Source of the DNA: a virus
Strand: one strand, 5' to 3'
DNA length: 64,000 bases
IMG/VR virus record: IMGVR_UViG_3300030102_005560
Location: 17,288 to 81,287 of that record
A program made the translations under genes and the position numbers. The notes beneath the pieces are model-generated. The model was given only the letters and a program-made list of their open reading frames with translations. It had not been told where the DNA came from and did not search any database. Positions 1 to 64,000 of this stretch are shown in pieces (position 1 is the stretch's first letter; the number at the start of each line of letters is the position of its first letter).

Positions 1-2
1 AG

Positions 3-821
3 CCAACTTTCCAGCACATCGCTGCAAAGCCAAAGACAATCGCACACACGTTCGATATGTCTGAGACGGCTATCTTCCTAGCAGACAGGGACGACGGATT
101 GGGAGACATCCGAGCAGTCCTCAAGGAAGAGATGGGCAAGCACCACGCTGAGATGGTCAACAAGATGCTCTTGACTGACTGTGACACAGTAGCAGGAAAC
201 AACTTCGAGTCCTTAGACCGAATCACTGCAAGTGACGCAGCAATGAACACATCAGTTCACGTAAACGCAGCAGCAGACTTGGACATATACAGCATCGACA
301 GAAGTGCTAACACTTGGTCCGACGCGGAAGTCAACTGTGACTCAAGCGGAAACGACAGGACACTGTCCCTAGACCAACTGGACACTCTGTTCCAGCAAAT
401 CTGGGAGCGCGGTGGAAACCCCAAGGTTATGCTAACTGGATACGACACTCTGATGAGACTACAGCAACTACTACAGTCCCAGCAGAGATTCATGGAAGAG
501 AAGAGAGTCACACCAACCTACAACGGCGTGAAGGGTGTACCCGGTATGGAAGCCGGATTCATCGTAGCGACCTACAACGGTGTGCCAATCATCCCAACCA
601 AGGACATGGATGACGATGGAACTCTATCCAAGATTTACTACCTAGACACAGACTACCTTTACTTCAGCACTGCGATACCAACCCAGTACTTCGAGTCTGG
701 TATCGAGACTGGCGACCCGTTCGCCATCAACAGGCTAGGTCAGGAAGGACTCTACAGAACGATGGGAGAAGTATGGACCACTTTCTTCGGAGCACAAGGG
801 AGTATTCGTGACCTAAAGTGA
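3..821 (+). CDS. Major capsid protein, HK97-fold type (5' partial)
   Basis: The reading frame is open to the left edge, so the gene starts before the window; an in-frame ATG at 57 is probably internal because the codons before it (PTFQHIAAKPKTIAHTFD) read as normal protein. The visible part has the character of an HK97 major capsid protein C-terminal region: a long helix-rich stretch, a segment on hypervariable loops (NGVKGVPGMEAGFIVATYNGVPIIPTKDM), then YYLDTDYLYFSTAIPTQYFE and a closing GLYRTMGEVWTTFFGAQGSIRDLK, which matches the usual P-domain ending of such proteins. In the capsid it would form the icosahedral shell. Downstream genes are small head and connector genes, as expected next to a capsid gene. 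Terminase, portal and protease genes would be upstream, out of view. The fold is inferred from pattern and position only. Confidence 0.68.
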   Translation, partial: PTFQHIAAKPKTIAHTFDMSETAIFLADRDDGLGDIRAVLKEEMGKHHAEMVNKMLLTDCDTVAGNNFESLDRITASDAAMNTSVHVNAAADLDIYSIDRSANTWSDAEVNCDSSGNDRTLSLDQLDTLFQQIWERGGNPKVMLTGYDTLMRLQQLLQSQQRFMEEKRVTPTYNGVKGVPGMEAGFIVATYNGVPIIPTKDMDDDGTLSKIYYLDTDYLYFSTAIPTQYFESGIETGDPFAINRLGQEGLYRTMGEVWTTFFGAQGSIRDLK

Positions 822-856
822 GGTTGCAAAGGAGAAAATAAAGAGGTGAAAAAGAT

Positions 857-1252
857 ATGGCAACAGAACTAACAGCAACAGCAGCAGGAAGCGCATCAGT
901 GACACTATTGGGAGCATGGGAACTCAGAGCAGGTTCCATGGACACAACAGAATACCTTGACGGAGCAGCAGATGTATCGTACCCCGGTGGGGGTCCCGGT
1001 ACCTTCAACGCATCCAACACAGACGGAGCAAATGGATACGACCCAGCACCAAAGATGGCTCTACTAGAGGTCACCACGGCTAGTGGAACAGCCGCTGTGA
1101 CACTAGCAGGTGGAATCTCATCCGTGCTTATGGTAATGTCCTCTCAGAATGACGGAACAGCCGCCGCTAACAAAGTGGCTTTCTCTGGTAAAGTAGTGAC
1201 TGTCACTGGAGCAACCGCCCAGAAGCACAACGTGCTGGTGATGTACAACTGA
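857..1252 (+). CDS. Small structural protein, possibly head decoration
   Basis: A 131-residue protein rich in Ala, Thr, Gly and Val with a predicted all-beta character (repeated TVTLAG, VTVTGATAQKHNVLVMYN). The start ATG has two good Shine-Dalgarno sequences upstream (GGAG and GAGGTG). It lies directly after the capsid gene, where head decoration or stabilisation proteins are usual in tailed viruses. No signal peptide or membrane segment is seen. No family was recognised; the structural role is inferred from position and composition. Confidence 0.6.
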   Translation: MATELTATAAGSASVTLLGAWELRAGSMDTTEYLDGAADVSYPGGGPGTFNASNTDGANGYDPAPKMALLEVTTASGTAAVTLAGGISSVLMVMSSQNDGTAAANKVAFSGKVVTVTGATAQKHNVLVMYN

Positions 1253-1263
1253 GGTGACTCTTC

Positions 1264-1677
1264 GTGCCTACTATAACCTACAAAGGACCCTTCTACGAGA
1301 GGAAAAGCCCGGACCCAACAATACCGGCTTTCATTCGTAAAGTAAGCAGGGAAGTCAGTCAGGAATGGCTGAACGAGCACCGTAGGAAAATCAGTGACGC
1401 AGTGTTTCTGATTGAGGGCGACGAAGGAGTTCACCATGACATGGGCGGAGACGGAATCCCTGATGAGGGTTGGACTAGAGCCAACATCATCAAGTGGCTA
1501 GAGGACAATGGAAGCAGCGTGGGTGGAGGATACAAAACGAAGACCAGACTACTCGGTCTCGTGGACAATGTCCTTAACCCACCTGCTCCCGAACCTGTAG
1601 CAGAGCCAGTGGTCGAAGAACCAGTGGTTGAGGAAGCAGTCGAAGAACCAGTCGAGGAGACAACACAGGAGGAATGA
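1264..1677 (+). CDS. Head-module protein with HeH/LEM-like helical motif and acidic tail
   Basis: 137 residues from a GTG start preceded by GAGGTG with 7-nt spacing. Residues about 70-105 (GWTRANIIKWLEDNG, then KTKTRLLGLVDNVL) look like a two-helix HeH/LEM-like or SAP-like motif, which in phage proteins is often linked to DNA or structural contacts. The last 30 residues are a Pro/Val/Glu repeat (PVVEEPVVEEAVEEPVEE), strongly acidic and probably disordered. The gene sits between the capsid and connector genes. A second protein with the same plan, helical DNA-binding-like motif plus acidic tail, lies at 7039-7623. Function unknown; likely a minor head or head-completion protein. Confidence 0.55.
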   Translation: MPTITYKGPFYERKSPDPTIPAFIRKVSREVSQEWLNEHRRKISDAVFLIEGDEGVHHDMGGDGIPDEGWTRANIIKWLEDNGSSVGGGYKTKTRLLGLVDNVLNPPAPEPVAEPVVEEPVVEEAVEEPVEETTQEE

Positions 1678-1682
1678 AATAA

Positions 1683-1946
1683 ATGGCAATAACATTTGAC
1701 CCAAGACCAACGATAATAGGAAACCTAATGCTAGTCACAGGTACTTTTGAAGACGGCGATACAAGCATAGACTTCTCAGGACATTTGGCTAGTCTAGTTT
1801 ACGGCGATGTAATAGTAGTAGGTGGCGACAACAACCCGACTGAGGAAGCAAACCCAGTAGCAATTGGTGCAAACGGCACTACCTTGCACTTTAGTGAGAG
1901 CGCATCCTTGGGCGGAAGGTTCATTGGCTTAGGTTTCCGCAATTGA
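1683..1946 (+). CDS. Hypothetical small head-module protein
   Basis: An 87-residue, Gly/Asp-rich, probably beta-structured protein starting 5 bp after the preceding stop. It contains LVTGTFEDGDTSIDFSGHLASLVYGD and ends GRFIGLGFRN. Small proteins of this kind are common between capsid and connector genes in marine tailed phages, but I cannot name a family. No Cys, membrane segment or signal peptide. It is taken as real because it lies in the tight colinear gene series with matching base composition. Confidence 0.55.
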   Translation: MAITFDPRPTIIGNLMLVTGTFEDGDTSIDFSGHLASLVYGDVIVVGGDNNPTEEANPVAIGANGTTLHFSESASLGGRFIGLGFRN

Positions 1947-1959
1947 GGCGGTGACCTAA

Positions 1960-2154
1960 GTGGCTAACCTAACACCGAAATACAAAGTCGTAGGACCCTT
2001 CTCACCGAAGGAGTTCAGTGACACGTCCACGCTGTCAACGACCATAGCGACTGCTGTGGGTACGTTGGGTGATGCATCAAGCACCACCAGCCTGATAGCA
2101 TCGGACCCCTTTACGGTCTTAGGCAACGTCTACATATTGGTGACATACGTTTGA
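1960..2154 (+). CDS. Hypothetical small protein
   Basis: 64 residues from a GTG start at 1960, 13 bp after the preceding stop, with GGCGGTGA as a likely ribosome binding site. Thr/Ser-rich middle (SDTSTLSTTIATAVGTL) and hydrophobic end (VLGNVYILVTYV). It fills the gap between two well-supported genes and continues the colinear head operon. No homology recognised. Confidence 0.45.
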   Translation: MANLTPKYKVVGPFSPKEFSDTSTLSTTIATAVGTLGDASSTTSLIASDPFTVLGNVYILVTYV

Positions 2155-2169
2155 TGGTGAGGGGTATGA

Positions 2170-2469
2170 ATGGGTTTCGAATTGAGAGAACTTGATATCG
2201 AAGACATCTCCCGAGCACAGAAGAAAAACGTACGTTCAGACATAAAATACGACAGCGGTGTGGTTGGGGACAACCCCAATCCCCTGAAAGGCACTGTGCG
2301 CAAGCAGCACAAGAGAGTCAAGGACGTCGCTGATATACTAAACATAGGCTCTGGCACTAGATGCAAGCATTGTGGTTTCCTTCATTTCATGTGGAGAGAG
2401 ACATGTGGCTCTTGTGATAGGCCTATGGAGTACAATCTAGGAAACAGGAATGAGGAGGCAAGGCTCTAA
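2170..2469 (+). CDS. Small zinc-ribbon protein in head module
   Basis: 99 residues. The C-terminal third carries two CxxC knuckles (CKHCGF at about 72-77 and CGSCDR at about 86-91) separated by HFMWRET, a typical treble-clef or zinc-ribbon arrangement. The N-terminal part is charged and basic (KKNVRSDIKYDSG, RKQHKRVKDV). The last base of the stop codon is the first base of the next gene's ATG, so the two are translationally coupled. It might be a minor virion protein or a regulator; nothing decides between these. Confidence 0.6.
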   Translation: MGFELRELDIEDISRAQKKNVRSDIKYDSGVVGDNPNPLKGTVRKQHKRVKDVADILNIGSGTRCKHCGFLHFMWRETCGSCDRPMEYNLGNRNEEARL

Positions 2470-4151
2470 TGCCACAAGTATTCAGTCCCGGTGAACCTGA
2501 GACAAGACCCCTCGACCCCGATGCACTTGTCTACACGACTCCACAGAAGGTCGCTGACCTACTAGAGATAGGTCCACAAGAACCGGTATTGATGTCTGCT
2601 AACGCAGAGGCTAACGCCGTATTCGTGACAGGAGCGGACTACAGGAACATCGGATTCTCAGTAGGAGACACTCTACTACTGTACTCAGACGCAGACCCCT
2701 TGGGTGTTGACCGTGATATCACTGCAATAACCACTAGTGCAGGCGGCGTCAAACTCGCATTCTCATCCGCTATCAACCCCGGTCTATACGAGACCACGGA
2801 CAATGGATACGTTCAGAACAAGGCATCGTTCACCAACGGTAGAAACAGAGGACTGACCTATGATAAGGTGAAACAACTGATTCTACGTGCGCAAGACAGG
2901 ATAGACAATACCACGCACAACTCATGGAGACCTAACCTAGTCTCCGCCGAGTACATCAACTTCGACACGTACAAACCATACAGGCGAAGGTACTACACGG
3001 ATTACGTCGGCACCACACCGCTCCTATTCCGCAACGTGCAGCAACTGCTGAGGGTCGAACTGTGGCAGGGCGACGATTACAGGGAGATAGGCGCTGCTGA
3101 GGCTCGCCTCAAATTCGCTAAGAACACAACCAGTCTTTCACGCACTGGTGGTGGCACTATGCAGAACACTGCTACGGTTTACATAGCCAACGGCTCAGGG
3201 GTCTACGCTAAATTGGAATCGGTATCACTAGGCGCTGTAGGAGCAGTCACCCATGACAATGCCAAGTTCAGACTGGACTTGGACAACATGAGCAACGCAC
3301 AGACCCTCGCTGACCTCATCAACAAGGAGGACAGGGTATCCGCCAGTGCTGTTGAGTTCATTGATAATGGTGGTACGAAGTTTATCATGCCCGGTTCGAC
3401 ATCGAACGTGGCGGTCCACAACGAGTTCCTCGCAAGCGCCAATGCCGATTACGGCTCGGGAATAGTGAAGATATCCAGCATGAGGGACTCCGTCGGCGGT
3501 GAGGATTCAACTATCGCAGTGGTGGATAACCCAGACACCAACATAGAGGTCTCCCAGACGCACACCGAGACGACCACGACCGTCTCATCCACAGGCGACA
3601 TAAGCGCCGGTACGATGAATATCACAGTCGCTTCCACAGAGGGCTTCGCGCCATCCGGCCTTCTTATGGGCTCTTCCATAGGTGATGTAGTGTTCTACGA
3701 GGGCAAGTCCGGTAATGTGTTCATCAACTGCAAGCAAATAGGCGGTTTCGGGGGTGGCGGTGGTACTGCGTTGAGCAGTGCAGATGCCACCATGACTCAG
3801 CACAGATTCGCCATAGACCTGCAAGGAGGCGCCTCCAGCGGCGACAAGGGAAGGCTCAGGGACTTCTGGATGGATTCAGAGATGGGTATCATCTACTTCA
3901 ACAACTCATACCCGTTCTTCGAGTGGAATGCCGTCAAGGTCGCGTACATCTACGGTGAGAGATACGTCGAGCAGGCCATCGAGGACGTATGCACCAAGAT
4001 GGTGGCTATCGAGTTGCTGATGAGTGACGACAGGAGCGTCCTCATACCAGAGGGAACGCAGAACGTAGACCTCGCATCCAAGATTCAACTATACAGACAG
4101 GACATCGACAGGACCCTTCCTCGATACATAGAGGTGATTACCTTTGAGTAA
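2469..4151 (+). CDS. Putative head-tail connector (gp6-like) with large beta-rich insertion
   Basis: 560 residues. The ends are helical and fit an HK97 gp6-type connector: near the N-terminus ALVYTTPQKVADLLEI and at about 128-150 LTYDKVKQLILRAQDRIDN; at the C-terminus AIEDVCTKMVAIELLMSDD followed by SKIQLYRQDIDRTLPRYI. In between lies a Gly/Ser/Thr-rich region (about 210-430) that looks like one or more added beta domains. Family members are usually 100-200 residues, so this one is very long. Position after head genes and before neck genes supports the connector role. The role is inference from position and helix pattern, not from an alignment. Confidence 0.5.
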   Translation: MPQVFSPGEPETRPLDPDALVYTTPQKVADLLEIGPQEPVLMSANAEANAVFVTGADYRNIGFSVGDTLLLYSDADPLGVDRDITAITTSAGGVKLAFSSAINPGLYETTDNGYVQNKASFTNGRNRGLTYDKVKQLILRAQDRIDNTTHNSWRPNLVSAEYINFDTYKPYRRRYYTDYVGTTPLLFRNVQQLLRVELWQGDDYREIGAAEARLKFAKNTTSLSRTGGGTMQNTATVYIANGSGVYAKLESVSLGAVGAVTHDNAKFRLDLDNMSNAQTLADLINKEDRVSASAVEFIDNGGTKFIMPGSTSNVAVHNEFLASANADYGSGIVKISSMRDSVGGEDSTIAVVDNPDTNIEVSQTHTETTTTVSSTGDISAGTMNITVASTEGFAPSGLLMGSSIGDVVFYEGKSGNVFINCKQIGGFGGGGGTALSSADATMTQHRFAIDLQGGASSGDKGRLRDFWMDSEMGIIYFNNSYPFFEWNAVKVAYIYGERYVEQAIEDVCTKMVAIELLMSDDRSVLIPEGTQNVDLASKIQLYRQDIDRTLPRYIEVITFE

Positions 4152-4518
4152 TAAGGCGTTTGACCGTAATGACCCGACCTATAACGATTACATGAAACTA
4201 CTCAGCAAGGAGTTCGCAAAAGGCGAGATGCAAGAGGAACTTAAGATGGTCATAACCCAGACTCCTCCCGAGTTCAGGGAGATTATCGAAAGGCAGGAAG
4301 CGGACGTGGCAGGTCTCAGGAAGACACCCGATGGGTATGAGAGGATGAATGGCACACAGGCGTCAGCGGATGAAATCTTGTCGTTAAACAACAATGTGAA
4401 TACCCGTATGTTAAATGAGTCTCCCGCTCTCCGAGAGCACAAGGTGGTGCTGCGCGACGGAAAACTAAGTCCGGACTTTGCATTACATGAGAGGGAAATG
4501 GAGGTCAAGAAATGGTAG
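4144..4518 (+). CDS. Hypothetical neck-region protein
   Basis: 124 residues from a TTG start that overlaps the end of the connector gene by 8 bp; GAGGTGAT lies 5 bp before it, and the next in-frame Met is 16 codons in, so TTG is preferred. Highly charged and mostly helical (LLSKEFAKGEMQEELKMVITQ, FREIIERQEADVAGLRK). Its stop overlaps the next gene's start. No family recognised. Its place between connector and tail-completion candidates suggests a head-tail joining function. Confidence 0.5.
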   Translation: MSNKAFDRNDPTYNDYMKLLSKEFAKGEMQEELKMVITQTPPEFREIIERQEADVAGLRKTPDGYERMNGTQASADEILSLNNNVNTRMLNESPALREHKVVLRDGKLSPDFALHEREMEVKKW

Positions 4519-4961
4519 CCACGTTCAAGGAAGGCATCGATTTAGTGGTTGACACCCTCAGTGACAACTGGAACAGGGGCAACACTGCCAACTTCAAACC
4601 CGTCATCATAGACATAGCAGAGGTTGGTGCAGAGAGGGGAAAGAGGCTTGACTTGGACAGGACCGATTACGTCCTCGTATTCGAGACGGCACACAACGAA
4701 GAGACACCAGAACTGCTCTACGACTTCGTCACAACCAGAATCAACATCACAGTCGACATGAGAACCACAAGGAGCAGGGCTCACTTCAAACTCATGGAGA
4801 ACGAGATACGCAGACTCATTCACTTATTCAGAAAAGGAGATGGCACGAACATGGACAGATTGGTCTACAAGACGAGGACCGATTTGTCAGACAGAAGCAA
4901 AAAACTGTTCAGAATGACCTATCAGATAGAAGTTGTTATCTTCGCAGAACTAATCCCATGA
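4512..4961 (+). CDS. Putative tail completion/terminator protein
   Basis: 149 residues, start overlapping the previous gene, GGAGG 7 bp upstream. Pattern: helical N-terminus (FKEGIDLVVDTLSDNWN), then beta strands with TDYVLVFETAH, INITVDMRTTRSR, a central helix (FKLMENEIRRLIHLFRKG) and a last strand (RMTYQIEVVIFAELIP). This alpha/beta layout and length are those of siphovirus tail-completion or tail-terminator proteins, which cap the tail tube at the head side. It directly precedes the tail-tube candidate, the usual place. No sequence family was recognised. Confidence 0.5.
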   Translation: MVATFKEGIDLVVDTLSDNWNRGNTANFKPVIIDIAEVGAERGKRLDLDRTDYVLVFETAHNEETPELLYDFVTTRINITVDMRTTRSRAHFKLMENEIRRLIHLFRKGDGTNMDRLVYKTRTDLSDRSKKLFRMTYQIEVVIFAELIP

Positions 4962-4971
4962 GGTGTAGAAG

Positions 4972-7029
4972 ATGCCGTCGACAGTATACAAGGGTGACCT
5001 GAGCGAGATTACATTCGGCCATGAGGCTGGTCTGTTCCTAGAGCATGACTATGCAGGGACATTCAGAATCATTTGCAGTTTCGACACTGGTGGCAACGCA
5101 GCCAACGCACCACATCACAACTTGGTCAAGGACACGAGCGTCATCACATTCACAGGTGGGGCTTCAAACACTCCCGTCCACAATGGCATCCTACGATACC
5201 CGAACGGGATGCTCGTCGGTAGCAGACTGATATTCAACGCATCTGGGAACTTCTCCGCAGACGACTACAACTCGACAGGCCGCATCTACACAATAGTGAA
5301 GCAGGAGGTGGCAAACGATGCCAACAACGACAATAACAACAAGACCGAGATTACGGTCACACCTGCGCTCAAGTCAGGTGACACCACCCAAGACATCACG
5401 TCCGCAAGTGGTGACGCAATCACAATCCTACCATTCGGCACACCTGCCATTGACGTCAGCATGGCTCATGATGACGCTGCGAACTTATCAGCGGAGCGCG
5501 TCCTCACTGACCAGTTCGTAGGTCTAGTCAGCACCGTGGCCCTACCGGAGACCAAGGTCGACCTCAAGAGGTACCACGTCGTTGGTCTCGGTCGTGATGT
5601 GGCAGTTCAAGTACCGGGCAGGTTCACCAACCAAGGTGGCTCCTTCGAGTGCAACATACACAACAGTCGTTGGTTCAAGTACTGTCTCGGACAACACGTG
5701 TCCAAGCCATTGAACTCAGCAACCGAGAACGCTGCTACAGGCACATACGTACTCGCTACGAATAAACCAGCCAATCCCGGTGACTCGTACATAGAAATCA
5801 CCGATAACAGTGGTACGGACGACCCTTCCTTCGATAGCACATCCGTTGGTGTGGGTGACTATGTCATACTCGACACAGCATCGGAGATGGTCGACGTCCA
5901 GACGTACAGGGAGACAGGAGTCGGTGGTGGGCTTGTCGCTGATGCATGGCCAGCAGTCAACGCCACGCAGATATTCGACAAGGCAATCAAGCAGCAGATA
6001 AGGAGGATAGTGTCATTCTCCGCGAGCAGCGGTGACTGCAAGATATGGCTCGACCAACCTCTTGACTACGGTCACCCAGTCAGCGGCACGGTCGTCACTT
6101 TCGCTAGATATGCAGCAGGTTCAACAGCCGGTAGCCCTCATCGAACGGCAACCACTGGTGACCTCGTTAATGGCATCGAGCACCTCTACTTCTCCAGAAC
6201 CACGGTCCCGTCCTTCGCCATGGAAGTCAGCGTCAGGAGGAGGGACTTGGACAGCAACGCCGGTACCACTGACGGGGGAACTGGTGACTCCAAGCAACTC
6301 ACCCGTGTCTTCCGTGGATGCAAGGTCAAGGACTTCAGCCTGACAGCGGATACTGATGCGGCCCTCAGGATGACCGTCAACTTCGACTCAGCGCTCTGCT
6401 ATACCGACACAGGTAGATTGGAGAGCACAAACAAGGGTGACAGGTACGACACGCACAGGCTCTTCGAGGACACAGGAAACACCGTGCTCAGCAGGAAGGT
6501 GTCAGGCATCGAGAAGGGAACCCAGAAGCCATTCATGTTCTACAACGGCACGATGCGAGTCCTCGGTCAGAGTCTGGGTCAAGTCGTGTCCTTCACACTC
6601 AACGGCAAGACCGGCGTCGAGCAGTTCTACACCATAAGCGGTGCCAATGTCGCTGACTCGGCCACAGACCAAGTCCCATTCGCTGGTACTAGGAATCCCA
6701 CACTAGCAGTGGAGGGCAAGACGGAGTACGACCTAGAGATGGAAATCATAGTCGATGACCCAATCTTTTACCACAACATGAGGAGGGCCGTCGCTAACTT
6801 CGATGACACTGACGAAACCGGGCAGACGGACAATGACATGATACGGCTCACATTCACCAAGTCAGGCTCCGGTAGCACGAGGGAGAATCTGGAGATACTC
6901 ATCGATGACTACTTCATCACCGAAGCACCACTACCAATACCAGAGGACAAGGGGCCCATACGAAGCAAACTGAAGATTCTACCAAAGTCAGTCAAGGTGA
7001 TTGGCAGGGATACGATACTGAGTCCGTAG
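4972..7029 (+). CDS. Putative major tail (tube) protein with insertions
   Basis: 685 residues, with GAGGTG just upstream. The C-terminal half has features of a tail tube protein: VVSFTLNGKTGVEQFYTI, then the pattern TLAVEGKTEYDLEMEIIVDDP, typical of the tube beta-sandwich, and an ending rich in strands. It is two to three times longer than usual tube proteins, with inserted Thr/Gly/Asp-rich beta domains in the first 450 residues. In order it precedes the frameshifted chaperone genes and the tape measure gene, the conserved order of siphoviruses, which is the strongest argument. Inserted domains would decorate the tail surface. Confidence 0.55.
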   Translation: MPSTVYKGDLSEITFGHEAGLFLEHDYAGTFRIICSFDTGGNAANAPHHNLVKDTSVITFTGGASNTPVHNGILRYPNGMLVGSRLIFNASGNFSADDYNSTGRIYTIVKQEVANDANNDNNNKTEITVTPALKSGDTTQDITSASGDAITILPFGTPAIDVSMAHDDAANLSAERVLTDQFVGLVSTVALPETKVDLKRYHVVGLGRDVAVQVPGRFTNQGGSFECNIHNSRWFKYCLGQHVSKPLNSATENAATGTYVLATNKPANPGDSYIEITDNSGTDDPSFDSTSVGVGDYVILDTASEMVDVQTYRETGVGGGLVADAWPAVNATQIFDKAIKQQIRRIVSFSASSGDCKIWLDQPLDYGHPVSGTVVTFARYAAGSTAGSPHRTATTGDLVNGIEHLYFSRTTVPSFAMEVSVRRRDLDSNAGTTDGGTGDSKQLTRVFRGCKVKDFSLTADTDAALRMTVNFDSALCYTDTGRLESTNKGDRYDTHRLFEDTGNTVLSRKVSGIEKGTQKPFMFYNGTMRVLGQSLGQVVSFTLNGKTGVEQFYTISGANVADSATDQVPFAGTRNPTLAVEGKTEYDLEMEIIVDDPIFYHNMRRAVANFDDTDETGQTDNDMIRLTFTKSGSGSTRENLEILIDDYFITEAPLPIPEDKGPIRSKLKILPKSVKVIGRDTILSP

Positions 7030-7038
7030 GTGAATGAG

Positions 7039-7623
7039 ATGTGGCCGGGGAATCTAGAGAGAGTGCAGAAGTACAACCGAGTCTCACACGAGCAGTACAT
7101 CTCTTGGCTTCTTGCTAGGATAGACCTGCCCATGAGGCCGGTGTTCCTCACTACCAGAACTAGGGAGGACGTGGATGAGATTGTCCTGTCATCGATAGAG
7201 AAGAAGCCGACACAGACGCCATCATGGGTAGAGGCTGCGCAGAAGAGCCTAGAGGAAGAGGTTGAGGAAGAGGTTGAGGAAGAGGTTGAGGAGCCCTCAC
7301 AACCTGAGGTGGCACCACAAGACAATCCATTTTCCGCTCCTGACTATGATTCATGGACAGTAGTAGAACTAAGAGAAGAGTGCAAGAACAGGGGAATAAC
7401 CGTTCGAGGCACCAAAGCAGAGGTCGTTCTGCGTCTCCGAAGAGATGACGAAGGCCTGACACAAGACCCAGTCGAACCAGACGAAGACGAGTCTGAGGCC
7501 CCCGTCGAAGAGACGGCTGCTGATGACTCGTCGGATGCCCCCTCTGAGGAAGAGGCTGCAACCGAGGAAGTGACACCAGATGCCGATAGCGGAGAAACAA
7601 GCAATATTGAAGAAGAAGAATGA
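7039..7623 (+). CDS. SAP-domain protein with acidic repeats in tail module
   Basis: 194 residues from ATG 7039, chosen because AGGTG lies 6 bp upstream; an in-frame GTG at 7030 is possible. Residues about 106-138 (DSWTVVELREECKNRGI, then RGTKAEVVLRLRR) form a clear SAP motif, a helix-extension-helix fold known for DNA binding. It is flanked by very acidic segments: a threefold Glu/Val repeat at 71-85 and a Glu/Asp tail in the last 50 residues. The 3' end overlaps the next gene by 44 bp in another frame. Lying between tail tube and chaperone genes, it may be a virion protein that contacts DNA or an assembly factor. The SAP call is good, the role unknown. Confidence 0.65.
   Translation: MWPGNLERVQKYNRVSHEQYISWLLARIDLPMRPVFLTTRTREDVDEIVLSSIEKKPTQTPSWVEAAQKSLEEEVEEEVEEEVEEPSQPEVAPQDNPFSAPDYDSWTVVELREECKNRGITVRGTKAEVVLRLRRDDEGLTQDPVEPDEDESEAPVEETAADDSSDAPSEEEAATEEVTPDADSGETSNIEEEE
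7252..7287 (+). repeat. Three tandem 12-bp units
   Basis: Three exact tandem copies of GAGGAAGAGGTT inside the SAP-protein gene. They encode the Glu/Val repeat, so a length change keeps the frame; probably a slippage-prone site. Confidence 0.9.
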
Positions 7624-7942
7624 ACAGAAGTACGAGATAAAAGTCGACCCGGATGACCATGAGCAAATCATGGAAATCTGGATTCGGGACATCACGTTCT
7701 TCGACGTGCAAAAAGCAGCACAGAACATGTTCCTGATGAACGGGGATGAAGTATCATTAGACCTAGAGGGATACTGGAGTTATGCTTTCTCGGAATGGGT
7801 AGTGAGGACCAACCCAGAACTGACAGTGAGCGAACTGAAGGAGATAAACTCCTTTGCGGGCCAACAGATAGCAGCGTTGCTACCCAAGCCAGATGAACTG
7901 GCGGAGGCGATGCAAGGGGGTTTTACGAAGGCGAGCAACTGA
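7580..7942 (+). CDS. Tail assembly chaperone, unshifted product (lambda gpG-like)
   Basis: 120 residues in the zero frame, ending AMQGGFTKASN. The start lies 44 bp inside the preceding gene, with GAGG about 12 bp upstream. Middle region: VDPDDHEQIMEIWIRDITFFDVQKAAQNMF, then YWSYAFSEWVVRTNPELTVSELKEINSF; largely helical, as is usual for these chaperones. The place between tail tube and tape measure genes, and the -1 slippery heptamer near the 3' end leading into a second frame, identify it as the short member of a G/GT-type pair that binds the tape measure and recruits tube subunits. Sequence identity to lambda gpG is not claimed. Confidence 0.72.
   Translation: MPIAEKQAILKKKNEQKYEIKVDPDDHEQIMEIWIRDITFFDVQKAAQNMFLMNGDEVSLDLEGYWSYAFSEWVVRTNPELTVSELKEINSFAGQQIAALLPKPDELAEAMQGGFTKASN
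7918..7924 (+). promoter_or_regulatory. -1 ribosomal frameshift site (GGGTTTT)
   Basis: The heptamer is read G GGT TTT in the zero frame and fits X XXY YYZ exactly (X = G, Y = T). Slipping back one base gives GGG TTT and then TAC in the frame that runs open to 8217. It lies six codons before the zero-frame stop at 7940-7942, and the -1 frame is closed upstream by a TGA at 7894-7896. A stimulatory downstream structure was not assessed. Confidence 0.8.
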
Positions 7943-8217
7943 AGGTTCAGCGATTCTTACAGAGGAAGACAATCAAATCCACTGAAGACATAGACTTGCA
8001 GAATCAGTTGTTCGCCTACATCGTGGCAAAACATTACGGCATATCATTGAGTGAGGTGTATAACATGGGGCAGGAGATATTCAAACAGTCGCTAATCTGG
8101 GCCCTAGCAATCCAAGAAGAGGAGAGGAAGGAGCAACGCAGACAGCAGGCTGAGAGCGCAACCAGCAACGAGACAGTCACCTTCGACTACGACTTCCTGC
8201 ATCAGGAGGACTTCTGA
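7924..8217 (+). CDS. Tail assembly chaperone, -1 frameshift extension (gpT-like part)
   Basis: This frame is open from 7897 but has no ATG or GTG near its start; translation is best explained by entry at the 7918-7924 heptamer. The joint product would be 115 zero-frame residues plus 97 from here, 212 in all. The extension begins YEGEQLKVQRFLQRKTIKS, continues LQNQLFAYIVAKHYGISLSEVYNMG and ends in a charged helical part (IQEEERKEQRRQQAES). Its stop overlaps the tape measure ATG (TGATG). In lambda the long form bridges the short form and the tape measure; the same job is inferred here. A TTG at 7996 could give a 73-residue protein but would ignore well-formed upstream coding sequence. Confidence 0.7.
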   Translation, partial: YEGEQLKVQRFLQRKTIKSTEDIDLQNQLFAYIVAKHYGISLSEVYNMGQEIFKQSLIWALAIQEEERKEQRRQQAESATSNETVTFDYDFLHQEDF

Positions 8218-9116
8218 TGGCACTGGGAGCGCTGAGCACATCACTGGGCATGGTGCAGGGACTGCTCTCCTCCATCGGTGGGAGCATGGGTAGCCTCGGT
8301 GGCATCGCCAACAGCATAGGCAACGCGCTGGCTGGTGCCTTCAATGCAGCATCGGTAGCGGCTAGGAAGGCCTACAATGAAATGAACGACTTCTACAAAG
8401 AGCATGTGGAGCCGCAGTTTGAGGCTTTCGCAAAAAAGGCTGGGCCTGTCTTCGAGGACATCAAGAATGGCTTCAAGGAATTAGCGGAGTTCATGAGCGG
8501 AATCTGGAATGGGGTGGTCATCCCGATATTCTCCTTCTTCAAGGATTACGCCTCGATGGTATTCAGCCTGCTCACAGGGGATTTTGAAGAGGCAGCAGCC
8601 AAGGCTGAAGGTATCTTCGAGGACCATATAATGCCCATTGCTACTTCTTTGAAAACGGCATTCGGCGGCGTGATTGAGAACCTAAAGGAGGTTGTGACTG
8701 CGGCCTTTGGCATCTTCAGCACCGTATCAGGACAGATAGGCGATGCCTTTAGCACGATATACGATACCGTAGTCCAACCGATTCTAGATGGCATATCTGG
8801 TGCCATCGATTTCATAGTCGGTGGGATAGGCACGATACTCAAGGGACTAGCCGATATAGGAAGCAGCGTCATCGGAGGCGCTGTGGGAATCGGCAAGAAG
8901 TTAGGTGGCGGTGCTAAGAGCCTAATCGGTGGCGGTGGTGGCTCCGATGCTGGCACGACGGTCGAAGGCGGCGTGAGTCAGACATTCAACATCACGGTGA
9001 ATGCGGGCGGCATTACGGACAGGTCAGACAAGAGGTCCCTAGCGACAGAGATAGGAAGGATGATTCAGGAGGAGACCGCTCGTTCGGTCGGTGGCAGCAG
9101 GTATGCGAGTAGGTGA
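8217..9116 (+). CDS. Tape measure protein (short)
   Basis: 299 residues. Alternating hydrophobic and Gly-rich helical stretches (MVQGLLSSIGGSMGSLGG; VVIPIFSFFKDYASMVFSLL; ISGAIDFIVGGIGTILKGL; SSVIGGAVGIGKKLGGGAKS) and the closing FNITVNAGGITDRSDKRSL, ATEIGRMIQEE are characteristic of the C-terminal half of siphovirus tape measure proteins. It sits directly after the frameshifted chaperone pair. By the usual rule that tape measure length sets tail length, the tail would be short, in contrast to the very large tail-tip proteins encoded next. AGGAGG precedes the start. Confidence 0.75.
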   Translation: MALGALSTSLGMVQGLLSSIGGSMGSLGGIANSIGNALAGAFNAASVAARKAYNEMNDFYKEHVEPQFEAFAKKAGPVFEDIKNGFKELAEFMSGIWNGVVIPIFSFFKDYASMVFSLLTGDFEEAAAKAEGIFEDHIMPIATSLKTAFGGVIENLKEVVTAAFGIFSTVSGQIGDAFSTIYDTVVQPILDGISGAIDFIVGGIGTILKGLADIGSSVIGGAVGIGKKLGGGAKSLIGGGGGSDAGTTVEGGVSQTFNITVNAGGITDRSDKRSLATEIGRMIQEETARSVGGSRYASR

Positions 9117-9121
9117 GTGAG

Positions 9122-10387
9122 ATGCCAGCAGGAGTCCCGATAAGGCTAGTTCAGGAGAACGGAAAACTCATCGAGTTAGACGCTACCAACATGACCCTCT
9201 CTACAGAGCGTAAGGTCGGCGGCGCACCGATGCCCTTCACAGGCAGCCTGAGGCTAGGCGCTGACTTCAACGTCAATACGGCACTCATCAACATACAGGG
9301 TGTCATCGTGGATGACCGAGAAGGCTCCTCTAGCGCCAAGGCCTCCAGCCTCATCAACTTCGGCAGGCAGGGCGGCTCCAACATCTCTAGGGCTTGGGCT
9401 ACGTATGACAACGTCAATTCGCTTCTGGACAGAGGCATCAAGAAGATAGTATTCGAGAATGCCGCTGGCACTGATAAGGTAGTCACCTTCACCGAGAGCG
9501 GCTCCCTCATCAGCGGCGAGGTCGCTGCATACAGCGCCACTGGTGGTACTAATAACACTCCGACCGTGTTGGTGTACCTCTCACCTGACTTGCAGAGCGC
9601 ATCAGACACGACAGTGGAGAACGCACAGAGGCTCCTTGCCAAGAAGGTCGCATCGGCGGTGGCTGCCCTTATCAATGCGCAGCACTCATCCACGCTCACT
9701 GCTGCTGTGGAGACGGTTGCTGACTATGAGGGTGCAAGGGACACCTACGGTGTGAGAGTAACCCAAGTGTCCTTCGGTGCCACGGGCAACAACGCATCAC
9801 CGTACTGGACCATAGGCGGCTCCAACAACACGTACAACTCGGTGCTGTTCTCACAACCCGACCAGACCACCTTCTCTGGTGGCATCACTGGTGGCAAGAA
9901 GTCCGCTGGTGACAAGGCCATGGACCTGTATGGCATACTCAACAACAGCGTGACTGACACAGGCAGGAAACTAGCAGGCGTCGGCGCTGTCGTAGGTGGC
10001 CTTGCTGGTGCGGTTTTTGGAGGACCAGCGGGTGTCGTGGGAGGCGGCGCATTGGCGCTTAGTGGCCTCTCTACAGTAGTCCGCTCTACGGAGGATGACA
10101 GGAAGGACTACATCATCGGCATACAGATACCATACAACTCCACCATAACCTCCACGGACGGCGAACTCTACACGGCAAGGAACTTCTTCATGCCCACTGG
10201 TTTCGGCAAGCATGGCCTTGACAAGACGTCAGTGAACAACACCAATCCAGCCAGTGTCGAGTTCGATACCGGCGATGCGTTCACTGGAATACAAGGTGCC
10301 GTCCAGAAGATGGACATAGCATACGATGCTGGTGAGACTGTGTACAACTTCAACATGCTATTCGCTCCGGTAGACGTGCTGATTTGA
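9122..10387 (+). CDS. Putative distal tail/tail-tip protein with Gly-rich hydrophobic segment
   Basis: 421 residues from ATG 9122, preferred because AGGTGAG lies 4 bp upstream; an in-frame GTG at 9113 overlaps the tape measure stop. Mostly beta-type sequence with a long Ala/Gly/Val segment at about 285-320 (VGAVVGGLAGAVFGG, then GVVGGGALALSGLSTVV), hydrophobic enough for a membrane span or fusion-like peptide. It follows the tape measure gene, the usual place of distal tail proteins. No family was recognised; the tail-tip assignment is by position. The hydrophobic stretch is unusual for a tail-tip protein. Confidence 0.5.
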   Translation: MPAGVPIRLVQENGKLIELDATNMTLSTERKVGGAPMPFTGSLRLGADFNVNTALINIQGVIVDDREGSSSAKASSLINFGRQGGSNISRAWATYDNVNSLLDRGIKKIVFENAAGTDKVVTFTESGSLISGEVAAYSATGGTNNTPTVLVYLSPDLQSASDTTVENAQRLLAKKVASAVAALINAQHSSTLTAAVETVADYEGARDTYGVRVTQVSFGATGNNASPYWTIGGSNNTYNSVLFSQPDQTTFSGGITGGKKSAGDKAMDLYGILNNSVTDTGRKLAGVGAVVGGLAGAVFGGPAGVVGGGALALSGLSTVVRSTEDDRKDYIIGIQIPYNSTITSTDGELYTARNFFMPTGFGKHGLDKTSVNNTNPASVEFDTGDAFTGIQGAVQKMDIAYDAGETVYNFNMLFAPVDVLI

Positions 10388-10402
10388 TTCGAGGGAAGTG
10401 AT

Positions 10403-13400
10403 GTGTCAGTACTCAGTCGTAGCAACCACGCTTTCTTCTTCGATGGTGTGAGTGACAGCATCATCGTTCCTGATGGTCCCTTCATACTAGGCAAGAGGGA
10501 CTCCTTGGGTAACACGAGCGTCAAGGAGTTCCTAGACGATGACAATGCGGACCCGCAGTTGTCAATCACCTCAGGCTTGTACAGCAACGAGTTGACCATA
10601 GAGGCTTGGCTCATGCCTGACTGCGGTGGCACGGTAGTCGAGAAGTCAGGGCAGTTCAAACTCACCGTGGGCAACGTGGACACTCCCGGCCCCGCTACCT
10701 TCGGCATATATCTCAACAACGGCAGCAGTGACGAGTACCATGAGATAAGCACGGGTAACAAGACTGCCACGAGATATGAGGGAACGGTGTACCCCGCTTC
10801 CGAGTTCGGTGGTATACACGAGTCCTACAACAGGTTTGACACTTCCACCTATGGAACGGCGACCGATTTGAACAGGAATCACAGGCAACTGCTTCACGTC
10901 ATAGCCACCTTCAGGGAGAAGGGGCTAGAGTTGTACGTGAATGGTCAGATAATGGCATCCAAGAGCCTGAAGGACGTCCCTCGGACGATAGCGAAGAGCA
11001 ACTCGAACATATACATCGGTGGCAAGGGAGGGCAATTCAGAGGCGTCATGGAGGCCATTCACATCAAGGGTGGCTTCAAGCAAGGCATGACGCACGGCAA
11101 GTCTCCCCTCAAGGATGACACCACCATGCTCCTATACAGATTCGAGGAACCAATATCACCAATAGAGAAAGAGTACGCCTTCACGTCCATAACCAATGAC
11201 TTCAATGACGCTGGTCTGAGCACGATATCAATCAGCGCTTCTGATGCCCAAGCCATAGCGACTCTCCTGACTGGTAAGGCTGCTGACCTCTCCAACTTCC
11301 CCAACGGCAATCTGGACTTCACAGTCACGCCCTACAGTTCTGGCAAGTACACAGTCGTGCACCCCACCTCTGGAAACAAGTACATACCTCACGTGCCCTA
11401 CAACCTCCTAATCAATCCCAATTCTATAGACAGGAAGACGAGGAAGCCGAACCAGACTCCCCCTGAGAGAGTCAGGCTGCACTCGATAGACTCCATGTTC
11501 GGCGCTGCTACCCTGACGGTATCCAGCGTGCATCTGGACCATGACAGGGGTGTAGCCAACGATGGGCTCATGGGTGTCCTGAACAAGAGCAGGACCACTG
11601 ACTCTGATGACTACTTCGTCATCATCAGCGCTGACCTGCTCATAGACTCGGGCACTGGTAGACCCTACCAACCACCTCACTTCTCCACGCAGATAATTGA
11701 CAGGACAGGCCAGATGGTGATAGACGAGAGCAACTACGAACGACATGGTCTAGTGTACTCGTCGAGAATGGCAACTTCCACAGTCGATACGGACAACCCA
11801 TTCGCTCCAGTATGGTACTCCTCAGTGCCTAGCGAGTTCCAGATAGGACACAGCGGCAGGCACGTTAAGAACCACGTTGACGGTCACCCGTTCCTCAGAA
11901 TGCTCCCCGATGCCAATGAGGAGATTGTAGACCTGAAGGGAGACGGGCAGGCTGATTTGATTGACATAATCTACGACCAGATGCAGGATGGCGTGGAGCA
12001 TCAGATATCGGTCAATAGCAGGGTCGATGTGTTCAGGGACCTGAACGACCTACCCATCAACAGCATAACCAACACTACCACAGTCACACAGGTAGTCAAC
12101 ACGTACCAAGACACTGGGAGCCCACCGACGGGCAAGAGGAAACTCCTAGCGATAGGTGGTCCTCAGATGGACTTCAGACCATTCGCTCTGAAAGGCCCCG
12201 TCCCACTCGTGGGTGAGGAGTACGCCTCCGACATCAGGAAGCATCATCTCAGGCCCTCTTCGCAAAGTCGAGTCGCCCTCCTTCACGTACCCCAACTGTC
12301 CACTAGCAACATCAAGTTCGCTCCCTACGTGGAGATACACTACAATGCCATGGACCTCACTGGTGCGAGCATGTACAAGCCGGTTACCGCTGGCTCATTC
12401 GTCTCTGGGCAGACGTACATCATAGTCAGCATCGGGGACACTAACTTCACTACGATAGGGGCATCCGCTAACACTGTAGGCTTGATATTCGAGGCGACCG
12501 GAACAGGCTCAGGCACAGGCACAGCGCGACCCTACCACCCGATGCTCATGGTCGAGAAGACAGTGCCTGCATCCGATGTATCGATAGGCGCTGGCTCCTA
12601 CGTCTATGATGCGATAGCCGATTCCATATCATCGGGTAAGACCCTGTATGCCGCTGGTGGTGTCATAGACTTCGATGTCGGGAAACTACAGACGAACAGC
12701 AACATGCTTCAACCGCACAACCTGATTGGTGACAACAGCGAGGGCTACGCAGCAGACAGCGATGTCGATGAGACCTCCTCCCCTGCCAATTACACTCCTC
12801 GTGAGAGTGATTCTTCTGAGAACAAGACTCCATCTGTCATACTCGACTCCACCAGCAGCGGAAGGAGCCACGAGTCGGTGTTCAACAAAGTCAGACTATC
12901 CAAGCCCGGTCACAAGCACTCGCTCAATGACATAGGGGACTACTCCAGAGTTGAGCCACAGACAGTGCCCGGCTCACCCTCGACTGGTGAGTTCGACACT
13001 GGTATCACAACCTCGCACTCGCACGTTCACGAGGTGTTCGACATCATCGACAACGTCCCTCTGGTAAACGACAGCATCTCCAACATGAGCCTGATACTGC
13101 AACCCTCTGACAGGAGCAGGACCAATCAACTCAGCAGGGCGAAGTCCCTTCTAGACTCATTCGACACACCCAGCCAATTCAAGATAATGTGCATGATGAG
13201 CAGAGCGAGAGTCAGAAGCATAAAGGAGAACGACGCTGCTGACAAGGGGAACTACACGGTAGTGCATTGCGTCGGGCTATCCGAGTCAGCAGCGTCCAGA
13301 AACGTCGACTTCGTTGGCACTGGTAGCCCCGACTCCCACATAGTCAAGGAGATTGAGCCCAATGCGCCCGTGGTAACGGTCACACTGGGTGGTCCGGGTC

Positions 13401-16400
13401 AGGGTGCGATGGACACCAAGCCGCTGTACCACAAGAGCAAACTAGCCCATGAGTCGTACTCCACCAGAAGAGCGTATGCCGTAGAGGCAGTGAAACTGGA
13501 GATGGACTTCCTCTCTGGCACTGGCACTCTGCACATCAGACCCCTGAACAACAACTCGGATGACCTCGCCAGTTGGGGCACGTACGGCTTCCCCCGCTAT
13601 GGTAGCATCTACATGCCGGATGGCAGCAGCGCGAAGTACTCATCCAAGACCGGAACCTCATTCTCATTCGTGGCATCATCACTTGGCTCCGGTGACTACC
13701 TATCGTCATCCGGCTCGGAGTACACCACGATAGCCCAACTGCTCAATGCGATTGGGCTGATGGCAGGCTCCACCAGCGGTGTCGTGGAGATATACGGCAA
13801 CTTCACCATATACAGCGAGCCTGACTTCGGTGACGAGTCGAACATAGAGAACGGGACAACCGTGAATGACAAGATGCACCAGAGCCTCAACGACGTCCAA
13901 CACGACTACCAACTAGGTACGCAATACGCAAGCACCAGAGCGCTTGTAGAGATACCGCTCTTCGCCAACCAGTTCTTCAAGAGCACCATCGGCCCTGATA
14001 ACGGGTTCAAGATTCACTTGGATGCCACTCACACAGCACATACCTACAACCCATCTCCTGTCGGTAGGAGGCCGAAGGGCACCAGTCCCGCAGACAGGGA
14101 GGCCGAATCAGCATACTCCTTCGCCATGGCAAACAGGCAGTACGTCTCATCATCCACAGTGAAGAAGTGGACCGATACGAGAACCGTGAAGAGACTCTAC
14201 GTCTCCAACATCAGCATATTCCCTGACTCATCCACATCGACTGACACGTATCAGGGAATCACTAACGCATTCAGGTACAGAAAGATAAACCTCGCCAATG
14301 GCGAGTACGCATACTACACTAACGTGAATACCTCCAATGGGTATCTGGATATCCTCAATACCGAATATGGCTACAGCCCCGAGTTCTTCGACTCTCTGGA
14401 AGCAGGCATCACGGTCTTCCTGAACGAGTCCAGATTGAACAAGGAACTACCACCCATGTTCTCTGACAGCATCAGCCAGTCCTCCGACTTCGAGAACAGG
14501 AGCGAGTACTACCATGACTCAGCCAGCGTCAAGACACAGGGAGGGAATGTGGATTACGGTCTCAGGCAGTACGTCACGGCAGTCGAGTTCAAGGCCGGTC
14601 CCGAGAGCAACCCACACGCACCTAGGGTAGGACCGAGAAGGGCTACAGGCAAGGTGCTCAGCGAGTTGAAGACATCTCTCGGTAACGACGAGTTCGCCTT
14701 GACGCTCACACTCAGTCCGGATGAGTTCTCCACGTTCCCGAATCTCGGGTATGACACTCTGTCAGAGGCACCATTGGAAGCGGGAGAACTAATCTACGAA
14801 GTGCAGTACGATGACTCTGGTACGATTCACAGGTACCACTACCATGGCAACCTCAAGACTGTAGGCTCACTGACCACACCAGAGAACAGCATCACCCTGA
14901 CTTACACCACCACAGGTGGCTTTACCTCGTACCCAGTCTCGATACTCAACAAGAGGATAACGCTCAGCAGGAAGGCCTCTAGGGTCCTGCGAGAGACCTC
15001 GGCGTTCGGTACTGGCTACACCTACTACGAGGGAGGCACCGTCTACAGGGAACTCTTCAACAACATGAACATAGACACCACCATCGCCATACAGCAGAAT
15101 GACTCCTCCAGCAATCCCGAGTCCCTGATACAACTCACGATGCCAAGCAACAGGACCCTGCATGACCTCCATAACATCAGCGTCAAGAAGGATGACGAGG
15201 TGTACTACTACGTCGATACCACCACTGATGAGTTGAGGAAGATAGGAACGGTAACCAGAGTCGTCAGCGGTGAGGGGTCCAACAACACCACCATACACCT
15301 GAGTGCCAATGCCCCTACAATACCAGCCAGTGCCAAGTTAGCAGTAGCAATGGGTGACTACGAGGACAAGGACGCTATCCTCAATGCCCATTGGCTGAAC
15401 CCGTACGCTCCGGGTGGCCTCAGGAACGGTGACACCATCTGGGCCAACATGTCCTACAACAACCCGCATGCCGTAGAGGGGCTGTTCGCCAAGAGCAGAG
15501 GAGTGTACAACGAATCACAAGTCTGGACGGAGTTCAATGGCGGCACCGGGTCACTCAACAACTCACCGAGGGACAGCATACCGATAGAGAACTTCATGAT
15601 AGGCAAGACGTGTCTGGAGACTGCTAGGAACTACGTGCAGCACGTCAATCGGACGATAGAGGAGAACTACCTCGCACTGGGACTCACTGCATCCCAAGCA
15701 CCCACAGTGGCGTTCGTCGACCCCTATCTATCCACTCCCACCCATGCTAGAGTGCTGCTGTACGATACGGCGCACGATAGGGAGTTCGTGGCATTTCAAG
15801 ACATCTTCATGCAGGTGCAGACGAGCCCAGAGACAACCCAACTGGGATGGCGAAAGGAGGTCGTAGAGGGCAGTGCGAGGAAGCCGTTGCACAAGGTCAA
15901 TGCCCAATACGCGGGTAGCGGACCGAGCCCTTGGACCACGCAGATTGACGTCACTAACGGATACCCCTCGCAGAACCCGTTCATCAGGAGCACCCAGCAA
16001 TCTAAATTCATAGAGAGCGCGTATGCACATGACCTAGCCAATAGGCAATCCAGCGACCTATTGGGGAGCACTGTCCCCACTGGTTCCTACACCCTACCCA
16101 CTGATGGTAGGAGCAGCACCAGCGTCAGGATATACGGAAAGGCCCATGGTCATCACGTGCACACCGAGTACTCCCTCGGTGGCACTCTGTCCAACATCAG
16201 GCTCGGTAACAGCACCGTTCCCAGAACCAACGACTCCGTGGTGCTCCACAAGGTCGCAGATGAACTGCACTTCCTAGGTAGGAAGCCTGCTGGTACGAAC
16301 GTAGACGTATTCACCAAAGAACTAATCAAACTGAGAGAGGGCACCACTGGGGCTACCTTCAGAGACCCCTCCACCTTCTTCGATACGCCAGATGGCACTA

Positions 16401-19400
16401 GAGTGATACCAGCCTTCCTATGTCTCAGAGGCATAAGGGCAGAGTCGCTGGACCTGACATCACACGAGGAGGGCAGACTGCAACACCTGCCCGAGTGGAA
16501 GGACATGGACTTCGTCAGGAGACTGACTGTGGACATGGGCGTCGTCAAGAACAAGGAAGGAGTGGTGAACATCACAAAGGCTGCCGAGGAGGTAGTGAGG
16601 CTAATCAACCAACACGGCGCTCTGACTGCAAGGACAGAGAACGGTTCCGCTCATGACCCCTCACCCTTCTGGCACGTCGATGACAAGAACAAGGGCACGC
16701 ACATGGGTTACCTACGTGCGCACATAGGGAGGGAGGTCAGGGACCTCAACGGTGACATAGGGGTATCAGTGGTCATACACAGCACGGTCCCCGGTGCGAC
16801 AGGCAGGAACTTCTGCGTCTGGTTGGACAACAGCACTGGGCAGGATACCTACCAACCAGAGTTCATGATAGGTCACGGTGGTAGATGGAGGAACTTCTGG
16901 GCTCTACCCGAGGAGACCGAGGGCGAACTCATGCATCCAGCACCCATGCCCCTCAACAAGCATGGAAGGCCGTTCGCCCCCATCACCACCTTGCAGCAGT
17001 ACATCACATCGGAGGAGAGCGGGGAGGACGTACAGAGCGTCGCTGACTTCGAGGACGACTCAGTGCTGAGAGCAGTCTCCGACTCCATCAGCGGCAAGAG
17101 CCACAACTCAATCAATGCGGAGTCTCTTGACGTCAAGGGTTCATCATCAACATTCGTCAAAGGCCTGCGCACTGGTTCTCGTGCGATGGCCAGAATCAAC
17201 TTCGGTGGCCTAGTGGCAAGCGGTGTACCGGGATGGGCACCTAACGCTGGCAAATGGGGCTTCGGCAAGGTGAACGACTCCTCCTTCGATAACAGGTACG
17301 GAGAGTCCACGAGCACCAGTTACGGGTCGTACGTCCCTGCTGCTGACATACTACCGGACAACGTGGGCACGTCCAATATCTACGGCTTCAGATTCAAGGA
17401 CAACGTGGGTACCGAGCACGGCGTGAGGTACATCTACAGGAGGGATGGAGATTCCTTCTCCAATGAGAACACAGTGCTACCCACAACCATAGAGGAGGAG
17501 GTGTGCGTCTTCTTCGATGACAGGGACGTCGCGCAAGGCGGCTTCACGATAGGCAACTCGATGCAAGGTGACAATGACGCTACCGGGAGAATGGACTTCA
17601 CTTTCGTCAGTGAGACTCTAGGCAACAAGTGGAAGGGTGCTAGATGGAGAGGAGTGAGTGCTCCCAATGCTGCTACGCTAGTCACAGCCAGCGTCAGTAG
17701 CACCACCATGACCATAGCGTTCCAAGCGCCCTTCGATACTTCCTTCACCGATGACAAACTAGGTTACCTCGGCTTCCCCAGAGAGAATGGTATAATCCAA
17801 ATCACCGATGAGGATGGGGATGGCGATGCGGATGTCGGTCTCACTCTCTCATACGGCAGCAGGAGCGGGACACAGTTCTTCGATGTGCTAGGGCTACCCG
17901 GCTCTTGGACGAGCGGTGACTACCTCATCACCTCGGTCTTGAACTGGACTTGCCTCGTAACGGATGAGTTAATCGCGGCTGCGACTGCTGCTGCAATCAA
18001 CGCTGGCAATGAGATAAACAATCCAGACGGACTCAAGTTCGATTGCAGAGACATGTACGCCACTGATGGTAGGACCTTCGGCGAATGGGGCGTGAGGGAA
18101 GATGCGATAACCATCAGGGCGTTCAATCCCAGCAAGAACGTCGCACCTCTCAACGAGTCTTTCTCAGCCACCCTCCACAGGGACTTCGGAATACACGCCG
18201 CGCACCTAGAGTTCGGTGAGTTGAAGAAGACAGTCAGACCCACTGGTGCCGCTAGTTGGAACTTCGACACCTCAAGAGCACTGACTGATGCAGTCATAGA
18301 CGGTAGCAGAAACGTGGATTGCGGATACCTGCCCTTCAACATACTCAAAATAGACAGTGTCGCAAGAGGCCCTCACGCCAACACAGCAACTCCCTTGTTC
18401 GTTGATTCCAAGAACAACAAAGCGAGCACTAAGGAGTGGGCTCGTGGTCTCAAGGGGCTCAGTTTCACCAGAACCTCAGGAGACCACATACTACCAAAGA
18501 TAGACAACCCGTTGACGAGATACGAGACCGCTTGGACCGCGATAAGCGAGTTGGTAACCGATGGTGAGTTCTCAGAGGGATTCACTGGTGCCATAGCCGT
18601 GGACACTGGCAATCCCACAAACGAGATAGTGGTAGGTGACCTAATCGCTGATAACGCTGATAGGGTGCTGGGCCGAGTCACAGCACGAACCTCTACGAGC
18701 ATCACCTTGGACAGCCTCAGAGTCAGCATCGCTGACAACCTGATAATCAACAAGAGACAGTCACTCGACAACTCCACCAAGAACTGGCAGAGCAGCGTCA
18801 CTCTGTCAGCATCTATGTTCCACTTCGCCATACCAGCGGGACAAGTAACTGGTTCCATCATAAAGTCACTAGGGGAGAGGAAGAGAGTCTACCTATCACC
18901 ATCAGCATCAGTGGTGGCTGAGAGCAAGGTCGGTACCAGCAGCGACACAGTGCTCCAATGGGACATAGACAACTCGATAGGGAACATGCCTAGGGAAATC
19001 ACCTTCAACAGAAACCTACTATCCACTCATACGAATCCCGACTTCGATGGGTTGCGTTCCGTGGGTAGCGTGTTCTCGGAGCCCATCGTGATGTTCAGAG
19101 GCGGTAGGAGCAGCAAGGACCACAGCGTCCCTCTGTTCTTCGGTGGTGGCTTCAGTGGCGTCACCCTCGACGTCAACGACGGCACTCAGAACGACTACTC
19201 GTCATTCTACACCCACCCATATGCAAACGGACCAACTGGTGTGGCTGGGATACAGAATGCGAATGAGATATCCACGAGTTTCGCCATGCTGGATGCCAAC
19301 GCCATGTTCGCATTCTTCCCCGGTGCTGCGCTGTGCAACCAGCATCGTGGTAGCATCACTCCACCTGCGTTCAACAAGGACAACGTGCTTGCACCTGACT

Positions 19401-22400
19401 TGCATAGCACCACAACCCTAGCGAGCGACGTGGTCACAGCGAAGCCAGTGCCTTTAGTGCTCAGGTTCCCACACCCCACAGCGAGGTACGAGGACCATCT
19501 CGATGGCACTGAGAACAAGACCACGTACCTCGTCTTCGGTCCCGGTCAGGCCTTCCCATTCACTAGGGAGGCTGCTGACGGCACTGGTCTAGGACACTCC
19601 AGCGCAGACACGGGCAATAGGTTCGAGCCCAATCCCGGACTCATAGTCACAGCGACCAACAACTCGACATGGGCGTCCGTACCAGACAGCGACGGGCAAT
19701 CTAACCTGCTGTTCCCCAACTCCATCGACAACGACAACTACGCATTCGGCCCATTGACCAAGACACGATACAACGACACTGCTGGCTTCCATTGGAGAGC
19801 GATGGTCAACTGGGAGACCCCGGCAGGTTATTGCATGAAGGGGAAGTTCCTGCAAAGACCATCACATGGAAGGCACTATGGACAGCAGTTCAGCGATGCC
19901 ACACCGTACAACGTCATCCACCTCCTACCGATACACCCCAAGATGCACACTCCGGTGATAGCATACGGTATAGCGATGGCCGCCGACACGGTATGGCACA
20001 TGGATGGTGGCTTCCATCCCGGTGGGCACTGGATGGACAACCAAATCACATTCAACCCGCCGCACCCATCAGCCTCCAGTAGAATCAACGGCACCTCTTG
20101 GCCGAGAGCAGACCAGATACACCCAGCCGCATTCAGGGTATCAGGAGCCATGCTGAGCAAGACTCTCGATTACATAGGCTCCTCCGATACCGTCACCACC
20201 AACGACTCCAAGATGGAGTACATCGTTGTGGATGCCACACGCGCACAGAACGGCGAGGAACTGGCAACCGTTCTAGGGGCAGCGATAAACGCATTCCCCG
20301 GTGGTGGTGCCTTGAAGGCACTTGGAGGTACTCACATGCCCTCGATGGGTAACTCCCTGAGGCAGGACAGGTACGGCTGGGTCTCCGTAGGAACGTCCTC
20401 GAACGGGGTGCAGCAGGCAACGTCAGTATCACCCAATCAAATAACCAACTTCATCACAGTCGATACGGGTAACCCGAATCAGGTCACGGCAGAGCAGGTG
20501 CCAGCCTCAGGATGGCTGAGAGCGCATGTGGGCAATGCAGTGAGTTGGGCTTGCTACCACTCTAGGGAGATAAACGCAAGCGGTGACATTACCTTCCTAC
20601 TGGCACCCAACAGGATAGAAGGCAAAAGCGAGTTCGAGGACAAGGAGACTTGGGAGGACCATGCGAATGGTAGCGCTGATGACTTCGCAGCAGTAGCCAG
20701 CAACGCCACCATATTCGTATGGTCCAAGGCTGGTACGATACGCTTCAACAACGAGAATGACAGCACCCGCGACCACATGACGCAGGTCCACTTCTCCGGC
20801 ATAGCAGATGCGATAGACAGGACGAAACCAATCGGCGCAGTCGGCTGGCACGGAGAGAGGTACTCGCATCTCAACAGCCTCAAGATTTCAGTCTCTACAG
20901 TCAAGAACGGTGCAACGAGCACCACAACTGGATACGCTGCTGGTCTCGGTGCCTATCATCCAAGTCTAGCATTCTCCCCCTACGGCACTGCCGGGACCGT
21001 GATGAGCGTGCATAGTTCGGTGCCGGTAGTCGCACCCATGAAGCACAGCCCAGAGAGCGTCTCCCCAGTCGATGGCATAGGAACCAATGTGGCTGAGGCT
21101 CTCACCAAGAGCAGGTTCTACGTCAACTTCCCAGATGCCAATGGAGATGGTTGGTCAACAGGCACGCTCACCCCCTACTTCCAAGACAGCGACATCACCA
21201 CTGGTAGCGTTACCCACTGGTCGTCGCCCACCAACTACACCACCACCCTACCTGAGGAACTGACACACCCGCAAGGCGTGTACACCAGTGCGTTCCTAGT
21301 GGTCAGTTATGAGTGCGAGACTGCGCTAAAGAACAAGTACGACCGTGACCTGATACAGTGCAATGGCGACTGGCTCCATCTCAAGACGACGAGCACCAAC
21401 AAGATACGTTCTGCTGGTACATCCCAGTTCGACCCTAGGATACACAACCAAGACAGGTTCACCGCACCAGCCAACGCAGGTCCGAATGTGGAGGCACTCA
21501 TAGTCAGCGGCACCTCAGTACCCACTGGTGATGAGAGCGTCGCCAACTGGTCAGACAGCGTGACTTGGTCATTCTTCACAGCGTTCAGCGACAAGACGGA
21601 CAAGGACAACGACCTGTCCATGAAGAACGCGATACCCGGCCTCAACAAGACGGGTGACCTGCTATTCGACCTAGACCAGAGCATAGGCTCAGCGCTTCTC
21701 CAAACTGGAGACGCCAAGAGGAACGTATCATCTGACAAGTACACCGGCACTGCCTACACAGCCAGCACCGGCAACAGCGTATCATATCCCACCGAGTACT
21801 GGATGGGTGACGTCAACGCCTTCCAGATGTACGAGAACTCACCAGTGAAGAACTTCACAGTGGAGAACGTCGTATGGAAGAGAATGGATGGCGGTAACCT
21901 ATCACTACCAGCGATAAACGCCCGTGGTCTCGGTGCAGTTCCTTGGGTCACTAGGGTGGACACAACGGGTTCATCCGACGTATCGTACCTGACTGGAGAG
22001 AAGGTGTACGGTAACGTGCGCTTCTCCTTCGAGACTACGAACAGTGCCATGATGCCTGTGTTGCAGGCTCAGGAACTAGCCCATCCTGAGTTCATCAAGA
22101 AGGTACCGTACTCAGTGGGTGGCGTGCTAGAGATACCAAACGAGGAGGTGCAGTTCCAGAGCATCAGCGTCATCGATGACAGCGGGCAGGAGCATGTGCT
22201 GGAAGGTGGGAGCCCATTAGGCACGGTCATCAGAGGATTCAGGACACCACCAGACAGAGGCGTCAATGGGAAAGCACCAGCGCTCGCCAATAGCGGTAAC
22301 ACGCCCAACCTGAAGGTGATGCTACCTAACCCCGACTCCATACCCGGCAACCTCATCGTACGCTCTGGTTTCGACCCCATACAGGCCTACCAGAACGAGA

Positions 22401-25400
22401 CAATGGGCTCGGGTGGGATGATACACCCAGACCTCAGTGAGACGCACATAGGCCACCTGTTCGACAACTCAGTAGCAGGTCCTAGGAACTCTCCCACATA
22501 CGAGGACCACAACTGGGAGAGGATAGACCCAGTGACGTTCGATTCCGAAGTGGGCGGTTGGAACAACAACAACCCACTCAAGTCCTCATACGAACTACAT
22601 GACAGGACGCTCTTCTTCCACGTCACTAAGATGGGTCACACTCATACCCATAGGTATCCCACTGTGTACGACTACTCCTCCGGCTCATCAGGAGCATGCA
22701 GCCTGCAAAACCAAACGGTCTCGGTAACGGCATGGAACTCCACCAGCAGCCAGTTGACCGTGAGCCAGACTTTGGATTCCAGCGTATTCAGCGGTGGCTT
22801 CGGTACGAAGGAGGTGATGGATGACAGGAGATTCCTGAGAGTCTACAACCCAACCACTGACGAAGGTGCAGTCTGCTCGTACACCACCGCTGGTAGCACC
22901 ACCATCACTGTCGTAGGTGATGTGGGTTTCGCTGACTTCATGCTCGCACAGACAGTGACTGACCTCAAGGTGGTACCGTCCTACTACGTGCCTGCTGGTT
23001 CGACTAGGTTCTTCGCTGCTAGGAGAATGAGGGACCATGCTGAGGTGAGTGGCAACTCCCCAGATATGGCACACACCAGATACTTCGCCGGTGACACAGT
23101 CGCATACAACGCATATAGCAAACCCAAGATGACGCCAATGCCCTACCCGAGGATGGGACATCACTTCGTCACGCCCACGATGCCGATGCTACCCGGCCAT
23201 TGGGCACATCCCGCTTACCAGTCATTGTACAGAAGGCATTTGGTCGACTTCAACGCATCAGTGTCATTCAAGGACACTGACCTGCTCAACAAGTACAAGA
23301 CGCCCACTAACAGCCTGTCTGACATAGAGACGGCTCAGAGCATAACATTCGTCGATAACATAAACCCACTCGAAGCAGAGGTGAACTTCAGTGGTGTAAA
23401 CGCAGCCCCCAGCGGTCCCAGCGACATTCATGGAGGCGCGTTTACGCTCATGTTCGAGACGGGTGTGAAATATGATGGTTACGGAATACTAGCATCCTCT
23501 GGAACAGCAGGTACCATGAACTCCTTGGGAGGGCACACCATCATCCTAGAGGCAAGTGCCAACTACACATTGGAGAAGCACTTCCCAGACCCCGCTGAGG
23601 TTGGTGCCTATCAGATAGTAATCCAACCCAACGTGTTCTCCAACCAACTCATAGGATATCACAACAACGCCACGGTGGGGCTCACGAGCCAACAGGTCAA
23701 CACAGTGGTGGGCATCAAGAGGGATTCGAGCAGAAGCACCAAGATAGGGGGTCTAGGGCTAATTCTAGCAAAGGAGGTGCAAGCAGACGTCAGAGGCTGC
23801 GAGGTGTTCATCAACGAGATGATGCTCGATGTGAGTCCAGACTACGGCAGTCAGTTCACCAACATACCACCCCTCATGTCCTACAACCCCCTCGGTGTGC
23901 AACTGACAGAGTCTCCGTCATTCACCAGAAGGGGATTCCCCTATGCTGTCATGTTCTCCGATGCCACACCGGGCTATACTCTGAATATACCTTGGTGGTC
24001 AATACTGCACAAGAACGGTCCCCAAGGCACAGATGCGACCAACTACAGGGGTCTGAGCCAATATGGTCCCGATGACTACTACCTATTCTCAAGAAGCACC
24101 TTCGGTAGTGTAGGTAATCAACTAACAATCAATGGATATACCTCAACGTATATCGATATATATTCAAGTATACGTGAAAATATATCTATAAATCCAAAAA
24201 GTACAGTGGTATCATTCAGTAGTGCATCTGGTAAAATACAAATTAGCAACTCAAATACATTCCCTATATCTCCATACTACTCACAAGTAGTAGAATACAC
24301 AGGAAAGAATGGGAATAGATACACGAAAACCCTGCAAAGCAGGAGTGGTGCTCTATTCGATGTCAATCAAGGCGACTACTTGCAGTTGCAAGCGGGCTCC
24401 GATGAGTTCTGGACGAATCTCTACGATGGCGCTGTAGTGCGTCTGTCCTACAAATACGACACTCTGCCTGCTGGGGATATATTCACCAACGAGGAGAGAA
24501 GCGTATTCGCACATATCCTTCCGGACATAGTGGATGGGAACCAAGATACCAACAATGCATTCCTACCTGACGCATATATGTGTATGTGGCATCCTAATTT
24601 AGGTAGACCCAATACGTACTTCTCAGATAGTAGAACCACTTTGACGAGCAGTGCAATCGACAAGGACTCGTACAACTCCCTACCAGAGCACTTCGAGACC
24701 ATTCACTACCACGACTTCTCGCATGTAATCAGCACTGGTCCCTTCGACTTCCTCATCAAGACCCCCAAGAGCACTAGGACAGGGGAAGTGACGTCTGGTG
24801 ATTCCAGCCACGACGCCGGTGGAACCAACGTGATGCTAAGTGGCTTCTGGCCCTGTGGCAGCCGTGGTGGTGCCCACGCCAGCAGGCTGGACGTATACTC
24901 GTATGCGTCCTCGACTTGGAACCTGCATGCCACAACGGACAACTGCAACTTCTCATCGGCATCCAACAAGGAATGGACCGATGCCGATGACGATGGCTCT
25001 TACTCGCTCAGCAATGGCCTCGCAGTCGGGAGCATGGGTGGCACCAGAAGGAGGCCGTACGGATACCGTAACGCTGTACGTCAAGCCAATAACAAGCCTC
25101 GTTACGGTGTCAATCCAGTCAGATTCCAACACGAGGAGACGGCGAATACGGAGGGTAACAACACCCTAGACTATGATGCTGGCCCCCTAGTGCAGATTGA
25201 GACCTCTGACTGGGGCTGGTCTGGCAACGGTACGGATGATGACACATTCCCCACCACGTACGTGGGTGTGATGGAGAGGCTGACGAACTTCACAGGCATG
25301 CTAGGGCACGACCAAGCCAACGTGCAAGTGAGGTACAGCGACGGTCGTAGGATGACTCGTCCGTTCGGCACACCTGTGCGTACTCTGAGAAACCCCAGCG

Positions 25401-28400
25401 GTGTCGAGAGGGACTGGTGGGGAGACAGCGAGGGGAAGGGCGAAACGAGCCTCTCTGTGGCCTCCCAGTACTATCTGGTGGACTGGTGGGGCAACGAGCG
25501 CGGAGAGGACGTGAGACGCGCTCCAGTGCGTGGATTCGGCATCCGCCCAGCATGGGACTGCGGCAATGCCTACGAGGAGGACAGGACCAACACCGCTGGT
25601 GCTGACAACCCGTCCAACACAGTGACGATAACCTCCTTCAACAGCCTCGAGAGAGACACTGCCTCCACTGCGCAAATCACCATCTCGGGTGACATAACCA
25701 ACTATGTCAGTCCTGCCAACGCAACTGCCTCGATTGCTATAGCGAACAGCAATGGACTGAACACGGACGTCTTCCCAGTGGGAGAATCAGCCCAGATAAA
25801 ATTCGGACTTCAACCTGCGGATTCCGATAACACAGACGCGAACAACTTCATTCAGTTAGTGAGCGAAGACGGCGCACAGACCACTAAGTGGTTCGCTAGG
25901 ACCAGTGGTACCAACGGTGCTGCCCTGAGCGGTAACAATGGGCAATTCACTTACCCGTCGGGTGCAAGGCAGTACAACATCGGTGCTTCTGTCGTGCTTA
26001 CTGCGAGGAACTTCAAAGGAGCAGTGGAGACTTACAGTCAGGGCTTTGCTGGTTCATTGTCCCAACCACAGCAAGTTGTAAGTGATGTACTAGGTGCAGA
26101 CGACACACAGAACATCACTCTGACTGCTGCTCCCACGGGCTCTGCTCCCAACAGGGTAGGAGCGACCAGTGCGACCCTAACTCTTGGCAGCAGTTTTGCC
26201 TCCCACAACACCAACAACCCCAATACGATAGCCGTCGTTGACTTTACTGGTGGCATCAACGAACTCATACTGGGTGAGACCACGGGCTCCAATGACAATA
26301 CAATCAACTACTTCACAATAACAGACAGTGCTAGTAACGTGAAGAACTACTTCCCATCACATGATTCAACGAATCAGCCTACTGGCTCTACTGGCACTAG
26401 AACCTTCGATGACGGTAGCACCAAATCCGTTGTGTACTTCAACTTCGCTAGTAATGGAAACAACGGGGCCGCTGGTCTTGCTTTAGTCCAAGCAATCAAT
26501 GGGTCGTCTGGACACCCAAACACAATATCAGCACAGAACAATGGCAGTGGAAGCGTCGGCCTCACGCATGACTTGGCTGGCACTGCTGGCAACGGCGCCG
26601 CACTGGCCAAGAGCAACATAGCAGACAGCGTTGCGACAATCTCAGGCAGCAACTTCTCAGGAGGCGTGACGGAGGAGAACGCAACCAACACACCCTTCAT
26701 ACAAATCATCGACAACGAGTCGAGCCCGACGACGAAGAAGTACGTGCCAGTGAAGAACGGTGACGCTCTAGGCAACGGCAACAATGGCGGGGGCAGCATA
26801 GGCGACGTCACTGGTGGTATAGCCTTCCAAGAGGGAGCATCAGCAGTCGCCACTGCTGACAACCTGAGGATAGCGATAGGTCACAGCAATGGTCACGACG
26901 GCACTGTGCTGACTGATGCGGCTGGCAGCGCCGCTATCACCCTCACGCAGAAGACGATAGGGGCAAACACAGCGGCCATCACCCTGAACAACCTTGCCTC
27001 CAACATCAGCAAGACCAACTTCAGCGGTGGCGGGATTCGAGACAACTTCCTCGGACTGACTGATGCGGCAGGGACGCTGAAGAAGTACAAGGCCTCGAAC
27101 ACCGCAGCGAACGGCAGCACCGATGGTACGTACGTCTTCTACGATGCCGCAGCCCCATCCCAGAACAGCACGGTTGCTGAGAATCTCGAGACTGCCATAA
27201 ACAGCGTCAACGGTCACAACGGCACCCTTACCACGACTAGGACCAACAATGCAATAGAAGTCAGGCTCAATCAAGCGACAGTAGGCAGCGCGGCAGTGAG
27301 TGACAACGTGACAGGGTTGACGACCGATGTCTCCTTCACCTCGGTAGTGCACCAGCCCAGAACCCCCTACAGGAGAATCTGGAACGATGCCAAGCCAATC
27401 TACAACCTCAAGGGGATTGCCGACCTTTCCAGCGGGAACATATCCGTCACTGCCGGGAATACCATACCCAGATTCGGCGGTGTGTTGAATGACACCAACA
27501 ACAATGACACTAGCAACCTAGTGGATGTCTTCGCACCGACGCATTCCCTCAGAGTCGGGGACATGGGCAACGGCAGGGGAGTCAGATACCCCACTGCGTT
27601 CAACGAGGACGTAGTCACCGAACTTTCATCACCTACCCACACCACAGGCATGGTGCTCAGTCACAACACAGCAGAGCCACCATTCGGCAATGGTCTGATG
27701 AGACCTCGAAACGACGTCCTAGAATCCGATGAGGTCCCAAGAGGAATAAGCGCTAGACTAGGGATATCCGAGAACGGTCTGCTCAAGCCGGATGCCGTAG
27801 TGAGCGACAGGGTCGAGGAGGTCGTGGGGAGCAGCGTACACAAGGATGCTGTATCCAGAACGAGCCCTAGGATAGGCATAGACGCTGACACGGTGGAGGG
27901 CATAGAGCAGCATCACGTGGTAATCAACACAGAGGCACATAGCCTACACACGGATAGGGACATAGGCCAGAGGGTCCTGCTCCAAGGAGGGAGCCAAGTC
28001 AAGACTAGCAGTGCAAGCACTCTCACTGATGTGAACTACAACGCTCTCTCCTTCGCTAGACAGTCATCCAGCGGGTCTGTGGTGAGCGCTGCTCACAAGT
28101 TCAGCCACACATCTACATTCAGACCGTATGGTGGTACGTATCTGATTGACAGCAAATCGTACTCGGGTCTCTTCGATGACACTGGCTGGGGAGTCACTAG
28201 CCTGACCGGCTCCACTGACACCTCCAATCCATATCAGGACCCTGACAACTATTCGAGTGACACAGTGAGGAACAACGAGAAGGACAAATCGGTTGAGTTC
28301 CTCCTTCGCCCAATCAGAGTGCTGGACAACAGCCACGTAGAGGTATTCAGGTTCCACAACTCCCTATCCTCAGGCACTCCGCAGTACGATGCCAACTACT

Positions 28401-28834
28401 ACTATTGCACCTCAGGTGGTAGATACGGTCTGTACACCTACAAGGTAGCCAGTGGTAGGACACCTGCTGCCAACACGCCAGCGTCCAGAGCGACACCAGA
28501 CGGCAACGGGCCATACATCCCAGTGTACGTAATGACACCCGGTAACAGCCTAGATGTTCCCACCAGCCAAGGTCCGAACATACCCGGAGTGGGTGTGACG
28601 GGCTTCGACAACACTAACCTAGAATCCACCGTATCACGTCTGGTCATTAGCGAGAACACGATACAACACCACCGCTCGGATGCGCCTAGGAGAAAGCAGG
28701 AGCAGGAGAGCGACGACAAACTGAGAAGGGTGGATTACGAGGTAAAGGCGAGGTTCAGCCAGTCCTTGCATGGCAAGGGTCATGACGGTGACGTCGCCTT
28801 CAGCGTTACTGAGCACAGCGGAGATGGTAGTTGA
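10403..28834 (+). CDS. Giant tail-associated protein, 6143 residues, LamG-like N-terminus
   Basis: A single uninterrupted frame from a GTG start (GAGGG 8 bp upstream) to a TGA overlapping the next ATG. Residues about 10-230 look like a LamG/pentraxin-type jelly roll: FFFDGVSDSIIVPDG, LTIEAWLMPDCGGTVVEKSG, LHVIATFREKGLELYVNGQ, SNSNIYIGGKGGQFRG. About 655-710 hold a module (SGQTYIIVSIGDTNFTTIGA, then SANTVGLIFEATGTGSGTGT) that I recognise as frequent in marine phage tail proteins. Three HxH clusters occur near residues 871, 1916 and 4077 (HSHVH, HHVH, HTHTH). Residues about 5284-5646 hold tandem repeats. Base composition is even except for an AT-rich patch at 24121-24300. Few Cys, no signal peptide. 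Position before the hub gene suggests a tail-tip, baseplate or side-fibre protein for host binding. The precise role is unknown. Confidence 0.7.
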   Translation: MSVLSRSNHAFFFDGVSDSIIVPDGPFILGKRDSLGNTSVKEFLDDDNADPQLSITSGLYSNELTIEAWLMPDCGGTVVEKSGQFKLTVGNVDTPGPATFGIYLNNGSSDEYHEISTGNKTATRYEGTVYPASEFGGIHESYNRFDTSTYGTATDLNRNHRQLLHVIATFREKGLELYVNGQIMASKSLKDVPRTIAKSNSNIYIGGKGGQFRGVMEAIHIKGGFKQGMTHGKSPLKDDTTMLLYRFEEPISPIEKEYAFTSITNDFNDAGLSTISISASDAQAIATLLTGKAADLSNFPNGNLDFTVTPYSSGKYTVVHPTSGNKYIPHVPYNLLINPNSIDRKTRKPNQTPPERVRLHSIDSMFGAATLTVSSVHLDHDRGVANDGLMGVLNKSRTTDSDDYFVIISADLLIDSGTGRPYQPPHFSTQIIDRTGQMVIDESNYERHGLVYSSRMATSTVDTDNPFAPVWYSSVPSEFQIGHSGRHVKNHVDGHPFLRMLPDANEEIVDLKGDGQADLIDIIYDQMQDGVEHQISVNSRVDVFRDLNDLPINSITNTTTVTQVVNTYQDTGSPPTGKRKLLAIGGPQMDFRPFALKGPVPLVGEEYASDIRKHHLRPSSQSRVALLHVPQLSTSNIKFAPYVEIHYNAMDLTGASMYKPVTAGSFVSGQTYIIVSIGDTNFTTIGASANTVGLIFEATGTGSGTGTARPYHPMLMVEKTVPASDVSIGAGSYVYDAIADSISSGKTLYAAGGVIDFDVGKLQTNSNMLQPHNLIGDNSEGYAADSDVDETSSPANYTPRESDSSENKTPSVILDSTSSGRSHESVFNKVRLSKPGHKHSLNDIGDYSRVEPQTVPGSPSTGEFDTGITTSHSHVHEVFDIIDNVPLVNDSISNMSLILQPSDRSRTNQLSRAKSLLDSFDTPSQFKIMCMMSRARVRSIKENDAADKGNYTVVHCVGLSESAASRNVDFVGTGSPDSHIVKEIEPNAPVVTVTLGGPGQGAMDTKPLYHKSKLAHESYSTRRAYAVEAVKLEMDFLSGTGTLHIRPLNNNSDDLASWGTYGFPRYGSIYMPDGSSAKYSSKTGTSFSFVASSLGSGDYLSSSGSEYTTIAQLLNAIGLMAGSTSGVVEIYGNFTIYSEPDFGDESNIENGTTVNDKMHQSLNDVQHDYQLGTQYASTRALVEIPLFANQFFKSTIGPDNGFKIHLDATHTAHTYNPSPVGRRPKGTSPADREAESAYSFAMANRQYVSSSTVKKWTDTRTVKRLYVSNISIFPDSSTSTDTYQGITNAFRYRKINLANGEYAYYTNVNTSNGYLDILNTEYGYSPEFFDSLEAGITVFLNESRLNKELPPMFSDSISQSSDFENRSEYYHDSASVKTQGGNVDYGLRQYVTAVEFKAGPESNPHAPRVGPRRATGKVLSELKTSLGNDEFALTLTLSPDEFSTFPNLGYDTLSEAPLEAGELIYEVQYDDSGTIHRYHYHGNLKTVGSLTTPENSITLTYTTTGGFTSYPVSILNKRITLSRKASRVLRETSAFGTGYTYYEGGTVYRELFNNMNIDTTIAIQQNDSSSNPESLIQLTMPSNRTLHDLHNISVKKDDEVYYYVDTTTDELRKIGTVTRVVSGEGSNNTTIHLSANAPTIPASAKLAVAMGDYEDKDAILNAHWLNPYAPGGLRNGDTIWANMSYNNPHAVEGLFAKSRGVYNESQVWTEFNGGTGSLNNSPRDSIPIENFMIGKTCLETARNYVQHVNRTIEENYLALGLTASQAPTVAFVDPYLSTPTHARVLLYDTAHDREFVAFQDIFMQVQTSPETTQLGWRKEVVEGSARKPLHKVNAQYAGSGPSPWTTQIDVTNGYPSQNPFIRSTQQSKFIESAYAHDLANRQSSDLLGSTVPTGSYTLPTDGRSSTSVRIYGKAHGHHVHTEYSLGGTLSNIRLGNSTVPRTNDSVVLHKVADELHFLGRKPAGTNVDVFTKELIKLREGTTGATFRDPSTFFDTPDGTRVIPAFLCLRGIRAESLDLTSHEEGRLQHLPEWKDMDFVRRLTVDMGVVKNKEGVVNITKAAEEVVRLINQHGALTARTENGSAHDPSPFWHVDDKNKGTHMGYLRAHIGREVRDLNGDIGVSVVIHSTVPGATGRNFCVWLDNSTGQDTYQPEFMIGHGGRWRNFWALPEETEGELMHPAPMPLNKHGRPFAPITTLQQYITSEESGEDVQSVADFEDDSVLRAVSDSISGKSHNSINAESLDVKGSSSTFVKGLRTGSRAMARINFGGLVASGVPGWAPNAGKWGFGKVNDSSFDNRYGESTSTSYGSYVPAADILPDNVGTSNIYGFRFKDNVGTEHGVRYIYRRDGDSFSNENTVLPTTIEEEVCVFFDDRDVAQGGFTIGNSMQGDNDATGRMDFTFVSETLGNKWKGARWRGVSAPNAATLVTASVSSTTMTIAFQAPFDTSFTDDKLGYLGFPRENGIIQITDEDGDGDADVGLTLSYGSRSGTQFFDVLGLPGSWTSGDYLITSVLNWTCLVTDELIAAATAAAINAGNEINNPDGLKFDCRDMYATDGRTFGEWGVREDAITIRAFNPSKNVAPLNESFSATLHRDFGIHAAHLEFGELKKTVRPTGAASWNFDTSRALTDAVIDGSRNVDCGYLPFNILKIDSVARGPHANTATPLFVDSKNNKASTKEWARGLKGLSFTRTSGDHILPKIDNPLTRYETAWTAISELVTDGEFSEGFTGAIAVDTGNPTNEIVVGDLIADNADRVLGRVTARTSTSITLDSLRVSIADNLIINKRQSLDNSTKNWQSSVTLSASMFHFAIPAGQVTGSIIKSLGERKRVYLSPSASVVAESKVGTSSDTVLQWDIDNSIGNMPREITFNRNLLSTHTNPDFDGLRSVGSVFSEPIVMFRGGRSSKDHSVPLFFGGGFSGVTLDVNDGTQNDYSSFYTHPYANGPTGVAGIQNANEISTSFAMLDANAMFAFFPGAALCNQHRGSITPPAFNKDNVLAPDLHSTTTLASDVVTAKPVPLVLRFPHPTARYEDHLDGTENKTTYLVFGPGQAFPFTREAADGTGLGHSSADTGNRFEPNPGLIVTATNNSTWASVPDSDGQSNLLFPNSIDNDNYAFGPLTKTRYNDTAGFHWRAMVNWETPAGYCMKGKFLQRPSHGRHYGQQFSDATPYNVIHLLPIHPKMHTPVIAYGIAMAADTVWHMDGGFHPGGHWMDNQITFNPPHPSASSRINGTSWPRADQIHPAAFRVSGAMLSKTLDYIGSSDTVTTNDSKMEYIVVDATRAQNGEELATVLGAAINAFPGGGALKALGGTHMPSMGNSLRQDRYGWVSVGTSSNGVQQATSVSPNQITNFITVDTGNPNQVTAEQVPASGWLRAHVGNAVSWACYHSREINASGDITFLLAPNRIEGKSEFEDKETWEDHANGSADDFAAVASNATIFVWSKAGTIRFNNENDSTRDHMTQVHFSGIADAIDRTKPIGAVGWHGERYSHLNSLKISVSTVKNGATSTTTGYAAGLGAYHPSLAFSPYGTAGTVMSVHSSVPVVAPMKHSPESVSPVDGIGTNVAEALTKSRFYVNFPDANGDGWSTGTLTPYFQDSDITTGSVTHWSSPTNYTTTLPEELTHPQGVYTSAFLVVSYECETALKNKYDRDLIQCNGDWLHLKTTSTNKIRSAGTSQFDPRIHNQDRFTAPANAGPNVEALIVSGTSVPTGDESVANWSDSVTWSFFTAFSDKTDKDNDLSMKNAIPGLNKTGDLLFDLDQSIGSALLQTGDAKRNVSSDKYTGTAYTASTGNSVSYPTEYWMGDVNAFQMYENSPVKNFTVENVVWKRMDGGNLSLPAINARGLGAVPWVTRVDTTGSSDVSYLTGEKVYGNVRFSFETTNSAMMPVLQAQELAHPEFIKKVPYSVGGVLEIPNEEVQFQSISVIDDSGQEHVLEGGSPLGTVIRGFRTPPDRGVNGKAPALANSGNTPNLKVMLPNPDSIPGNLIVRSGFDPIQAYQNETMGSGGMIHPDLSETHIGHLFDNSVAGPRNSPTYEDHNWERIDPVTFDSEVGGWNNNNPLKSSYELHDRTLFFHVTKMGHTHTHRYPTVYDYSSGSSGACSLQNQTVSVTAWNSTSSQLTVSQTLDSSVFSGGFGTKEVMDDRRFLRVYNPTTDEGAVCSYTTAGSTTITVVGDVGFADFMLAQTVTDLKVVPSYYVPAGSTRFFAARRMRDHAEVSGNSPDMAHTRYFAGDTVAYNAYSKPKMTPMPYPRMGHHFVTPTMPMLPGHWAHPAYQSLYRRHLVDFNASVSFKDTDLLNKYKTPTNSLSDIETAQSITFVDNINPLEAEVNFSGVNAAPSGPSDIHGGAFTLMFETGVKYDGYGILASSGTAGTMNSLGGHTIILEASANYTLEKHFPDPAEVGAYQIVIQPNVFSNQLIGYHNNATVGLTSQQVNTVVGIKRDSSRSTKIGGLGLILAKEVQADVRGCEVFINEMMLDVSPDYGSQFTNIPPLMSYNPLGVQLTESPSFTRRGFPYAVMFSDATPGYTLNIPWWSILHKNGPQGTDATNYRGLSQYGPDDYYLFSRSTFGSVGNQLTINGYTSTYIDIYSSIRENISINPKSTVVSFSSASGKIQISNSNTFPISPYYSQVVEYTGKNGNRYTKTLQSRSGALFDVNQGDYLQLQAGSDEFWTNLYDGAVVRLSYKYDTLPAGDIFTNEERSVFAHILPDIVDGNQDTNNAFLPDAYMCMWHPNLGRPNTYFSDSRTTLTSSAIDKDSYNSLPEHFETIHYHDFSHVISTGPFDFLIKTPKSTRTGEVTSGDSSHDAGGTNVMLSGFWPCGSRGGAHASRLDVYSYASSTWNLHATTDNCNFSSASNKEWTDADDDGSYSLSNGLAVGSMGGTRRRPYGYRNAVRQANNKPRYGVNPVRFQHEETANTEGNNTLDYDAGPLVQIETSDWGWSGNGTDDDTFPTTYVGVMERLTNFTGMLGHDQANVQVRYSDGRRMTRPFGTPVRTLRNPSGVERDWWGDSEGKGETSLSVASQYYLVDWWGNERGEDVRRAPVRGFGIRPAWDCGNAYEEDRTNTAGADNPSNTVTITSFNSLERDTASTAQITISGDITNYVSPANATASIAIANSNGLNTDVFPVGESAQIKFGLQPADSDNTDANNFIQLVSEDGAQTTKWFARTSGTNGAALSGNNGQFTYPSGARQYNIGASVVLTARNFKGAVETYSQGFAGSLSQPQQVVSDVLGADDTQNITLTAAPTGSAPNRVGATSATLTLGSSFASHNTNNPNTIAVVDFTGGINELILGETTGSNDNTINYFTITDSASNVKNYFPSHDSTNQPTGSTGTRTFDDGSTKSVVYFNFASNGNNGAAGLALVQAINGSSGHPNTISAQNNGSGSVGLTHDLAGTAGNGAALAKSNIADSVATISGSNFSGGVTEENATNTPFIQIIDNESSPTTKKYVPVKNGDALGNGNNGGGSIGDVTGGIAFQEGASAVATADNLRIAIGHSNGHDGTVLTDAAGSAAITLTQKTIGANTAAITLNNLASNISKTNFSGGGIRDNFLGLTDAAGTLKKYKASNTAANGSTDGTYVFYDAAAPSQNSTVAENLETAINSVNGHNGTLTTTRTNNAIEVRLNQATVGSAAVSDNVTGLTTDVSFTSVVHQPRTPYRRIWNDAKPIYNLKGIADLSSGNISVTAGNTIPRFGGVLNDTNNNDTSNLVDVFAPTHSLRVGDMGNGRGVRYPTAFNEDVVTELSSPTHTTGMVLSHNTAEPPFGNGLMRPRNDVLESDEVPRGISARLGISENGLLKPDAVVSDRVEEVVGSSVHKDAVSRTSPRIGIDADTVEGIEQHHVVINTEAHSLHTDRDIGQRVLLQGGSQVKTSSASTLTDVNYNALSFARQSSSGSVVSAAHKFSHTSTFRPYGGTYLIDSKSYSGLFDDTGWGVTSLTGSTDTSNPYQDPDNYSSDTVRNNEKDKSVEFLLRPIRVLDNSHVEVFRFHNSLSSGTPQYDANYYYCTSGGRYGLYTYKVASGRTPAANTPASRATPDGNGPYIPVYVMTPGNSLDVPTSQGPNIPGVGVTGFDNTNLESTVSRLVISENTIQHHRSDAPRRKQEQESDDKLRRVDYEVKARFSQSLHGKGHDGDVAFSVTEHSGDGS
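24121..24300 (+). other. AT-rich patch inside the giant gene
   Basis: By hand count 55 of 180 bases are G or C, whereas neighbouring stretches exceed half (40 of 60 at 24841-24900). Frame is kept and the encoded sequence is Ser/Thr/Ile/Asn-rich (NGYTSTYIDIYSSIRENIS). The edges are fairly sharp, near 24110 and 24330. Looks like a recently acquired or recombined segment. Confidence 0.75.
26252..27340 (+). repeat. Three tandem protein repeats (about 100-140 residues each) in the giant protein
   Basis: Units at about 26252-26665, 26666-27034 and 27035-27340 share the plan: T/IDxxxxxKxY, an acidic turn, a helix with AI followed by a Gly-His (INGSSGH, IGHSNGH, INSVNGH), a strand, then NFSGG closing the first two units. 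A more diverged unit may precede them (about 25770-26250, ending VVDFTGG). Repeats are clear in protein and weak in DNA, so they are old. Confidence 0.65.
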
Positions 28835-30276
28835 TGGCGAGGATGAGAAACAGCAACGGAGCGTTTGACACCTCTCTGACTGCAATAGCCACGAAGAGCA
28901 GGAGACCAGTTTTCGTCGACAATGCAGTGCACTTCGCCAAGGTCGAGCCACGCAGCAGCGGCAAGAGCAGAGTGACCATAGAGCAGAAGAACGCGGAGAC
29001 CTACTACGTGGCCACTGAGAAGTCATACTCCATAGCGGAGTCCGAGTCAGCGGTGACGCTGTCACACGAGGAGACTGCTGGTCACACCCTCAAGAGCACG
29101 GTCTTCAGCACTCGTGGGAGGAACACATCAACCCCGCTCCTGTACTCAGCGGATGAGCCATCAAAGAGAATCATAGGAAGCACATCCACCATGACCAACA
29201 ACGGTCTCAGAGTGAACCTTCGCAACATGAAAGGCAAGAAACTCTCGGACATAGGCTTCTCTACCGATAGGGTGAGAATGGGCCAGATAGTGGACATCGG
29301 TCTGAGGACCACTGACTTAGCGACTGAGTTGGCTGACTCGCTGTCAGGTACGGTGACAGCCTTCTCTATAGGCAACGCGATGCGAAGCACCAACACCAAT
29401 CGCCAAAGGAGAACCGTCAGCAACGTGTTCCTCGCTGCTGACTTCAAGAACATCAATCTCCTATCAGCACTCCGCTTCGTGTCCAGACACGATAACAGGA
29501 TACCGATGTACGACAGATACGGCGTGTTACAGTACGTTCCTTACAATGCAGCGTCTACCATACGCTCCATAGATGCGAACGTCAGACTGGGAGACAGAGA
29601 CACCAACCCCGTGGAGAACTCGGAGAACAGAATCACAGTCCAAGGTAGGCCGATAGCCCTTAATGACAATCTCCTGCTCACAATGGACGACCGAGAAAAG
29701 CAACAGGGGAGATTCGACAACGACATAGTGGAGGGAGTGTCGCCGGTGTTCGACGCATCCATCACCAATCGTCAACAGGCCAGAAGAGTCGCTAGACAGA
29801 TACTGAAGACAAACTCCCTCTTCACTGGGAGCATCACATCGAATGGCCACCCTGAGTTATGGGACTTGAGACCCGGTGACACTGTGTTCTTCGATGGCAG
29901 CAAATACTCTGTTCTAGAAGTGAGACACAAGATGGCAGACCTCAACAGCGACTTCGTGTTCCTCAATGCTGACATCGGCATAGAGGGAGTGTTCCAAGGC
30001 ATAATAGAAGGTAGTGTCTCGGCGTCCAATGACACTGGTGACGAAAAGGTGAACCAAATCGTCGACGAGAACTTCTCCTTCTTCGAGGGCTTTGAAATCA
30101 ACGTGATGCCCATAATCACCGTCACCCACGTTGGGAGCACTGGGCTTCTCATAGGTGGAAACACCAATAGGGGTAAGATAGGTGGAGCAGTAACGATAGG
30201 ACCGGGCGTGACAGGTGACATCAGGAGCATTGGGCTAAACAAGTCGACCCCATTAGTAGTAAGAGGTGAGATGTGA
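28834..30276 (+). CDS. Baseplate hub-like tail protein (gpD/gp27-like)
   Basis: 480 residues; ATG 28834 overlaps the giant gene's stop (TGATG). The middle and C-terminal parts match the layout of phage tail hub proteins: a long beta domain, then ENRITVQGRPIALNDNLLL, SITNRQQARRVARQILK and the diagnostic pattern LRPGDTVFFDGSKYSVLEVRH, in which a domain sets a threshold for the tail channel. This resembles late-control D and related hub proteins. After about residue 420 a Gly-rich tail (VGSTGLLIGGNTNRGKIGG) may bind the next protein. The position between the giant tip protein and fibres agrees. Family-level assignment is inferred from motif shape. Confidence 0.55.
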   Translation: MARMRNSNGAFDTSLTAIATKSRRPVFVDNAVHFAKVEPRSSGKSRVTIEQKNAETYYVATEKSYSIAESESAVTLSHEETAGHTLKSTVFSTRGRNTSTPLLYSADEPSKRIIGSTSTMTNNGLRVNLRNMKGKKLSDIGFSTDRVRMGQIVDIGLRTTDLATELADSLSGTVTAFSIGNAMRSTNTNRQRRTVSNVFLAADFKNINLLSALRFVSRHDNRIPMYDRYGVLQYVPYNAASTIRSIDANVRLGDRDTNPVENSENRITVQGRPIALNDNLLLTMDDREKQQGRFDNDIVEGVSPVFDASITNRQQARRVARQILKTNSLFTGSITSNGHPELWDLRPGDTVFFDGSKYSVLEVRHKMADLNSDFVFLNADIGIEGVFQGIIEGSVSASNDTGDEKVNQIVDENFSFFEGFEINVMPIITVTHVGSTGLLIGGNTNRGKIGGAVTIGPGVTGDIRSIGLNKSTPLVVRGEM

Positions 30277-30620
30277 TGCCAGCAAACGACCATTTGAAGC
30301 GCCTGATGGTGGAAACCATCGCAAATAACATCAACGAGATGGTTATCGGGTTCGATGGCACACCGGCTACTTCGACCGACGGGGCCGCCGGTCGACCCGC
30401 TATCACCATCACTCCCACAGTCAGGATACTGGACAACTCCACTCTCTTGGTCGAGGGAGTCATACCATCGAGCGAGTCCTTCAGCGAGACTCTCAAGGAG
30501 GTCTTTGTGCAACTCAGAGGCACCAACGACTTCACTCCCATCACTAGGCATGTTTTCAGACCGATTCAAAAGACCTCGACCAACGAGGTCAATCTACAGT
30601 TGATAATAGAGGTGAAGTGA
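30276..30620 (+). CDS. Hypothetical baseplate-region protein
   Basis: 114 residues; ATG overlaps the hub gene stop, with GAGGTGAG upstream. Begins with a helix (LKRLMVETIANNINEMVIGFDG) and continues in beta-type sequence (AITITPTVRILDNSTLLVEGVI) ending EVNLQLIIEVK. Small proteins at this place often attach fibres to the baseplate. No family recognised. Confidence 0.5.
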   Translation: MPANDHLKRLMVETIANNINEMVIGFDGTPATSTDGAAGRPAITITPTVRILDNSTLLVEGVIPSSESFSETLKEVFVQLRGTNDFTPITRHVFRPIQKTSTNEVNLQLIIEVK

Positions 30621-30621
30621 A

Positions 30622-33225
30622 GTGCCAAGCGGAAAGAAGAACCACACCACCAGACTCACAGATGGCGACTTCATCATGTCCCCCTCGCTCACTAATCTAC
30701 TAGAGGGAATACATGGCAACGGCGTTCTCCTTCTGGAGGACGGTGCCACTAGCACCAGTGGCAATCGCAACACGCCCGCTTCGCTATCAGGGGCGGTTGC
30801 AGCGAACGGCACCAATGGCCTGACAATCAAAGCAGGTTATGCTGTCATTGATGGCATGGTCGTCGACTTCGGGAACTACACCGTAGGAACCAACGCCAAC
30901 GACTACAACATAACGCTGGAAGCAAGCAGAATAGAGGGCACTAACACTGCTCTCACGACTGCTGGAGACACAGTGCTCTTGGTGGTCTACGTCTCGACTT
31001 ACGGTAACAGCGGCTATCACAACGTACACGTGGAGATGGGAACCAAGGTCACCAGTGGATTCCCAGTGACCCCAGAGGGCTTCCTCTCCGACACCAGTGG
31101 CCTCGAGAGCCTGAACCTCAACTCCAAGCAGAGCACAGTCCTAGCCGTGGTCAAATGCGTTCACAACTCAAGCGGAGGCGACTTGAAACTAGAAGTAGAC
31201 ACCATCTACGACATGAGGACATTCATACGAAACTCCCCGATTTACATGGCTCCCATGACCAAGGACACCGTGGGGACCTACACTAACAGAATCACCTCAG
31301 CCAGCGAACTGGATGGCATGCATGGGGGTGGAGACGAGACTGGTGCACTGACCAAGAGTGACAACCCCCTTGGTGCGCTTTGGATGAGCGGTAACGAAAA
31401 TGGGGAGTCGGTGCTTTACTTCAGCGGTATTCAATCGAGCAGCCGCATCACTTCGAGACTGGGGCCCGATAACGTGGTAGTAGCCGCTGATGGTAACAAT
31501 CAGACCTTCAAGGTGGACACAGGCAACGTATTTCATCTCACTCCAACTGGAAACATAGAAGTCAATCCACAAGGGTCCTTCCCCAGAAGCCACATGATTA
31601 GCATATTCAACTTTAGTAGTAGCAACACAATCAGTTACAACGCCACTAATGATGGTAACTCAGGCAATGCAAGTTTCACCATAGGCGTCTCCACCAGTGC
31701 CATGATTGCTTACGATGGTAACAACTGGAAGCAGGTGTTTGTCTCCACCAACGTATCTGGTGCAGCCGATGGCGTGGTCGGAAGAATGCAGATATCTGAT
31801 GGCTCGGGCAACCACACCTCCGATGCCGACCTCACGTTCAGCAAAGGTGAGGTTACGGGGGTGCTTGTCAACAACGGCAGCGGATACAGCGGCGGTCACA
31901 CTGGGGCCGTAGTCGTCGACACCGTAGATGCCACCACTAAGATATCAGTCGGTGACGTGCTGCGCAGAACCAATAACGCTGGTGCCGTGATAGGCACAGT
32001 CACAGCGGTCACATCAACCTCAGTCACCTTCGCTGCTGGCACGCTCACTGCCCTCAGCAACAACGACCCTCTGTACAGAGAGGGGAAGTTGGCTGTCGAT
32101 GGCGTAGTCGACATCAGCAAGCCCATCTTCGGTCCGACCGGCATTGAGTTCACACCTATCGGCAAGAACCCATACAAGACCACAGCAGCAAACTCGCTCT
32201 GGAGGAACAGCGCTGACAGCAACAGGCTCTACTCAGGCGGGACCAAGATACTGCTCGATGGAGACAGCGTTGGTGCTACCACTATTCTAGGTCTCACCGA
32301 TACACCAGCCAACTTCACTAGCGCGGCGAACAAGTTCCTGCAAGTCAACAGCACGCCTGATGCAATCATATTCGACACGATAGCAAGTGGTGACCTGCCC
32401 TCCAATCTGAATACAATCACAGCCATAGGTCCCGCTGGTACACTCACCGTCAATCAGGACCTGACTGTGACTGGCAATCTGACCGTGAGCGGCACAACCA
32501 CGACTCTGGACGTGGCCACTGTGAACGTCGAGGACATCAACATGGTCCTCGGCAATGGTGTGGGCAATGACGCAGCAGTCGATGGTGGGGGAATCACGCT
32601 GGACAGCAGTGATGGTGACAAGACCATTCTATTCACTGACTCCACTGATTCTTGGACATTCAATCAGCATCTCTTCCCGAGTGCTGACAGCAGTAAGAAT
32701 CTCGGTAGCAGCAGCATCAGATGGGCGACCAGTTTCTCCGATGCTGTCAACACCGGCACGATTACAGGAAGCGGAGACGTAACCATAGACACCAGCGTGC
32801 TGAAGGTAGATACGGCCAACAACAGGGTCGGTGTCAACCAAGCGACCCCACTAGCGTCCTTCCAGTACGAGAGCGTTGGGCACGGCTACGTGACTGGTAC
32901 GAGCGGTACAGGTAGCGACGCGGCAGTCCCCCTCACTCTCTTCGGCAAAGCCGAATTCAGGGGTGCAAAGTTGCTGGTGTCAATAGAGAACTCAACAGAC
33001 AGCGCGTATGAGACCCATGAGGCTGTGATAACGCATGATGGCTCCACTGGTGCCTCCGCTGCCATGATTACCATCTACGGAACAGTCAAATCAGCGTCCC
33101 AGACAGTATGCACGCTGACGGCACAAGAGGCAAGTGGCAACATACAATTAGTCATCACCCCCGGTGTGGGAAGCAAGGCGTACACGTTCGGAGTGGCTTG
33201 GAAGGGGATTGCTAAACTGACTTGA
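30622..33225 (+). CDS. Tail fibre protein 1
   Basis: 867 residues from a GTG start directly after the preceding stop, with GAGGTGA upstream. The N-terminal part (about 1-230) is unique and may attach to the baseplate. About 630-720 holds the fibre module TLTVNQDLTVTGNLTVSGT, followed by NVEDINMVLGNG, a GGG turn and NLGSSSIRWATSFSD, seen in many marine phage tail fibres. The last 110 residues (LFGKAEFRGAKLLVSIENS to the end) form a compact tip-like domain, possibly receptor binding. A segment at about 430-490 resembles residues about 2726-2786 of the giant protein. Expected to be a trimeric fibre. Fibre identity is strong, receptor unknown. Confidence 0.7.
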   Translation: MPSGKKNHTTRLTDGDFIMSPSLTNLLEGIHGNGVLLLEDGATSTSGNRNTPASLSGAVAANGTNGLTIKAGYAVIDGMVVDFGNYTVGTNANDYNITLEASRIEGTNTALTTAGDTVLLVVYVSTYGNSGYHNVHVEMGTKVTSGFPVTPEGFLSDTSGLESLNLNSKQSTVLAVVKCVHNSSGGDLKLEVDTIYDMRTFIRNSPIYMAPMTKDTVGTYTNRITSASELDGMHGGGDETGALTKSDNPLGALWMSGNENGESVLYFSGIQSSSRITSRLGPDNVVVAADGNNQTFKVDTGNVFHLTPTGNIEVNPQGSFPRSHMISIFNFSSSNTISYNATNDGNSGNASFTIGVSTSAMIAYDGNNWKQVFVSTNVSGAADGVVGRMQISDGSGNHTSDADLTFSKGEVTGVLVNNGSGYSGGHTGAVVVDTVDATTKISVGDVLRRTNNAGAVIGTVTAVTSTSVTFAAGTLTALSNNDPLYREGKLAVDGVVDISKPIFGPTGIEFTPIGKNPYKTTAANSLWRNSADSNRLYSGGTKILLDGDSVGATTILGLTDTPANFTSAANKFLQVNSTPDAIIFDTIASGDLPSNLNTITAIGPAGTLTVNQDLTVTGNLTVSGTTTTLDVATVNVEDINMVLGNGVGNDAAVDGGGITLDSSDGDKTILFTDSTDSWTFNQHLFPSADSSKNLGSSSIRWATSFSDAVNTGTITGSGDVTIDTSVLKVDTANNRVGVNQATPLASFQYESVGHGYVTGTSGTGSDAAVPLTLFGKAEFRGAKLLVSIENSTDSAYETHEAVITHDGSTGASAAMITIYGTVKSASQTVCTLTAQEASGNIQLVITPGVGSKAYTFGVAWKGIAKLT

Positions 33226-33235
33226 GGTGAGATGA

Positions 33236-35716
33236 ATGACTGAAACAGACTTCCGTGTGCAGAAGGGAATAGTGGTGGGTGACGGTGACGTCACCGTGCC
33301 ATCCGCACACAGCGTATTCGCAGGCACATTCGACACCAACGTCACTGCTGCTGGTGTCACTCTATCAGGCATCACGTTAGCGGCTGACGGCACTGATACC
33401 AACATCGACATCAACATCACGCCAAAGGGAACGGGCGAGGTGAACATCACCAAGGTGGACATAAACGGCGGGACGATAGATGGGATTTCGTCATTGACGT
33501 CCTCTGGTGACTTGGATATAGGCGCCCATGACCTCAGAGCAGCCACCCTGACGGCTGATGGCCTGACTGCTGGGCGTGTTGTGTTCGCTGGCACTAACGG
33601 AGTCCTGAGTGATGACAGCGATTTGAGTTTCTCCGGTGACACTCTGACTGCGACTAAGATTGGAGCATTCACCGCCGCTGGTGCAATCGACTTCAACAAC
33701 GAGGACATGACCAACGTCGACATCGACAGTGGTGCCATCGACGGTACAACCATCGGTGGGGCCAGCGCAGCAGCAGGTACCTTCACCGACATGACGGCAA
33801 CTAATGCATTGGCAGGCACCTTCGACACGAACGTGGCTGCTGCTGGCGTTACCCTATCAGGCACCACGCTGGCTGCTGACGGCACTGATACCAACATCGA
33901 CATTAATGTCAATGCCAAGGGCACCGGCTCGTTAGTAGTTGGTAAGGTCTCTATCGGAGGTGGTGCCATTGACAGCACCATCATCGGCGGAAGCACCCCA
34001 GCAGCAGGTACATTCACTGGCCTGACAGCGACCAGTCTCAACCTATCGGAGGGCAACCTCACCAATGCCGGTGAAATCAGCGCTGACAAAATAAAACCAG
34101 ACGGTGCAACCCTCGGTCTTGAGATAGACTTCTCCACTGCTAACAGTGCTAGGTCCAAGATAATAATGCCAGACAATGTAGCCAACGGGCTCGAGATAAG
34201 AGAGGGGTTCACTCCCTACCTCAGGTTCAAGACCACGGATAGCGAGGAGGAGATAGCAGCCATGCGAAATTTCGTGATTGGTCTGAATGGCAATGGTAGC
34301 AGCGGCCACACCCTCGCTTTCAGAGGCAAGACGAGCGGTGGAGATGTGAGGGACATAGCATTCCAAGCATCGATAAACGCCATCTCCAGCAACAACACCG
34401 GCACACAGACGTACACCCTACCCACTGACTTTCCCGCTGCCTCAGGCTATGTTCTCTCGAGCACCGATGCTGGTGTCATGTCATGGGCTGCACAATCCAG
34501 TGGGACAATCACTGCACTGAACAACCAAGGTGCAAACAGGTTGGTCACGATAGGCAGCACGACCACCGAGTTGGATGGGGAGGCTACCGCTACGTACGAT
34601 GGGCAGACGCTTCACATCAACACCACTACTGACAACGCGCCTGCTCAGTTGCTGCTAGAACATAGTTTCAATGACACTAGCGGGCCTAATATCTCATTAA
34701 GGCTTGACAAGGGCGCTGCGGGAGCGGCAAGTGACATAGTAGGTACAATAAAATTTCAGGGTGACGACGCTGGCCAAAACACCACTACTTACGCTGGTTT
34801 GAAAGCAGACGTAGTTGCTGCTACTTCTGGCTCTGAAGAGGGTAGACTCTCATTGCAAGTAGCACAAACAAGCAACGGTGATGTCGCGGACGTGTTGGTG
34901 CTGACTGGTGGTGACAACGCCGACGGCTCCACGTCTAAGGTGGTCGTCAAAGGCGACTTACAGGTGGATGGTAGCACCACCACGATAAACAGCACGACGC
35001 TGGACGTAGATGACCTCAACATCACCGTAGCGAAAGGCGCGGCTGACTCCGCTGCGGCTGATGGTGCTGGTCTCACCGTCGATGGCGCCGGTGCCACATT
35101 CACCTATACCGATTTAGGCACGAGGTGGAACATGAACAAATCATTGAGTGTGACAGGAAGAGTCGCTGCTACCACATCATTCGTCATCGGTAGCGCCGAC
35201 CTCAATGAGACTGACCTAGAGAAACTCGATGGAATCACCGATGGTACTATTGCTGCAAACAAAGCAGTCGTAGTTGATGCTAACAAAGATGCATCTGCCT
35301 TCAGAAATCTCTCTGCTGCGTCGATGTCAACAGGCGAGTTAAGAATTGATTCAGGGGCAGTACTCCTCGATAGTTCTTCAGCAGCCAGCCAGTCTTGGAC
35401 AGGGGGCTCGGCGTATGTCATTGCTGACTTCGATTATAGCAATTTCAGAACAGTCAAGTTCGTGGGTCAAGTCAGCGATGGTACAGATATAGATGCCTTC
35501 GAGGTGCTAGTGACGTGGAAGGGTGCCAGCGCACCAGCAGACGATGCTGCGATATTCATGACCACATACGCCTACATGGCGTCCAGCGGCACACCACTGG
35601 GCTCAGTGACCGCTGTCAAGGATGGCACTGGTGGGACGGTGGACGTGAAGTTCACACCCGGTAGCAACGGCACGTATAAGTACGCAGTGTCGGCAACGCA
35701 AATTACAGCACAATGA
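33236..35716 (+). CDS. Tail fibre protein 2
   Basis: 826 residues, GAGGTGAG 6 bp upstream. The N-terminus ETDFRVQKGIVVGDG matches that of the next fibre (EENFRVRKGITVDGS), suggesting a common attachment site. Two copies of FDTNV(A/T)AAGVTLSG followed by DGTDTNIDIN lie at about 30-65 and 194-230, with IDGTTIGGASAAAGTFT-type repeats. About 585-650 holds the module GDLQVDGSTTTINSTTLDVD, shared in plan with fibre 1. The C-terminal 110 residues, from SQSWTGGSAYVIADFDYSN on, are a separate beta domain likely to be the tip. Fibre identity is clear from the repeats; the ligand is not known. Confidence 0.72.
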   Translation: MTETDFRVQKGIVVGDGDVTVPSAHSVFAGTFDTNVTAAGVTLSGITLAADGTDTNIDINITPKGTGEVNITKVDINGGTIDGISSLTSSGDLDIGAHDLRAATLTADGLTAGRVVFAGTNGVLSDDSDLSFSGDTLTATKIGAFTAAGAIDFNNEDMTNVDIDSGAIDGTTIGGASAAAGTFTDMTATNALAGTFDTNVAAAGVTLSGTTLAADGTDTNIDINVNAKGTGSLVVGKVSIGGGAIDSTIIGGSTPAAGTFTGLTATSLNLSEGNLTNAGEISADKIKPDGATLGLEIDFSTANSARSKIIMPDNVANGLEIREGFTPYLRFKTTDSEEEIAAMRNFVIGLNGNGSSGHTLAFRGKTSGGDVRDIAFQASINAISSNNTGTQTYTLPTDFPAASGYVLSSTDAGVMSWAAQSSGTITALNNQGANRLVTIGSTTTELDGEATATYDGQTLHINTTTDNAPAQLLLEHSFNDTSGPNISLRLDKGAAGAASDIVGTIKFQGDDAGQNTTTYAGLKADVVAATSGSEEGRLSLQVAQTSNGDVADVLVLTGGDNADGSTSKVVVKGDLQVDGSTTTINSTTLDVDDLNITVAKGAADSAAADGAGLTVDGAGATFTYTDLGTRWNMNKSLSVTGRVAATTSFVIGSADLNETDLEKLDGITDGTIAANKAVVVDANKDASAFRNLSAASMSTGELRIDSGAVLLDSSSAASQSWTGGSAYVIADFDYSNFRTVKFVGQVSDGTDIDAFEVLVTWKGASAPADDAAIFMTTYAYMASSGTPLGSVTAVKDGTGGTVDVKFTPGSNGTYKYAVSATQITAQ
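33319..33925 (+). repeat. Two direct repeats of about 110 bp in the fibre 2 gene
   Basis: Copies at about 33319-33429 and 33811-33925, roughly 490 bp apart, are clearly alike in DNA (for example GACGGCACTGATACCAACAT in both). Recombination between them would delete one block in frame. Confidence 0.8.
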
Positions 35717-35741
35717 TGGACAGTGAAATCATGGTGAAACA

Positions 35742-38700
35742 ATGGCAGAGGAGAATTTCAGAGTAAGAAAGGGGATAACCGTAGATGGCTCTGGCTACTC
35801 GGCCATCAGGGACTCCTTGAAGATAGGATACATCTCCACGCTGACCAGCAACAACACGAATGTGGGTGGCCAAGATGCCCAACTGAGGGTCTCAGGTAGG
35901 AACGATGACGAGCCCGGCATAATACAACTCTCACACTTCGACAATAACAACTTCTACGGTGGCACTGGTGTCTTCACACTGGGGCAGATACAATTCGCCA
36001 TGAACGAGAATAGCAACGATGTCACCACTGTCGCTGAGATTCGTGGTATCACCAGCGACCCGAATACCCCCGGAGACTTCGATGGTGCGCTCAAGTTCTT
36101 CACTTCGCAAGGAGATGGTTCCGGGGCTAACCTCACTGAGAAGATGATACTTACTGCTGATGGTAGGGTCGGAATAGGCACTACGGGTCCCGGTATTTCG
36201 CTCGATGTGCGAACTGGCTCGCAATACACCAACACCTACAAAGCGCACCTGAGCCTCATTGACACTCAAACTGCATACGATGGCTCAAACCCCGGCGGGG
36301 CAGTTATCTTCGGTGGCATTGATGATTCCAGTGGTGGTACTTCTTGGTGGGCGAAGATAGCCGGAGAGAAGGCTAATGCGACAGATGACAATAGAAGCGG
36401 TATTCTAAATTTCTACACCCGTGAAGAGGGAGGGAACCCAACTCAAAGAATGAGGATAAAAGAGGATGGGCAAGTTCTAATCGGGAAGACAGCATCAGTA
36501 GCAAGCATCGACAGAAAACTAGAGGTGGAGGGAACCATTGCCGCCGCAAGTGGTAGTTCGGGTGGAGTAGGATTCCACATGCAGAACTCCGAAGGGGAGT
36601 TTCTCGTTTACACTGATGGTGGTGCGCTGATTGTCAAGGACTACGCAGGTTCAGACACATACCCATTCAAGATAGAAGGTACGGCACAGAACGACACTCT
36701 CGTTGTAAATACTGGCGGGGATGTCACCATCAAAGACCAACTTATATTGGGTTCTGAGATTATTCATTCTGGTGATACCAACAACAAGATTGCATTCGGT
36801 ACTGATACTCAGACTTTCACTACTGCTGGTTCTGCTAGGATGACCATTGAAGCAGATGGTGACATTGCTATGACGGAAGACCTTGATGTAGCAAAGCACT
36901 TCTCCTTCAACACACAGCATGTTGGTGGCTCTGCGGGCGGAAGCACAGGAACGGAGAATGGTGCTAATACATGGTGCAAGATTCTGGAATGGGACCCCGG
37001 TACAAATCAATACAGGGACTTGAGCCTGACTCTAGGTATTACTGCGGTGGATGTAGGGAGTCAGAACCAAGCGATAATCAACGTCTATGGTAGGTCCAAT
37101 GGAACTAACAGCGCACATACTATGGGTGTCAAAGTCATATCCCTGATAAGCACGGTTCATCTACAAGACGACTCCTTCAAGATGATTACCGAGGGATGGG
37201 GGCAACCGATAGAACTCTGGATGAAGAAGTACGGTAATTATGGTACTTACAATTGGAACGAGATAGCGAAGAAATTGGGCGGTAGCACCACTCTGACTTA
37301 TTCCTCCAACTCGGCATGGCAATCAACAGAGCCGGTGAAGACCAACGGGTCGCCACAAGCAACTCGCTCTTACGGCACGGTGATTGAGGGTAGGAATCCT
37401 GTATTGAATCTGTATCACAACCAGAACGTAAGTCAGTTGAGCGCAGGTGATGTCCTCTCCACGATTAGTTTCAGGAAGCATACGACTACGAGTGGTAATG
37501 AGACAATCAGAATCTACAACGTGCAGGGCGACTCCGGTTCTAGCGGTGCATCTGATGACTACCACACTAGCGACCTGAGAATATCAACTAGGAAGATAGG
37601 AACGAATTCCTACTTCGACCGATTCACCATTCTAGGTCAGGAGGGCTATGTAGGAATAGGGACTATGAGTCCCGCAGTTCCCCTTCATGTTGCAGGTGCA
37701 AACAACGAAGCGGCGAGATTTGAGGGTAGTGGTAATGATGCCTTCATCAAAATCCTAGAGCCAACGGGTAGTGAGAACGTAGTCCTCGGCTCAACGGGTG
37801 GAACGGGATTCGTTGGTTCTGCAAGCAATAACAACTTCGCCATCAGAGCGAACAACTCCAACAAGATGACCATAACTCCGGCGGGTTTGGTCGGAATAGG
37901 CACTACATCCCCAACCGATACATTACACGTTGAAGGAAACACAAGAACTGATGGAACATTCCTAGTGGAAGACCAAAACACGGACTTCCACATGATTAAA
38001 TTGACAAGTGCTGATGGTAGCACTGACTACGATGTAGGTCTTCATTTCCAAGGCTCGCCAAACATACTGGATGTGACTAACGCACACGGCGATGTGAACT
38101 TAAGACCCGGTTCAGCAGGAACTCTATCCACATCGTATCTCACTGTCAAGGGTGATGGTGATGTCGGAATAGGCACTACGAGTCCACAGTCCAAACTGCA
38201 CATCTCAAGCGGAACATCGGGTGATGCTGTCCTCATCCTTGAGGCAGACACGGACAACAACGATGAGACAGACCAACCATTCATCGTCTTTGAGCAAGAT
38301 GGTGGGACACAACACTCAGCGATTGGCAGTCATTCGGGGAGCAGTACCGACAACAACGCTTTGATTCTCTCTAACTCAGTTGGTTCAAGCGGCATTGAAG
38401 CCGGAATGATATTCAAGACAGGCACAACAAGTGGTTATGCCAATGCCGTTGAAAGAATGAGAATCACACCTGCTGGTAATGTCGGAATAGGCACTACGAG
38501 TCCCAGCACTTCACTTCATGTTTCAGATGCCGCAGAAGTGTCATTGAGCGTTGATTCATCCCATGCGACAGGCTCGCAGATTAGCCTCGATGCGACAGGA
38601 ACAGGCGGAGATGAGTGGAGAATAGTATCCGGTGCTGACAATGCAGGTATCGGCGGTGGCGCATTCGGGTTATACAATGTGGATACAACTTCATACAGAT

Positions 38701-40547
38701 GGATGGTCACATCTGCTGGCAATGTCGGCATAGGCACTACGAGTCCTGATGCCAAACTCCATGTCGAGGGTAGTGTGTTGATTGACGCATATGAGCAAGG
38801 AGCAGGTGCAGGTTTATTCTTCCGCGAGGGATTCCTCAATACCAACCAACCCTCAATCACAGTAATAGACCATAGCGGTGCTAACCCTGACGGGCTTTGC
38901 ATAGCCGCTCATGATGGCATATCATTCAAAGTGAATGGTGGCACTGAGAGAGTAAGATTCGCCTCTGATGGTAATGTCGGGATAGGCACAACGAGTCCTT
39001 CTTCAAAGTTAGATGTGGCAGGAACGATAGAATGCACCGGACTGAACCTACAAAACGGCAGTTTGGACTATGGTAATGGTAAGCAGCAAACAGTCGATTT
39101 GGCTGTTGGTTGGTACACGTTTGCGGTCTGCAAGGGCCGAGATGCAACCACATCGGCGCAAAGGGCGTTCGGTGAGTTCCTAATCAACGATGTAGATAGC
39201 GGTAGGCACGGCTCTTGTAGGTTGAATGCCACGCACTTCTTCGGTGCTGGAAACAGCATACAGGTCTTCGCATACAACTTCTACTCTACTGTTGTATTCA
39301 CTGAATTAAGAATAAAAGAAAGTGGCACATATGCTGGTGCGGCTTTGCAGGTCTATGTGTCGAATGCGAATAACAACCTAGAGTCTTACATGACCATGAG
39401 TGAGCAGAATCGGTCTTGGGATTTGTTAGATACGTGGCTCCCTGACAGCGATATAGTGGGCCACGATGCCATACTAGGTTATGCATCCCATAGCCAAGAT
39501 TGGTCAGGATTTTCCGTAGCAGAAACGGTAGACTTGAGCGTATTTAGCGCCACCAACCAAGGTGGTATCTACACAAGTGGTGGCGTAAAGGCAGAAACTC
39601 TATTTCTCGGTAAGACTGGAACTTCAAGTGAATACAGACTTCACCCTGATTCTGCTAATTCAGTTCTTTCTACCAACTCTGACGGGTCTGATGTCACGCT
39701 TCGTGCTGACGATGACTTGGTTCTCATTGCCGATGATGATATGATTTTCAAGAATGGAAGCGCAACCAATATGGTTCTTACTTCTGACGTTCGTTTAGGA
39801 GTAGGCACTAATGTTCCTGACCGATTGCTCGAGATAAAGGAAAGCGGAACTGGTGCCGCTATCATGCGTTTCAGAAACAGCAACACATCATACCCAGATG
39901 ACACCGCCTTCGGTACCATAGAGTTCTACAACGCAGATGCTTCTGGTGAGGGCATAACTGCGAAGATAAACGCAATCTCAGATGCCTCTGGTCGAGGCGG
40001 GCAACTGCAATTCCAAACTGACGATACCGGAACAAGCCCACAGACGGCTCTCTTATTGCAAGGTGATTTGAACGCGGTGTTCGCAGGAAACGTCGCTTCT
40101 ACAAGCGCCAACAATTACAATCTCTACTGGCCTTTGTATTTCCAAAGAGACAATATGGGAACAAGCAATATAGACATGAGAATGCCTGTCGGTGGTGCTG
40201 GAACTAGCAGTCCAAACGCTATGGCTATGCCAAGAGCAGGTAAGATAATGGCTTTGACTTTACATTACTACGGAGGCACATTAAGCACTAGCAGTTCTAA
40301 GAGCGATACATGGAGAATCAGACATCACAGCGGTGGAACTGCTGATGTGACTACTGAGGATATTGTGGTAACTATGGACACTCTAGTAGCAACTTCCAAT
40401 GCTAATCAGAGAGTAAAAACCATTGAGTTATCTACTCCTTTGGTGTTTGCTGCGGATGACTCAATAGGATTTAGGAGAAATGCCAATGCCGGGTCAAATT
40501 CAATACATGAAGTGGCTGCCGTAATATGGTGTCACTTTGACGTATAG
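35742..40547 (+). CDS. Tail fibre protein 3, GIGTTSP-repeat fibre
   Basis: 1601 residues. Starts MAEENFRVRKGITVDGS, shared with fibre 2. Its body carries at least eight copies of the motif VGIGTTSPxxxLHV spaced irregularly, a hallmark of shaft repeats in tail fibres of marine phages. Between them are variable beta domains. A region at about 1105-1290 (SLDYGNGKQQTVDLAVGWY and after) and the C-terminal 150 residues (NNYNLYWPLYFQRDNMGTS and after) look like separate receptor-binding domains. The 3' third is visibly more AT-rich than the head genes, which suggests exchange of fibre parts. No intramolecular chaperone domain (Ser-Lys or Ser-Asn autocleavage site) was recognised. Confidence 0.75.
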   Translation: MAEENFRVRKGITVDGSGYSAIRDSLKIGYISTLTSNNTNVGGQDAQLRVSGRNDDEPGIIQLSHFDNNNFYGGTGVFTLGQIQFAMNENSNDVTTVAEIRGITSDPNTPGDFDGALKFFTSQGDGSGANLTEKMILTADGRVGIGTTGPGISLDVRTGSQYTNTYKAHLSLIDTQTAYDGSNPGGAVIFGGIDDSSGGTSWWAKIAGEKANATDDNRSGILNFYTREEGGNPTQRMRIKEDGQVLIGKTASVASIDRKLEVEGTIAAASGSSGGVGFHMQNSEGEFLVYTDGGALIVKDYAGSDTYPFKIEGTAQNDTLVVNTGGDVTIKDQLILGSEIIHSGDTNNKIAFGTDTQTFTTAGSARMTIEADGDIAMTEDLDVAKHFSFNTQHVGGSAGGSTGTENGANTWCKILEWDPGTNQYRDLSLTLGITAVDVGSQNQAIINVYGRSNGTNSAHTMGVKVISLISTVHLQDDSFKMITEGWGQPIELWMKKYGNYGTYNWNEIAKKLGGSTTLTYSSNSAWQSTEPVKTNGSPQATRSYGTVIEGRNPVLNLYHNQNVSQLSAGDVLSTISFRKHTTTSGNETIRIYNVQGDSGSSGASDDYHTSDLRISTRKIGTNSYFDRFTILGQEGYVGIGTMSPAVPLHVAGANNEAARFEGSGNDAFIKILEPTGSENVVLGSTGGTGFVGSASNNNFAIRANNSNKMTITPAGLVGIGTTSPTDTLHVEGNTRTDGTFLVEDQNTDFHMIKLTSADGSTDYDVGLHFQGSPNILDVTNAHGDVNLRPGSAGTLSTSYLTVKGDGDVGIGTTSPQSKLHISSGTSGDAVLILEADTDNNDETDQPFIVFEQDGGTQHSAIGSHSGSSTDNNALILSNSVGSSGIEAGMIFKTGTTSGYANAVERMRITPAGNVGIGTTSPSTSLHVSDAAEVSLSVDSSHATGSQISLDATGTGGDEWRIVSGADNAGIGGGAFGLYNVDTTSYRWMVTSAGNVGIGTTSPDAKLHVEGSVLIDAYEQGAGAGLFFREGFLNTNQPSITVIDHSGANPDGLCIAAHDGISFKVNGGTERVRFASDGNVGIGTTSPSSKLDVAGTIECTGLNLQNGSLDYGNGKQQTVDLAVGWYTFAVCKGRDATTSAQRAFGEFLINDVDSGRHGSCRLNATHFFGAGNSIQVFAYNFYSTVVFTELRIKESGTYAGAALQVYVSNANNNLESYMTMSEQNRSWDLLDTWLPDSDIVGHDAILGYASHSQDWSGFSVAETVDLSVFSATNQGGIYTSGGVKAETLFLGKTGTSSEYRLHPDSANSVLSTNSDGSDVTLRADDDLVLIADDDMIFKNGSATNMVLTSDVRLGVGTNVPDRLLEIKESGTGAAIMRFRNSNTSYPDDTAFGTIEFYNADASGEGITAKINAISDASGRGGQLQFQTDDTGTSPQTALLLQGDLNAVFAGNVASTSANNYNLYWPLYFQRDNMGTSNIDMRMPVGGAGTSSPNAMAMPRAGKIMALTLHYYGGTLSTSSSKSDTWRIRHHSGGTADVTTEDIVVTMDTLVATSNANQRVKTIELSTPLVFAADDSIGFRRNANAGSNSIHEVAAVIWCHFDV
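36166..39822 (+). repeat. Dispersed GIGTTSP-coding repeats in the fibre 3 gene
   Basis: Copies near 36166, 37647, 37884, 38150, 38478, 38718, 38970 and 39793. The DNA core GTCGGAATAGGCACTACGAG recurs nearly exactly at several of them, the first and last being most diverged. Such cores allow homologous exchange of the domains between them. Confidence 0.85.
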
Positions 40548-40555
40548 GTGATGTT

Positions 40556-40765
40556 ATGGATTGGGAAGAAGTAAGAGGAAAGAGAGACAGTGAACTATTG
40601 AACATGGATAAGTATCAACTAGCGATACCATATTCACTATTGACAGATGCACAGAAGGAAGAGTTGGCTACATACAGACAGGCGCTTCTCGACCTGCCCA
40701 ATGATTACGATACTCCCGAAGAGGCAGAGGAGAACTTCCCGGAGCAACCAGACTGGATGGCTTAG
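40556..40765 (+). CDS. Putative tail fibre assembly chaperone
   Basis: 69 residues directly after the last fibre gene, with AGGTGATG upstream. The pattern MDWEEVRGKRDSELLNMDKY, LTDAQKEELATYRQALLDLP and an ending EEAEENFPEQPDW agrees with small phage fibre-assembly chaperones, which typically read RxxRDxLLxxxDW, then WxxYRQALRDLP and PxWP. In those phages the protein helps trimerise the neighbouring fibre. The assignment rests on the motif pattern plus the gene's position. Confidence 0.62.
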   Translation: MDWEEVRGKRDSELLNMDKYQLAIPYSLLTDAQKEELATYRQALLDLPNDYDTPEEAEENFPEQPDWMA

Positions 40766-40778
40766 AGACCTACGGTCT
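40766..40778. terminator. Perfect hairpin at the convergent junction
   Basis: AGACC-tac-GGTCT starts at the base after the stop codon of the last + gene and includes the stop of the - strand gene 40770-40910. No T-run follows, so it is at best a weak or RNA-processing signal between the two convergent transcription units. Confidence 0.35.
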
Positions 40779-40910
40779 GAATCCTGACCATGGCCTCAGT
40801 TGATAGGTGAGGAAAGACAGAGCCAATACTAGGAACGCAGTTGCCACTGTGACGGTAGGAGGGACATCAACCGTCAAATCATCTAGGAATCGAAGGTCCA
40901 TCTCTATCAT
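40770..40910 (-). CDS. 46-residue single-span membrane protein
   Basis: Last gene of the - strand series; its ATG is 2 bp after the stop of the upstream gene (TGAGCATG), which suggests coupled translation. The protein starts MIEMDLRFLDDLTVD, then has one hydrophobic span of about 20 residues (PPTVTVATAFLVLALSFLTY) and ends basic (QLRPWSGFRP). With an acidic N-terminus and a basic C-terminus, N-out/C-in is likely. A holin-like, spanin-like or superinfection-exclusion role is possible for a viral protein of this kind, but nothing in the sequence decides. Confidence 0.5.
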   Translation of the reverse strand: MIEMDLRFLDDLTVDVPPTVTVATAFLVLALSFLTYQLRPWSGFRP

Positions 40911-40912
40911 GC

Positions 40913-41206
40913 TCAATACCCCATATCGAATTTGCTAGGCTTCTTCAACTCACGAATCTGTTGAGTGGCGAATCTAATTTTCTGTGTGCTATGGAGATGC
41001 CAAAAGGTGTCTTTCGGGACTTTGAACTCCTTCTCCACTATGCGGCATAATTCGTATCTCGATGATGTCTGTAGGTCTTCGTCTATCTTGAGACCGAGTA
41101 CCTCAGAGACCTCCTCATCCGTGTACTTGACCCTCTTGTCCAACCAGACATATGCATAGCCCATCACGGTCATGAGTTTGCGAGCCATCCATCGGAACAA
41201 CGCCAT
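40913..41206 (-). CDS. Hypothetical protein
   Basis: 97 residues, mixed helical and charged, with an amphipathic start (MALFRWMARKLMTVMGYAYVW) and a C-terminal helix (IRFATQQIRELKK). The segment SSRYELCRIVEKEFKVPKDTFWHLH might be a small helix-turn-helix, but this is not convincing. It lies between a zinc-ribbon gene and the small membrane protein at the end of the operon. No family recognised. Confidence 0.5.
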   Translation of the reverse strand: MALFRWMARKLMTVMGYAYVWLDKRVKYTDEEVSEVLGLKIDEDLQTSSRYELCRIVEKEFKVPKDTFWHLHSTQKIRFATQQIRELKKPSKFDMGY

Positions 41207-41233
41207 GGTGCAGAATCTACACCGCCTAGTTAT

Positions 41234-41455
41234 TCAACTTTCTCCGCCGCTGGTCATTCTAGGCAACAAGTTTCTCTTCTTTTTGAATACGGAGTCCTGC
41301 CAGAAGTGCCCGCATTTCTTGCACTGCCACAGTTGTATTCTCTTCTTTATCGCAGTGGTATCCCCGTTGTGGTATCTAGCAGTGAGACGATGTGGGACGT
41401 GAGTGTGATTGCAGTTTCTACACTTCACTTCCAACCGCTTCATCAGTCGTCCCAT
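41234..41455 (-). CDS. Small zinc-ribbon protein
   Basis: 73 residues. Two knuckles, CRNCNH and CKKCGHFW, are 30 residues apart, with basic residues between and after them (VKKKRNLLPR-type end). The ATG overlaps the thermosome stop (TGATG), so it is coupled to the chaperonin. The shape resembles zinc ribbons of archaeal transcription factors or of transposase-associated proteins. Nucleic acid binding is inferred only. Confidence 0.6.
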   Translation of the reverse strand: MGRLMKRLEVKCRNCNHTHVPHRLTARYHNGDTTAIKKRIQLWQCKKCGHFWQDSVFKKKRNLLPRMTSGGES

Positions 41456-42951
41456 CACGCTCCTCTCTTTGCTATGACATCATCAATCTTGAGTATGGCC
41501 GTGGTGACTTCAGTGGCGCTCAGCACAGCCTGCCTGATGAGGGAGGATGGCTCTACGACGCCCGATTCATTCATTGACACTATGCCTTCGTTCTCCAAGT
41601 CCGGACCCATGTCTAGCGAGCCATCCTGAATAGCGTGTCTCAGGCTCAGTATGCAATCCAATGGGTCTTGTCCACCGTTCTCCGCTATAGTCGCAGGAAT
41701 AATCTCCAGAGCCTCAGCGAATGCCTCTATCGCCATCTGTGCCCTTCCCTCTACGGTCGCTGCTTGGGAGCGCAGGTATGAGGCCATGGATGCGTATGCA
41801 CTACCACCACCAGCGACTACGCCATCGCCGTTCATCACGAGTGAGACGACCCCCAATGCGTCATCGAAGCCACGCTCAATCTCATCTAGCGTCGTCGTTG
41901 TGGCACCGCGTAGCACGAGCGTGGATTGGTCTGAGTCCACCATGCCCTCTACGAATATGTAATCGACGTCGTAGTGCCTTTGCTTGTGCACCTTGCCTCT
42001 AGCAGCGCACTCGACGTCCGAGGGCATCTGCGCTATCGGCAGACCCAGCGTGGACGAGAGGGCTTTCATGGTGCTCTCCGGTAGTCTCCTGACCACTGCG
42101 ATGTCGTGCTTCTTGAGATAGGCACAGACGTGGTCAGAGGCACCATCCCTGACAAACACCACACCACCCTTGGGCAAGTGATTGGTGAGATTCTTAGCCT
42201 GTTCTAGCATGCTTTCCCTATCCGAGGACTTGAATGCGTTGTAGCCCTTCATATCCTGTAATTGGACCTGTACGTTCTGCTCTGTCTTCTCTGGCTCCAG
42301 TCCCATGTTGACCAGCAGTATGTCACACTCCATGTCCACCTCGTGCTCTATGACGTAGTCCTTGTTGACTATGGCACCGTTGAACAGATAGGAGTCCCTG
42401 AGCGAACCGCCCGGTAGACTGAGCACCCTCACCTTCTCTGCGTCTCCTGCCTTCTTGACTGCCTCCACGCAAAGTTGGGATACCGTCTCGGTCGCAGAGT
42501 CCAATGTCTTACCTGTAATAGCAGTCTTCGCTACTGACGTCAAGGTTTCATCCGAGGCGTCTCTGGACAATGAGTCCTTGAGATAATCAGTAGCCATGTG
42601 AGCGGCCTCGTTGTAACCCTTGCAGACGAGATTGGGATGCAAACCCCGATTCATCAGGTTCTCACTGTTGGTCAGTAGTTGTCCCGCTAATACCACCGTC
42701 GACGTGGTGCCATCGTAGCACAGGCTCTCCTGCGTATGCGCACACTCGATTATCATCTTGGCGCCGGGGTGAGCAACGTCCAATTCCCTCAGTATGGTTG
42801 CTCCATCGTTGGTCACGATAGCGTTGCCGCCACCGTCTACCATCATCTTGTCCCTGCCGTTGGGCCCAAGCGTGCTCTTCACAGTGTGCACTATCGTCTT
42901 CACTGCGTTTATGTTCGTTCTCAATGCGTTTTCGTTTTCGTTTTCCGTCAT
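41455..42951 (-). CDS. Group II chaperonin (thermosome subunit)
   Basis: 498 residues. N-terminal equatorial motifs are clear: TLGPNGRDKMMVDGGG at about 27-42, TNDGATIL at 47-54 and DGTTSTVVLAG at 80-90; near 361-383 GFDDALGVVSLV and GDGVVAGGG. The Asp residues expected for ATP hydrolysis are kept (D49, D80, D363 or D364). The canonical GDGTT reads YDGTT here (Y79), and the protein is some 40 residues shorter than cellular thermosomes, without the Gly/Met-rich C-terminal tail. The apical domain with the helical protrusion is present. It would fold viral proteins, perhaps the giant tail proteins, in the cytoplasm. Thermosomes are rare in viruses but were reported in magroviruses. Confidence 0.92.
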   Translation of the reverse strand: MTENENENALRTNINAVKTIVHTVKSTLGPNGRDKMMVDGGGNAIVTNDGATILRELDVAHPGAKMIIECAHTQESLCYDGTTSTVVLAGQLLTNSENLMNRGLHPNLVCKGYNEAAHMATDYLKDSLSRDASDETLTSVAKTAITGKTLDSATETVSQLCVEAVKKAGDAEKVRVLSLPGGSLRDSYLFNGAIVNKDYVIEHEVDMECDILLVNMGLEPEKTEQNVQVQLQDMKGYNAFKSSDRESMLEQAKNLTNHLPKGGVVFVRDGASDHVCAYLKKHDIAVVRRLPESTMKALSSTLGLPIAQMPSDVECAARGKVHKQRHYDVDYIFVEGMVDSDQSTLVLRGATTTTLDEIERGFDDALGVVSLVMNGDGVVAGGGSAYASMASYLRSQAATVEGRAQMAIEAFAEALEIIPATIAENGGQDPLDCILSLRHAIQDGSLDMGPDLENEGIVSMNESGVVEPSSLIRQAVLSATEVTTAILKIDDVIAKRGA

Positions 42952-42952
42952 G

Positions 42953-43561
42953 CTACCATTCCACCTGTACTTCTACTATCTCCCCGGTTTCCAAGGAGCG
43001 TGATTTTATGATGCCGTTGTCTCTTCCCAACATGAAAAGGTCATAGGTCAATTGAGCGTCACTCAAGCAGTACTTGATGACCTCTTCGTACTTTCCCTCT
43101 GCCCAAGCCTTCGGTGCCTCTACGCTCTCCATGAGTTTGCTCTCATTGAGATTGTGCTTGGATAGGATGTTCAGGCTCGATTCCAGAGTGCCATGTGAGA
43201 GGGAGGCCTTCTGGAACATGGCCTTGGTGTCGAATACGGATTCGGTCTTCTGCATGACGTCTCCTATTGCCCAGCAATCCAGAGAGTCTCTCAGCACTGG
43301 GAAGTCGAAGTTGATTATGTTGTGTCCCACTATCTTACCACCCTTCTCGACGAAATCGGATATGTGGTCTCCCAATGCTCTGGGGTGTAGGGGGTGGACC
43401 TCGATTCCCTCTACTTCCACCTCTTGCTTAGAGAAGACAGTTGCCTTCTCACCATCCCACGTGGCAACCACTGATGGGTCGAAGAGGGCTTTGTTCTGCC
43501 ACCCTCCTATCTCCCATGAGTAGTTGCTGGTTTCTATGTCCAGCGAGAGTATGTCGGTCAT
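42953..43561 (-). CDS. DnaQ-like 3'-5' exonuclease
   Basis: 202 residues from ATG 43561, chosen because GGAG lies 9 bp upstream; a TTG at 43570 is in frame. Three DEDD motifs are visible: Exo I LSLDIET at about 5-11, Exo II GHNIINFDFPVL near 100, and Exo III YCLSDAQLTYDLF near 165-178. The fold is RNase H-like. Role: proofreading or processing of DNA ends in replication; PolB also keeps its own exonuclease residues. Gene order between the helicase-like ATPase and thermosome genes places it in the replication operon. Confidence 0.75.
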   Translation of the reverse strand: MTDILSLDIETSNYSWEIGGWQNKALFDPSVVATWDGEKATVFSKQEVEVEGIEVHPLHPRALGDHISDFVEKGGKIVGHNIINFDFPVLRDSLDCWAIGDVMQKTESVFDTKAMFQKASLSHGTLESSLNILSKHNLNESKLMESVEAPKAWAEGKYEEVIKYCLSDAQLTYDLFMLGRDNGIIKSRSLETGEIVEVQVEW

Positions 43562-43577
43562 CTTACTCAACTCCGAA

Positions 43578-44969
43578 TCATGCGTCGTCTCTCAGCCTCA
43601 GGAACACAACCTTGCCGTCCTTGCCTTGGTCGAACATGCTGCTTGCCCACTTGTTGAAGTGGTTATAGGCTGTTCCCCTAGTAACCTGATTCTGATTCAT
43701 GTATGTGGACATTATGTCAGAACGCTTTCTCCAATTGTCACCTCGACCACCTAGGTCGAATGGGTTGCAAGCATCGTGAGCGGCCAGCCACCTTGCTTTC
43801 TGGTTTGCCTTCTCTGCAATCTTTGCACCAATCTCAACCTCTCCTTCAAGCCACTCTATGAGGTTGTTGAACAGGTCATACAGAATCTCCTTTGCCATGT
43901 CCACGTGTTCGTCGGTCACGACCCAAGTGTCCTCCATCAGAGCGATGTGTGTGGATAGGATGACTGTGTAGTTCTCCATTGCCGGTATGAATGATGCTAC
44001 GACCTCACCTATGCCCGGTCCTAGACCAGTGAGCAAGTCGTAGTAGTCCTCTATGGCAGTGTACATAGCGGGGTAGAACGAATCATTCGCGCTTAGCATG
44101 TCACCCATGGCATCTTGGAGCAACTCCTCCTGTTCTGGTCTGGACATGTTGTCCCACTCGACGAACTTCGTCTCAGTGACTTCCAGTACCCTGTTCCTCA
44201 TTCTCTTCTCTAGGTCTTTGAAATAGTCGGTGATTTCTTCGTAACTGACTTCCATCTTTGGTATCTTCTTGAAAGCAGATTCGGACCTCTTCATACTGAC
44301 ATTCATCCTCCTACCCATGCTCCAATTGGACCAGTACAGTAGAACCCTCTGGAAGATACCCTTGGTGAGCACGTATTCCTTGACGCCTGATGGAGGGTAT
44401 GTGGTAATCCACAGTGATACTAGAGATTCAGTCTCTATCCTACCTGCTTTGGTGTGCTTGACGAGGATGTTGTTGTTGCTTCCGACCGGGTTGCATGCTG
44501 ATTGTAAGTAGAGCACTGTCTCCTGACTGTGCTTGTTGGGGTTGAGTATGATTGAGCCTTCATCGAAGTTGAGAGCCTTGCGTCCGTTCAGGAACCCCTC
44601 CTTCTCAACGACCTCTACGTTGCCATCAGCGTCCTTGGTCTCCTCGAAGCCACCAATCAAACCTGCATCGGTCCCTGTGGTGTACAGGTCAGTTGGTATA
44701 TCTATGTCCTTCAGTATGTCACCAATGAACTCCCAAGCGATTGACTTGCCAGTCCTGCTCGATTGAATCCAGAAGGCATGAACCCTAGGGTCAAGGTGAG
44801 ATGCGCCCCAAGGTATTCTGACATATGGTACCGCTAGTTGTCCTTGTATGAAAAAGAAGGATAACATACCGGGTATGTCGTTGTCTATCGATGTATTACC
44901 GAAGTGTTCTAGGTACCCTCTGAAAATAGGGTTCTTCTTTACTATTGCATATTGCTCTACTTGCTTCAT
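43578..44969 (-). CDS. P-loop ATPase, putative replicative helicase (DUF3987-like)
   Basis: 463 residues. The Walker A motif is degenerate (QSSRTGKS at 69-76, first Gly replaced); Walker B is KALNFDEGSII at 131-141 (D136, E137). Then follows TESLVSLWITTYPP and GIFQRVLLYWSNW, a layout like that of DUF3987-type primase-helicase ATPases. The last 80 residues (KRSDIMSTYMNQNQVTRGTAYNHFNKW) form a likely winged helix. No MCM is present in the window, so this may be the replicative helicase. The gene has its own promoter (TATA at 44992-45003) with a palindrome between TATA and ATG. ATPase is sure; helicase is inference. Confidence 0.6.
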   Translation of the reverse strand: MKQVEQYAIVKKNPIFRGYLEHFGNTSIDNDIPGMLSFFFIQGQLAVPYVRIPWGASHLDPRVHAFWIQSSRTGKSIAWEFIGDILKDIDIPTDLYTTGTDAGLIGGFEETKDADGNVEVVEKEGFLNGRKALNFDEGSIILNPNKHSQETVLYLQSACNPVGSNNNILVKHTKAGRIETESLVSLWITTYPPSGVKEYVLTKGIFQRVLLYWSNWSMGRRMNVSMKRSESAFKKIPKMEVSYEEITDYFKDLEKRMRNRVLEVTETKFVEWDNMSRPEQEELLQDAMGDMLSANDSFYPAMYTAIEDYYDLLTGLGPGIGEVVASFIPAMENYTVILSTHIALMEDTWVVTDEHVDMAKEILYDLFNNLIEWLEGEVEIGAKIAEKANQKARWLAAHDACNPFDLGGRGDNWRKRSDIMSTYMNQNQVTRGTAYNHFNKWASSMFDQGKDGKVVFLRLRDDA

Positions 44970-44971
44970 AC

Positions 44972-44991
44972 CTGACCTGATTACTGGTCAG
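44972..44991. promoter_or_regulatory. Operator-like inverted repeat
   Basis: CTGACC-8 nt-GGTCAG, a perfect 6-bp inverted repeat ending 2 bp before the ATG of the helicase-like gene and touching its TATA box. A protein bound here would cover the transcription start. Candidate repressor site. Confidence 0.45.
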
Positions 44992-45003
44992 TATATTATA
45001 ATT
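44992..45003 (-). promoter_or_regulatory. TATA box of the helicase-like gene
   Basis: AATTATAATATA on the coding strand, centred about 28 bp before ATG 44969, in a locally AT-rich 50-bp gap after the XPF-like gene. Spacing fits an archaeal promoter with a very short leader. Confidence 0.5.
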
Positions 45004-45019
45004 CCTGTTATTCTAATAT

Positions 45020-45721
45020 CTATTCTATACGTTTGAACCTGCTTGCCTCTACGTGAACTGGGTTCTCGCTGGTCAAGACCTCGATGACCTTCTTCCTGCC
45101 CTTCTCGCCTAGTCCCTTCACCATCTTCAACGACTCGGGGTAGCACATCTCCTCTATTGACCCGCATTCCTTGAGAAGCCTGTCTGCCATTTGACTACCG
45201 ATACCCGGCACGGTCAGTAGCATGTCCTTCCTGACGTCATTGGTGCTGACTCTCCTGATTGCCTTGGCACCGTGCGCGGATGCGGGCTTGTGCAGTTTGT
45301 TGTGCAGTTTGACTATGAAGAGCGCTGCCTCGCTCAGGTTGGGCGTGAAGAACACCTGACAGTCGAAGTCGGACATTATCCTCGCAATCGTGCCTATCAG
45401 TTCGTTCTGCACTCTCGTGTAAGTGAGTTTCTTGCCGTTGTTCTTGCTCATGGCGATGTACTTGTCTATGCCGCCATGTATCAGGAGGAAGAAGCGCTCG
45501 TAGTTAGCGTCCATGTTGTCCAGTTGCCTCCAGAGGTGACCGCTGTGACTGGACTGGAACAAGTCGCTGATGGACTTGGCCTCGATGCAAGCATTACCCA
45601 GCAAGTAGTCACCAACGACTAGGGTCCTCTTGCCCACTCTGAGACCGACTGACTCTGCCTTCCTTATCACCGAGTCATGCAGTGGTCCTCTCTCGTTGCT
45701 ATCTATCACTAAATCAGCCAT
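45020..45721 (-). CDS. XPF/ERCC4-type structure-specific nuclease
   Basis: 233 residues from ATG 45721 (GGAG 10 bp upstream; a GTG at 45730 is in frame). The N-terminal nuclease domain shows LVIDSNERGP at 4-13, GDYLL at 37-41 and IEAKSISDL at 46-54, the ERKxxxD motif in which Arg is Ala (A48). A helix-hairpin-helix domain follows (LTVPGIGSQMADRLLKECGS, then MVKGLGEKGRKKVIEVL). Architecture equals the C-terminal nuclease half of archaeal XPF/Hef without the helicase. Likely cuts forks, flaps or junctions in replication and recombination. Because Arg48 is replaced, activity is not certain, though Glu, Lys and Asp stay. Confidence 0.75.
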   Translation of the reverse strand: MADLVIDSNERGPLHDSVIRKAESVGLRVGKRTLVVGDYLLGNACIEAKSISDLFQSSHSGHLWRQLDNMDANYERFFLLIHGGIDKYIAMSKNNGKKLTYTRVQNELIGTIARIMSDFDCQVFFTPNLSEAALFIVKLHNKLHKPASAHGAKAIRRVSTNDVRKDMLLTVPGIGSQMADRLLKECGSIEEMCYPESLKMVKGLGEKGRKKVIEVLTSENPVHVEASRFKRIE

Positions 45722-45947
45722 TACGTTCACGCTCCGCTATTCTTTTGTGGATACCACAGTACTTGTCACAACTGTAGTTCTTTCTCAGTTTGCATCTGCT
45801 ACCGTCCCTCTTGGTGTAGATGCATCTGTCCTCGTGAGAGGGGTGCTTGTAGCACTTACCACATAGTTGGCTGAACACCGCCTTTTTCCTATTCCCATTT
45901 CGGGAGGACAGTTTAGCGTTGCACTCCTTACATCTGTTGGTGAACAT
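45714..45947 (-). CDS. Small Cys-rich zinc-binding protein
   Basis: 77 residues from ATG 45947, which overlaps the primase stop. Cys pattern CKEC, then CGKC, CIY, CKL, CDKYCGIHK: enough ligands for two zinc sites, and GSRCKLRKNYSCDKYCGIHK recalls a small zinc finger. Very basic (NRKK, KRDGSRCK). Coupled between primase and XPF-like nuclease genes, it may bind nucleic acid in replication. No family named. Confidence 0.6.
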   Translation of the reverse strand: MFTNRCKECNAKLSSRNGNRKKAVFSQLCGKCYKHPSHEDRCIYTKRDGSRCKLRKNYSCDKYCGIHKRIAERERNG

Positions 45948-47053
45948 CAAATTCCCTCCGCTGTGCCATCATAGAATTCGCACTTACCCACGCACAGTCC
46001 TTCCTGCATGAGCGTCAGACAGTTAGCATGTTTATATCCACTGTGGCCATTGCTCCCCATCACTATGCTGGAGACCTGAGTGGTGGTTACATCTCTGTCC
46101 CAATCGACCCATCCCTGCTCCGAGAGTATGTCCACTATCTGCTTGACGTGCTCCTCTTTCTTCTCCATGGGTACGCTTTCCGGAGGGAAGAACCAGCGTA
46201 GCCTGTCCCCTAGATATGAGGCGAGGTGGAATCTGGCTCTGTGAATCGGGTTGCCCTCCCCTAGTGCCGCTTGTGCTAGACACGGTAGAACCTTGATTTT
46301 ATTCAGCGATATGGTTGGTAGGTCCTTCATCTTCTTCGTCCTCTTGAATCTGGAGGGCCTCTTCTCTGGGAGGACCAGATGAACATCCTTCTCCCCTATC
46401 TGGATGTAGCCATTACGAGGCTCCTGCGCTAGGTCCAGAAGGTCATCATGGGAGAGCGTGAGTATCTCCTCGCTAGACAGGGGTATGCTCCAGCAGCCTC
46501 TTCTCATGTTGTATGAGTTAGGCAGACGTATCATGCCCGCTAAGTCGAACGCGACTGTAGGGTCGTTACATGACAAGTCCAGATTCTTGTCCCAGTTCCG
46601 GATGAGGTTTCTACCGCCTTGCTTTATCCTAGTTACCTCCAGACCATCAACGGGTGTGAAGGTCTCTGACAACGGCACGTAGATGTGATAGCCACCACCG
46701 CTGAACCAGACGTAGTGCCTGAAGTCGTTATCCAAGAAATGCTTGTGCAAGCGCCTCACTTGTTCTTGCATGAATGAGAAGTCGACTCCCTGTCCTCCGT
46801 TCTTGAAGTCCTTGCAATCGAAGTCCATGACGAAGTGCTTGACTATCGCACTGTTGTACTCGACACGATGATGCTTAGGAGGTGTGGTTCTCCTGTATCC
46901 ATAGGCGGTGAAGTAGGCATTGCCCCTACCATTCTTGCCTCTCCAGTATCTCTCCAAGTCGTCCCAACTGCGTACGATGTATCTTCCACCGTTCCTACCA
47001 TTGGAGCCTATCTCCAGCACCTCCCGTGGGAAGTCCAAGTCTATGAATGGCAT
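45947..47053 (-). CDS. Archaeo-eukaryotic primase: PriS-like catalytic domain fused to PriL-like Fe-S domain
   Basis: 368 residues from ATG 47053 (a TTG at 47062 is in frame). Catalytic motifs: FVMDFDCKD with D77 and D79; YVWFSGGGYHIYVP with the Gly-rich turn and H123; FDLAGMIRLPNSYN with D170 and R176. The C-terminal third carries C258, C345, C354 and C358 in a setting like the PriL C-terminal domain: LPCLAQA, then HRARFHLASYLGDRL, and CLTLMQEGLCVGKC. This suggests one chain holding both activities, catalysis and the 4Fe-4S domain used in primer initiation. Such fusions are known from archaeal mobile elements. Makes primers for PolB. Confidence 0.8.
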   Translation of the reverse strand: MPFIDLDFPREVLEIGSNGRNGGRYIVRSWDDLERYWRGKNGRGNAYFTAYGYRRTTPPKHHRVEYNSAIVKHFVMDFDCKDFKNGGQGVDFSFMQEQVRRLHKHFLDNDFRHYVWFSGGGYHIYVPLSETFTPVDGLEVTRIKQGGRNLIRNWDKNLDLSCNDPTVAFDLAGMIRLPNSYNMRRGCWSIPLSSEEILTLSHDDLLDLAQEPRNGYIQIGEKDVHLVLPEKRPSRFKRTKKMKDLPTISLNKIKVLPCLAQAALGEGNPIHRARFHLASYLGDRLRWFFPPESVPMEKKEEHVKQIVDILSEQGWVDWDRDVTTTQVSSIVMGSNGHSGYKHANCLTLMQEGLCVGKCEFYDGTAEGI

Positions 47054-47058
47054 CAAAA

Positions 47059-47367
47059 TCAAATCTTGTAGAATTTAGCAGATTTCCTAATCAGGCTCTG
47101 TTTGATTTCATGCGCCATCCTCTCCACCGACCAGTCGATGAAGAACCTCGGATTCACTATCACATCGAATGCCAAGAAGGATAGGCCGTGTGGTCCCTCT
47201 CCGTCTTCGATAAATACATCAAGGGTCATTTGCCTCCCAATACTCGTGCTAAAGGCCTGCTTAGCACCCAGTAGCCCTGTCTTCATGTTTATCTCAAACG
47301 GTTCTTTGATAAACTCACTCATTAGTTCATTCAGTACTTTCTTCGTTCGTTCTATATTCTCATTCAT
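47059..47367 (-). CDS. Hypothetical protein
   Basis: 102 residues from ATG 47367, chosen over an upstream frame extension because GGAGG lies 9 bp before it and the ATG is one base after the Cas4-like stop. Contains QMTLDVFIEDGEGPHGLSFL and FDVIVNPRFFIDWSVERMAHE; a mixed alpha/beta protein. No family recognised. It is placed between Cas4-like nuclease and primase genes. Confidence 0.5.
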   Translation of the reverse strand: MNENIERTKKVLNELMSEFIKEPFEINMKTGLLGAKQAFSTSIGRQMTLDVFIEDGEGPHGLSFLAFDVIVNPRFFIDWSVERMAHEIKQSLIRKSAKFYKI

Positions 47368-47368
47368 T

Positions 47369-48313
47369 TCATATCGCCTCCACATTATCATTCCACGCTG
47401 GGCACAACTCCATGAAGTCGCACCATTCACACTTCCTCGAACTTGGTTCAGGTGGAAATGAATCTTCAATATGTGACTTGACGAGTTTCTTCAATTTGTT
47501 CTCCACGGTCCTCGGTGCGTAACTCGTCTTCCTCGTACCGATTTCCTCTATCTCCCATTCGTCCTTGATGCCATTCTCATGTCCATTCGGGAACTCCCAA
47601 GCCCAGTGCGTCACTGGTAGGAACTTGGTGAACTGTCCCACTTCTAGGGCCAGCCTGTAGAATTGCATCTCCGGTCTCATCTTACTAGCGGTCTTTAGGT
47701 TCCACTTGCCTGTCTTCAACTCCATGAGAATGAAGCCAGAGTCACCATCAGAGTATATCGTATCGATGAAGCCTCTCATGTGTATGGGAATGCTCTCCCC
47801 GTCTACCTCGACGTCCCTACGAGCGTGGAATGAAACCTCATTGCCAACGGGCTTCCAGTTCTCACCCCCGTCTAGGAGTGTCAGCCTCTTGAACTGCCAC
47901 TCCAGCCATCTCTCTATCACTGCTTCCTCCCCATACATGTAGGGCTCAGGAGGCTTTGGTATGATGCTCCTGAGTAGTTCCATGGCAGCGTATTGATTGT
48001 CCTTCTCCAGATGCTCCAACACCTCTGGTAGCACCTCATCGACATGGTCCCAGAAGTACTCCACTATGGCATGCACGTTAGTACCGCGAATCATGGTGTA
48101 GTTTTCTTCAGAGGGCAACTCGTGAATGTACTTCAATTTGTATTGGTACTGGCAGAAGCCATGAGTGCCCATCGAGGACTTGCTCACCCTGAGTATCTTG
48201 TCCTTCATCGATGGGTGCCAAGCATACGTGCTGTTCTCGTAAGACTTTAGCAACTCATCATCGTGATACTCCTTGTTCTCGAAGAAGGCAGTATCGTTGG
48301 GGTTGAACTTCAT
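47369..48313 (-). CDS. Cas4/RecB-like PD-(D/E)XK nuclease with Fe-S cluster ligands
   Basis: 314 residues; ATG overlaps the upstream stop (ATGA). Four Cys are arranged as in Cas4 and AddB: C54 (GFCQYQYKLKY) and C295, C298, C304 (SSRKCEWCDFMELCPAW). Nuclease core: MRGFIDTIY with the motif II Asp and ILMELKTGKW with the E-x-K of motif III at about 182-206; QFYRLAL fits motif IV. Such nucleases resect DNA ends. No cas genes or CRISPR array are near, so a replication or recombination role, or host DNA breakdown, is likely rather than adaptation. Confidence 0.78.
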   Translation of the reverse strand: MKFNPNDTAFFENKEYHDDELLKSYENSTYAWHPSMKDKILRVSKSSMGTHGFCQYQYKLKYIHELPSEENYTMIRGTNVHAIVEYFWDHVDEVLPEVLEHLEKDNQYAAMELLRSIIPKPPEPYMYGEEAVIERWLEWQFKRLTLLDGGENWKPVGNEVSFHARRDVEVDGESIPIHMRGFIDTIYSDGDSGFILMELKTGKWNLKTASKMRPEMQFYRLALEVGQFTKFLPVTHWAWEFPNGHENGIKDEWEIEEIGTRKTSYAPRTVENKLKKLVKSHIEDSFPPEPSSRKCEWCDFMELCPAWNDNVEAI

Positions 48314-48474
48314 TTCTCCTCATCCCCCACGCAGTCACATGAATCCCCAGTCCACTTCATCCAGTCCTCGATGTTCTTCGGTAGACCGCAATTCTTGCAG
48401 TCTTCCAAGTCAAAGACCCACGGTGGTAGGCTTTCCTCAGGATGCTCTGGGTAACTGAACTCGCCGTCCTTCAC
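48310..48474 (-). CDS. Small Cys-containing hypothetical protein
   Basis: 54 residues from GTG 48474, chosen since it overlaps the upstream stop (GTGA) and GGAGG lies about 8 bp before it; ATG 48495 would give 61 residues. Contains CKNCG and a late CDC pair, so zinc could bind. Acidic, Trp- and Pro-rich (ESLPPWVFDLED). Coupled on both sides in the operon. Function unknown. Confidence 0.5.
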   Translation of the reverse strand: MKDGEFSYPEHPEESLPPWVFDLEDCKNCGLPKNIEDWMKWTGDSCDCVGDEEK

Positions 48475-48656
48475 TCCTCTTCCTCCAGTATACATCTCTC
48501 AAGGTAAACACAAGCGTCCATCAGTTCCTCTTGTAAGTGTATCAACCACTCCTTCTTGGACAAATCGGTACGCTCCATCGTAGTGCCGTACTTGTTCAGT
48601 CCAGCCACGCATCTTCTTGCTATCTTTATTATCACATTGTCTTCTATCTTGCTCAT
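48471..48656 (-). CDS. MazG-like small protein (possible nucleotide pyrophosphohydrolase)
   Basis: 61 residues from ATG 48656 with AGGTG 8 bp upstream. The pattern RRCVAGLNKYGTTMERTDLS followed by EWLIHLQEELMDACVYLER recalls phage proteins of the MazG-like/all-alpha NTP pyrophosphohydrolase group, where the E-x2-E and later D/E residues bind metal. It is much shorter than full MazG (about 100 residues or more), so it may be a minimal or structural relative. It lies next to PolB, so control of the nucleotide pool would make sense. Confidence 0.45.
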   Translation of the reverse strand: MSKIEDNVIIKIARRCVAGLNKYGTTMERTDLSKKEWLIHLQEELMDACVYLERCILEEEE

Positions 48657-48667
48657 TCTTCTTTCAC

Positions 48668-51031
48668 CTACCAATGGCTCTTGGGCATCTTGGCCCCGCA
48701 TGCCTCATCGAGAGACCTCCAACCCAGAGTGTCATACACCCTCTTTATCTTGGCCTTGATGAACTTGTCAACAATCAATCCGTAATCGACTGAGAAGCCC
48801 TCCAACTCGACTGGGTTCCTGAATGCCGCTACCTCTGTGTAAGGCATGTCCTCCGGCACCTTGGACACATACAACCACCTGATGCTATCACCGACCCTCA
48901 CGGGGTCCACTGGGTCCATGTGGTTGTTGTAGTACCTCGCTGCCCTGACAGAGAGCGGTGGTGTGTTCTTGTAGTTCTCCTTGCCAATCCTACCATAGGG
49001 AGCGAGTCTCTCCATGTTCCAATCCCCATTGAGCACTGAAGTGGAGAAGTCCCTGATTGCGTCCGTCACCTCTCTCTCCTCTGCCCCCGTGCCGACCTTC
49101 CTGAACAGCACCTCGGACACCTCCTTGGTCAGGGGTGATACGCTCGACGCCTTGTATGCGAAGCCAGTCACCTTCATGGTGCCCTTCTTGCTCTCAGGCC
49201 AAGTGATGATGCCGAAGTTCCTGTTCTTCACATCAGCCGTGGTCCAGTAGTCGAAGTAGGCCTCGAACTCTATCTCCATGCCGGGGAGGTCCAGAGTCGT
49301 TTGAATCTTGTCGTTAAGTTTGTCCACAAGGTCATCGACCTCATCGAATGGGCACTGTATGTACCCGGAATCAGTGTGTCCAGCAAGGGCCTTGTAGCCT
49401 AGCACCTCGCTCTCAGATAGGAGCATGTTGATGCATCTCCTACCGTAGTGCGTGATTGTAGCACCGATGTCTGGGTCTATCCACCCACCACCGACGGCCT
49501 TCTGTGAGACGTATCCGTAGCAAGCGTTGCTGTTGACCTTCACGGCCAATTGAAGCATGTTGTACTTGAACTTGGTATCCTCGTCCTCGGCCTCGTTCAT
49601 CTTGCGCTTGTACTTCTTCCTGAGTTCCATCATCTCGCTGATGAGGGAGGGTAGCACTCCTACCTTGTTCTGGTTCCAATGCGTCCCGTTCTCTATGCTT
49701 CTGATACCCTCCCCTTTCTTTCTCTCCTTAGTAGTGATGCAGAGGTTGGCATCCACGATTATCCGAGGGTACATGGCAGCGAAGTCGATGCAAGCGACTC
49801 CGGGCCACCTACCAGCCTTTGGTTGTGGTATGAAAGCAGCAGTCATCTCCTCCCTCTTCCTGTTGAATAGTGATGGGCCCTTCAGGTCGGTCCTCCTGCC
49901 TATCAGCCCTCGAATGTAATTCGACACGTTGTGAGTCGATTGGAATCTCACACCGCAGAACTTCTGCATGGTGGTGAAGAACGGTATCGCACTCACCTTC
50001 TCCGTGCATCTCCTGAGGAGAGTGGTGTCACGCACGCAGTAGTCTACGAACTCATTGAAGTTCTCGACCCACCAAGTGCGGACATCGGCGTCCATCTTCT
50101 CTCCCTGCTCCCCGAAATCATCGGAGAGTTTCAGGTCGACAGCGATGTCAGCGAGTTTGCGACTCTTGAACTGACCATTGCCGCTCTTCTGCCACAGGGA
50201 CTCGAGCCCTGTGCCTGTGCCCCACCTAGCGGCTGTGTCGAAGCACAACCTGCCTAGGATGGGTTGAGCAGTCTCCTTGTAGCCGTCCTTCCTAGGTCGG
50301 ATGACCTCCCCTATGGGACTCAGCCTATCTGCCTTGGAGCCGAGCCTGCGAATCAACTGGGGCAAGTCAGCCCACATGATTGCATGGGCTATGAGCATGT
50401 CAGGGTCGCACTCCTCGAGATGCTTCAGGAAGGCCTCATGCATGTCATCCTCGTTGGTGAACATGTAGAGCATGTACCCGCCCTCCTTGTCTATGAAATC
50501 CATCCACTCGCTGTCCACCTCTAGGTTCCAAGCGAACACGACAGGATGGTCTGCGTGTGTGTCGTCAATTGCTATCATGGTGGTGGCACCCTCGCAGGGC
50601 TCATTGGGTTGCCACTCCATATCGAAGTACCATATCCTCGGCTCGAGCAGAGGATAGTCCCTGCTGTCTGGGTATCTGTGCTTCAACCACTGGTCAGGGT
50701 ACGAGATATCAGCCTCGTAGGTCTTCAACTCCTCCTTTATCTCCCAGAGGTGCTGCGGGTGACTCACTTCCATCTTGAACAGCGGTGTGCCATCATTGCC
50801 CATCGCAGTCTCATCAGTCTTGAACTTCACACCGGGATACCTAGCCGCTATCCTAGAGAGCCTCCTCTCAGGGATGAACGAAGGCACCCAGCAGTGCGGA
50901 GCGCAATACTCGGGGTGGTCCGGATTTAGAGTCTTTACGGTAAGACCGTCCACATTGTTACGGGTTCTCACATACAGGTGTGGTTTGCTGAAGCCATCCC
51001 AGCCCTCCGGATAGAAGTAGTCCACAATCAT
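48668..51031 (-). CDS. polB: Family B DNA polymerase
   Basis: 787 residues. Exonuclease: WYFDMEW (D137, E139), AHAIMWADLP (D222; the usual Asn and Phe of this motif are replaced) and YCVRD (D335), so the acidic residues are complete. Polymerase: motif A DFAAMYPRI (D416), motif B KVNSNACYGY (498-507), motif C GHTDSGYI (551-558). In motif C the first Asp of the usual DTD is His (H552), while the catalytic D554 remains. The RNR/KKKY region reads VKNRNFGI. Normal length for a replicative archaeal-type enzyme. Encoded just after the clamp gene, with GGAG before the ATG. It would copy the viral genome with clamp and clamp loader. Confidence 0.93.
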   Translation of the reverse strand: MIVDYFYPEGWDGFSKPHLYVRTRNNVDGLTVKTLNPDHPEYCAPHCWVPSFIPERRLSRIAARYPGVKFKTDETAMGNDGTPLFKMEVSHPQHLWEIKEELKTYEADISYPDQWLKHRYPDSRDYPLLEPRIWYFDMEWQPNEPCEGATTMIAIDDTHADHPVVFAWNLEVDSEWMDFIDKEGGYMLYMFTNEDDMHEAFLKHLEECDPDMLIAHAIMWADLPQLIRRLGSKADRLSPIGEVIRPRKDGYKETAQPILGRLCFDTAARWGTGTGLESLWQKSGNGQFKSRKLADIAVDLKLSDDFGEQGEKMDADVRTWWVENFNEFVDYCVRDTTLLRRCTEKVSAIPFFTTMQKFCGVRFQSTHNVSNYIRGLIGRRTDLKGPSLFNRKREEMTAAFIPQPKAGRWPGVACIDFAAMYPRIIVDANLCITTKERKKGEGIRSIENGTHWNQNKVGVLPSLISEMMELRKKYKRKMNEAEDEDTKFKYNMLQLAVKVNSNACYGYVSQKAVGGGWIDPDIGATITHYGRRCINMLLSESEVLGYKALAGHTDSGYIQCPFDEVDDLVDKLNDKIQTTLDLPGMEIEFEAYFDYWTTADVKNRNFGIITWPESKKGTMKVTGFAYKASSVSPLTKEVSEVLFRKVGTGAEEREVTDAIRDFSTSVLNGDWNMERLAPYGRIGKENYKNTPPLSVRAARYYNNHMDPVDPVRVGDSIRWLYVSKVPEDMPYTEVAAFRNPVELEGFSVDYGLIVDKFIKAKIKRVYDTLGWRSLDEACGAKMPKSHW

Positions 51032-51035
51032 CGAA

Positions 51036-51800
51036 TCACTCCTGTTGGTCGATGATGATTAGCAGTCTCTCCTCGTTACTCTTCTCCTGCTGCACCACGA
51101 GCCCGGTCGCTTGACCGAAGTGCAGTGTCGCTGTGGAGGGTGATACGAGCCCTAGGCAGGGCATGAGCCATGGCCCGAAGTTGGAGTGGACCGTGTGCGC
51201 TGGCCCTTCGCTGTCATCCAAGTCAGTGGTGGCGAATATCCTCACGTCATGCTCCTTGCCGACAGCGACGGATATCTCACCAGCCTCAGCATTGGCAGTC
51301 ACCTTGAAGTCGGAGTTGTTCGCTATCAGGTTCTTCATCGATGATATGCTGTTGAAGTCCTTCAGATTGGCCGTGCCATGGACGTCGTAGTTATCCATGC
51401 CGAAACTCCTCCAATCCGCCTCCTCTGCCTTGGACACCAACTTATCGAAGTTGGGGAGCATCTGCGTGCTCTTGCAGTCGGTGATTGGCAGGTTCATCTT
51501 CAGATTGCCGGATGACACATACAGAGTCTTGCCATTGGCCATCTGCTTCAATGTGACCTGTCCCTTGCACTTCTTCACGAAGGTCACTAACTTCGCTAGG
51601 TCGGAGATGATTATCGAGCCAGCCTTGTCTACCCCTGAGGTGAGTGTCCTCTTCACTCTGAGATAGTGGGTCTGATACCCAACCGCGTAGGTCATGACTT
51701 GCTTGTCCTCGCTCAGGTCTAACCTGAGGTCATTGATGCTCTGAGGAAACTGGGCTATGTGACCTAACAACTCATCCTTGTCTAGAACTAGCGTGGGCAT
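51036..51800 (-). CDS. PCNA-like sliding clamp
   Basis: 254 residues from ATG 51800 with AGGTG 5 bp upstream; a longer frame to 51842 overlaps the preceding gene and is not needed. The sequence has the two-domain beta pattern of a clamp: LRLDLSEDKQVMTYAVGYQT, IIISDLAKLVTFVKKCKG, LYVSSGNLKMNLPI in the first half, and FKVTANAEAGEISVAVGKEHD and LLIIIDQQE in the second. Length is like PCNA (about 245-260). It lies directly upstream of PolB. Similarity is remote, so the call relies on pattern, length and neighbours, including a clamp-loader gene 2.7 kb upstream. Confidence 0.62.
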   Translation of the reverse strand: MPTLVLDKDELLGHIAQFPQSINDLRLDLSEDKQVMTYAVGYQTHYLRVKRTLTSGVDKAGSIIISDLAKLVTFVKKCKGQVTLKQMANGKTLYVSSGNLKMNLPITDCKSTQMLPNFDKLVSKAEEADWRSFGMDNYDVHGTANLKDFNSISSMKNLIANNSDFKVTANAEAGEISVAVGKEHDVRIFATTDLDDSEGPAHTVHSNFGPWLMPCLGLVSPSTATLHFGQATGLVVQQEKSNEERLLIIIDQQE

Positions 51801-51808
51801 CCAATCAC

Positions 51809-52783
51809 CTACAGGTTCTCTAGTTCGGGAAGCCCATTCCAAGTGGGTCTCTTGCCTTGCTCGGTTCTCAATATGATGCTCTTCTGTCCTTGGAGCGAGG
51901 CATCGGTCTTGCTCTTCTCGAACGTCGCTGTGTACTCTGACATGATGACGTCCCCATTGTCATCGGTGATGTCGTTTCTCTCGCACAGCACGATTTGGAA
52001 CAGGTAGTTGTTGGTGGCCTTCTCCCAAGCAGGGCGCCATTGCGCGTTTTGCTCATTCGCGCTGCTGTAGTTGGTCATCTTGAGATGAGTCTCCCAGAAC
52101 ACCCTCACGCCTCTCTTGACCAGACCCCTGCACGTAGCAGTCATCTGGTGGAAGCGCGTGGTCCTGATGGCCCAATCCCACTGGTACTCGACTCTCCTGC
52201 CTGTACCAGCGCCTCTGTTATCGGCAGCGTCTATCCCATCTCGACTTAACCCGAGGTCAGCGATGCGCATGCAATTGGTCGCTACGCTGTCCCATAGGTC
52301 CACACCAGTGACGAGAACGCCCCAGTACTGGTCGTGCTCGCTCAAGGTGTATTGCAGGATTGACATGACCCTGTCATGTGTAGCAGGGTAATCATAGGCA
52401 GTCCTGTCATTGACGTTCATGACCCAAGGGTCCCAGCACTTGATGTACTTGTTATCAGGGTAGAATGCCGACTTGGTAGCAGCACCGCCGCCATCGAAGT
52501 CGAGGATTGCTAGATACTTCGGCTCACCATCCTCACTCTTCGATATCTCATCGCAGTAATTTTGGAAGAAGTGCAGAACTACTCCTGACTTGCCTGTGTT
52601 CTCATGCCCTATGACTCCCATGAAGATGTGAGTCTTCGGACCACTTTGTTGTAGTTCCTCGAACTCTGCCTTCAGCGCAGCGAATGCGCCAGAGTCAGTT
52701 CTTTGAACAACAGGTGTGGCCTCGAGTTCATCCGCTGCTTCCTCCTCCACCTGAAGGTCCTTCGCCTTGCCGAACCCAGCCAT
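51809..52783 (-). CDS. RecA/Sak4-like ATPase
   Basis: 324 residues; ATG 52783 overlaps the upstream stop (TGATG). Walker A GHENTGKS at 59-66; a Walker B-like strand YLAILDFDGG at about 85-94, and another candidate WGVLVTGVDLWDS. The core matches the short RecA-fold ATPases of phages (AAA_24/Sak4 type), which act with ssDNA-binding proteins in strand annealing. RadA's N-terminal HhH domain is missing; instead there is an acidic N-terminal tail (LQVEEEAADELEA). Located between the coiled-coil gene and the clamp gene. Confidence 0.65.
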   Translation of the reverse strand: MAGFGKAKDLQVEEEAADELEATPVVQRTDSGAFAALKAEFEELQQSGPKTHIFMGVIGHENTGKSGVVLHFFQNYCDEISKSEDGEPKYLAILDFDGGGAATKSAFYPDNKYIKCWDPWVMNVNDRTAYDYPATHDRVMSILQYTLSEHDQYWGVLVTGVDLWDSVATNCMRIADLGLSRDGIDAADNRGAGTGRRVEYQWDWAIRTTRFHQMTATCRGLVKRGVRVFWETHLKMTNYSSANEQNAQWRPAWEKATNNYLFQIVLCERNDITDDNGDVIMSEYTATFEKSKTDASLQGQKSIILRTEQGKRPTWNGLPELENL

Positions 52784-53028
52784 CAATCCTCACTCCGCTC
52801 GGGTGCAGCAGGCTGCTGTTGCATCAGGTTCAGTTCGTTCATGTCTCTGCTCAGTTTCTCTGCCGATTGGATTACCGAGTTTGCGAAGCCCTCCAGCAAT
52901 CGCAGTGACATGAGCCTCTGGTTGGATACCTTCTGCAACTCCTGTGCTTGCCCCATCAGTTGGTCATAAGCGGCCTTTACGTTCTCTAGTTCTTCCTCTA
53001 CTTGTTTCTTGGTTTTCTTTTCTGTCAT
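52783..53028 (-). CDS. Small coiled-coil protein
   Basis: 81 residues, GAGGTGA 6 bp upstream. Nearly all helical with heptad-like spacing (KKQVEEELENVKAAYDQLMGQ, LEGFANSVIQSAEKLSRDMN), ending in a Gln/Pro/Ala tail. Coupled to the RecA-like ATPase. It could be a recombination mediator or oligomerisation partner; no family recognised. Confidence 0.5.
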   Translation of the reverse strand: MTEKKTKKQVEEELENVKAAYDQLMGQAQELQKVSNQRLMSLRLLEGFANSVIQSAEKLSRDMNELNLMQQQPAAPERSED

Positions 53029-53039
53029 TCCTAATCACC

Positions 53040-54365
53040 TCAGTTGAATTGCTCCGAGCCAGTGCTACCACCCTGCTGTCCTCTCCGGGACCGGCGTGCG
53101 CTGGCATACACTCCCATGGCCTTGATGTTGGGTATCATCTCTCCATCTCTTGACGACATGGCTAGTCTTCCGCAGACAAGCACCGGACTCCTCTCGGCGT
53201 ATGGCCACTTCTCCCCGTCCTCCTCCTCGAAGTGGAAGGGATGGCTCAGGTCGTTGCAGGCTCCTGAAATCCATACGGTGATGTCGCTACCGATGCCAGT
53301 GCCATGTATGTGTTGAAGTTTTGATGATGTCAGCGAAAGGGAGTATGACATACCACTCTCATCGTACTCGCTCTCCCTGCCCTCTGGTGACATCCTGTTG
53401 ACTATGCCCTTCGTGAAGACGATTGGTCCTACTCTGCCTTGTCTACCATCAGCGCCCTCGAACGTCCTGACATTGGCCTCGTAGGCCTCTGGTAGTTCCT
53501 CTAGGTCCACGTACGTCTCACCGACGAAATCCTCGCTGGTCCAGAAGGTGAACGGGTTGAGGAACTTCTTCACTCCGTCATCGACGAAGTCATCGGTGTA
53601 CTCGACCGCGCTCCAGAAGTTCATGTTGGTGTTGAGGATGTCCTTGAAGGCCTCGAGTTCAGTCGTTGGCATCCTCACCTGTATCTTGCATGGGACTCCT
53701 ATCCTAACCTCGCGGTCCTTGTTGTCGTCCGTGCAGTCCACCCTCCACAGGGATACGTTGCCGTTGTTGACGAACTCATTGATTTCATTGCCGAGGAAGT
53801 AATAGTGCCTGCCTATGCTCTTGCATGGATACGGATTGCCCGCTCTGCTCAGTAGGCAGCAGTAGTCGTTGCCTGCCCTGAATCCCATGGACGGAGTCTC
53901 CTCCACCGACTCGTTGGTCTGAAGCACGCCGTTCGTGGTGTTGATTACCCATGTGTCGCCCTCCTTCATGTAGTGACCGACCATGCCGCTGCCTAGGGCT
54001 TCGTTGCTGTTGTTTACCCACATCTCCGCTCTGCGTCGTACGATGTTGGCTCTCCTGTCCGAGGACTTGGCATCCACTCCTACGAAGCAACCTACGAACG
54101 TGGTGGTATCAGCACCACCGCCGCTCACGCCGCTCCTCCTGTCCATGATGACGAAGGACTCAGCCCAGTCAATCAGGAGGTCCTCGCTCTCGGCGGCCCA
54201 GTCGTCGCAGGAATGCTCGTCCATCAAGTGCTTGATGAATGCCTCCTGCACCTTCTCCAAGGACTCGCCAGTCCTCTCAGCCTGCATGCTGAGTCTCTCG
54301 ATGACCTCAGCAGGCCACTCTTCTGTCTTTCTTTCTTTCTTAAACGGGTTGTTATCATCTGTCAT
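53040..54365 (-). CDS. Putative ssDNA-binding (RPA-like) protein
   Basis: 441 residues from ATG 54365 (GAGGTGG upstream). N-terminal helical region (EVIERLSMQAERTGESLEKVQEAFIKHL), then beta-rich segments with possible OB folds: TFVGCFVGVDAKS, GVPCKIQVRMPTTE, ITVWISGACNDLS, SPVLVCGRLAMSSRDGE. The C-terminal tail is basic then Gly/Gln-rich (ARRSRRGQQGGSTGSEQFN), as in ssDNA-binding proteins. Place in the operon between RFC and the RecA-like ATPase fits. I cannot name a family, so this is a hypothesis from layout and context. Confidence 0.4.
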   Translation of the reverse strand: MTDDNNPFKKERKTEEWPAEVIERLSMQAERTGESLEKVQEAFIKHLMDEHSCDDWAAESEDLLIDWAESFVIMDRRSGVSGGGADTTTFVGCFVGVDAKSSDRRANIVRRRAEMWVNNSNEALGSGMVGHYMKEGDTWVINTTNGVLQTNESVEETPSMGFRAGNDYCCLLSRAGNPYPCKSIGRHYYFLGNEINEFVNNGNVSLWRVDCTDDNKDREVRIGVPCKIQVRMPTTELEAFKDILNTNMNFWSAVEYTDDFVDDGVKKFLNPFTFWTSEDFVGETYVDLEELPEAYEANVRTFEGADGRQGRVGPIVFTKGIVNRMSPEGRESEYDESGMSYSLSLTSSKLQHIHGTGIGSDITVWISGACNDLSHPFHFEEEDGEKWPYAERSPVLVCGRLAMSSRDGEMIPNIKAMGVYASARRSRRGQQGGSTGSEQFN

Positions 54366-54525
54366 ATTTCCACCTCTTCTCATCTCTTCCATTGATTTCA
54401 TCAACGGATTTTCTCAAGTTATCCACTACCATGGTCAGGTTGGCAATCTCCACCTCGACCCCAGCAAGTCCTCTTTGTATTGTGAGGCCCAATTCTTCAA
54501 TGTCTATGCTTCTTAATTCACTCAT
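54355..54525 (-). CDS. 56-residue coiled-coil protein
   Basis: A small gene filling the gap between RFC and the ssDNA-binding candidate. Its ATG overlaps the RFC stop (ATGA) and its end overlaps the next gene by 11 bp. The protein is helical with hydrophobic heptads (IDIEELGLTIQRGLAGVEVE, IANLTMVVDNLRKSVDEI) and a basic end (RDEKRWKYDR). Precise coupling at both ends and normal codon use support it. Function unknown; perhaps a subunit helper for replication proteins. Confidence 0.6.
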   Translation of the reverse strand: MSELRSIDIEELGLTIQRGLAGVEVEIANLTMVVDNLRKSVDEINGRDEKRWKYDR

Positions 54526-55469
54526 ATTCTTTCACTTTCCTTTTTCATTTTCGCCACCATATAGTCTAGGTAGGAATAGTCATCGCCGCTCCACGTATGC
54601 TTGTGTACCAGCACATCGCCATACACAGCCATCATGGGCCAGAGAACAGGGTACACCTCGTCATCGAAGTGTTTCCTCATGTTCCTGTAGAACCCGCTCA
54701 GCACATTGTGGAGTGGTGCACCAGAGTCGAGCAGTGCATGAAGGTTCCGTCTGAGTTTGTGCCACTCGTCTTTCACAATCAACTCAGCATTGTCATCAGA
54801 GGCCATTGCCTCTAGGAGTTCAATCCTCTCTTGGAGAGTGTCTATGGCCATCCCGTCGAGGAACATGACGCATGCGCGTATGTCCCCGTTCATCGCTCTG
54901 GTGAGTCTCCTCAGGAGTTCATCCAGTTTGAACCAGTACGCATGCCACTCCCTTCCCAGTATCGCACTCAGACGGTTGGCACCTGCGCTCTCTGACACGG
55001 GCTTGAAGGCATAGGTCTTGCATCTGGAGCGTATCGCAGGTCTGACCTTCTCCAAGTCGTTGCACGTGAGAATCAGCATGGCGTTCTTGGAGTACTTCTC
55101 TATGATTTGCCTCATGGCGTCCTGTGCTGTAGGTGTGAGACCATCAGCCTCATCCAGAAGGACGACCTTCCTCTCTGCTCCTATTGACTTGGCCCTCATG
55201 GCGAACTTGAGTTCGCTCCTGATGAAGTCAATGCCCCTGTCGTCACTCGCATTCGTCTCTATGAAGTTCATCTCGTTGAAGTGCTCACCCAGCATCGTCC
55301 TCGCTATCACTGTAGCAGCACTGGTCTTGCCTATCCCCGGTGGGCCATGAAACAACAACGCTTGGGGATATGACCCCTCGTTCTCCCAACCCTCGACGTC
55401 CTCGACCAGTTTATCCAGTCCGACTAGGTCATTGAGGGTCTGGGGTATCGCTCTCTCAATCAGTCTCAT
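54522..55469 (-). CDS. Clamp loader, RFC small subunit
   Basis: 315 residues from ATG 55469; a GTG at 55475 is in frame but the promoter spacing favours the ATG. AAA+ motifs: Walker A GPPGIGKT (42-49), Walker B LLDEAD (104-109), sensor 1 TCND (135-138), SRC (148-150), and the lid and C-terminal helices. No large subunit is seen in the window, so the loader may be built of this subunit alone or borrow the host's large one. It loads the sliding clamp for PolB. Preceded by an archaeal promoter (55483-55500). Confidence 0.88.
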   Translation of the reverse strand: MRLIERAIPQTLNDLVGLDKLVEDVEGWENEGSYPQALLFHGPPGIGKTSAATVIARTMLGEHFNEMNFIETNASDDRGIDFIRSELKFAMRAKSIGAERKVVLLDEADGLTPTAQDAMRQIIEKYSKNAMLILTCNDLEKVRPAIRSRCKTYAFKPVSESAGANRLSAILGREWHAYWFKLDELLRRLTRAMNGDIRACVMFLDGMAIDTLQERIELLEAMASDDNAELIVKDEWHKLRRNLHALLDSGAPLHNVLSGFYRNMRKHFDDEVYPVLWPMMAVYGDVLVHKHTWSGDDYSYLDYMVAKMKKESERI

Positions 55470-55482
55470 ACGCACTGAACGG

Positions 55483-55500
55483 CTATTCCCTTTTATAGTC
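55483..55500 (-). promoter_or_regulatory. Shared TATA promoter element, copy 1 (RFC operon)
   Basis: GACTATAAAAGGGAATAG on the coding strand, identical over 18 bp to the copy at 60755-60772. The TATA centre lies about 25 bp before ATG 55469, so the transcript would begin at or close to the start codon. Confidence 0.7.
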
Positions 55501-55918
55501 AGAGAGATTTCTCCACTTCTTCGTGCATCTCATCGTACTTCGGAGCCCACTCTACGAACTTCTCCCAGTTGGCTGGAGGCGGGTTGTCGTACAACCACCT
55601 CATCACCCTCAGTCCCTTGGTGTCAGATGGCGTGTAGCCGTATACTGACTCTATCTTCTCGAAGAGCATGAGGAACTGCTCGACGTCATCCACCCGGTGG
55701 TATGACTTCTGCATCCTTATCCCGTAGTTCCCTAGGAACGACTCCACGCATTCCTTCTGGTCATCAGTGCCGGAGGAGAACAGGGACCTCCATCTTATCC
55801 TCCTCTGGAGCCTGACGCTGGACGTGCTGTCCCCTCTGTTCTCGAACCATGAACTGAATCGCACTTCAGTCAGCGCTATCCCCAGTCCCACTGCGTCCCT
55901 ATCCACTGCCACCACCAA
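55499..55918 (-). CDS. Hypothetical protein
   Basis: 139 residues if the TTG at 55918 is used; GTG codons at 55915, 55912 and 55906 are alternatives and the start is uncertain. It overlaps the ligase-like gene end by 20 bp. Features: VRLQRRIRWRSLFSSG, a helix (QFLMLFEKIESVYGY) and an acidic end (WAPKYDEMHEEVEKSL). No family recognised. Its stop borders promoter copy 1. Confidence 0.45.
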   Translation of the reverse strand: MVVAVDRDAVGLGIALTEVRFSSWFENRGDSTSSVRLQRRIRWRSLFSSGTDDQKECVESFLGNYGIRMQKSYHRVDDVEQFLMLFEKIESVYGYTPSDTKGLRVMRWLYDNPPPANWEKFVEWAPKYDEMHEEVEKSL

Positions 55919-57200
55919 TCAAGTCAACGTACTGCGTGACGTCCTCTATACCCATGCCGTCCCTCAATGACATGTAGGAGGGGTTGGTAAGCATATTGGT
56001 CTCCCTGTCGATGAATGGCGAGGAGACCGAGATGACGACGCAGTGCTCTATGGGCACCTCGTTCCAATCAGCCTCGGCCTTGCCCCTGTCAGGCATCAGC
56101 CTGTCTAGGTGGAACGTGATGCTGGTCTGCTCGTTCGGCTCGTAGACCGGGCAGATGCATGCATCGATGTAGTCGTCGTAACCATCCATGGCCTGCAATC
56201 GTATGCTCATCGAGCCATCCTTCTCCTGCTTGTACGCATCCAACCTGAGATTGTGTATGTGATGGTCCCTGACTAGCATGTACCCACCCTCCTCAGTTGG
56301 GTTGTAAGGTGATACGTTGGGGAACCTGACGCTGTGATTCTCATCCGTTCTCATCAGCGCGTGCCAAGAGGGGATGGGGACGGGCCACGCTATCTCGGCG
56401 TCGTTGCTGTCGTGGTACATGGCGAGCCTATCCTGAAGGCTCAGTTCCGGATGCTCTGGGAAGATGGCATCGACCACCGTCCCGTTCTTCGTCCTCTCTA
56501 TGATGACCTCCCCCTCCATCACGACCTCCGTCATCCCGCTCAATGGTATCTCTTGGTACAGGGCACCGTTGTACTCATCCAGCCCGGTGACCCTCTGCTT
56601 GCTCCAAGAGTAGAGGGGCCTCTTCCTCAACGCCACCCTAGGGCTATGGTACCACTCCTTGGGATTGAATAGGCTGTCGACGGCATTGAACATGGACTCG
56701 ATGACCTCCTCGTCTGAAAGGTATGCTCTGCTCCCTCTGACCACATCGGCCTTGATGCCCAGTTGCGAACCTAGGAGAGTTAGAAATCCACCCCTTGTAA
56801 TTATTGCTCTGTCTCTTATTAAAGTGGACCAGAACAACCTCGCTTCTGGCTCGCTCAACTGCTTGGACGTGGGTATGAAGGTGAAGTCCTTCAGTATGGC
56901 TTGTCTTAGACGCAAGACTTCATCCAGTGAGTATTGCGACTGCTGTGTCTCGCTGCTCTCGGAAGCCAGCAGTTGGGAGACCGAACCAGTCACCAGTTCC
57001 CTCAGTATCTCGATTGGCGTCTCCAACTCGGTTGCCACCTTGAGCAGTGCCATCGTCTCCGTCATCGTGTCCTGATTGTCTGGGAACAGGATGGTGTATG
57101 CTGACAATGCATCCTCCATCTGGAACTCCAGCCTGTGCAGGGCACGCTTGTCACCAAGTCTCCTGCTCTCCCAAGCGATGGCCAACTCGCTGAATTGCAT
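55899..57200 (-). CDS. Hypothetical protein, possibly a degenerate ATP-dependent DNA ligase
   Basis: 433 residues from ATG 57200. The start MQFSELAIAWE and the helical region to about 150 (LSEPEARLFWSTLIRDRAII) recall the DNA-binding domain of archaeal ATP-dependent ligases, and the ending NMLTNPSYMSLRDGMGIEDV recalls the last ligase segment with RxxRDDK. However, no KxDG motif I is found where expected, so either it is inactive, or it is another family. The region YIDACICPVYEPNEQTSITF could be an OB-type fold. The gene is the first of this cluster facing the divergent promoter region at 57230-57272. Treat the ligase link as weak. Confidence 0.4.
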   Translation of the reverse strand: MQFSELAIAWESRRLGDKRALHRLEFQMEDALSAYTILFPDNQDTMTETMALLKVATELETPIEILRELVTGSVSQLLASESSETQQSQYSLDEVLRLRQAILKDFTFIPTSKQLSEPEARLFWSTLIRDRAIITRGGFLTLLGSQLGIKADVVRGSRAYLSDEEVIESMFNAVDSLFNPKEWYHSPRVALRKRPLYSWSKQRVTGLDEYNGALYQEIPLSGMTEVVMEGEVIIERTKNGTVVDAIFPEHPELSLQDRLAMYHDSNDAEIAWPVPIPSWHALMRTDENHSVRFPNVSPYNPTEEGGYMLVRDHHIHNLRLDAYKQEKDGSMSIRLQAMDGYDDYIDACICPVYEPNEQTSITFHLDRLMPDRGKAEADWNEVPIEHCVVISVSSPFIDRETNMLTNPSYMSLRDGMGIEDVTQYVDLIGGGSG

Positions 57201-57229
57201 CACTTATGGGGTCAGGTATCTTGCATTAA

Positions 57230-57272
57230 GGGCTTTTGCCCGCGCTAGAAAGTGCTAAGAGATTTATAGCGC
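57230..57272. promoter_or_regulatory. Divergent promoter and operator-like region
   Basis: The 82-bp gap between the - strand ligase-like gene and the + strand gene at 57283 holds a small hairpin (GGGC-tttt-GCCC, 57230-57241), the inverted repeat GCGCTA-19 nt-TAGCGC (57242-57247 and 57267-57272) and a TATA-like TTTATA at 57263-57268. The TATA lies about 17 bp before the + ATG, somewhat close for the usual archaeal spacing. Confidence 0.45.
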
Positions 57273-57282
57273 TCCGGCTATC

Positions 57283-58038
57283 ATGAGCGAAGCGTTTGAG
57301 AAAGCGTGGTTTGTTCTCAAGTTCCAACCTTCCCAAGGGTATAGAATAGGAGAAGGTCGAAATCAAGTGGTCTACGGCATGGAAGGAGACCCTAACGTAA
57401 CTAAGGTCGGCGGTGCCTTCAACCTAGGAGACATGTATCTGAACGAGTTGCTGAAACCGATAGGGCCGCTCGCTGGACAGGTAGTGATACCAACGACGGA
57501 GGAGTTACCAGTAGAGGCTCAGTCACGCTTCATAGGACGCAGCCCTATACTGTCCCAGCAGATAAGAGGAGACCCTTTCCCTGATACTAAATCCCACAAG
57601 GAACACATGGCAGACAGTTTTGCTAACATGGCAATGGCATACGACCAACCGGAGTACGGAGCGTTACTGGAGGCGCTAGGCTTGGCTGATTTGAAAAGAC
57701 CCAACTTCATGAGGGTGGCTGGTTACGAGAAGCCGCTCATCCACGACCCGATGTTCTATGGCCCCGAGAATCCCGCTAACCAGCACTCGGATGAATATCG
57801 CACTGCCTTCTTGGCGAGAGGAACCCCACGAAGACTGGGTATAGATTACACAGTTCCTGATGTGTTGATGGAGTCACTAGCACGTAGAGTGGATGAGTTG
57901 CCCTACGACGAATACGTTCAACCAGCATTGGAATCCGAGGTACCTATGAGCGCCATCGAGGAGGAGCAACTCAACCAGATGATTGATGAGCAGGGGAAGG
58001 ATGTCAAGTCTAATCTTGGGAAGATTGGCGTGTTTTGA
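57283..58038 (+). CDS. Orphan + strand gene, N-terminus with kinase-like Gly-rich loop
   Basis: 251 residues, the only + strand gene within the replication half. Residues 21-43 read RIGEGRNQVVYGMEGDPN and then VTKVG: a GxGxxxxVY loop followed by Lys 41, as in the N-lobe of protein-kinase-like folds, but the later HRD and DFG motifs are not found, so a true kinase is unlikely. The rest is mixed and ends acidic. I recall similar N-termini in other marine viral contigs but cannot name the family. It has its own promoter region with an inverted repeat, and its 3' end overlaps the convergent gene by 29 bp. It could be an early or regulatory protein. Confidence 0.6.
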   Translation: MSEAFEKAWFVLKFQPSQGYRIGEGRNQVVYGMEGDPNVTKVGGAFNLGDMYLNELLKPIGPLAGQVVIPTTEELPVEAQSRFIGRSPILSQQIRGDPFPDTKSHKEHMADSFANMAMAYDQPEYGALLEALGLADLKRPNFMRVAGYEKPLIHDPMFYGPENPANQHSDEYRTAFLARGTPRRLGIDYTVPDVLMESLARRVDELPYDEYVQPALESEVPMSAIEEEQLNQMIDEQGKDVKSNLGKIGVF

Positions 58039-58336
58039 AAGCGGTTACCCAAGACCCCTCTCTTGGATAGGCATCGGCGATTAAGTGACTGATGCCCGGC
58101 TTGCCCTTGTCCTTCGGGAAAGTACCACAGTGCTCTACCTCATTCTCATGTCTCGGCTTGGTGTCCTTGTTCAGGTTCCTTTGAACAACCAGCCACATGT
58201 ACTCGGCAATGCGCTCTTTGAACACTTCCTCATCATCACCGAATATGCGCATGACCGCATCGGTTGCTCCTAGGAATCCCTCCAGATTATTAGTCCAATG
58301 TGGGTTCTCCACGTCAAATATGTCTTCCAATTTCAT
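58010..58336 (-). CDS. Hypothetical protein
   Basis: 108 residues from ATG 58336, which overlaps the upstream stop (ATGA) and has GAGGG 6 bp before it; ATG 58342 is too close to that site. Helical N-terminus (FLGATDAVMRIFGDDEEVFKERIAEYMW), then a charged region with one Cys and His. Its stop lies inside the 3' end of the convergent + strand gene. No family recognised. Confidence 0.5.
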   Translation of the reverse strand: MKLEDIFDVENPHWTNNLEGFLGATDAVMRIFGDDEEVFKERIAEYMWLVVQRNLNKDTKPRHENEVEHCGTFPKDKGKPGISHLIADAYPREGSWVTAFKTRQSSQD

Positions 58337-58950
58337 GAGCATCCCTCGCAGTACTTCCTTAGTTTACCCTTGCCGTGCTGCTCGAAGACCTTCTGGCAAG
58401 TGGCACACTTGTACTCCCTGACCACAGGCACGTACTTCTTCCTCTCGAAGTCCCTCGACTGCTGTCGCCTTCGCTCTTTGTAGCAAGTGGGGCACACCTT
58501 GCGCACCCTGCCTCTGCCCTTCTTGACGCCAAGGCTACATCCGCACATCTCGCAGTTGCCCTGCTCCCTCTCCACAGGAACCCTGTTCTTCTGCCTGTAC
58601 TTCTTGTAGGCCTCCTTCCTTCGCTCCTCCCTGCACACACCGCAGAACAGCCTCTTGCCTCCTCTGCCTGTCTGGGTAATCATTCTGTCACATGTCTTGC
58701 ACTTGTGCTCCCTGACAATCTTCTCCTTGGGCTTCTTCTTCTGCCTCTTGTTCTCTGCCCTGCACTGGTCCGAGCACATCTGCGGGTTCTTGCCCCTCTT
58801 CGACTCGAACGTGAAGGGGGACTCGCAGACTATGCATGTGCCTATGAGCATCTTAGGTGGCTCAGGCTCCGGCTCAGGCTCTGGCTCCTTGCGCACGGCC
58901 TTGCCTAGGAAGCCAGCCACTAGGTCATCCTCAGAAATCCCCGACGGCAT
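58333..58950 (-). CDS. Protein with four tandem zinc ribbons
   Basis: 205 residues with four CxxC...CxxC (or CxxxC) units: C39/C42/C59/C63, C84/C87/C103/C106, C133/C136/C153/C156, C182/C185/C201/C204, a period of about 45-50 residues. Linkers are strongly basic (KRQKKKPKEK, RRKEAYKKYRQKN, RRRQQSRDFERKK). Before the first unit is a Pro-Glu repeat (residues 22-31), coded by a hexamer-repeat tract. This design, a string of zinc fingers with basic linkers, suggests nucleic acid binding, perhaps transcription control of early or late genes. GGAGG lies before the ATG. The order of units is clear; the family is not known to me. Confidence 0.72.
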   Translation of the reverse strand: MPSGISEDDLVAGFLGKAVRKEPEPEPEPEPPKMLIGTCIVCESPFTFESKRGKNPQMCSDQCRAENKRQKKKPKEKIVREHKCKTCDRMITQTGRGGKRLFCGVCREERRKEAYKKYRQKNRVPVEREQGNCEMCGCSLGVKKGRGRVRKVCPTCYKERRRQQSRDFERKKYVPVVREYKCATCQKVFEQHGKGKLRKYCEGCS

Positions 58951-59521
58951 GCTTGACCTCCTCTTCCTGTTTCAACTTGGTGAAGTCCATCTTGGTCGTC
59001 CCTGCTCCCTCTATGGCGAAGGACGTGCAAGTGTCACCTGCTCTCACCGTCCATGTCTCACCTAGGATGTCACCCAGAGCCGCTGTGATAGCAGCAGCGT
59101 ACTTGTCATCACCTGCTGCCCACTTGGTCTCATCAGCCATCTCCTCAGCGATGTCCTGTATCGCCTTCTTCACGACGATGCTGTACTCATCGTCTGGTGC
59201 ATCCTTGGGCACGAAGTTCCTGATTGCTATCTTGAGCAACCTGCTCAGGACCTTCTTGGTCGGTAGTTTCGCAGCGACTCTCTGCCTGACCTGCTTGCAC
59301 CGCCTGTACCCACGTCCGTTCGTCTTTCCTGTTTCCTTGACCTCGGTGCCTATCGTCAACGAAGACCCTGTCTTCATGTCAATCACTAGCAATTCCGGGT
59401 CGGCATAGTAGTCCTCATCAGGGTCATGCATGTCCTTCTCTATCTTAGACAGCATCATCCCTGCTTTCTTCAGTGCCGTTCCGCTTCCGTCGGTCCAATC
59501 CATTTCTTCTACATTCATCAT
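58931..59521 (-). CDS. Hypothetical protein at a promoter-headed operon start
   Basis: 196 residues, ATG 59521 (a second ATG follows at 59518) preceded by promoter copy 2. N-terminal acidic helix (ALKKAGMMLSKIEKDMHDPDED), then a beta-hairpin-like piece (LLVIDMKTGSSLTIGTEVKE), a basic region (RGYRRCKQVRQRVAAKLPTKK), a long helical part and a small beta end (WTVRAGDTCTSFAIEGAGTT). The 3' end overlaps the zinc-ribbon array gene by 20 bp. No family recognised. Confidence 0.5.
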   Translation of the reverse strand: MMNVEEMDWTDGSGTALKKAGMMLSKIEKDMHDPDEDYYADPELLVIDMKTGSSLTIGTEVKETGKTNGRGYRRCKQVRQRVAAKLPTKKVLSRLLKIAIRNFVPKDAPDDEYSIVVKKAIQDIAEEMADETKWAAGDDKYAAAITAALGDILGETWTVRAGDTCTSFAIEGAGTTKMDFTKLKQEEEVKHAVGDF

Positions 59522-59532
59522 TCTCTCTCCTT

Positions 59533-59550
59533 CTATTCCTTTTTATAGTC
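59533..59550 (-). promoter_or_regulatory. Shared TATA promoter element, copy 2
   Basis: GACTATAAAAAGGAATAG, one mismatch to copies 1 and 3. With copy 3 it shares a longer 31-bp block including AAGGAGAGA. TATA centre is about 23-26 bp before the two possible ATG codons of the gene at 58931-59521. Confidence 0.7.
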
Positions 59551-59794
59551 AAGACTGCCTGAAGTCAATCAGGTACAGCCCTGCCTCCTCTTCCTCACTA
59601 TCATCATGCTCACGCACGTTGACTTTCTCATTCACTTTCACTTTCACTTTCAGCAGCGTGTTCCTCCTGTACTGCTCCTGCCACATCACCTTGATGCAGT
59701 CCTCACACAGCCTGCCGTTCTTGGCAGCCTTCGCGCTCGGCTCTGTGTACTCAGCACCACACAGGGTCTCGTCTAGTATTCGGAAGTGAATCAT
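59549..59794 (-). CDS. Small zinc-binding-like protein
   Basis: 81 residues; ATG overlaps the upstream stop (ATGA), with GAGGTGA before it. C12 plus CEDC at 30-33 could bind metal; then a charged Lys/Val repeat (LLKVKVKVNEKVNV) and acidic patch (DDSEEEE). Its last bases meet promoter copy 2. No family recognised. Confidence 0.5.
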   Translation of the reverse strand: MIHFRILDETLCGAEYTEPSAKAAKNGRLCEDCIKVMWQEQYRRNTLLKVKVKVNEKVNVREHDDSEEEEAGLYLIDFRQS

Positions 59795-59958
59795 TCCTCT
59801 TCACCTCCGAGGTCTTTGCTTGTCGGAAAAATCAACCTGCTCAAGGGTTGTATTCCCATTTCTTCCAACTTCCTCCGCCACTCTTCCACATCGCTTGAGT
59901 TTCCTGTTCGGCTCTCTTGTATCCAAAAGAAATCTATTCGTGGGTCTGGGTCAGTCAT
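59791..59958 (-). CDS. 55-residue hypothetical protein
   Basis: Fills exactly the gap between two genes: its ATG overlaps the upstream stop (ATGA) and its stop overlaps the next ATG (ATGA). This double coupling is strong support. Sequence: MTDPDPRIDFFWIQESRTGN, a helix (DVEEWRRKLEEMGI) and a short tail. No family recognised. Confidence 0.6.
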   Translation of the reverse strand: MTDPDPRIDFFWIQESRTGNSSDVEEWRRKLEEMGIQPLSRLIFPTSKDLGGEEE

Positions 59959-60263
59959 TGTCCCTTCTCCTCCTTCTTCTCTCGCACTATCCCTCCGGGT
60001 GCGACTTCCTCGTACTCCATATCGTCCCAGTATATGAGCCAGTCATTTACGCTGAGATACCACTCGTGTAATTTCTTTATCATGTCTATGAACTGAGCAT
60101 TGCTTATCGTGGCTGAACCTAACACACCATCTTCACGTTGTAGTGTGAATTTTATTGGGTCCATGGGGCCTCTTTCGTTTGAATTAAACACATTACCAAT
60201 GCTACATATCTCAAACTTACTATGTAGGTGCGAGTCCTCCTTTTCCATCCATGGCTCGCTCAT
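59955..60263 (-). CDS. Hypothetical protein
   Basis: 102 residues, coupled to its neighbours at both ends (TAATG and ATGA). Contains KFTLQREDGVLGSATISNAQ, the helix FIDMIKKLHEWYLSVNDWL and an acidic/basic end (VREKKEEKGQ). No membrane span or Cys cluster. No family recognised. Confidence 0.5.
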   Translation of the reverse strand: MSEPWMEKEDSHLHSKFEICSIGNVFNSNERGPMDPIKFTLQREDGVLGSATISNAQFIDMIKKLHEWYLSVNDWLIYWDDMEYEEVAPGGIVREKKEEKGQ

Positions 60264-60508
60264 TATATCTTCTCCTTGTACTCGGTGTGGCTCTTAGGCA
60301 ACTTGTGCCTGCGTCTCCCCATCATGTTCTCTATCAGTCCAAGGACATTCGCACCAGCCTTGGTGAACCTGTCCTTCGACACATTGTCATCACACATCCG
60401 AGACTTCAACCTGCTGAGGTCTATCTCGGTGACTATGTGATTGAGTATCTCGTACTCAACGTGTGTCACGCTCGCTGCTCTCTCTTCTTTGCTTCCTCTC
60501 TTCTTCAT
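60263..60508 (-). CDS. Small basic hypothetical protein
   Basis: 81 residues starting 53 bp inside the PC4-like gene; AGGAGA lies 8 bp before the ATG, which supports this overlapping start. Basic and helical (MKKRGSKEERAASVTHVEYE, LSRLKSRM, MMGRRRHKLPKS); a winged-helix-like DNA-binding fold is possible but unproven. Confidence 0.5.
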   Translation of the reverse strand: MKKRGSKEERAASVTHVEYEILNHIVTEIDLSRLKSRMCDDNVSKDRFTKAGANVLGLIENMMGRRRHKLPKSHTEYKEKI

Positions 60509-60740
60509 CTTTCATTTCTCCTATCAGTTGTTGAAGTGCCTCTTGCAGTTCCACTGCCTGCTCTATGGTCAAGCGCACTCCGTGCTTGGTCCATGTGCCG
60601 GGGACCTTGGACTGGTTCAACAGCCTCAGGTCTATCCACAATTGCTTGTAGTACTCTATCCCCCTCAGGAACACCATGCCCTTGCCGTCCCTCCACTTGT
60701 GCTCCAAGCAGGGGGAGCGCCACGCTATTATGTCGTCCAT
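60456..60740 (-). CDS. PC4-like ssDNA-binding/transcription coactivator candidate
   Basis: 94 residues from ATG 60740 with AAGGAGAG 6 bp upstream and promoter copy 3 before it. The stretch YKQLWIDLRLLNQSKVPGTW followed by TKHGVRLTIEQAVELQEALQ has the order of the PC4/Sub1 domain: strand with IDIR, a Gly-Lys-Gly-like turn, IxLTxEQW and a final helix. PC4 domains bind ssDNA and occur in some phages and archaea. The ending is charged (GEMKDEEERKQRRESSERD). The similarity is remote and needs a profile search. Confidence 0.42.
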   Translation of the reverse strand: MDDIIAWRSPCLEHKWRDGKGMVFLRGIEYYKQLWIDLRLLNQSKVPGTWTKHGVRLTIEQAVELQEALQQLIGEMKDEEERKQRRESSERDTR

Positions 60741-60754
60741 CAATATCTCTCCTT

Positions 60755-60772
60755 CTATTCCCTTTTATAGTC
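60755..60772 (-). promoter_or_regulatory. Shared TATA promoter element, copy 3
   Basis: GACTATAAAAGGGAATAG, identical to copy 1. It is centred about 26 bp before ATG 60740 of the PC4-like gene and starts just downstream of the small zinc-ribbon gene's stop. Confidence 0.7.
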
Positions 60773-60777
60773 AAGAG

Positions 60778-60891
60778 TCATAGTCCCTGCTCGATGATGC
60801 AATCGTAGCATCGCTCCTTCTTCGGGTCCCATGCGAGGTTCCTCTGCTTCTTGCATATGGCGCAGTACCTGCCTCTGTACTTGTTAGCCAT
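60778..60891 (-). CDS. 37-residue zinc-ribbon miniprotein
   Basis: ATG one base after the upstream stop, with GAGGAG before it. The protein has C10/C13 and C28/C31 (YCAICKK and RCYDCIIE) with the basic spacer KKQRNLAWDPKKER: a complete minimal zinc ribbon. It lies in the gap before promoter copy 3. Being so short, the motif could be chance, but coupling and Cys spacing make it convincing. Confidence 0.6.
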   Translation of the reverse strand: MANKYRGRYCAICKKQRNLAWDPKKERCYDCIIEQGL

Positions 60892-60892
60892 G

Positions 60893-61603
60893 TCACTCCT
60901 CTTCTCCAAGCACTGACGTCACCTCGCAGTATGTCCCGTACATCCAAGGTGGTATCTTCTCGCCAGTGTTAGGGTCGGTGGTTCCGATTAGTACCCCGAG
61001 GTCACCCTCGTCTATGGCTCGTATCATACCGGCCCTGTCCATCGCCTTCATCAGTTGGCCCGATTCGTTCACGTACTGCATGAACCTGTCGTCCCCCTTC
61101 AGCAGGTGGTAGTCATCAGGGTCTATGGATAGAACCTGCTCGGTGTTGGGATTGAGGAGCGGGTACTCCCATACCTCTACCGTGGTCGTCTCCCCGTTGT
61201 CCAAGAGTATCTCCTTGTCCTCGACGAACCTAGGGTAAGCACCGTCCAAGTTCATGTCAATCAGGAGGGTGCCGTCCTCGTCGGCCCAGCCTTGGGCTAT
61301 CCTCCTCTTCATGTCCAACTCCTGCATCTGTGCCTCCATCTGGTTGAGAGGCTCAGGGACCAACTCAGCACCATCGTCCTCTATGGTGTAGCCCAAGTCC
61401 CACGCAACCGTCTTCATCCTGTCGTGGTTGCTCCTGCACCCCTCGGTATCCACTAGCCTCAGCAGCGTCAGTTTGTTGCCCTCCTTCTTCTGGTAGGTCA
61501 CGCCCGCATTCTCGGGCATCCATATAGCACCTACAGCCATGTTGGCGAAGTGCTCCTTCATCCATCTTCTTAGTCCTTCATCTGGTTTCCATTCATCATT
61601 CAT
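60893..61603 (-). CDS. Hypothetical protein
   Basis: 236 residues from ATG 61603 (GGAG 9 bp upstream; ATG 61612 is directly behind the site and less likely). Starts overlapping the upstream gene by 8 bp. Parts: LRRWMKEHFANMAVGAIWMP, YQKKEGNKLTLLRLVDTEG, a long helix (LNQMEAQMQELDMKRRIAQG) and acidic beta stretches (GTLLIDMNLDGAYPRFVEDK). Very acidic end. No family recognised. Confidence 0.5.
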   Translation of the reverse strand: MNDEWKPDEGLRRWMKEHFANMAVGAIWMPENAGVTYQKKEGNKLTLLRLVDTEGCRSNHDRMKTVAWDLGYTIEDDGAELVPEPLNQMEAQMQELDMKRRIAQGWADEDGTLLIDMNLDGAYPRFVEDKEILLDNGETTTVEVWEYPLLNPNTEQVLSIDPDDYHLLKGDDRFMQYVNESGQLMKAMDRAGMIRAIDEGDLGVLIGTTDPNTGEKIPPWMYGTYCEVTSVLGEEE

Positions 61604-61916
61604 TGTTATCATCTCCCTTTGTTTTTATTCTCAGGAATTTGTTGGTTTTCTTACACATCATAACCTCACCTTTGTCTGTTACCAAACACGTACAACCTGT
61701 GCATTCAACCGTACTATCAAGGGGGCAGTACCTACCCCTCCCATCGAATGATGCATATAGAACCTTGCACTCTAGTTGACCATCGTTGAAGTAAAACTTG
61801 AGTTCGGCACCAACTATGTCCATTATGAGATTCTCGGGAAGCGGGAAGAGCCCATCCCCATCCACCTCGCTCATGGTGAACTCGTGGTGACCTTTCCACG
61901 GGAACTTATCGCTCAT
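61596..61916 (-). CDS. Small Cys-containing hypothetical protein
   Basis: 106 residues; ATG overlaps the upstream stop (ATGA). Beta-rich (AELKFYFNDGQLECKVLYAS) with a Cys group CPLDSTVECTGCTCLV and a later MCKK, which might hold a zinc or Fe-S site. Basic C-terminal part. Unknown function; coupled between the Vsr-like nuclease and the next hypothetical gene. Confidence 0.5.
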   Translation of the reverse strand: MSDKFPWKGHHEFTMSEVDGDGLFPLPENLIMDIVGAELKFYFNDGQLECKVLYASFDGRGRYCPLDSTVECTGCTCLVTDKGEVMMCKKTNKFLRIKTKGDDNNE

Positions 61917-63901
61917 GCCAGAGCCCCCCTTCTGTAGTCACGTTCCCATATCGATACGACGTTGAACCCCATCTCACTGAGTATCCTCTCCTTCTCCATC
62001 TGCGACTCGTGCAACTCACGGGCTGTCACGTCACTGTGTGGGTGTGGTGTTGCTTCTGGTGAGAAGCACTCAGGGTTGCCATGCCAGACATCACCATTGA
62101 ACTCGTACGCTGTGTTGGTCTCCTCGCAGTACCCATCTAGGAGGTAGTACCTCCCACTGCCCAACTCGACTCTCAGTTCGCCTCCGTTCTCGGCATGCTG
62201 GATTTCCACGTTCTCCATCTTGGATATCTTGTTCAGCCAGTTGATGGCCATCCTCGAGTAGTTGCTCGGCTCCCTGCCTAGGGAGTAAGTCACGTCAGGT
62301 GGAACCTTGCCGGTCCAGTGCCCTCTCCTCTCCTTGATGATGCTGTACCTGCTCTTGTCGTCAGGACCCACTGGGTCATAGACGGCGTACTTGTCGTAGT
62401 CCTTGATGTAGAACCTGCACAGGTGTGGCCTGACATACCTCGCAGCGGTGTTGCTCTTGCGCTTCCTGCCACCGGGGTAGATGTACTGCACCCTGTCCGT
62501 GCCCCATACCAACTTCCTCTCCACTCTCATCTTGGGCACCTTGTGCCTCAGTGCCTTCCTCACGGTCTTGGGGTCGACGCCTGTCGATACCTTGACCGTC
62601 TTCAACGAGCCTCTCATCTCAGGTGAGTTGAGAGCGCATATCAGTTTGGTAGCCAACTCCAGTTGGTTCGGCAGTTCCTTGTCATAGTTGGTGGTGCCTT
62701 CGGTCGGGTCTAGGTAGATGCCCACTGACTCCGCTGCTAGGTAGTTCTCGAAGTCAGCAGCAGCACCACCGAGCGAGGAGGGCTCGAGCCCCATGGTCTC
62801 GAACACCTCCTTGAACTCAGCCTTGTTCCTTACCTTCTCCCTCTTCCTTCCGAAACTGAACATCCTCCGTATGTCAGTAGAGGTGATTCTCTCAGGTAGC
62901 GCCTCGACCTTCATGGTCTTCACGCTGACTGCCTTCAATCCTCCTTGCGGCGCCTGCCCAATCGGCTCGTGTGCCATGCACAGGACGTCGTTCTCTACCC
63001 ATAGGCTCAGTGCAATCTCCTCGTTGTACTTGTCTAGGTTCTTGAACATGAACCTCGTGCCCTTCTCCAAGTAAGACGAGGCTAGGAACAACTCCCTAGG
63101 TATGGAGAGTTGCGCATTGCTCACTCTCGATAGTATTGACTTCCTGACCTCTATCGTCTCGAACCTCTCGCTGATGCGCCTGAATCTCCTCCCCATGTGC
63201 ATCAGGAACAACTGGGATGTCTGTGGTGTGTAGAGGCTACCGAAGAATCTCTCATACTCCGTCTCAGCGCTATCGGATTTAGAATCGGCTGCTATTCTCG
63301 CCATGGCTTGCGCTGTCAGCGTGCCTACCCCGAGGCCTTCGATGCAGCCGTCCTGTCTGAGTCTGCCGAACCCGAACATGCCACTGGTTTGCAGCACCAA
63401 CCACGCGGGGGGCGAGAGTCTCATGGTGCCGAGGGTATCAATCCCATCCAACTCTATCGAGTTATCCAGAACGGCGGTGTGCAGGAGGAAGCAAGGTTGC
63501 CCGATATCGACTATGAAATCGTCGGGGGTTATGTTCTTGTTACAACGCCGCACCATATCTGCAAAGGTCTCGAGAGTCACAACCACCGTTGTCATGTCGA
63601 AGGTCCTGAACATGTCATCTACCTCTGCTCCCCTCGCTGGTCTGCCATCGACCTCGTACTGCTTCAGAACATACGAGTCATTGTACAGTCCCATCAGGTC
63701 GAACACGGGCTCCTCAGTGGGGAAGGAGAAGACCACATGGTCGCAGCCACTCAGTTCTACGAACGACTCCAAGTTCATGTTGGCCGTATGGTCCTCCACC
63801 AACAGAGTGTCACCGGGATACATGGCTGACTCAATCGCGTCGGCGGCTCTCTCCATTCGCTTACGGTACTTTTGCAATTCAGGTATCTTGGGTGTAATCA
63901 T
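61913..63901 (-). CDS. Large protein with C-terminal Vsr/PD-(D/E)XK-like nuclease domain
   Basis: 662 residues. The last 90 residues form a recognisable endonuclease of the Vsr/restriction-like group: YYLLDGYCEETNTAYEFNGDVWHGN with the acidic core, then ARELHESQMEKERILSEMGF and NVVSIWERD, the usual end. The first 550 residues are not recognised; they include KTMKVEALPERITSTDI and a basic segment with TGVDPKTVRKALRHKVPKMR and ARYVRPHLCRFYIKDYDKYA, a pattern seen in phage DNA-processing proteins. The gene starts with an ATGA overlap on the upstream partial gene. Could be a repair, recombination or host-DNA nuclease with its own targeting part. Confidence 0.6.
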   Translation of the reverse strand: MITPKIPELQKYRKRMERAADAIESAMYPGDTLLVEDHTANMNLESFVELSGCDHVVFSFPTEEPVFDLMGLYNDSYVLKQYEVDGRPARGAEVDDMFRTFDMTTVVVTLETFADMVRRCNKNITPDDFIVDIGQPCFLLHTAVLDNSIELDGIDTLGTMRLSPPAWLVLQTSGMFGFGRLRQDGCIEGLGVGTLTAQAMARIAADSKSDSAETEYERFFGSLYTPQTSQLFLMHMGRRFRRISERFETIEVRKSILSRVSNAQLSIPRELFLASSYLEKGTRFMFKNLDKYNEEIALSLWVENDVLCMAHEPIGQAPQGGLKAVSVKTMKVEALPERITSTDIRRMFSFGRKREKVRNKAEFKEVFETMGLEPSSLGGAAADFENYLAAESVGIYLDPTEGTTNYDKELPNQLELATKLICALNSPEMRGSLKTVKVSTGVDPKTVRKALRHKVPKMRVERKLVWGTDRVQYIYPGGRKRKSNTAARYVRPHLCRFYIKDYDKYAVYDPVGPDDKSRYSIIKERRGHWTGKVPPDVTYSLGREPSNYSRMAINWLNKISKMENVEIQHAENGGELRVELGSGRYYLLDGYCEETNTAYEFNGDVWHGNPECFSPEATPHPHSDVTARELHESQMEKERILSEMGFNVVSIWERDYRRGALA

Positions 63902-64000
63902 TCAACCATCTCACTAGCAATCATGCCAATCAGCATCTTGTTCTGCATCTCCAGCAGTTCGATTATCCTATCCAGTTTCCTCTCCACTGCTTTGTCATGC
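63898..64000 (-). CDS. C-terminal fragment of a coiled-coil protein (5' partial)
   Basis: 33 codons remain at the right edge, ending in a TGA that overlaps the next ATG. The visible part is helical with heptads (DKAVERKLDRIIELLEMQNK, then MLIGMIASEMVE). The rest of the gene is outside the window. Confidence 0.5.
   Translation of the reverse strand, partial: HDKAVERKLDRIIELLEMQNKMLIGMIASEMVE

Follow-up and report, generated by a model that had tools for sequence, protein, structure and literature searches.

A repeated TATA-box element with lineage-specific downstream bases as the probable core promoter of replication-side genes in magroviruses

Three near-identical copies of a short TATA-box element in a magrovirus-type genome probably represent a single viral core promoter, located at the head of replication-side transcription units and read by a lineage-specific factor. 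The copies are located in a window of 64,000 nucleotides, the whole stretch of DNA analyzed here, which is part of an 81-kb record. The element stands at a nearly constant distance from start codons and is conserved in place in related viruses. Its sequence is uniform within one virus and diverges between viruses, including the bases just past the TATA box.

Three copies in the window

The sequence GACTATAAAARGGAATAG is present three times in the window (Table 1). The first-pass annotation had described an 18-bp sequence used three times, and both exact copies and the copy with one mismatch were recovered at the positions given there. All copies are on the minus strand, a point on which that annotation was silent. 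No additional matches with up to 3 mismatches were found in the window, and the whole 81-kb record contains no copies besides these three. Dinucleotide shuffles of the window yielded a mean of 0.01 matches, and 0 of 100 shuffles reached three. Copies 2 and 3 indeed share 31 bp (TCTTGACTATAAAARGGAATAGAAGGAGAGA), with one mismatch. A search of Rfam gave no match in the window or in L138.

The three sites differ in their distribution. Copy 1 has an orthologous site, each with its own form, in 12 contigs and in 2 more (L299/L300). Copy 2 has an orthologous site in G007 and an altered form in G001, G003 and L299/L300. Copy 3 is cassette-like: ~40 bp is absent from G001, where the flanks are intact and the PC4-like gene has lost the promoter.

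Table 1 Promoter copies and associated genes in the window
Feature	Position	Strand	Evidence and remarks
Promoter copy 1, GACTATAAAAGGGAATAG	55483..55500	-	Exact match; TATA box 55490-55497; downstream element GAATAG 55483-55488
Promoter copy 2, GACTATAAAAAGGAATAG	59533..59550	-	One mismatch (A for G)
Promoter copy 3, GACTATAAAAGGGAATAG	60755..60772	-	Exact match
RFC small subunit (clamp loader), first gene after copy 1	54522..55469	-	PDB phmmer E 1.4e-40 to archaeal RFC small subunit; Pfam AAA
195/196-residue protein, function not assigned, after copy 2	58931..59518	-	Relatives with 94, 80 and ~53-56% identity
PC4-like small protein (weak label), after copy 3	60456..60740	-	Pfam PC4 E = 0.074
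433-residue protein	55899..57200	-	Conserved in all lineages, upstream of RFC

Genes behind the copies and spacing to their start codons

The genes behind the copies had been labelled as operon heads encoding RFC, a 196-residue protein and a PC4-like protein. The RFC label is secure (PDB, E about 1e-40). The PC4-like label is weak, as the Pfam PC4 score is 13 bits against a cut-off of 25 and PDB support is lacking. No family match was found in Pfam or PHROG for the 196-residue protein, and its structure model is poor (pLDDT 40). Its relatives suggest that the true start is the second ATG, which would give a protein of 195 residues.

In archaeal TATA-box core promoters, transcription starts ~26 bp downstream of the centre of the box and first genes are often leaderless. 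Between the first T of TATAAAAG and the A of the ATG, the distance is 28 nt for RFC (ATG at 55469), 29 nt for the 196-residue protein (second ATG, 59518) and 29 nt for the PC4-like protein (60740), while it is 28-30 nt for RFC in 14 contigs. These values agree with archaeal TATA-box spacing; in halovirus HF2 the TATA box was measured to begin at -26 (PMC8707807). The distance of 23-26 bp from a start codon reported in the first-pass annotation fits when the centre of the TATA box is the point of reference. The leaderless spacing proposed there matches that of leaderless archaeal promoters. Judged by this spacing, the messages of the three window genes would be leaderless. Several copies in G009, G011, G014 and G016 are followed by 33-47 nt or more before the ATG, with purine-rich stretches resembling Shine-Dalgarno (SD) sequences, and therefore not all messages would be of this type.

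Occurrence in related viruses

The form found in the window, with its 3 copies, is also present in close relatives, with 4 copies in G007 and 7 in G009. Each of the other lineages examined has a near-invariant version of its own in comparable positions; there are ten versions, with 1-12 copies per contig. Examples, near-exact copies included, are TATATAAACCGAGATTGAA (11 copies in G011), TACTTAAACAAAGAATGAA (12 in G014) and TATTTAAACGAAGATAGTA (9 in G015). In G001 the form TATTTAAACGAATAG, compared to TATAAAAGGGAATAG in G000/G007, is found at RFC as well as at the 196-residue gene; the two sites have changed in parallel with respect to the window. The core TATA bases vary between forms as well (TATAAAA, TATTTAAA, TACTTAAA, TATATAAA). 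In many contigs the lineage forms were picked up, free of assumptions, as the top repeated 12-mers, and they were compared by a cross-scan matrix; single-copy viral matches, among the matches listed, were counted as chance. Other repeated 12-mers (GTAGTGCCTATT, GGTGGCATACCC and others) were set aside, as they resemble repeats within coding regions.

A lack of conservation in relatives had been named as one of the observations that would refute the idea, and the outcome was in its favour. The promoter stands before RFC in 12 of 12 contigs, in ten of which the ATG is at offset 28 and in the others at 29 and 30. RFC is headed by it in L299/L300 as well, so that the promoter is kept, at fixed leaderless spacing, in all 14 contigs in which the RFC start was read. 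This conservation in place is of the type known from HF2 intergenic repeats and SIRV2, as is the presence of near-identical copies before replication or early genes. In several lineages the promoter is found at the 196-residue gene and at genes for 463-, 104-, 98-, 800- and 62-residue proteins. All copies are on the strand of DNA polymerase (PolB) and none is on the opposite strand, which carries the structural genes. An early or middle promoter class, as proposed earlier, is plausible because of this strand and gene content.

The 18-mer of the window gave 11 scattered matches in 84,980 cellular genomes, compared to ~15 expected for random bases, and none of these genomes was enriched. Copying of the promoter from a host was rejected, since the 11 matches are a chance number.

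Bases downstream of the TATA box

An earlier value for within-virus identity had been inflated by the way the copies were found; hence, the comparison was repeated on orthologous genes, with the TATA box as sole criterion for locating the promoter. At offsets 9-18, identity was 0.869 between different genes of one virus, compared to only 0.472 for the same gene between viruses, a contrast attained in 0 of 10,000 permutations. Flanks beyond about -5..+18 are close to random. The conserved downstream bases comprise offsets 9-14 in the window and 9-18 in lineages with a longer form. Comparative sequence data thus place the bases past the TATA box under lineage-specific constraint. The earlier suggestion of a viral or host factor that recognizes bases beyond the TATA box agrees with this, and the factor would be one that varies from one virus lineage to the next. 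The pattern suggests a separate reader protein for each lineage, matched to its promoter form.

Proposed mechanism and alternative explanations

In the mechanism that we consider probable, TBP and TFB of the host would occupy the TATA box together with the preceding bases, and RNA polymerase would start ~28-29 nt past the first T, at the ATG of the RFC, 196-residue and PC4-like genes. A factor of lineage-dependent specificity would recognize the bases just past the TATA box, at about -19 to -10 relative to the start, and would switch on the whole gene set jointly and in time. Changes in this factor would be followed by all promoter copies of the genome.

A signal in translation or RNA, like the start-associated sequences of cluster K mycobacteriophages, is a highly improbable reading of the same element. 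The copies are near starts and several continue into AAGGAG-like stretches. However, the canonical TATA box is kept, with the RFC and 196-residue ATG at 28-30 nt in nearly all lineages, which therefore places the element upstream of the presumed transcript start, and RFC copies are without SD in most lineages. The downstream bases might also be without any reader, when a plain strong host-type promoter, dependent on TBP/TFB only, had been spread as a short cassette by duplication or gene conversion. The 31 bp common to copies 2 and 3, the ~36 bp common to their G007 counterparts, the PC4 cassette as a clean insertion or deletion of ~40 bp relative to G001 and the SD region that is also common to some G015 copies all speak for such copying. 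The RFC promoter, however, occupies the same place in all lineages, indicating conversion in place instead of new insertion, and its likeness to the remaining copies in the same genome is limited to ~20-24 bp between random flanks. Conversion tracts this short and complete would be difficult to account for in ten lineages unless selection acted, and this explanation is thus held to be unlikely. It is quite improbable that the virus simply tracks its host, with differences between hosts in the extended core promoter favoured by their TBP/TFB sets. The variable core TATA bases and the probably different hosts of the lineages would agree with this, but the lack of enrichment of the 18-mer in any cellular genome searched does not, and cellular archaeal promoters keep BRE and TATA but are not known to keep ten fixed bases past the TATA box.

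The sites could instead be operators at which a viral repressor acts on host promoters. L5 stoperators in phage immunity and the Aca8-type control of early genes in rudiviruses are examples of such an arrangement, and lineages would then differ because their repressors differ in specificity. A protein bound just past the TATA box would block assembly, and immunity operators are likewise invariant within a genome and divergent between lineages. Furthermore, virus-specific sequences surround a common core promoter in archaeal viruses, for which virus-specific regulators were inferred (PMC11065993). Against this, all copies are at a promoter, in a single orientation and at a fixed distance from the TATA box, and dyad symmetry is not kept across forms; we regard repression as possible but rather doubtful. 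This reading also includes a lineage-specific reader and differs from the mechanism proposed above in sign only, so that the probabilities of the two overlap. A palindromic operator was rejected, since symmetry is confined to the form of the window (CTAT-N8-ATAG) and a close variant (CTATT-N6-AATAG in one G001 copy); no dyad symmetry was found in the forms of G003, G005, G011, G014, G015 and G016.

A TFIIB-like viral protein as candidate reader

A TFIIB-like viral protein of 94-116 residues is encoded near RFC in most lineages. In lineages other than that of the window, its gene is located directly before that of the 433-residue protein; it is absent at the locus in the window, and a profile search found no homologue in the clade of the window. 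The AlphaFold2 model of the protein (pLDDT 92) has five helices. Among PDB folds it most resembles cyclins and TFIIB (TM about 0.55-0.68), although the E values are no better than 0.2; the best match in the viral library is Brf1/TFIIB, and Pfam TFIIB gives 15 bits in one member only. The protein has a single domain without a cysteine ribbon, and not the zinc ribbon and two cyclin repeats of a full TFB. Searches for a viral TBP and for a full viral TFB found none. A role of the TFIIB-like protein as reader of the downstream bases is speculative. It could be imagined that magroviruses use a private promoter code, in which this one-repeat protein joins host TBP at the TATA box, reads the adjacent downstream bases, the region contacted by the first cyclin repeat in TFIIB, and coevolves with the promoters of its genome. 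The clade of the window would have lost the protein, and its shorter element (offsets 15-18 unconserved) would be read by another factor. This complete scheme is a long shot.

Comparison with known systems

For the promoters of T7, T3 and SP6, the reader is a phage RNA polymerase with a single subunit. Like these promoters, the magrovirus element consists of ~20 bases that are near-invariant per genome and differ between lineages, which in the T7 type change with the reader; unlike these, it retains a TATA box for host TBP/TFB. Stoperators of L5-like phages also occur away from promoters. The start-associated sequences of cluster K mycobacteriophages directly precede gene starts and are not promoters of the TATA type (PMC3203893). 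Both are short, asymmetric, near-invariant repeats by gene starts or operons, and the extended repeats of the start-associated sequences show subcluster-specific differences comparable to the lineage forms (PMC3203893), but both are bacterial, unlike the magrovirus promoter.

The class I intergenic repeats of halovirus HF2 (Haloferacalesvirus) are demonstrated promoters for which virus-encoded readers have been suggested (PMC8707807). They, too, belong to a tailed archaeal virus, lie between early/middle replication genes in one arm, combine a TATA box with extra motifs and are conserved in place in relatives (PMC8707807). The HF2 repeats are 56-58 bp long, contain three motifs that extend across the start site and are nearly constant within the genus (PMC8707807). 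In contrast, the magrovirus unit of ~20-24 bp stops before the presumed start and has ten lineage-specific forms; the likeness is one of description. In SIRV2 and other archaeal viruses, early-gene regulatory sequences including the Aca8 motif have been described, for which different regulators were inferred (PMC11065993). There, as here, each virus has one sequence around a near-identical TATA/BRE core, with virus-specific flanking parts (PMC11065993). The SIRV2-type motif marks small anti-defence genes, for the most part single ones close to the genome ends (PMC11065993), unlike the magrovirus promoter, which heads core replication genes (RFC, 463-residue protein); hosts and viruses are unrelated. 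Repeated virus promoters are thus already known from HF2 and rudiviruses, and the magrovirus form is a variant with lineage-specific bases past the TATA box.

Concluding remarks

Marine Group II archaea are host to abundant, uncultured viruses. No paper linking magroviruses with promoters was found in the literature searched. A repeated, lineage-specific promoter provides a handle on co-switched genes and transcript starts, and on the pairing of promoter and reader across virus lineages. Its signature can assign magrovirus contigs to lineages from a few hundred bases. If the reader is the reduced TFIIB-like protein, these viruses would provide a natural test case, reduced to a minimum, for the reading of DNA by TFB beside the TATA box.

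A repeated putative promoter ahead of replication genes

The 18-mer GACTATAAAAGGGAATAG occurs twice without change and once with a single mismatch, as proposed in the first-pass annotation, and all three copies are directed toward minus-strand genes. Shuffled sequences are expected to give 0.01 matches, and the rest of the 81,287-base record (the window comprises bases 17288-81287) adds no copy. Of the gene names given earlier, RFC stood (PDB E about 1e-40) and PC4-like proved weak, the match being below threshold. The 195/196-residue protein has no relatives in Pfam or PHROGs. The minus-strand genes include PolB, a group II chaperonin, an ERCC4 nuclease and RFC, and the major head protein is encoded on the plus strand. 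This gene set and its strands are consistent with a magrovirus, a placement based on gene content and general knowledge. Magroviruses are viruses of Marine Group II archaea. The structural half of the window harbours a 6143-residue open reading frame.

The A of the ATG lies 28, 29 and 29 nt from the first T of the TATA box at copies 1-3, in line with the leaderless spacing suggested earlier; outside the conserved proteins, start codons are uncertain. Archaeal transcription starts ~26 bp from the TATA centre. Because the spacing matches this distance, we infer that transcription of the three window genes would start at the ATG itself. In the virus HF2 the TATA was measured to begin at -26 (PMC8707807).

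Coordinates of promoter copies and neighbouring features
Feature	Contig or locus	Position	Strand	Remark
Copy 1	window	55483-55500	minus	exact; RFC small subunit
Copy 2	window	59533-59550	minus	one mismatch; 195/196-residue protein
Copy 3	window	60755-60772	minus	exact; 94-residue protein, sub-threshold PC4 match
Long open reading frame	window	10403-28834	plus	6143 residues
Putative operator region	window	44970-45020	minus	ahead of 463-residue gene, 43578-44969
Divergent genes	window	57200-57283		55899-57203 (minus), 57283-58038 (plus)
Leader of 463-residue gene	L138	14900-15006
Leader of 463-residue gene	L143	11535-11637
Leader of 463-residue gene	L140	18161-18260
Leader of 463-residue gene	L145	5890-5992	minus
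Leader of 463-residue gene	L127	4316-4416
Leader of 463-residue gene	L124	12580-12684
ArdC-like gene	G009:C1 (L014)	84377		promoter-headed
ArdC-like gene	G011	60639		promoter-headed
ArdC-like gene	G014	41572		promoter-headed
TFIIB-like protein	G011	82195-82476		example from L285-L300

Conservation in related viruses

The element heads RFC in every one of 12 contigs; its offset to the ATG is 28 in ten of them and 29 and 30 in the other two. RFC is likewise headed by it in two further contigs (L299, L300), which confirms its conservation in relatives at fixed spacing. At the 196-residue gene it lies at 28-29 in the window, G001, G003, G007, L299 and L300. Other lineages have it, too, ahead of genes for proteins of about 463, 104, 98, 800 and 62 residues. 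Of 76 copies, 27 overlap a stop codon that ends an open frame 40 or more codons long, often the TGA of TTGAC; random positions drawn from these stretches do so in 4.6% of cases.

When viral contigs were searched for exact matches to CTATAAAARGGAATAG, 37 stretches emerged, nearly all with a single match, as by chance. The two multi-copy records were G007 (27 kb, PolB 92% identical), with 4 copies, three of which precede genes that have one in the window too, and G009 (91.6 kb, PolB 94%), with 7 copies in a region absent from the window's record. G001 (PolB 89%) has zero copies of the window's form. It carries TATTTAAACGAATAG at both RFC and the 196-residue gene, and thus its two copies changed alike; the sequence adjoining the second, AAGGAGAGAGAAC, is unchanged relative to the window. 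At its PC4-like gene a promoter-bearing stretch of about 40 bp is missing while both flanks are intact; the promoter unit can thus come and go as a cassette.

Neighbouring control regions

Ahead of the 463-residue gene the window has TATAATATA and then, abutting the ATG, the inverted repeat TGACC..GGTCA. This arrangement is kept in G001, G006, G007 and G009 and altered in G002 and G003; the repeat resembles an operator placed at a leaderless start. In distant lineages the 463-residue gene lies 120-126 nt behind the shared promoter, with a conserved hairpin in the leader (z about -2 to -4 in 5 of 6; GUAUAGA arm, in which G005 has a compensated change). L138 had no match in Rfam; the structure is possibly a leader RNA or a replication origin. 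Elsewhere in the window two divergent genes apparently have one common TATA-like stretch, GCTATAAATC. In other lineages the repeated promoter serves the operon of the 433-residue protein, but in the window it does not.

Lineage-specific forms and their proposed reader

Twenty contigs, most of them fragments, were chosen via PolB and RFC relatives; because of near-duplicates (G011/G023/G024/G010 and G015/G021/G022) they represent about ten independent lineages. In an assumption-free count of repeated 12-mers, promoter pieces ranked top in most sufficiently large contigs. Ten versions were found in total, the similar G002 and G003 forms being merged, and most have TTGAC or something close to it in front. 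Contigs carry 1 to 12 copies, every one on the PolB strand. In a cross-scan the own form was the best match in each contig, with partial matches limited to similar forms. The sequences clearly point to a promoter form particular to each lineage and replaced lineage by lineage.

Promoter forms, written from the first T of TATA
Form	Contigs
TATAAAAGGGAATAG	G000 (window's record), G007, G009
TATTTAAACGAATAG	G001
TATATAAATAAATTAAGTA	G003
TATATAAATTAACTCAGTA	G002
TATATAAACAAGGAATGAA	G005
TACTTAAACAAAGAATGAA	G014
TATATAAACCGAGATTGAA	G011, G023, G024, G010
TATATAAACTGGRATAG and variants	G016, G025
TATTTAAACGAAGATAGTA	G015, G021, G022
TATATAAACAGAGGTTGG/CAAGGTATGG	G018
TATATAAAGCARCA	L299, L300

Copies found by similarity are biased toward likeness, and promoters were therefore re-collected from orthologous genes with a TATA-like string as sole criterion. 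At offsets 9-18, identity was 0.869 between different genes within one virus (78 pairs) and 0.472 for a given gene compared across viruses (125 pairs), a result reached in 0 of 10,000 shuffles of virus labels within genes; the constraint proposed on bases beyond TATA is thereby borne out. Outside about -5..+18 likeness among similarity-found copies is barely over chance (0.27 upstream, 0.33-0.42 downstream). Plain drift from a common ancestor would leave orthologues more alike than paralogous sites, but the reverse was observed. The simplest account would be selection exerted by a reader that differs from lineage to lineage.

In 16 magrovirus records no TBP was found, and no TFB above the cut-off. 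A single weak TFIIB match, in G002, pointed to a 94-116-residue protein, encoded immediately before the 433-residue protein gene, itself ahead of RFC, in every lineage read at that spot save G000, G001 and G007. Its model (pLDDT 92, five helices) is closest to the folds of cyclin C/T/K and TFIIB (TM about 0.55-0.68 on the query, E 0.2 or worse), with Brf1/TFIIB nearest in a viral-library fold search. This TFIIB-like protein is a candidate reader, a lead and not an identification. Offsets 15-18 are unconserved in the clade without it (0.25-0.5 vs 0.65-1.0 elsewhere), though this counts as a single evolutionary event. All 16 loci found for this putative cyclin-fold, TFIIB-like family (L285-L300) are in magrovirus-type contigs.

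Relation to known systems

Across 84,980 cellular genomes there are 11 occurrences of the 18-mer, never more than one in a stretch, spread over unrelated bacteria and a single Sulfolobales bin (about 15 expected with random bases), and none of these genomes has it as a repeated promoter. A literature search yielded no paper mentioning magroviruses together with promoters. The class I repeats of HF2 recur among early and middle genes and have been proven by experiment to be promoters (PMC8707807), and SIRV2 and other archaeal viruses each have one early regulatory sequence, with flanks differing between viruses (PMC11065993). The magrovirus element, its activity being predicted from sequence, would work like these. 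However, its unit is short and ends before the start site, it heads core replication genes, and its forms show clear replacement lineage by lineage. The ArdC-like anti-restriction proteins behind it in several lineages (ArdC N-terminal and zincin domains, Pfam E 2e-17 and 4e-26) suggest that defence-blocking genes share a promoter class with replication genes.
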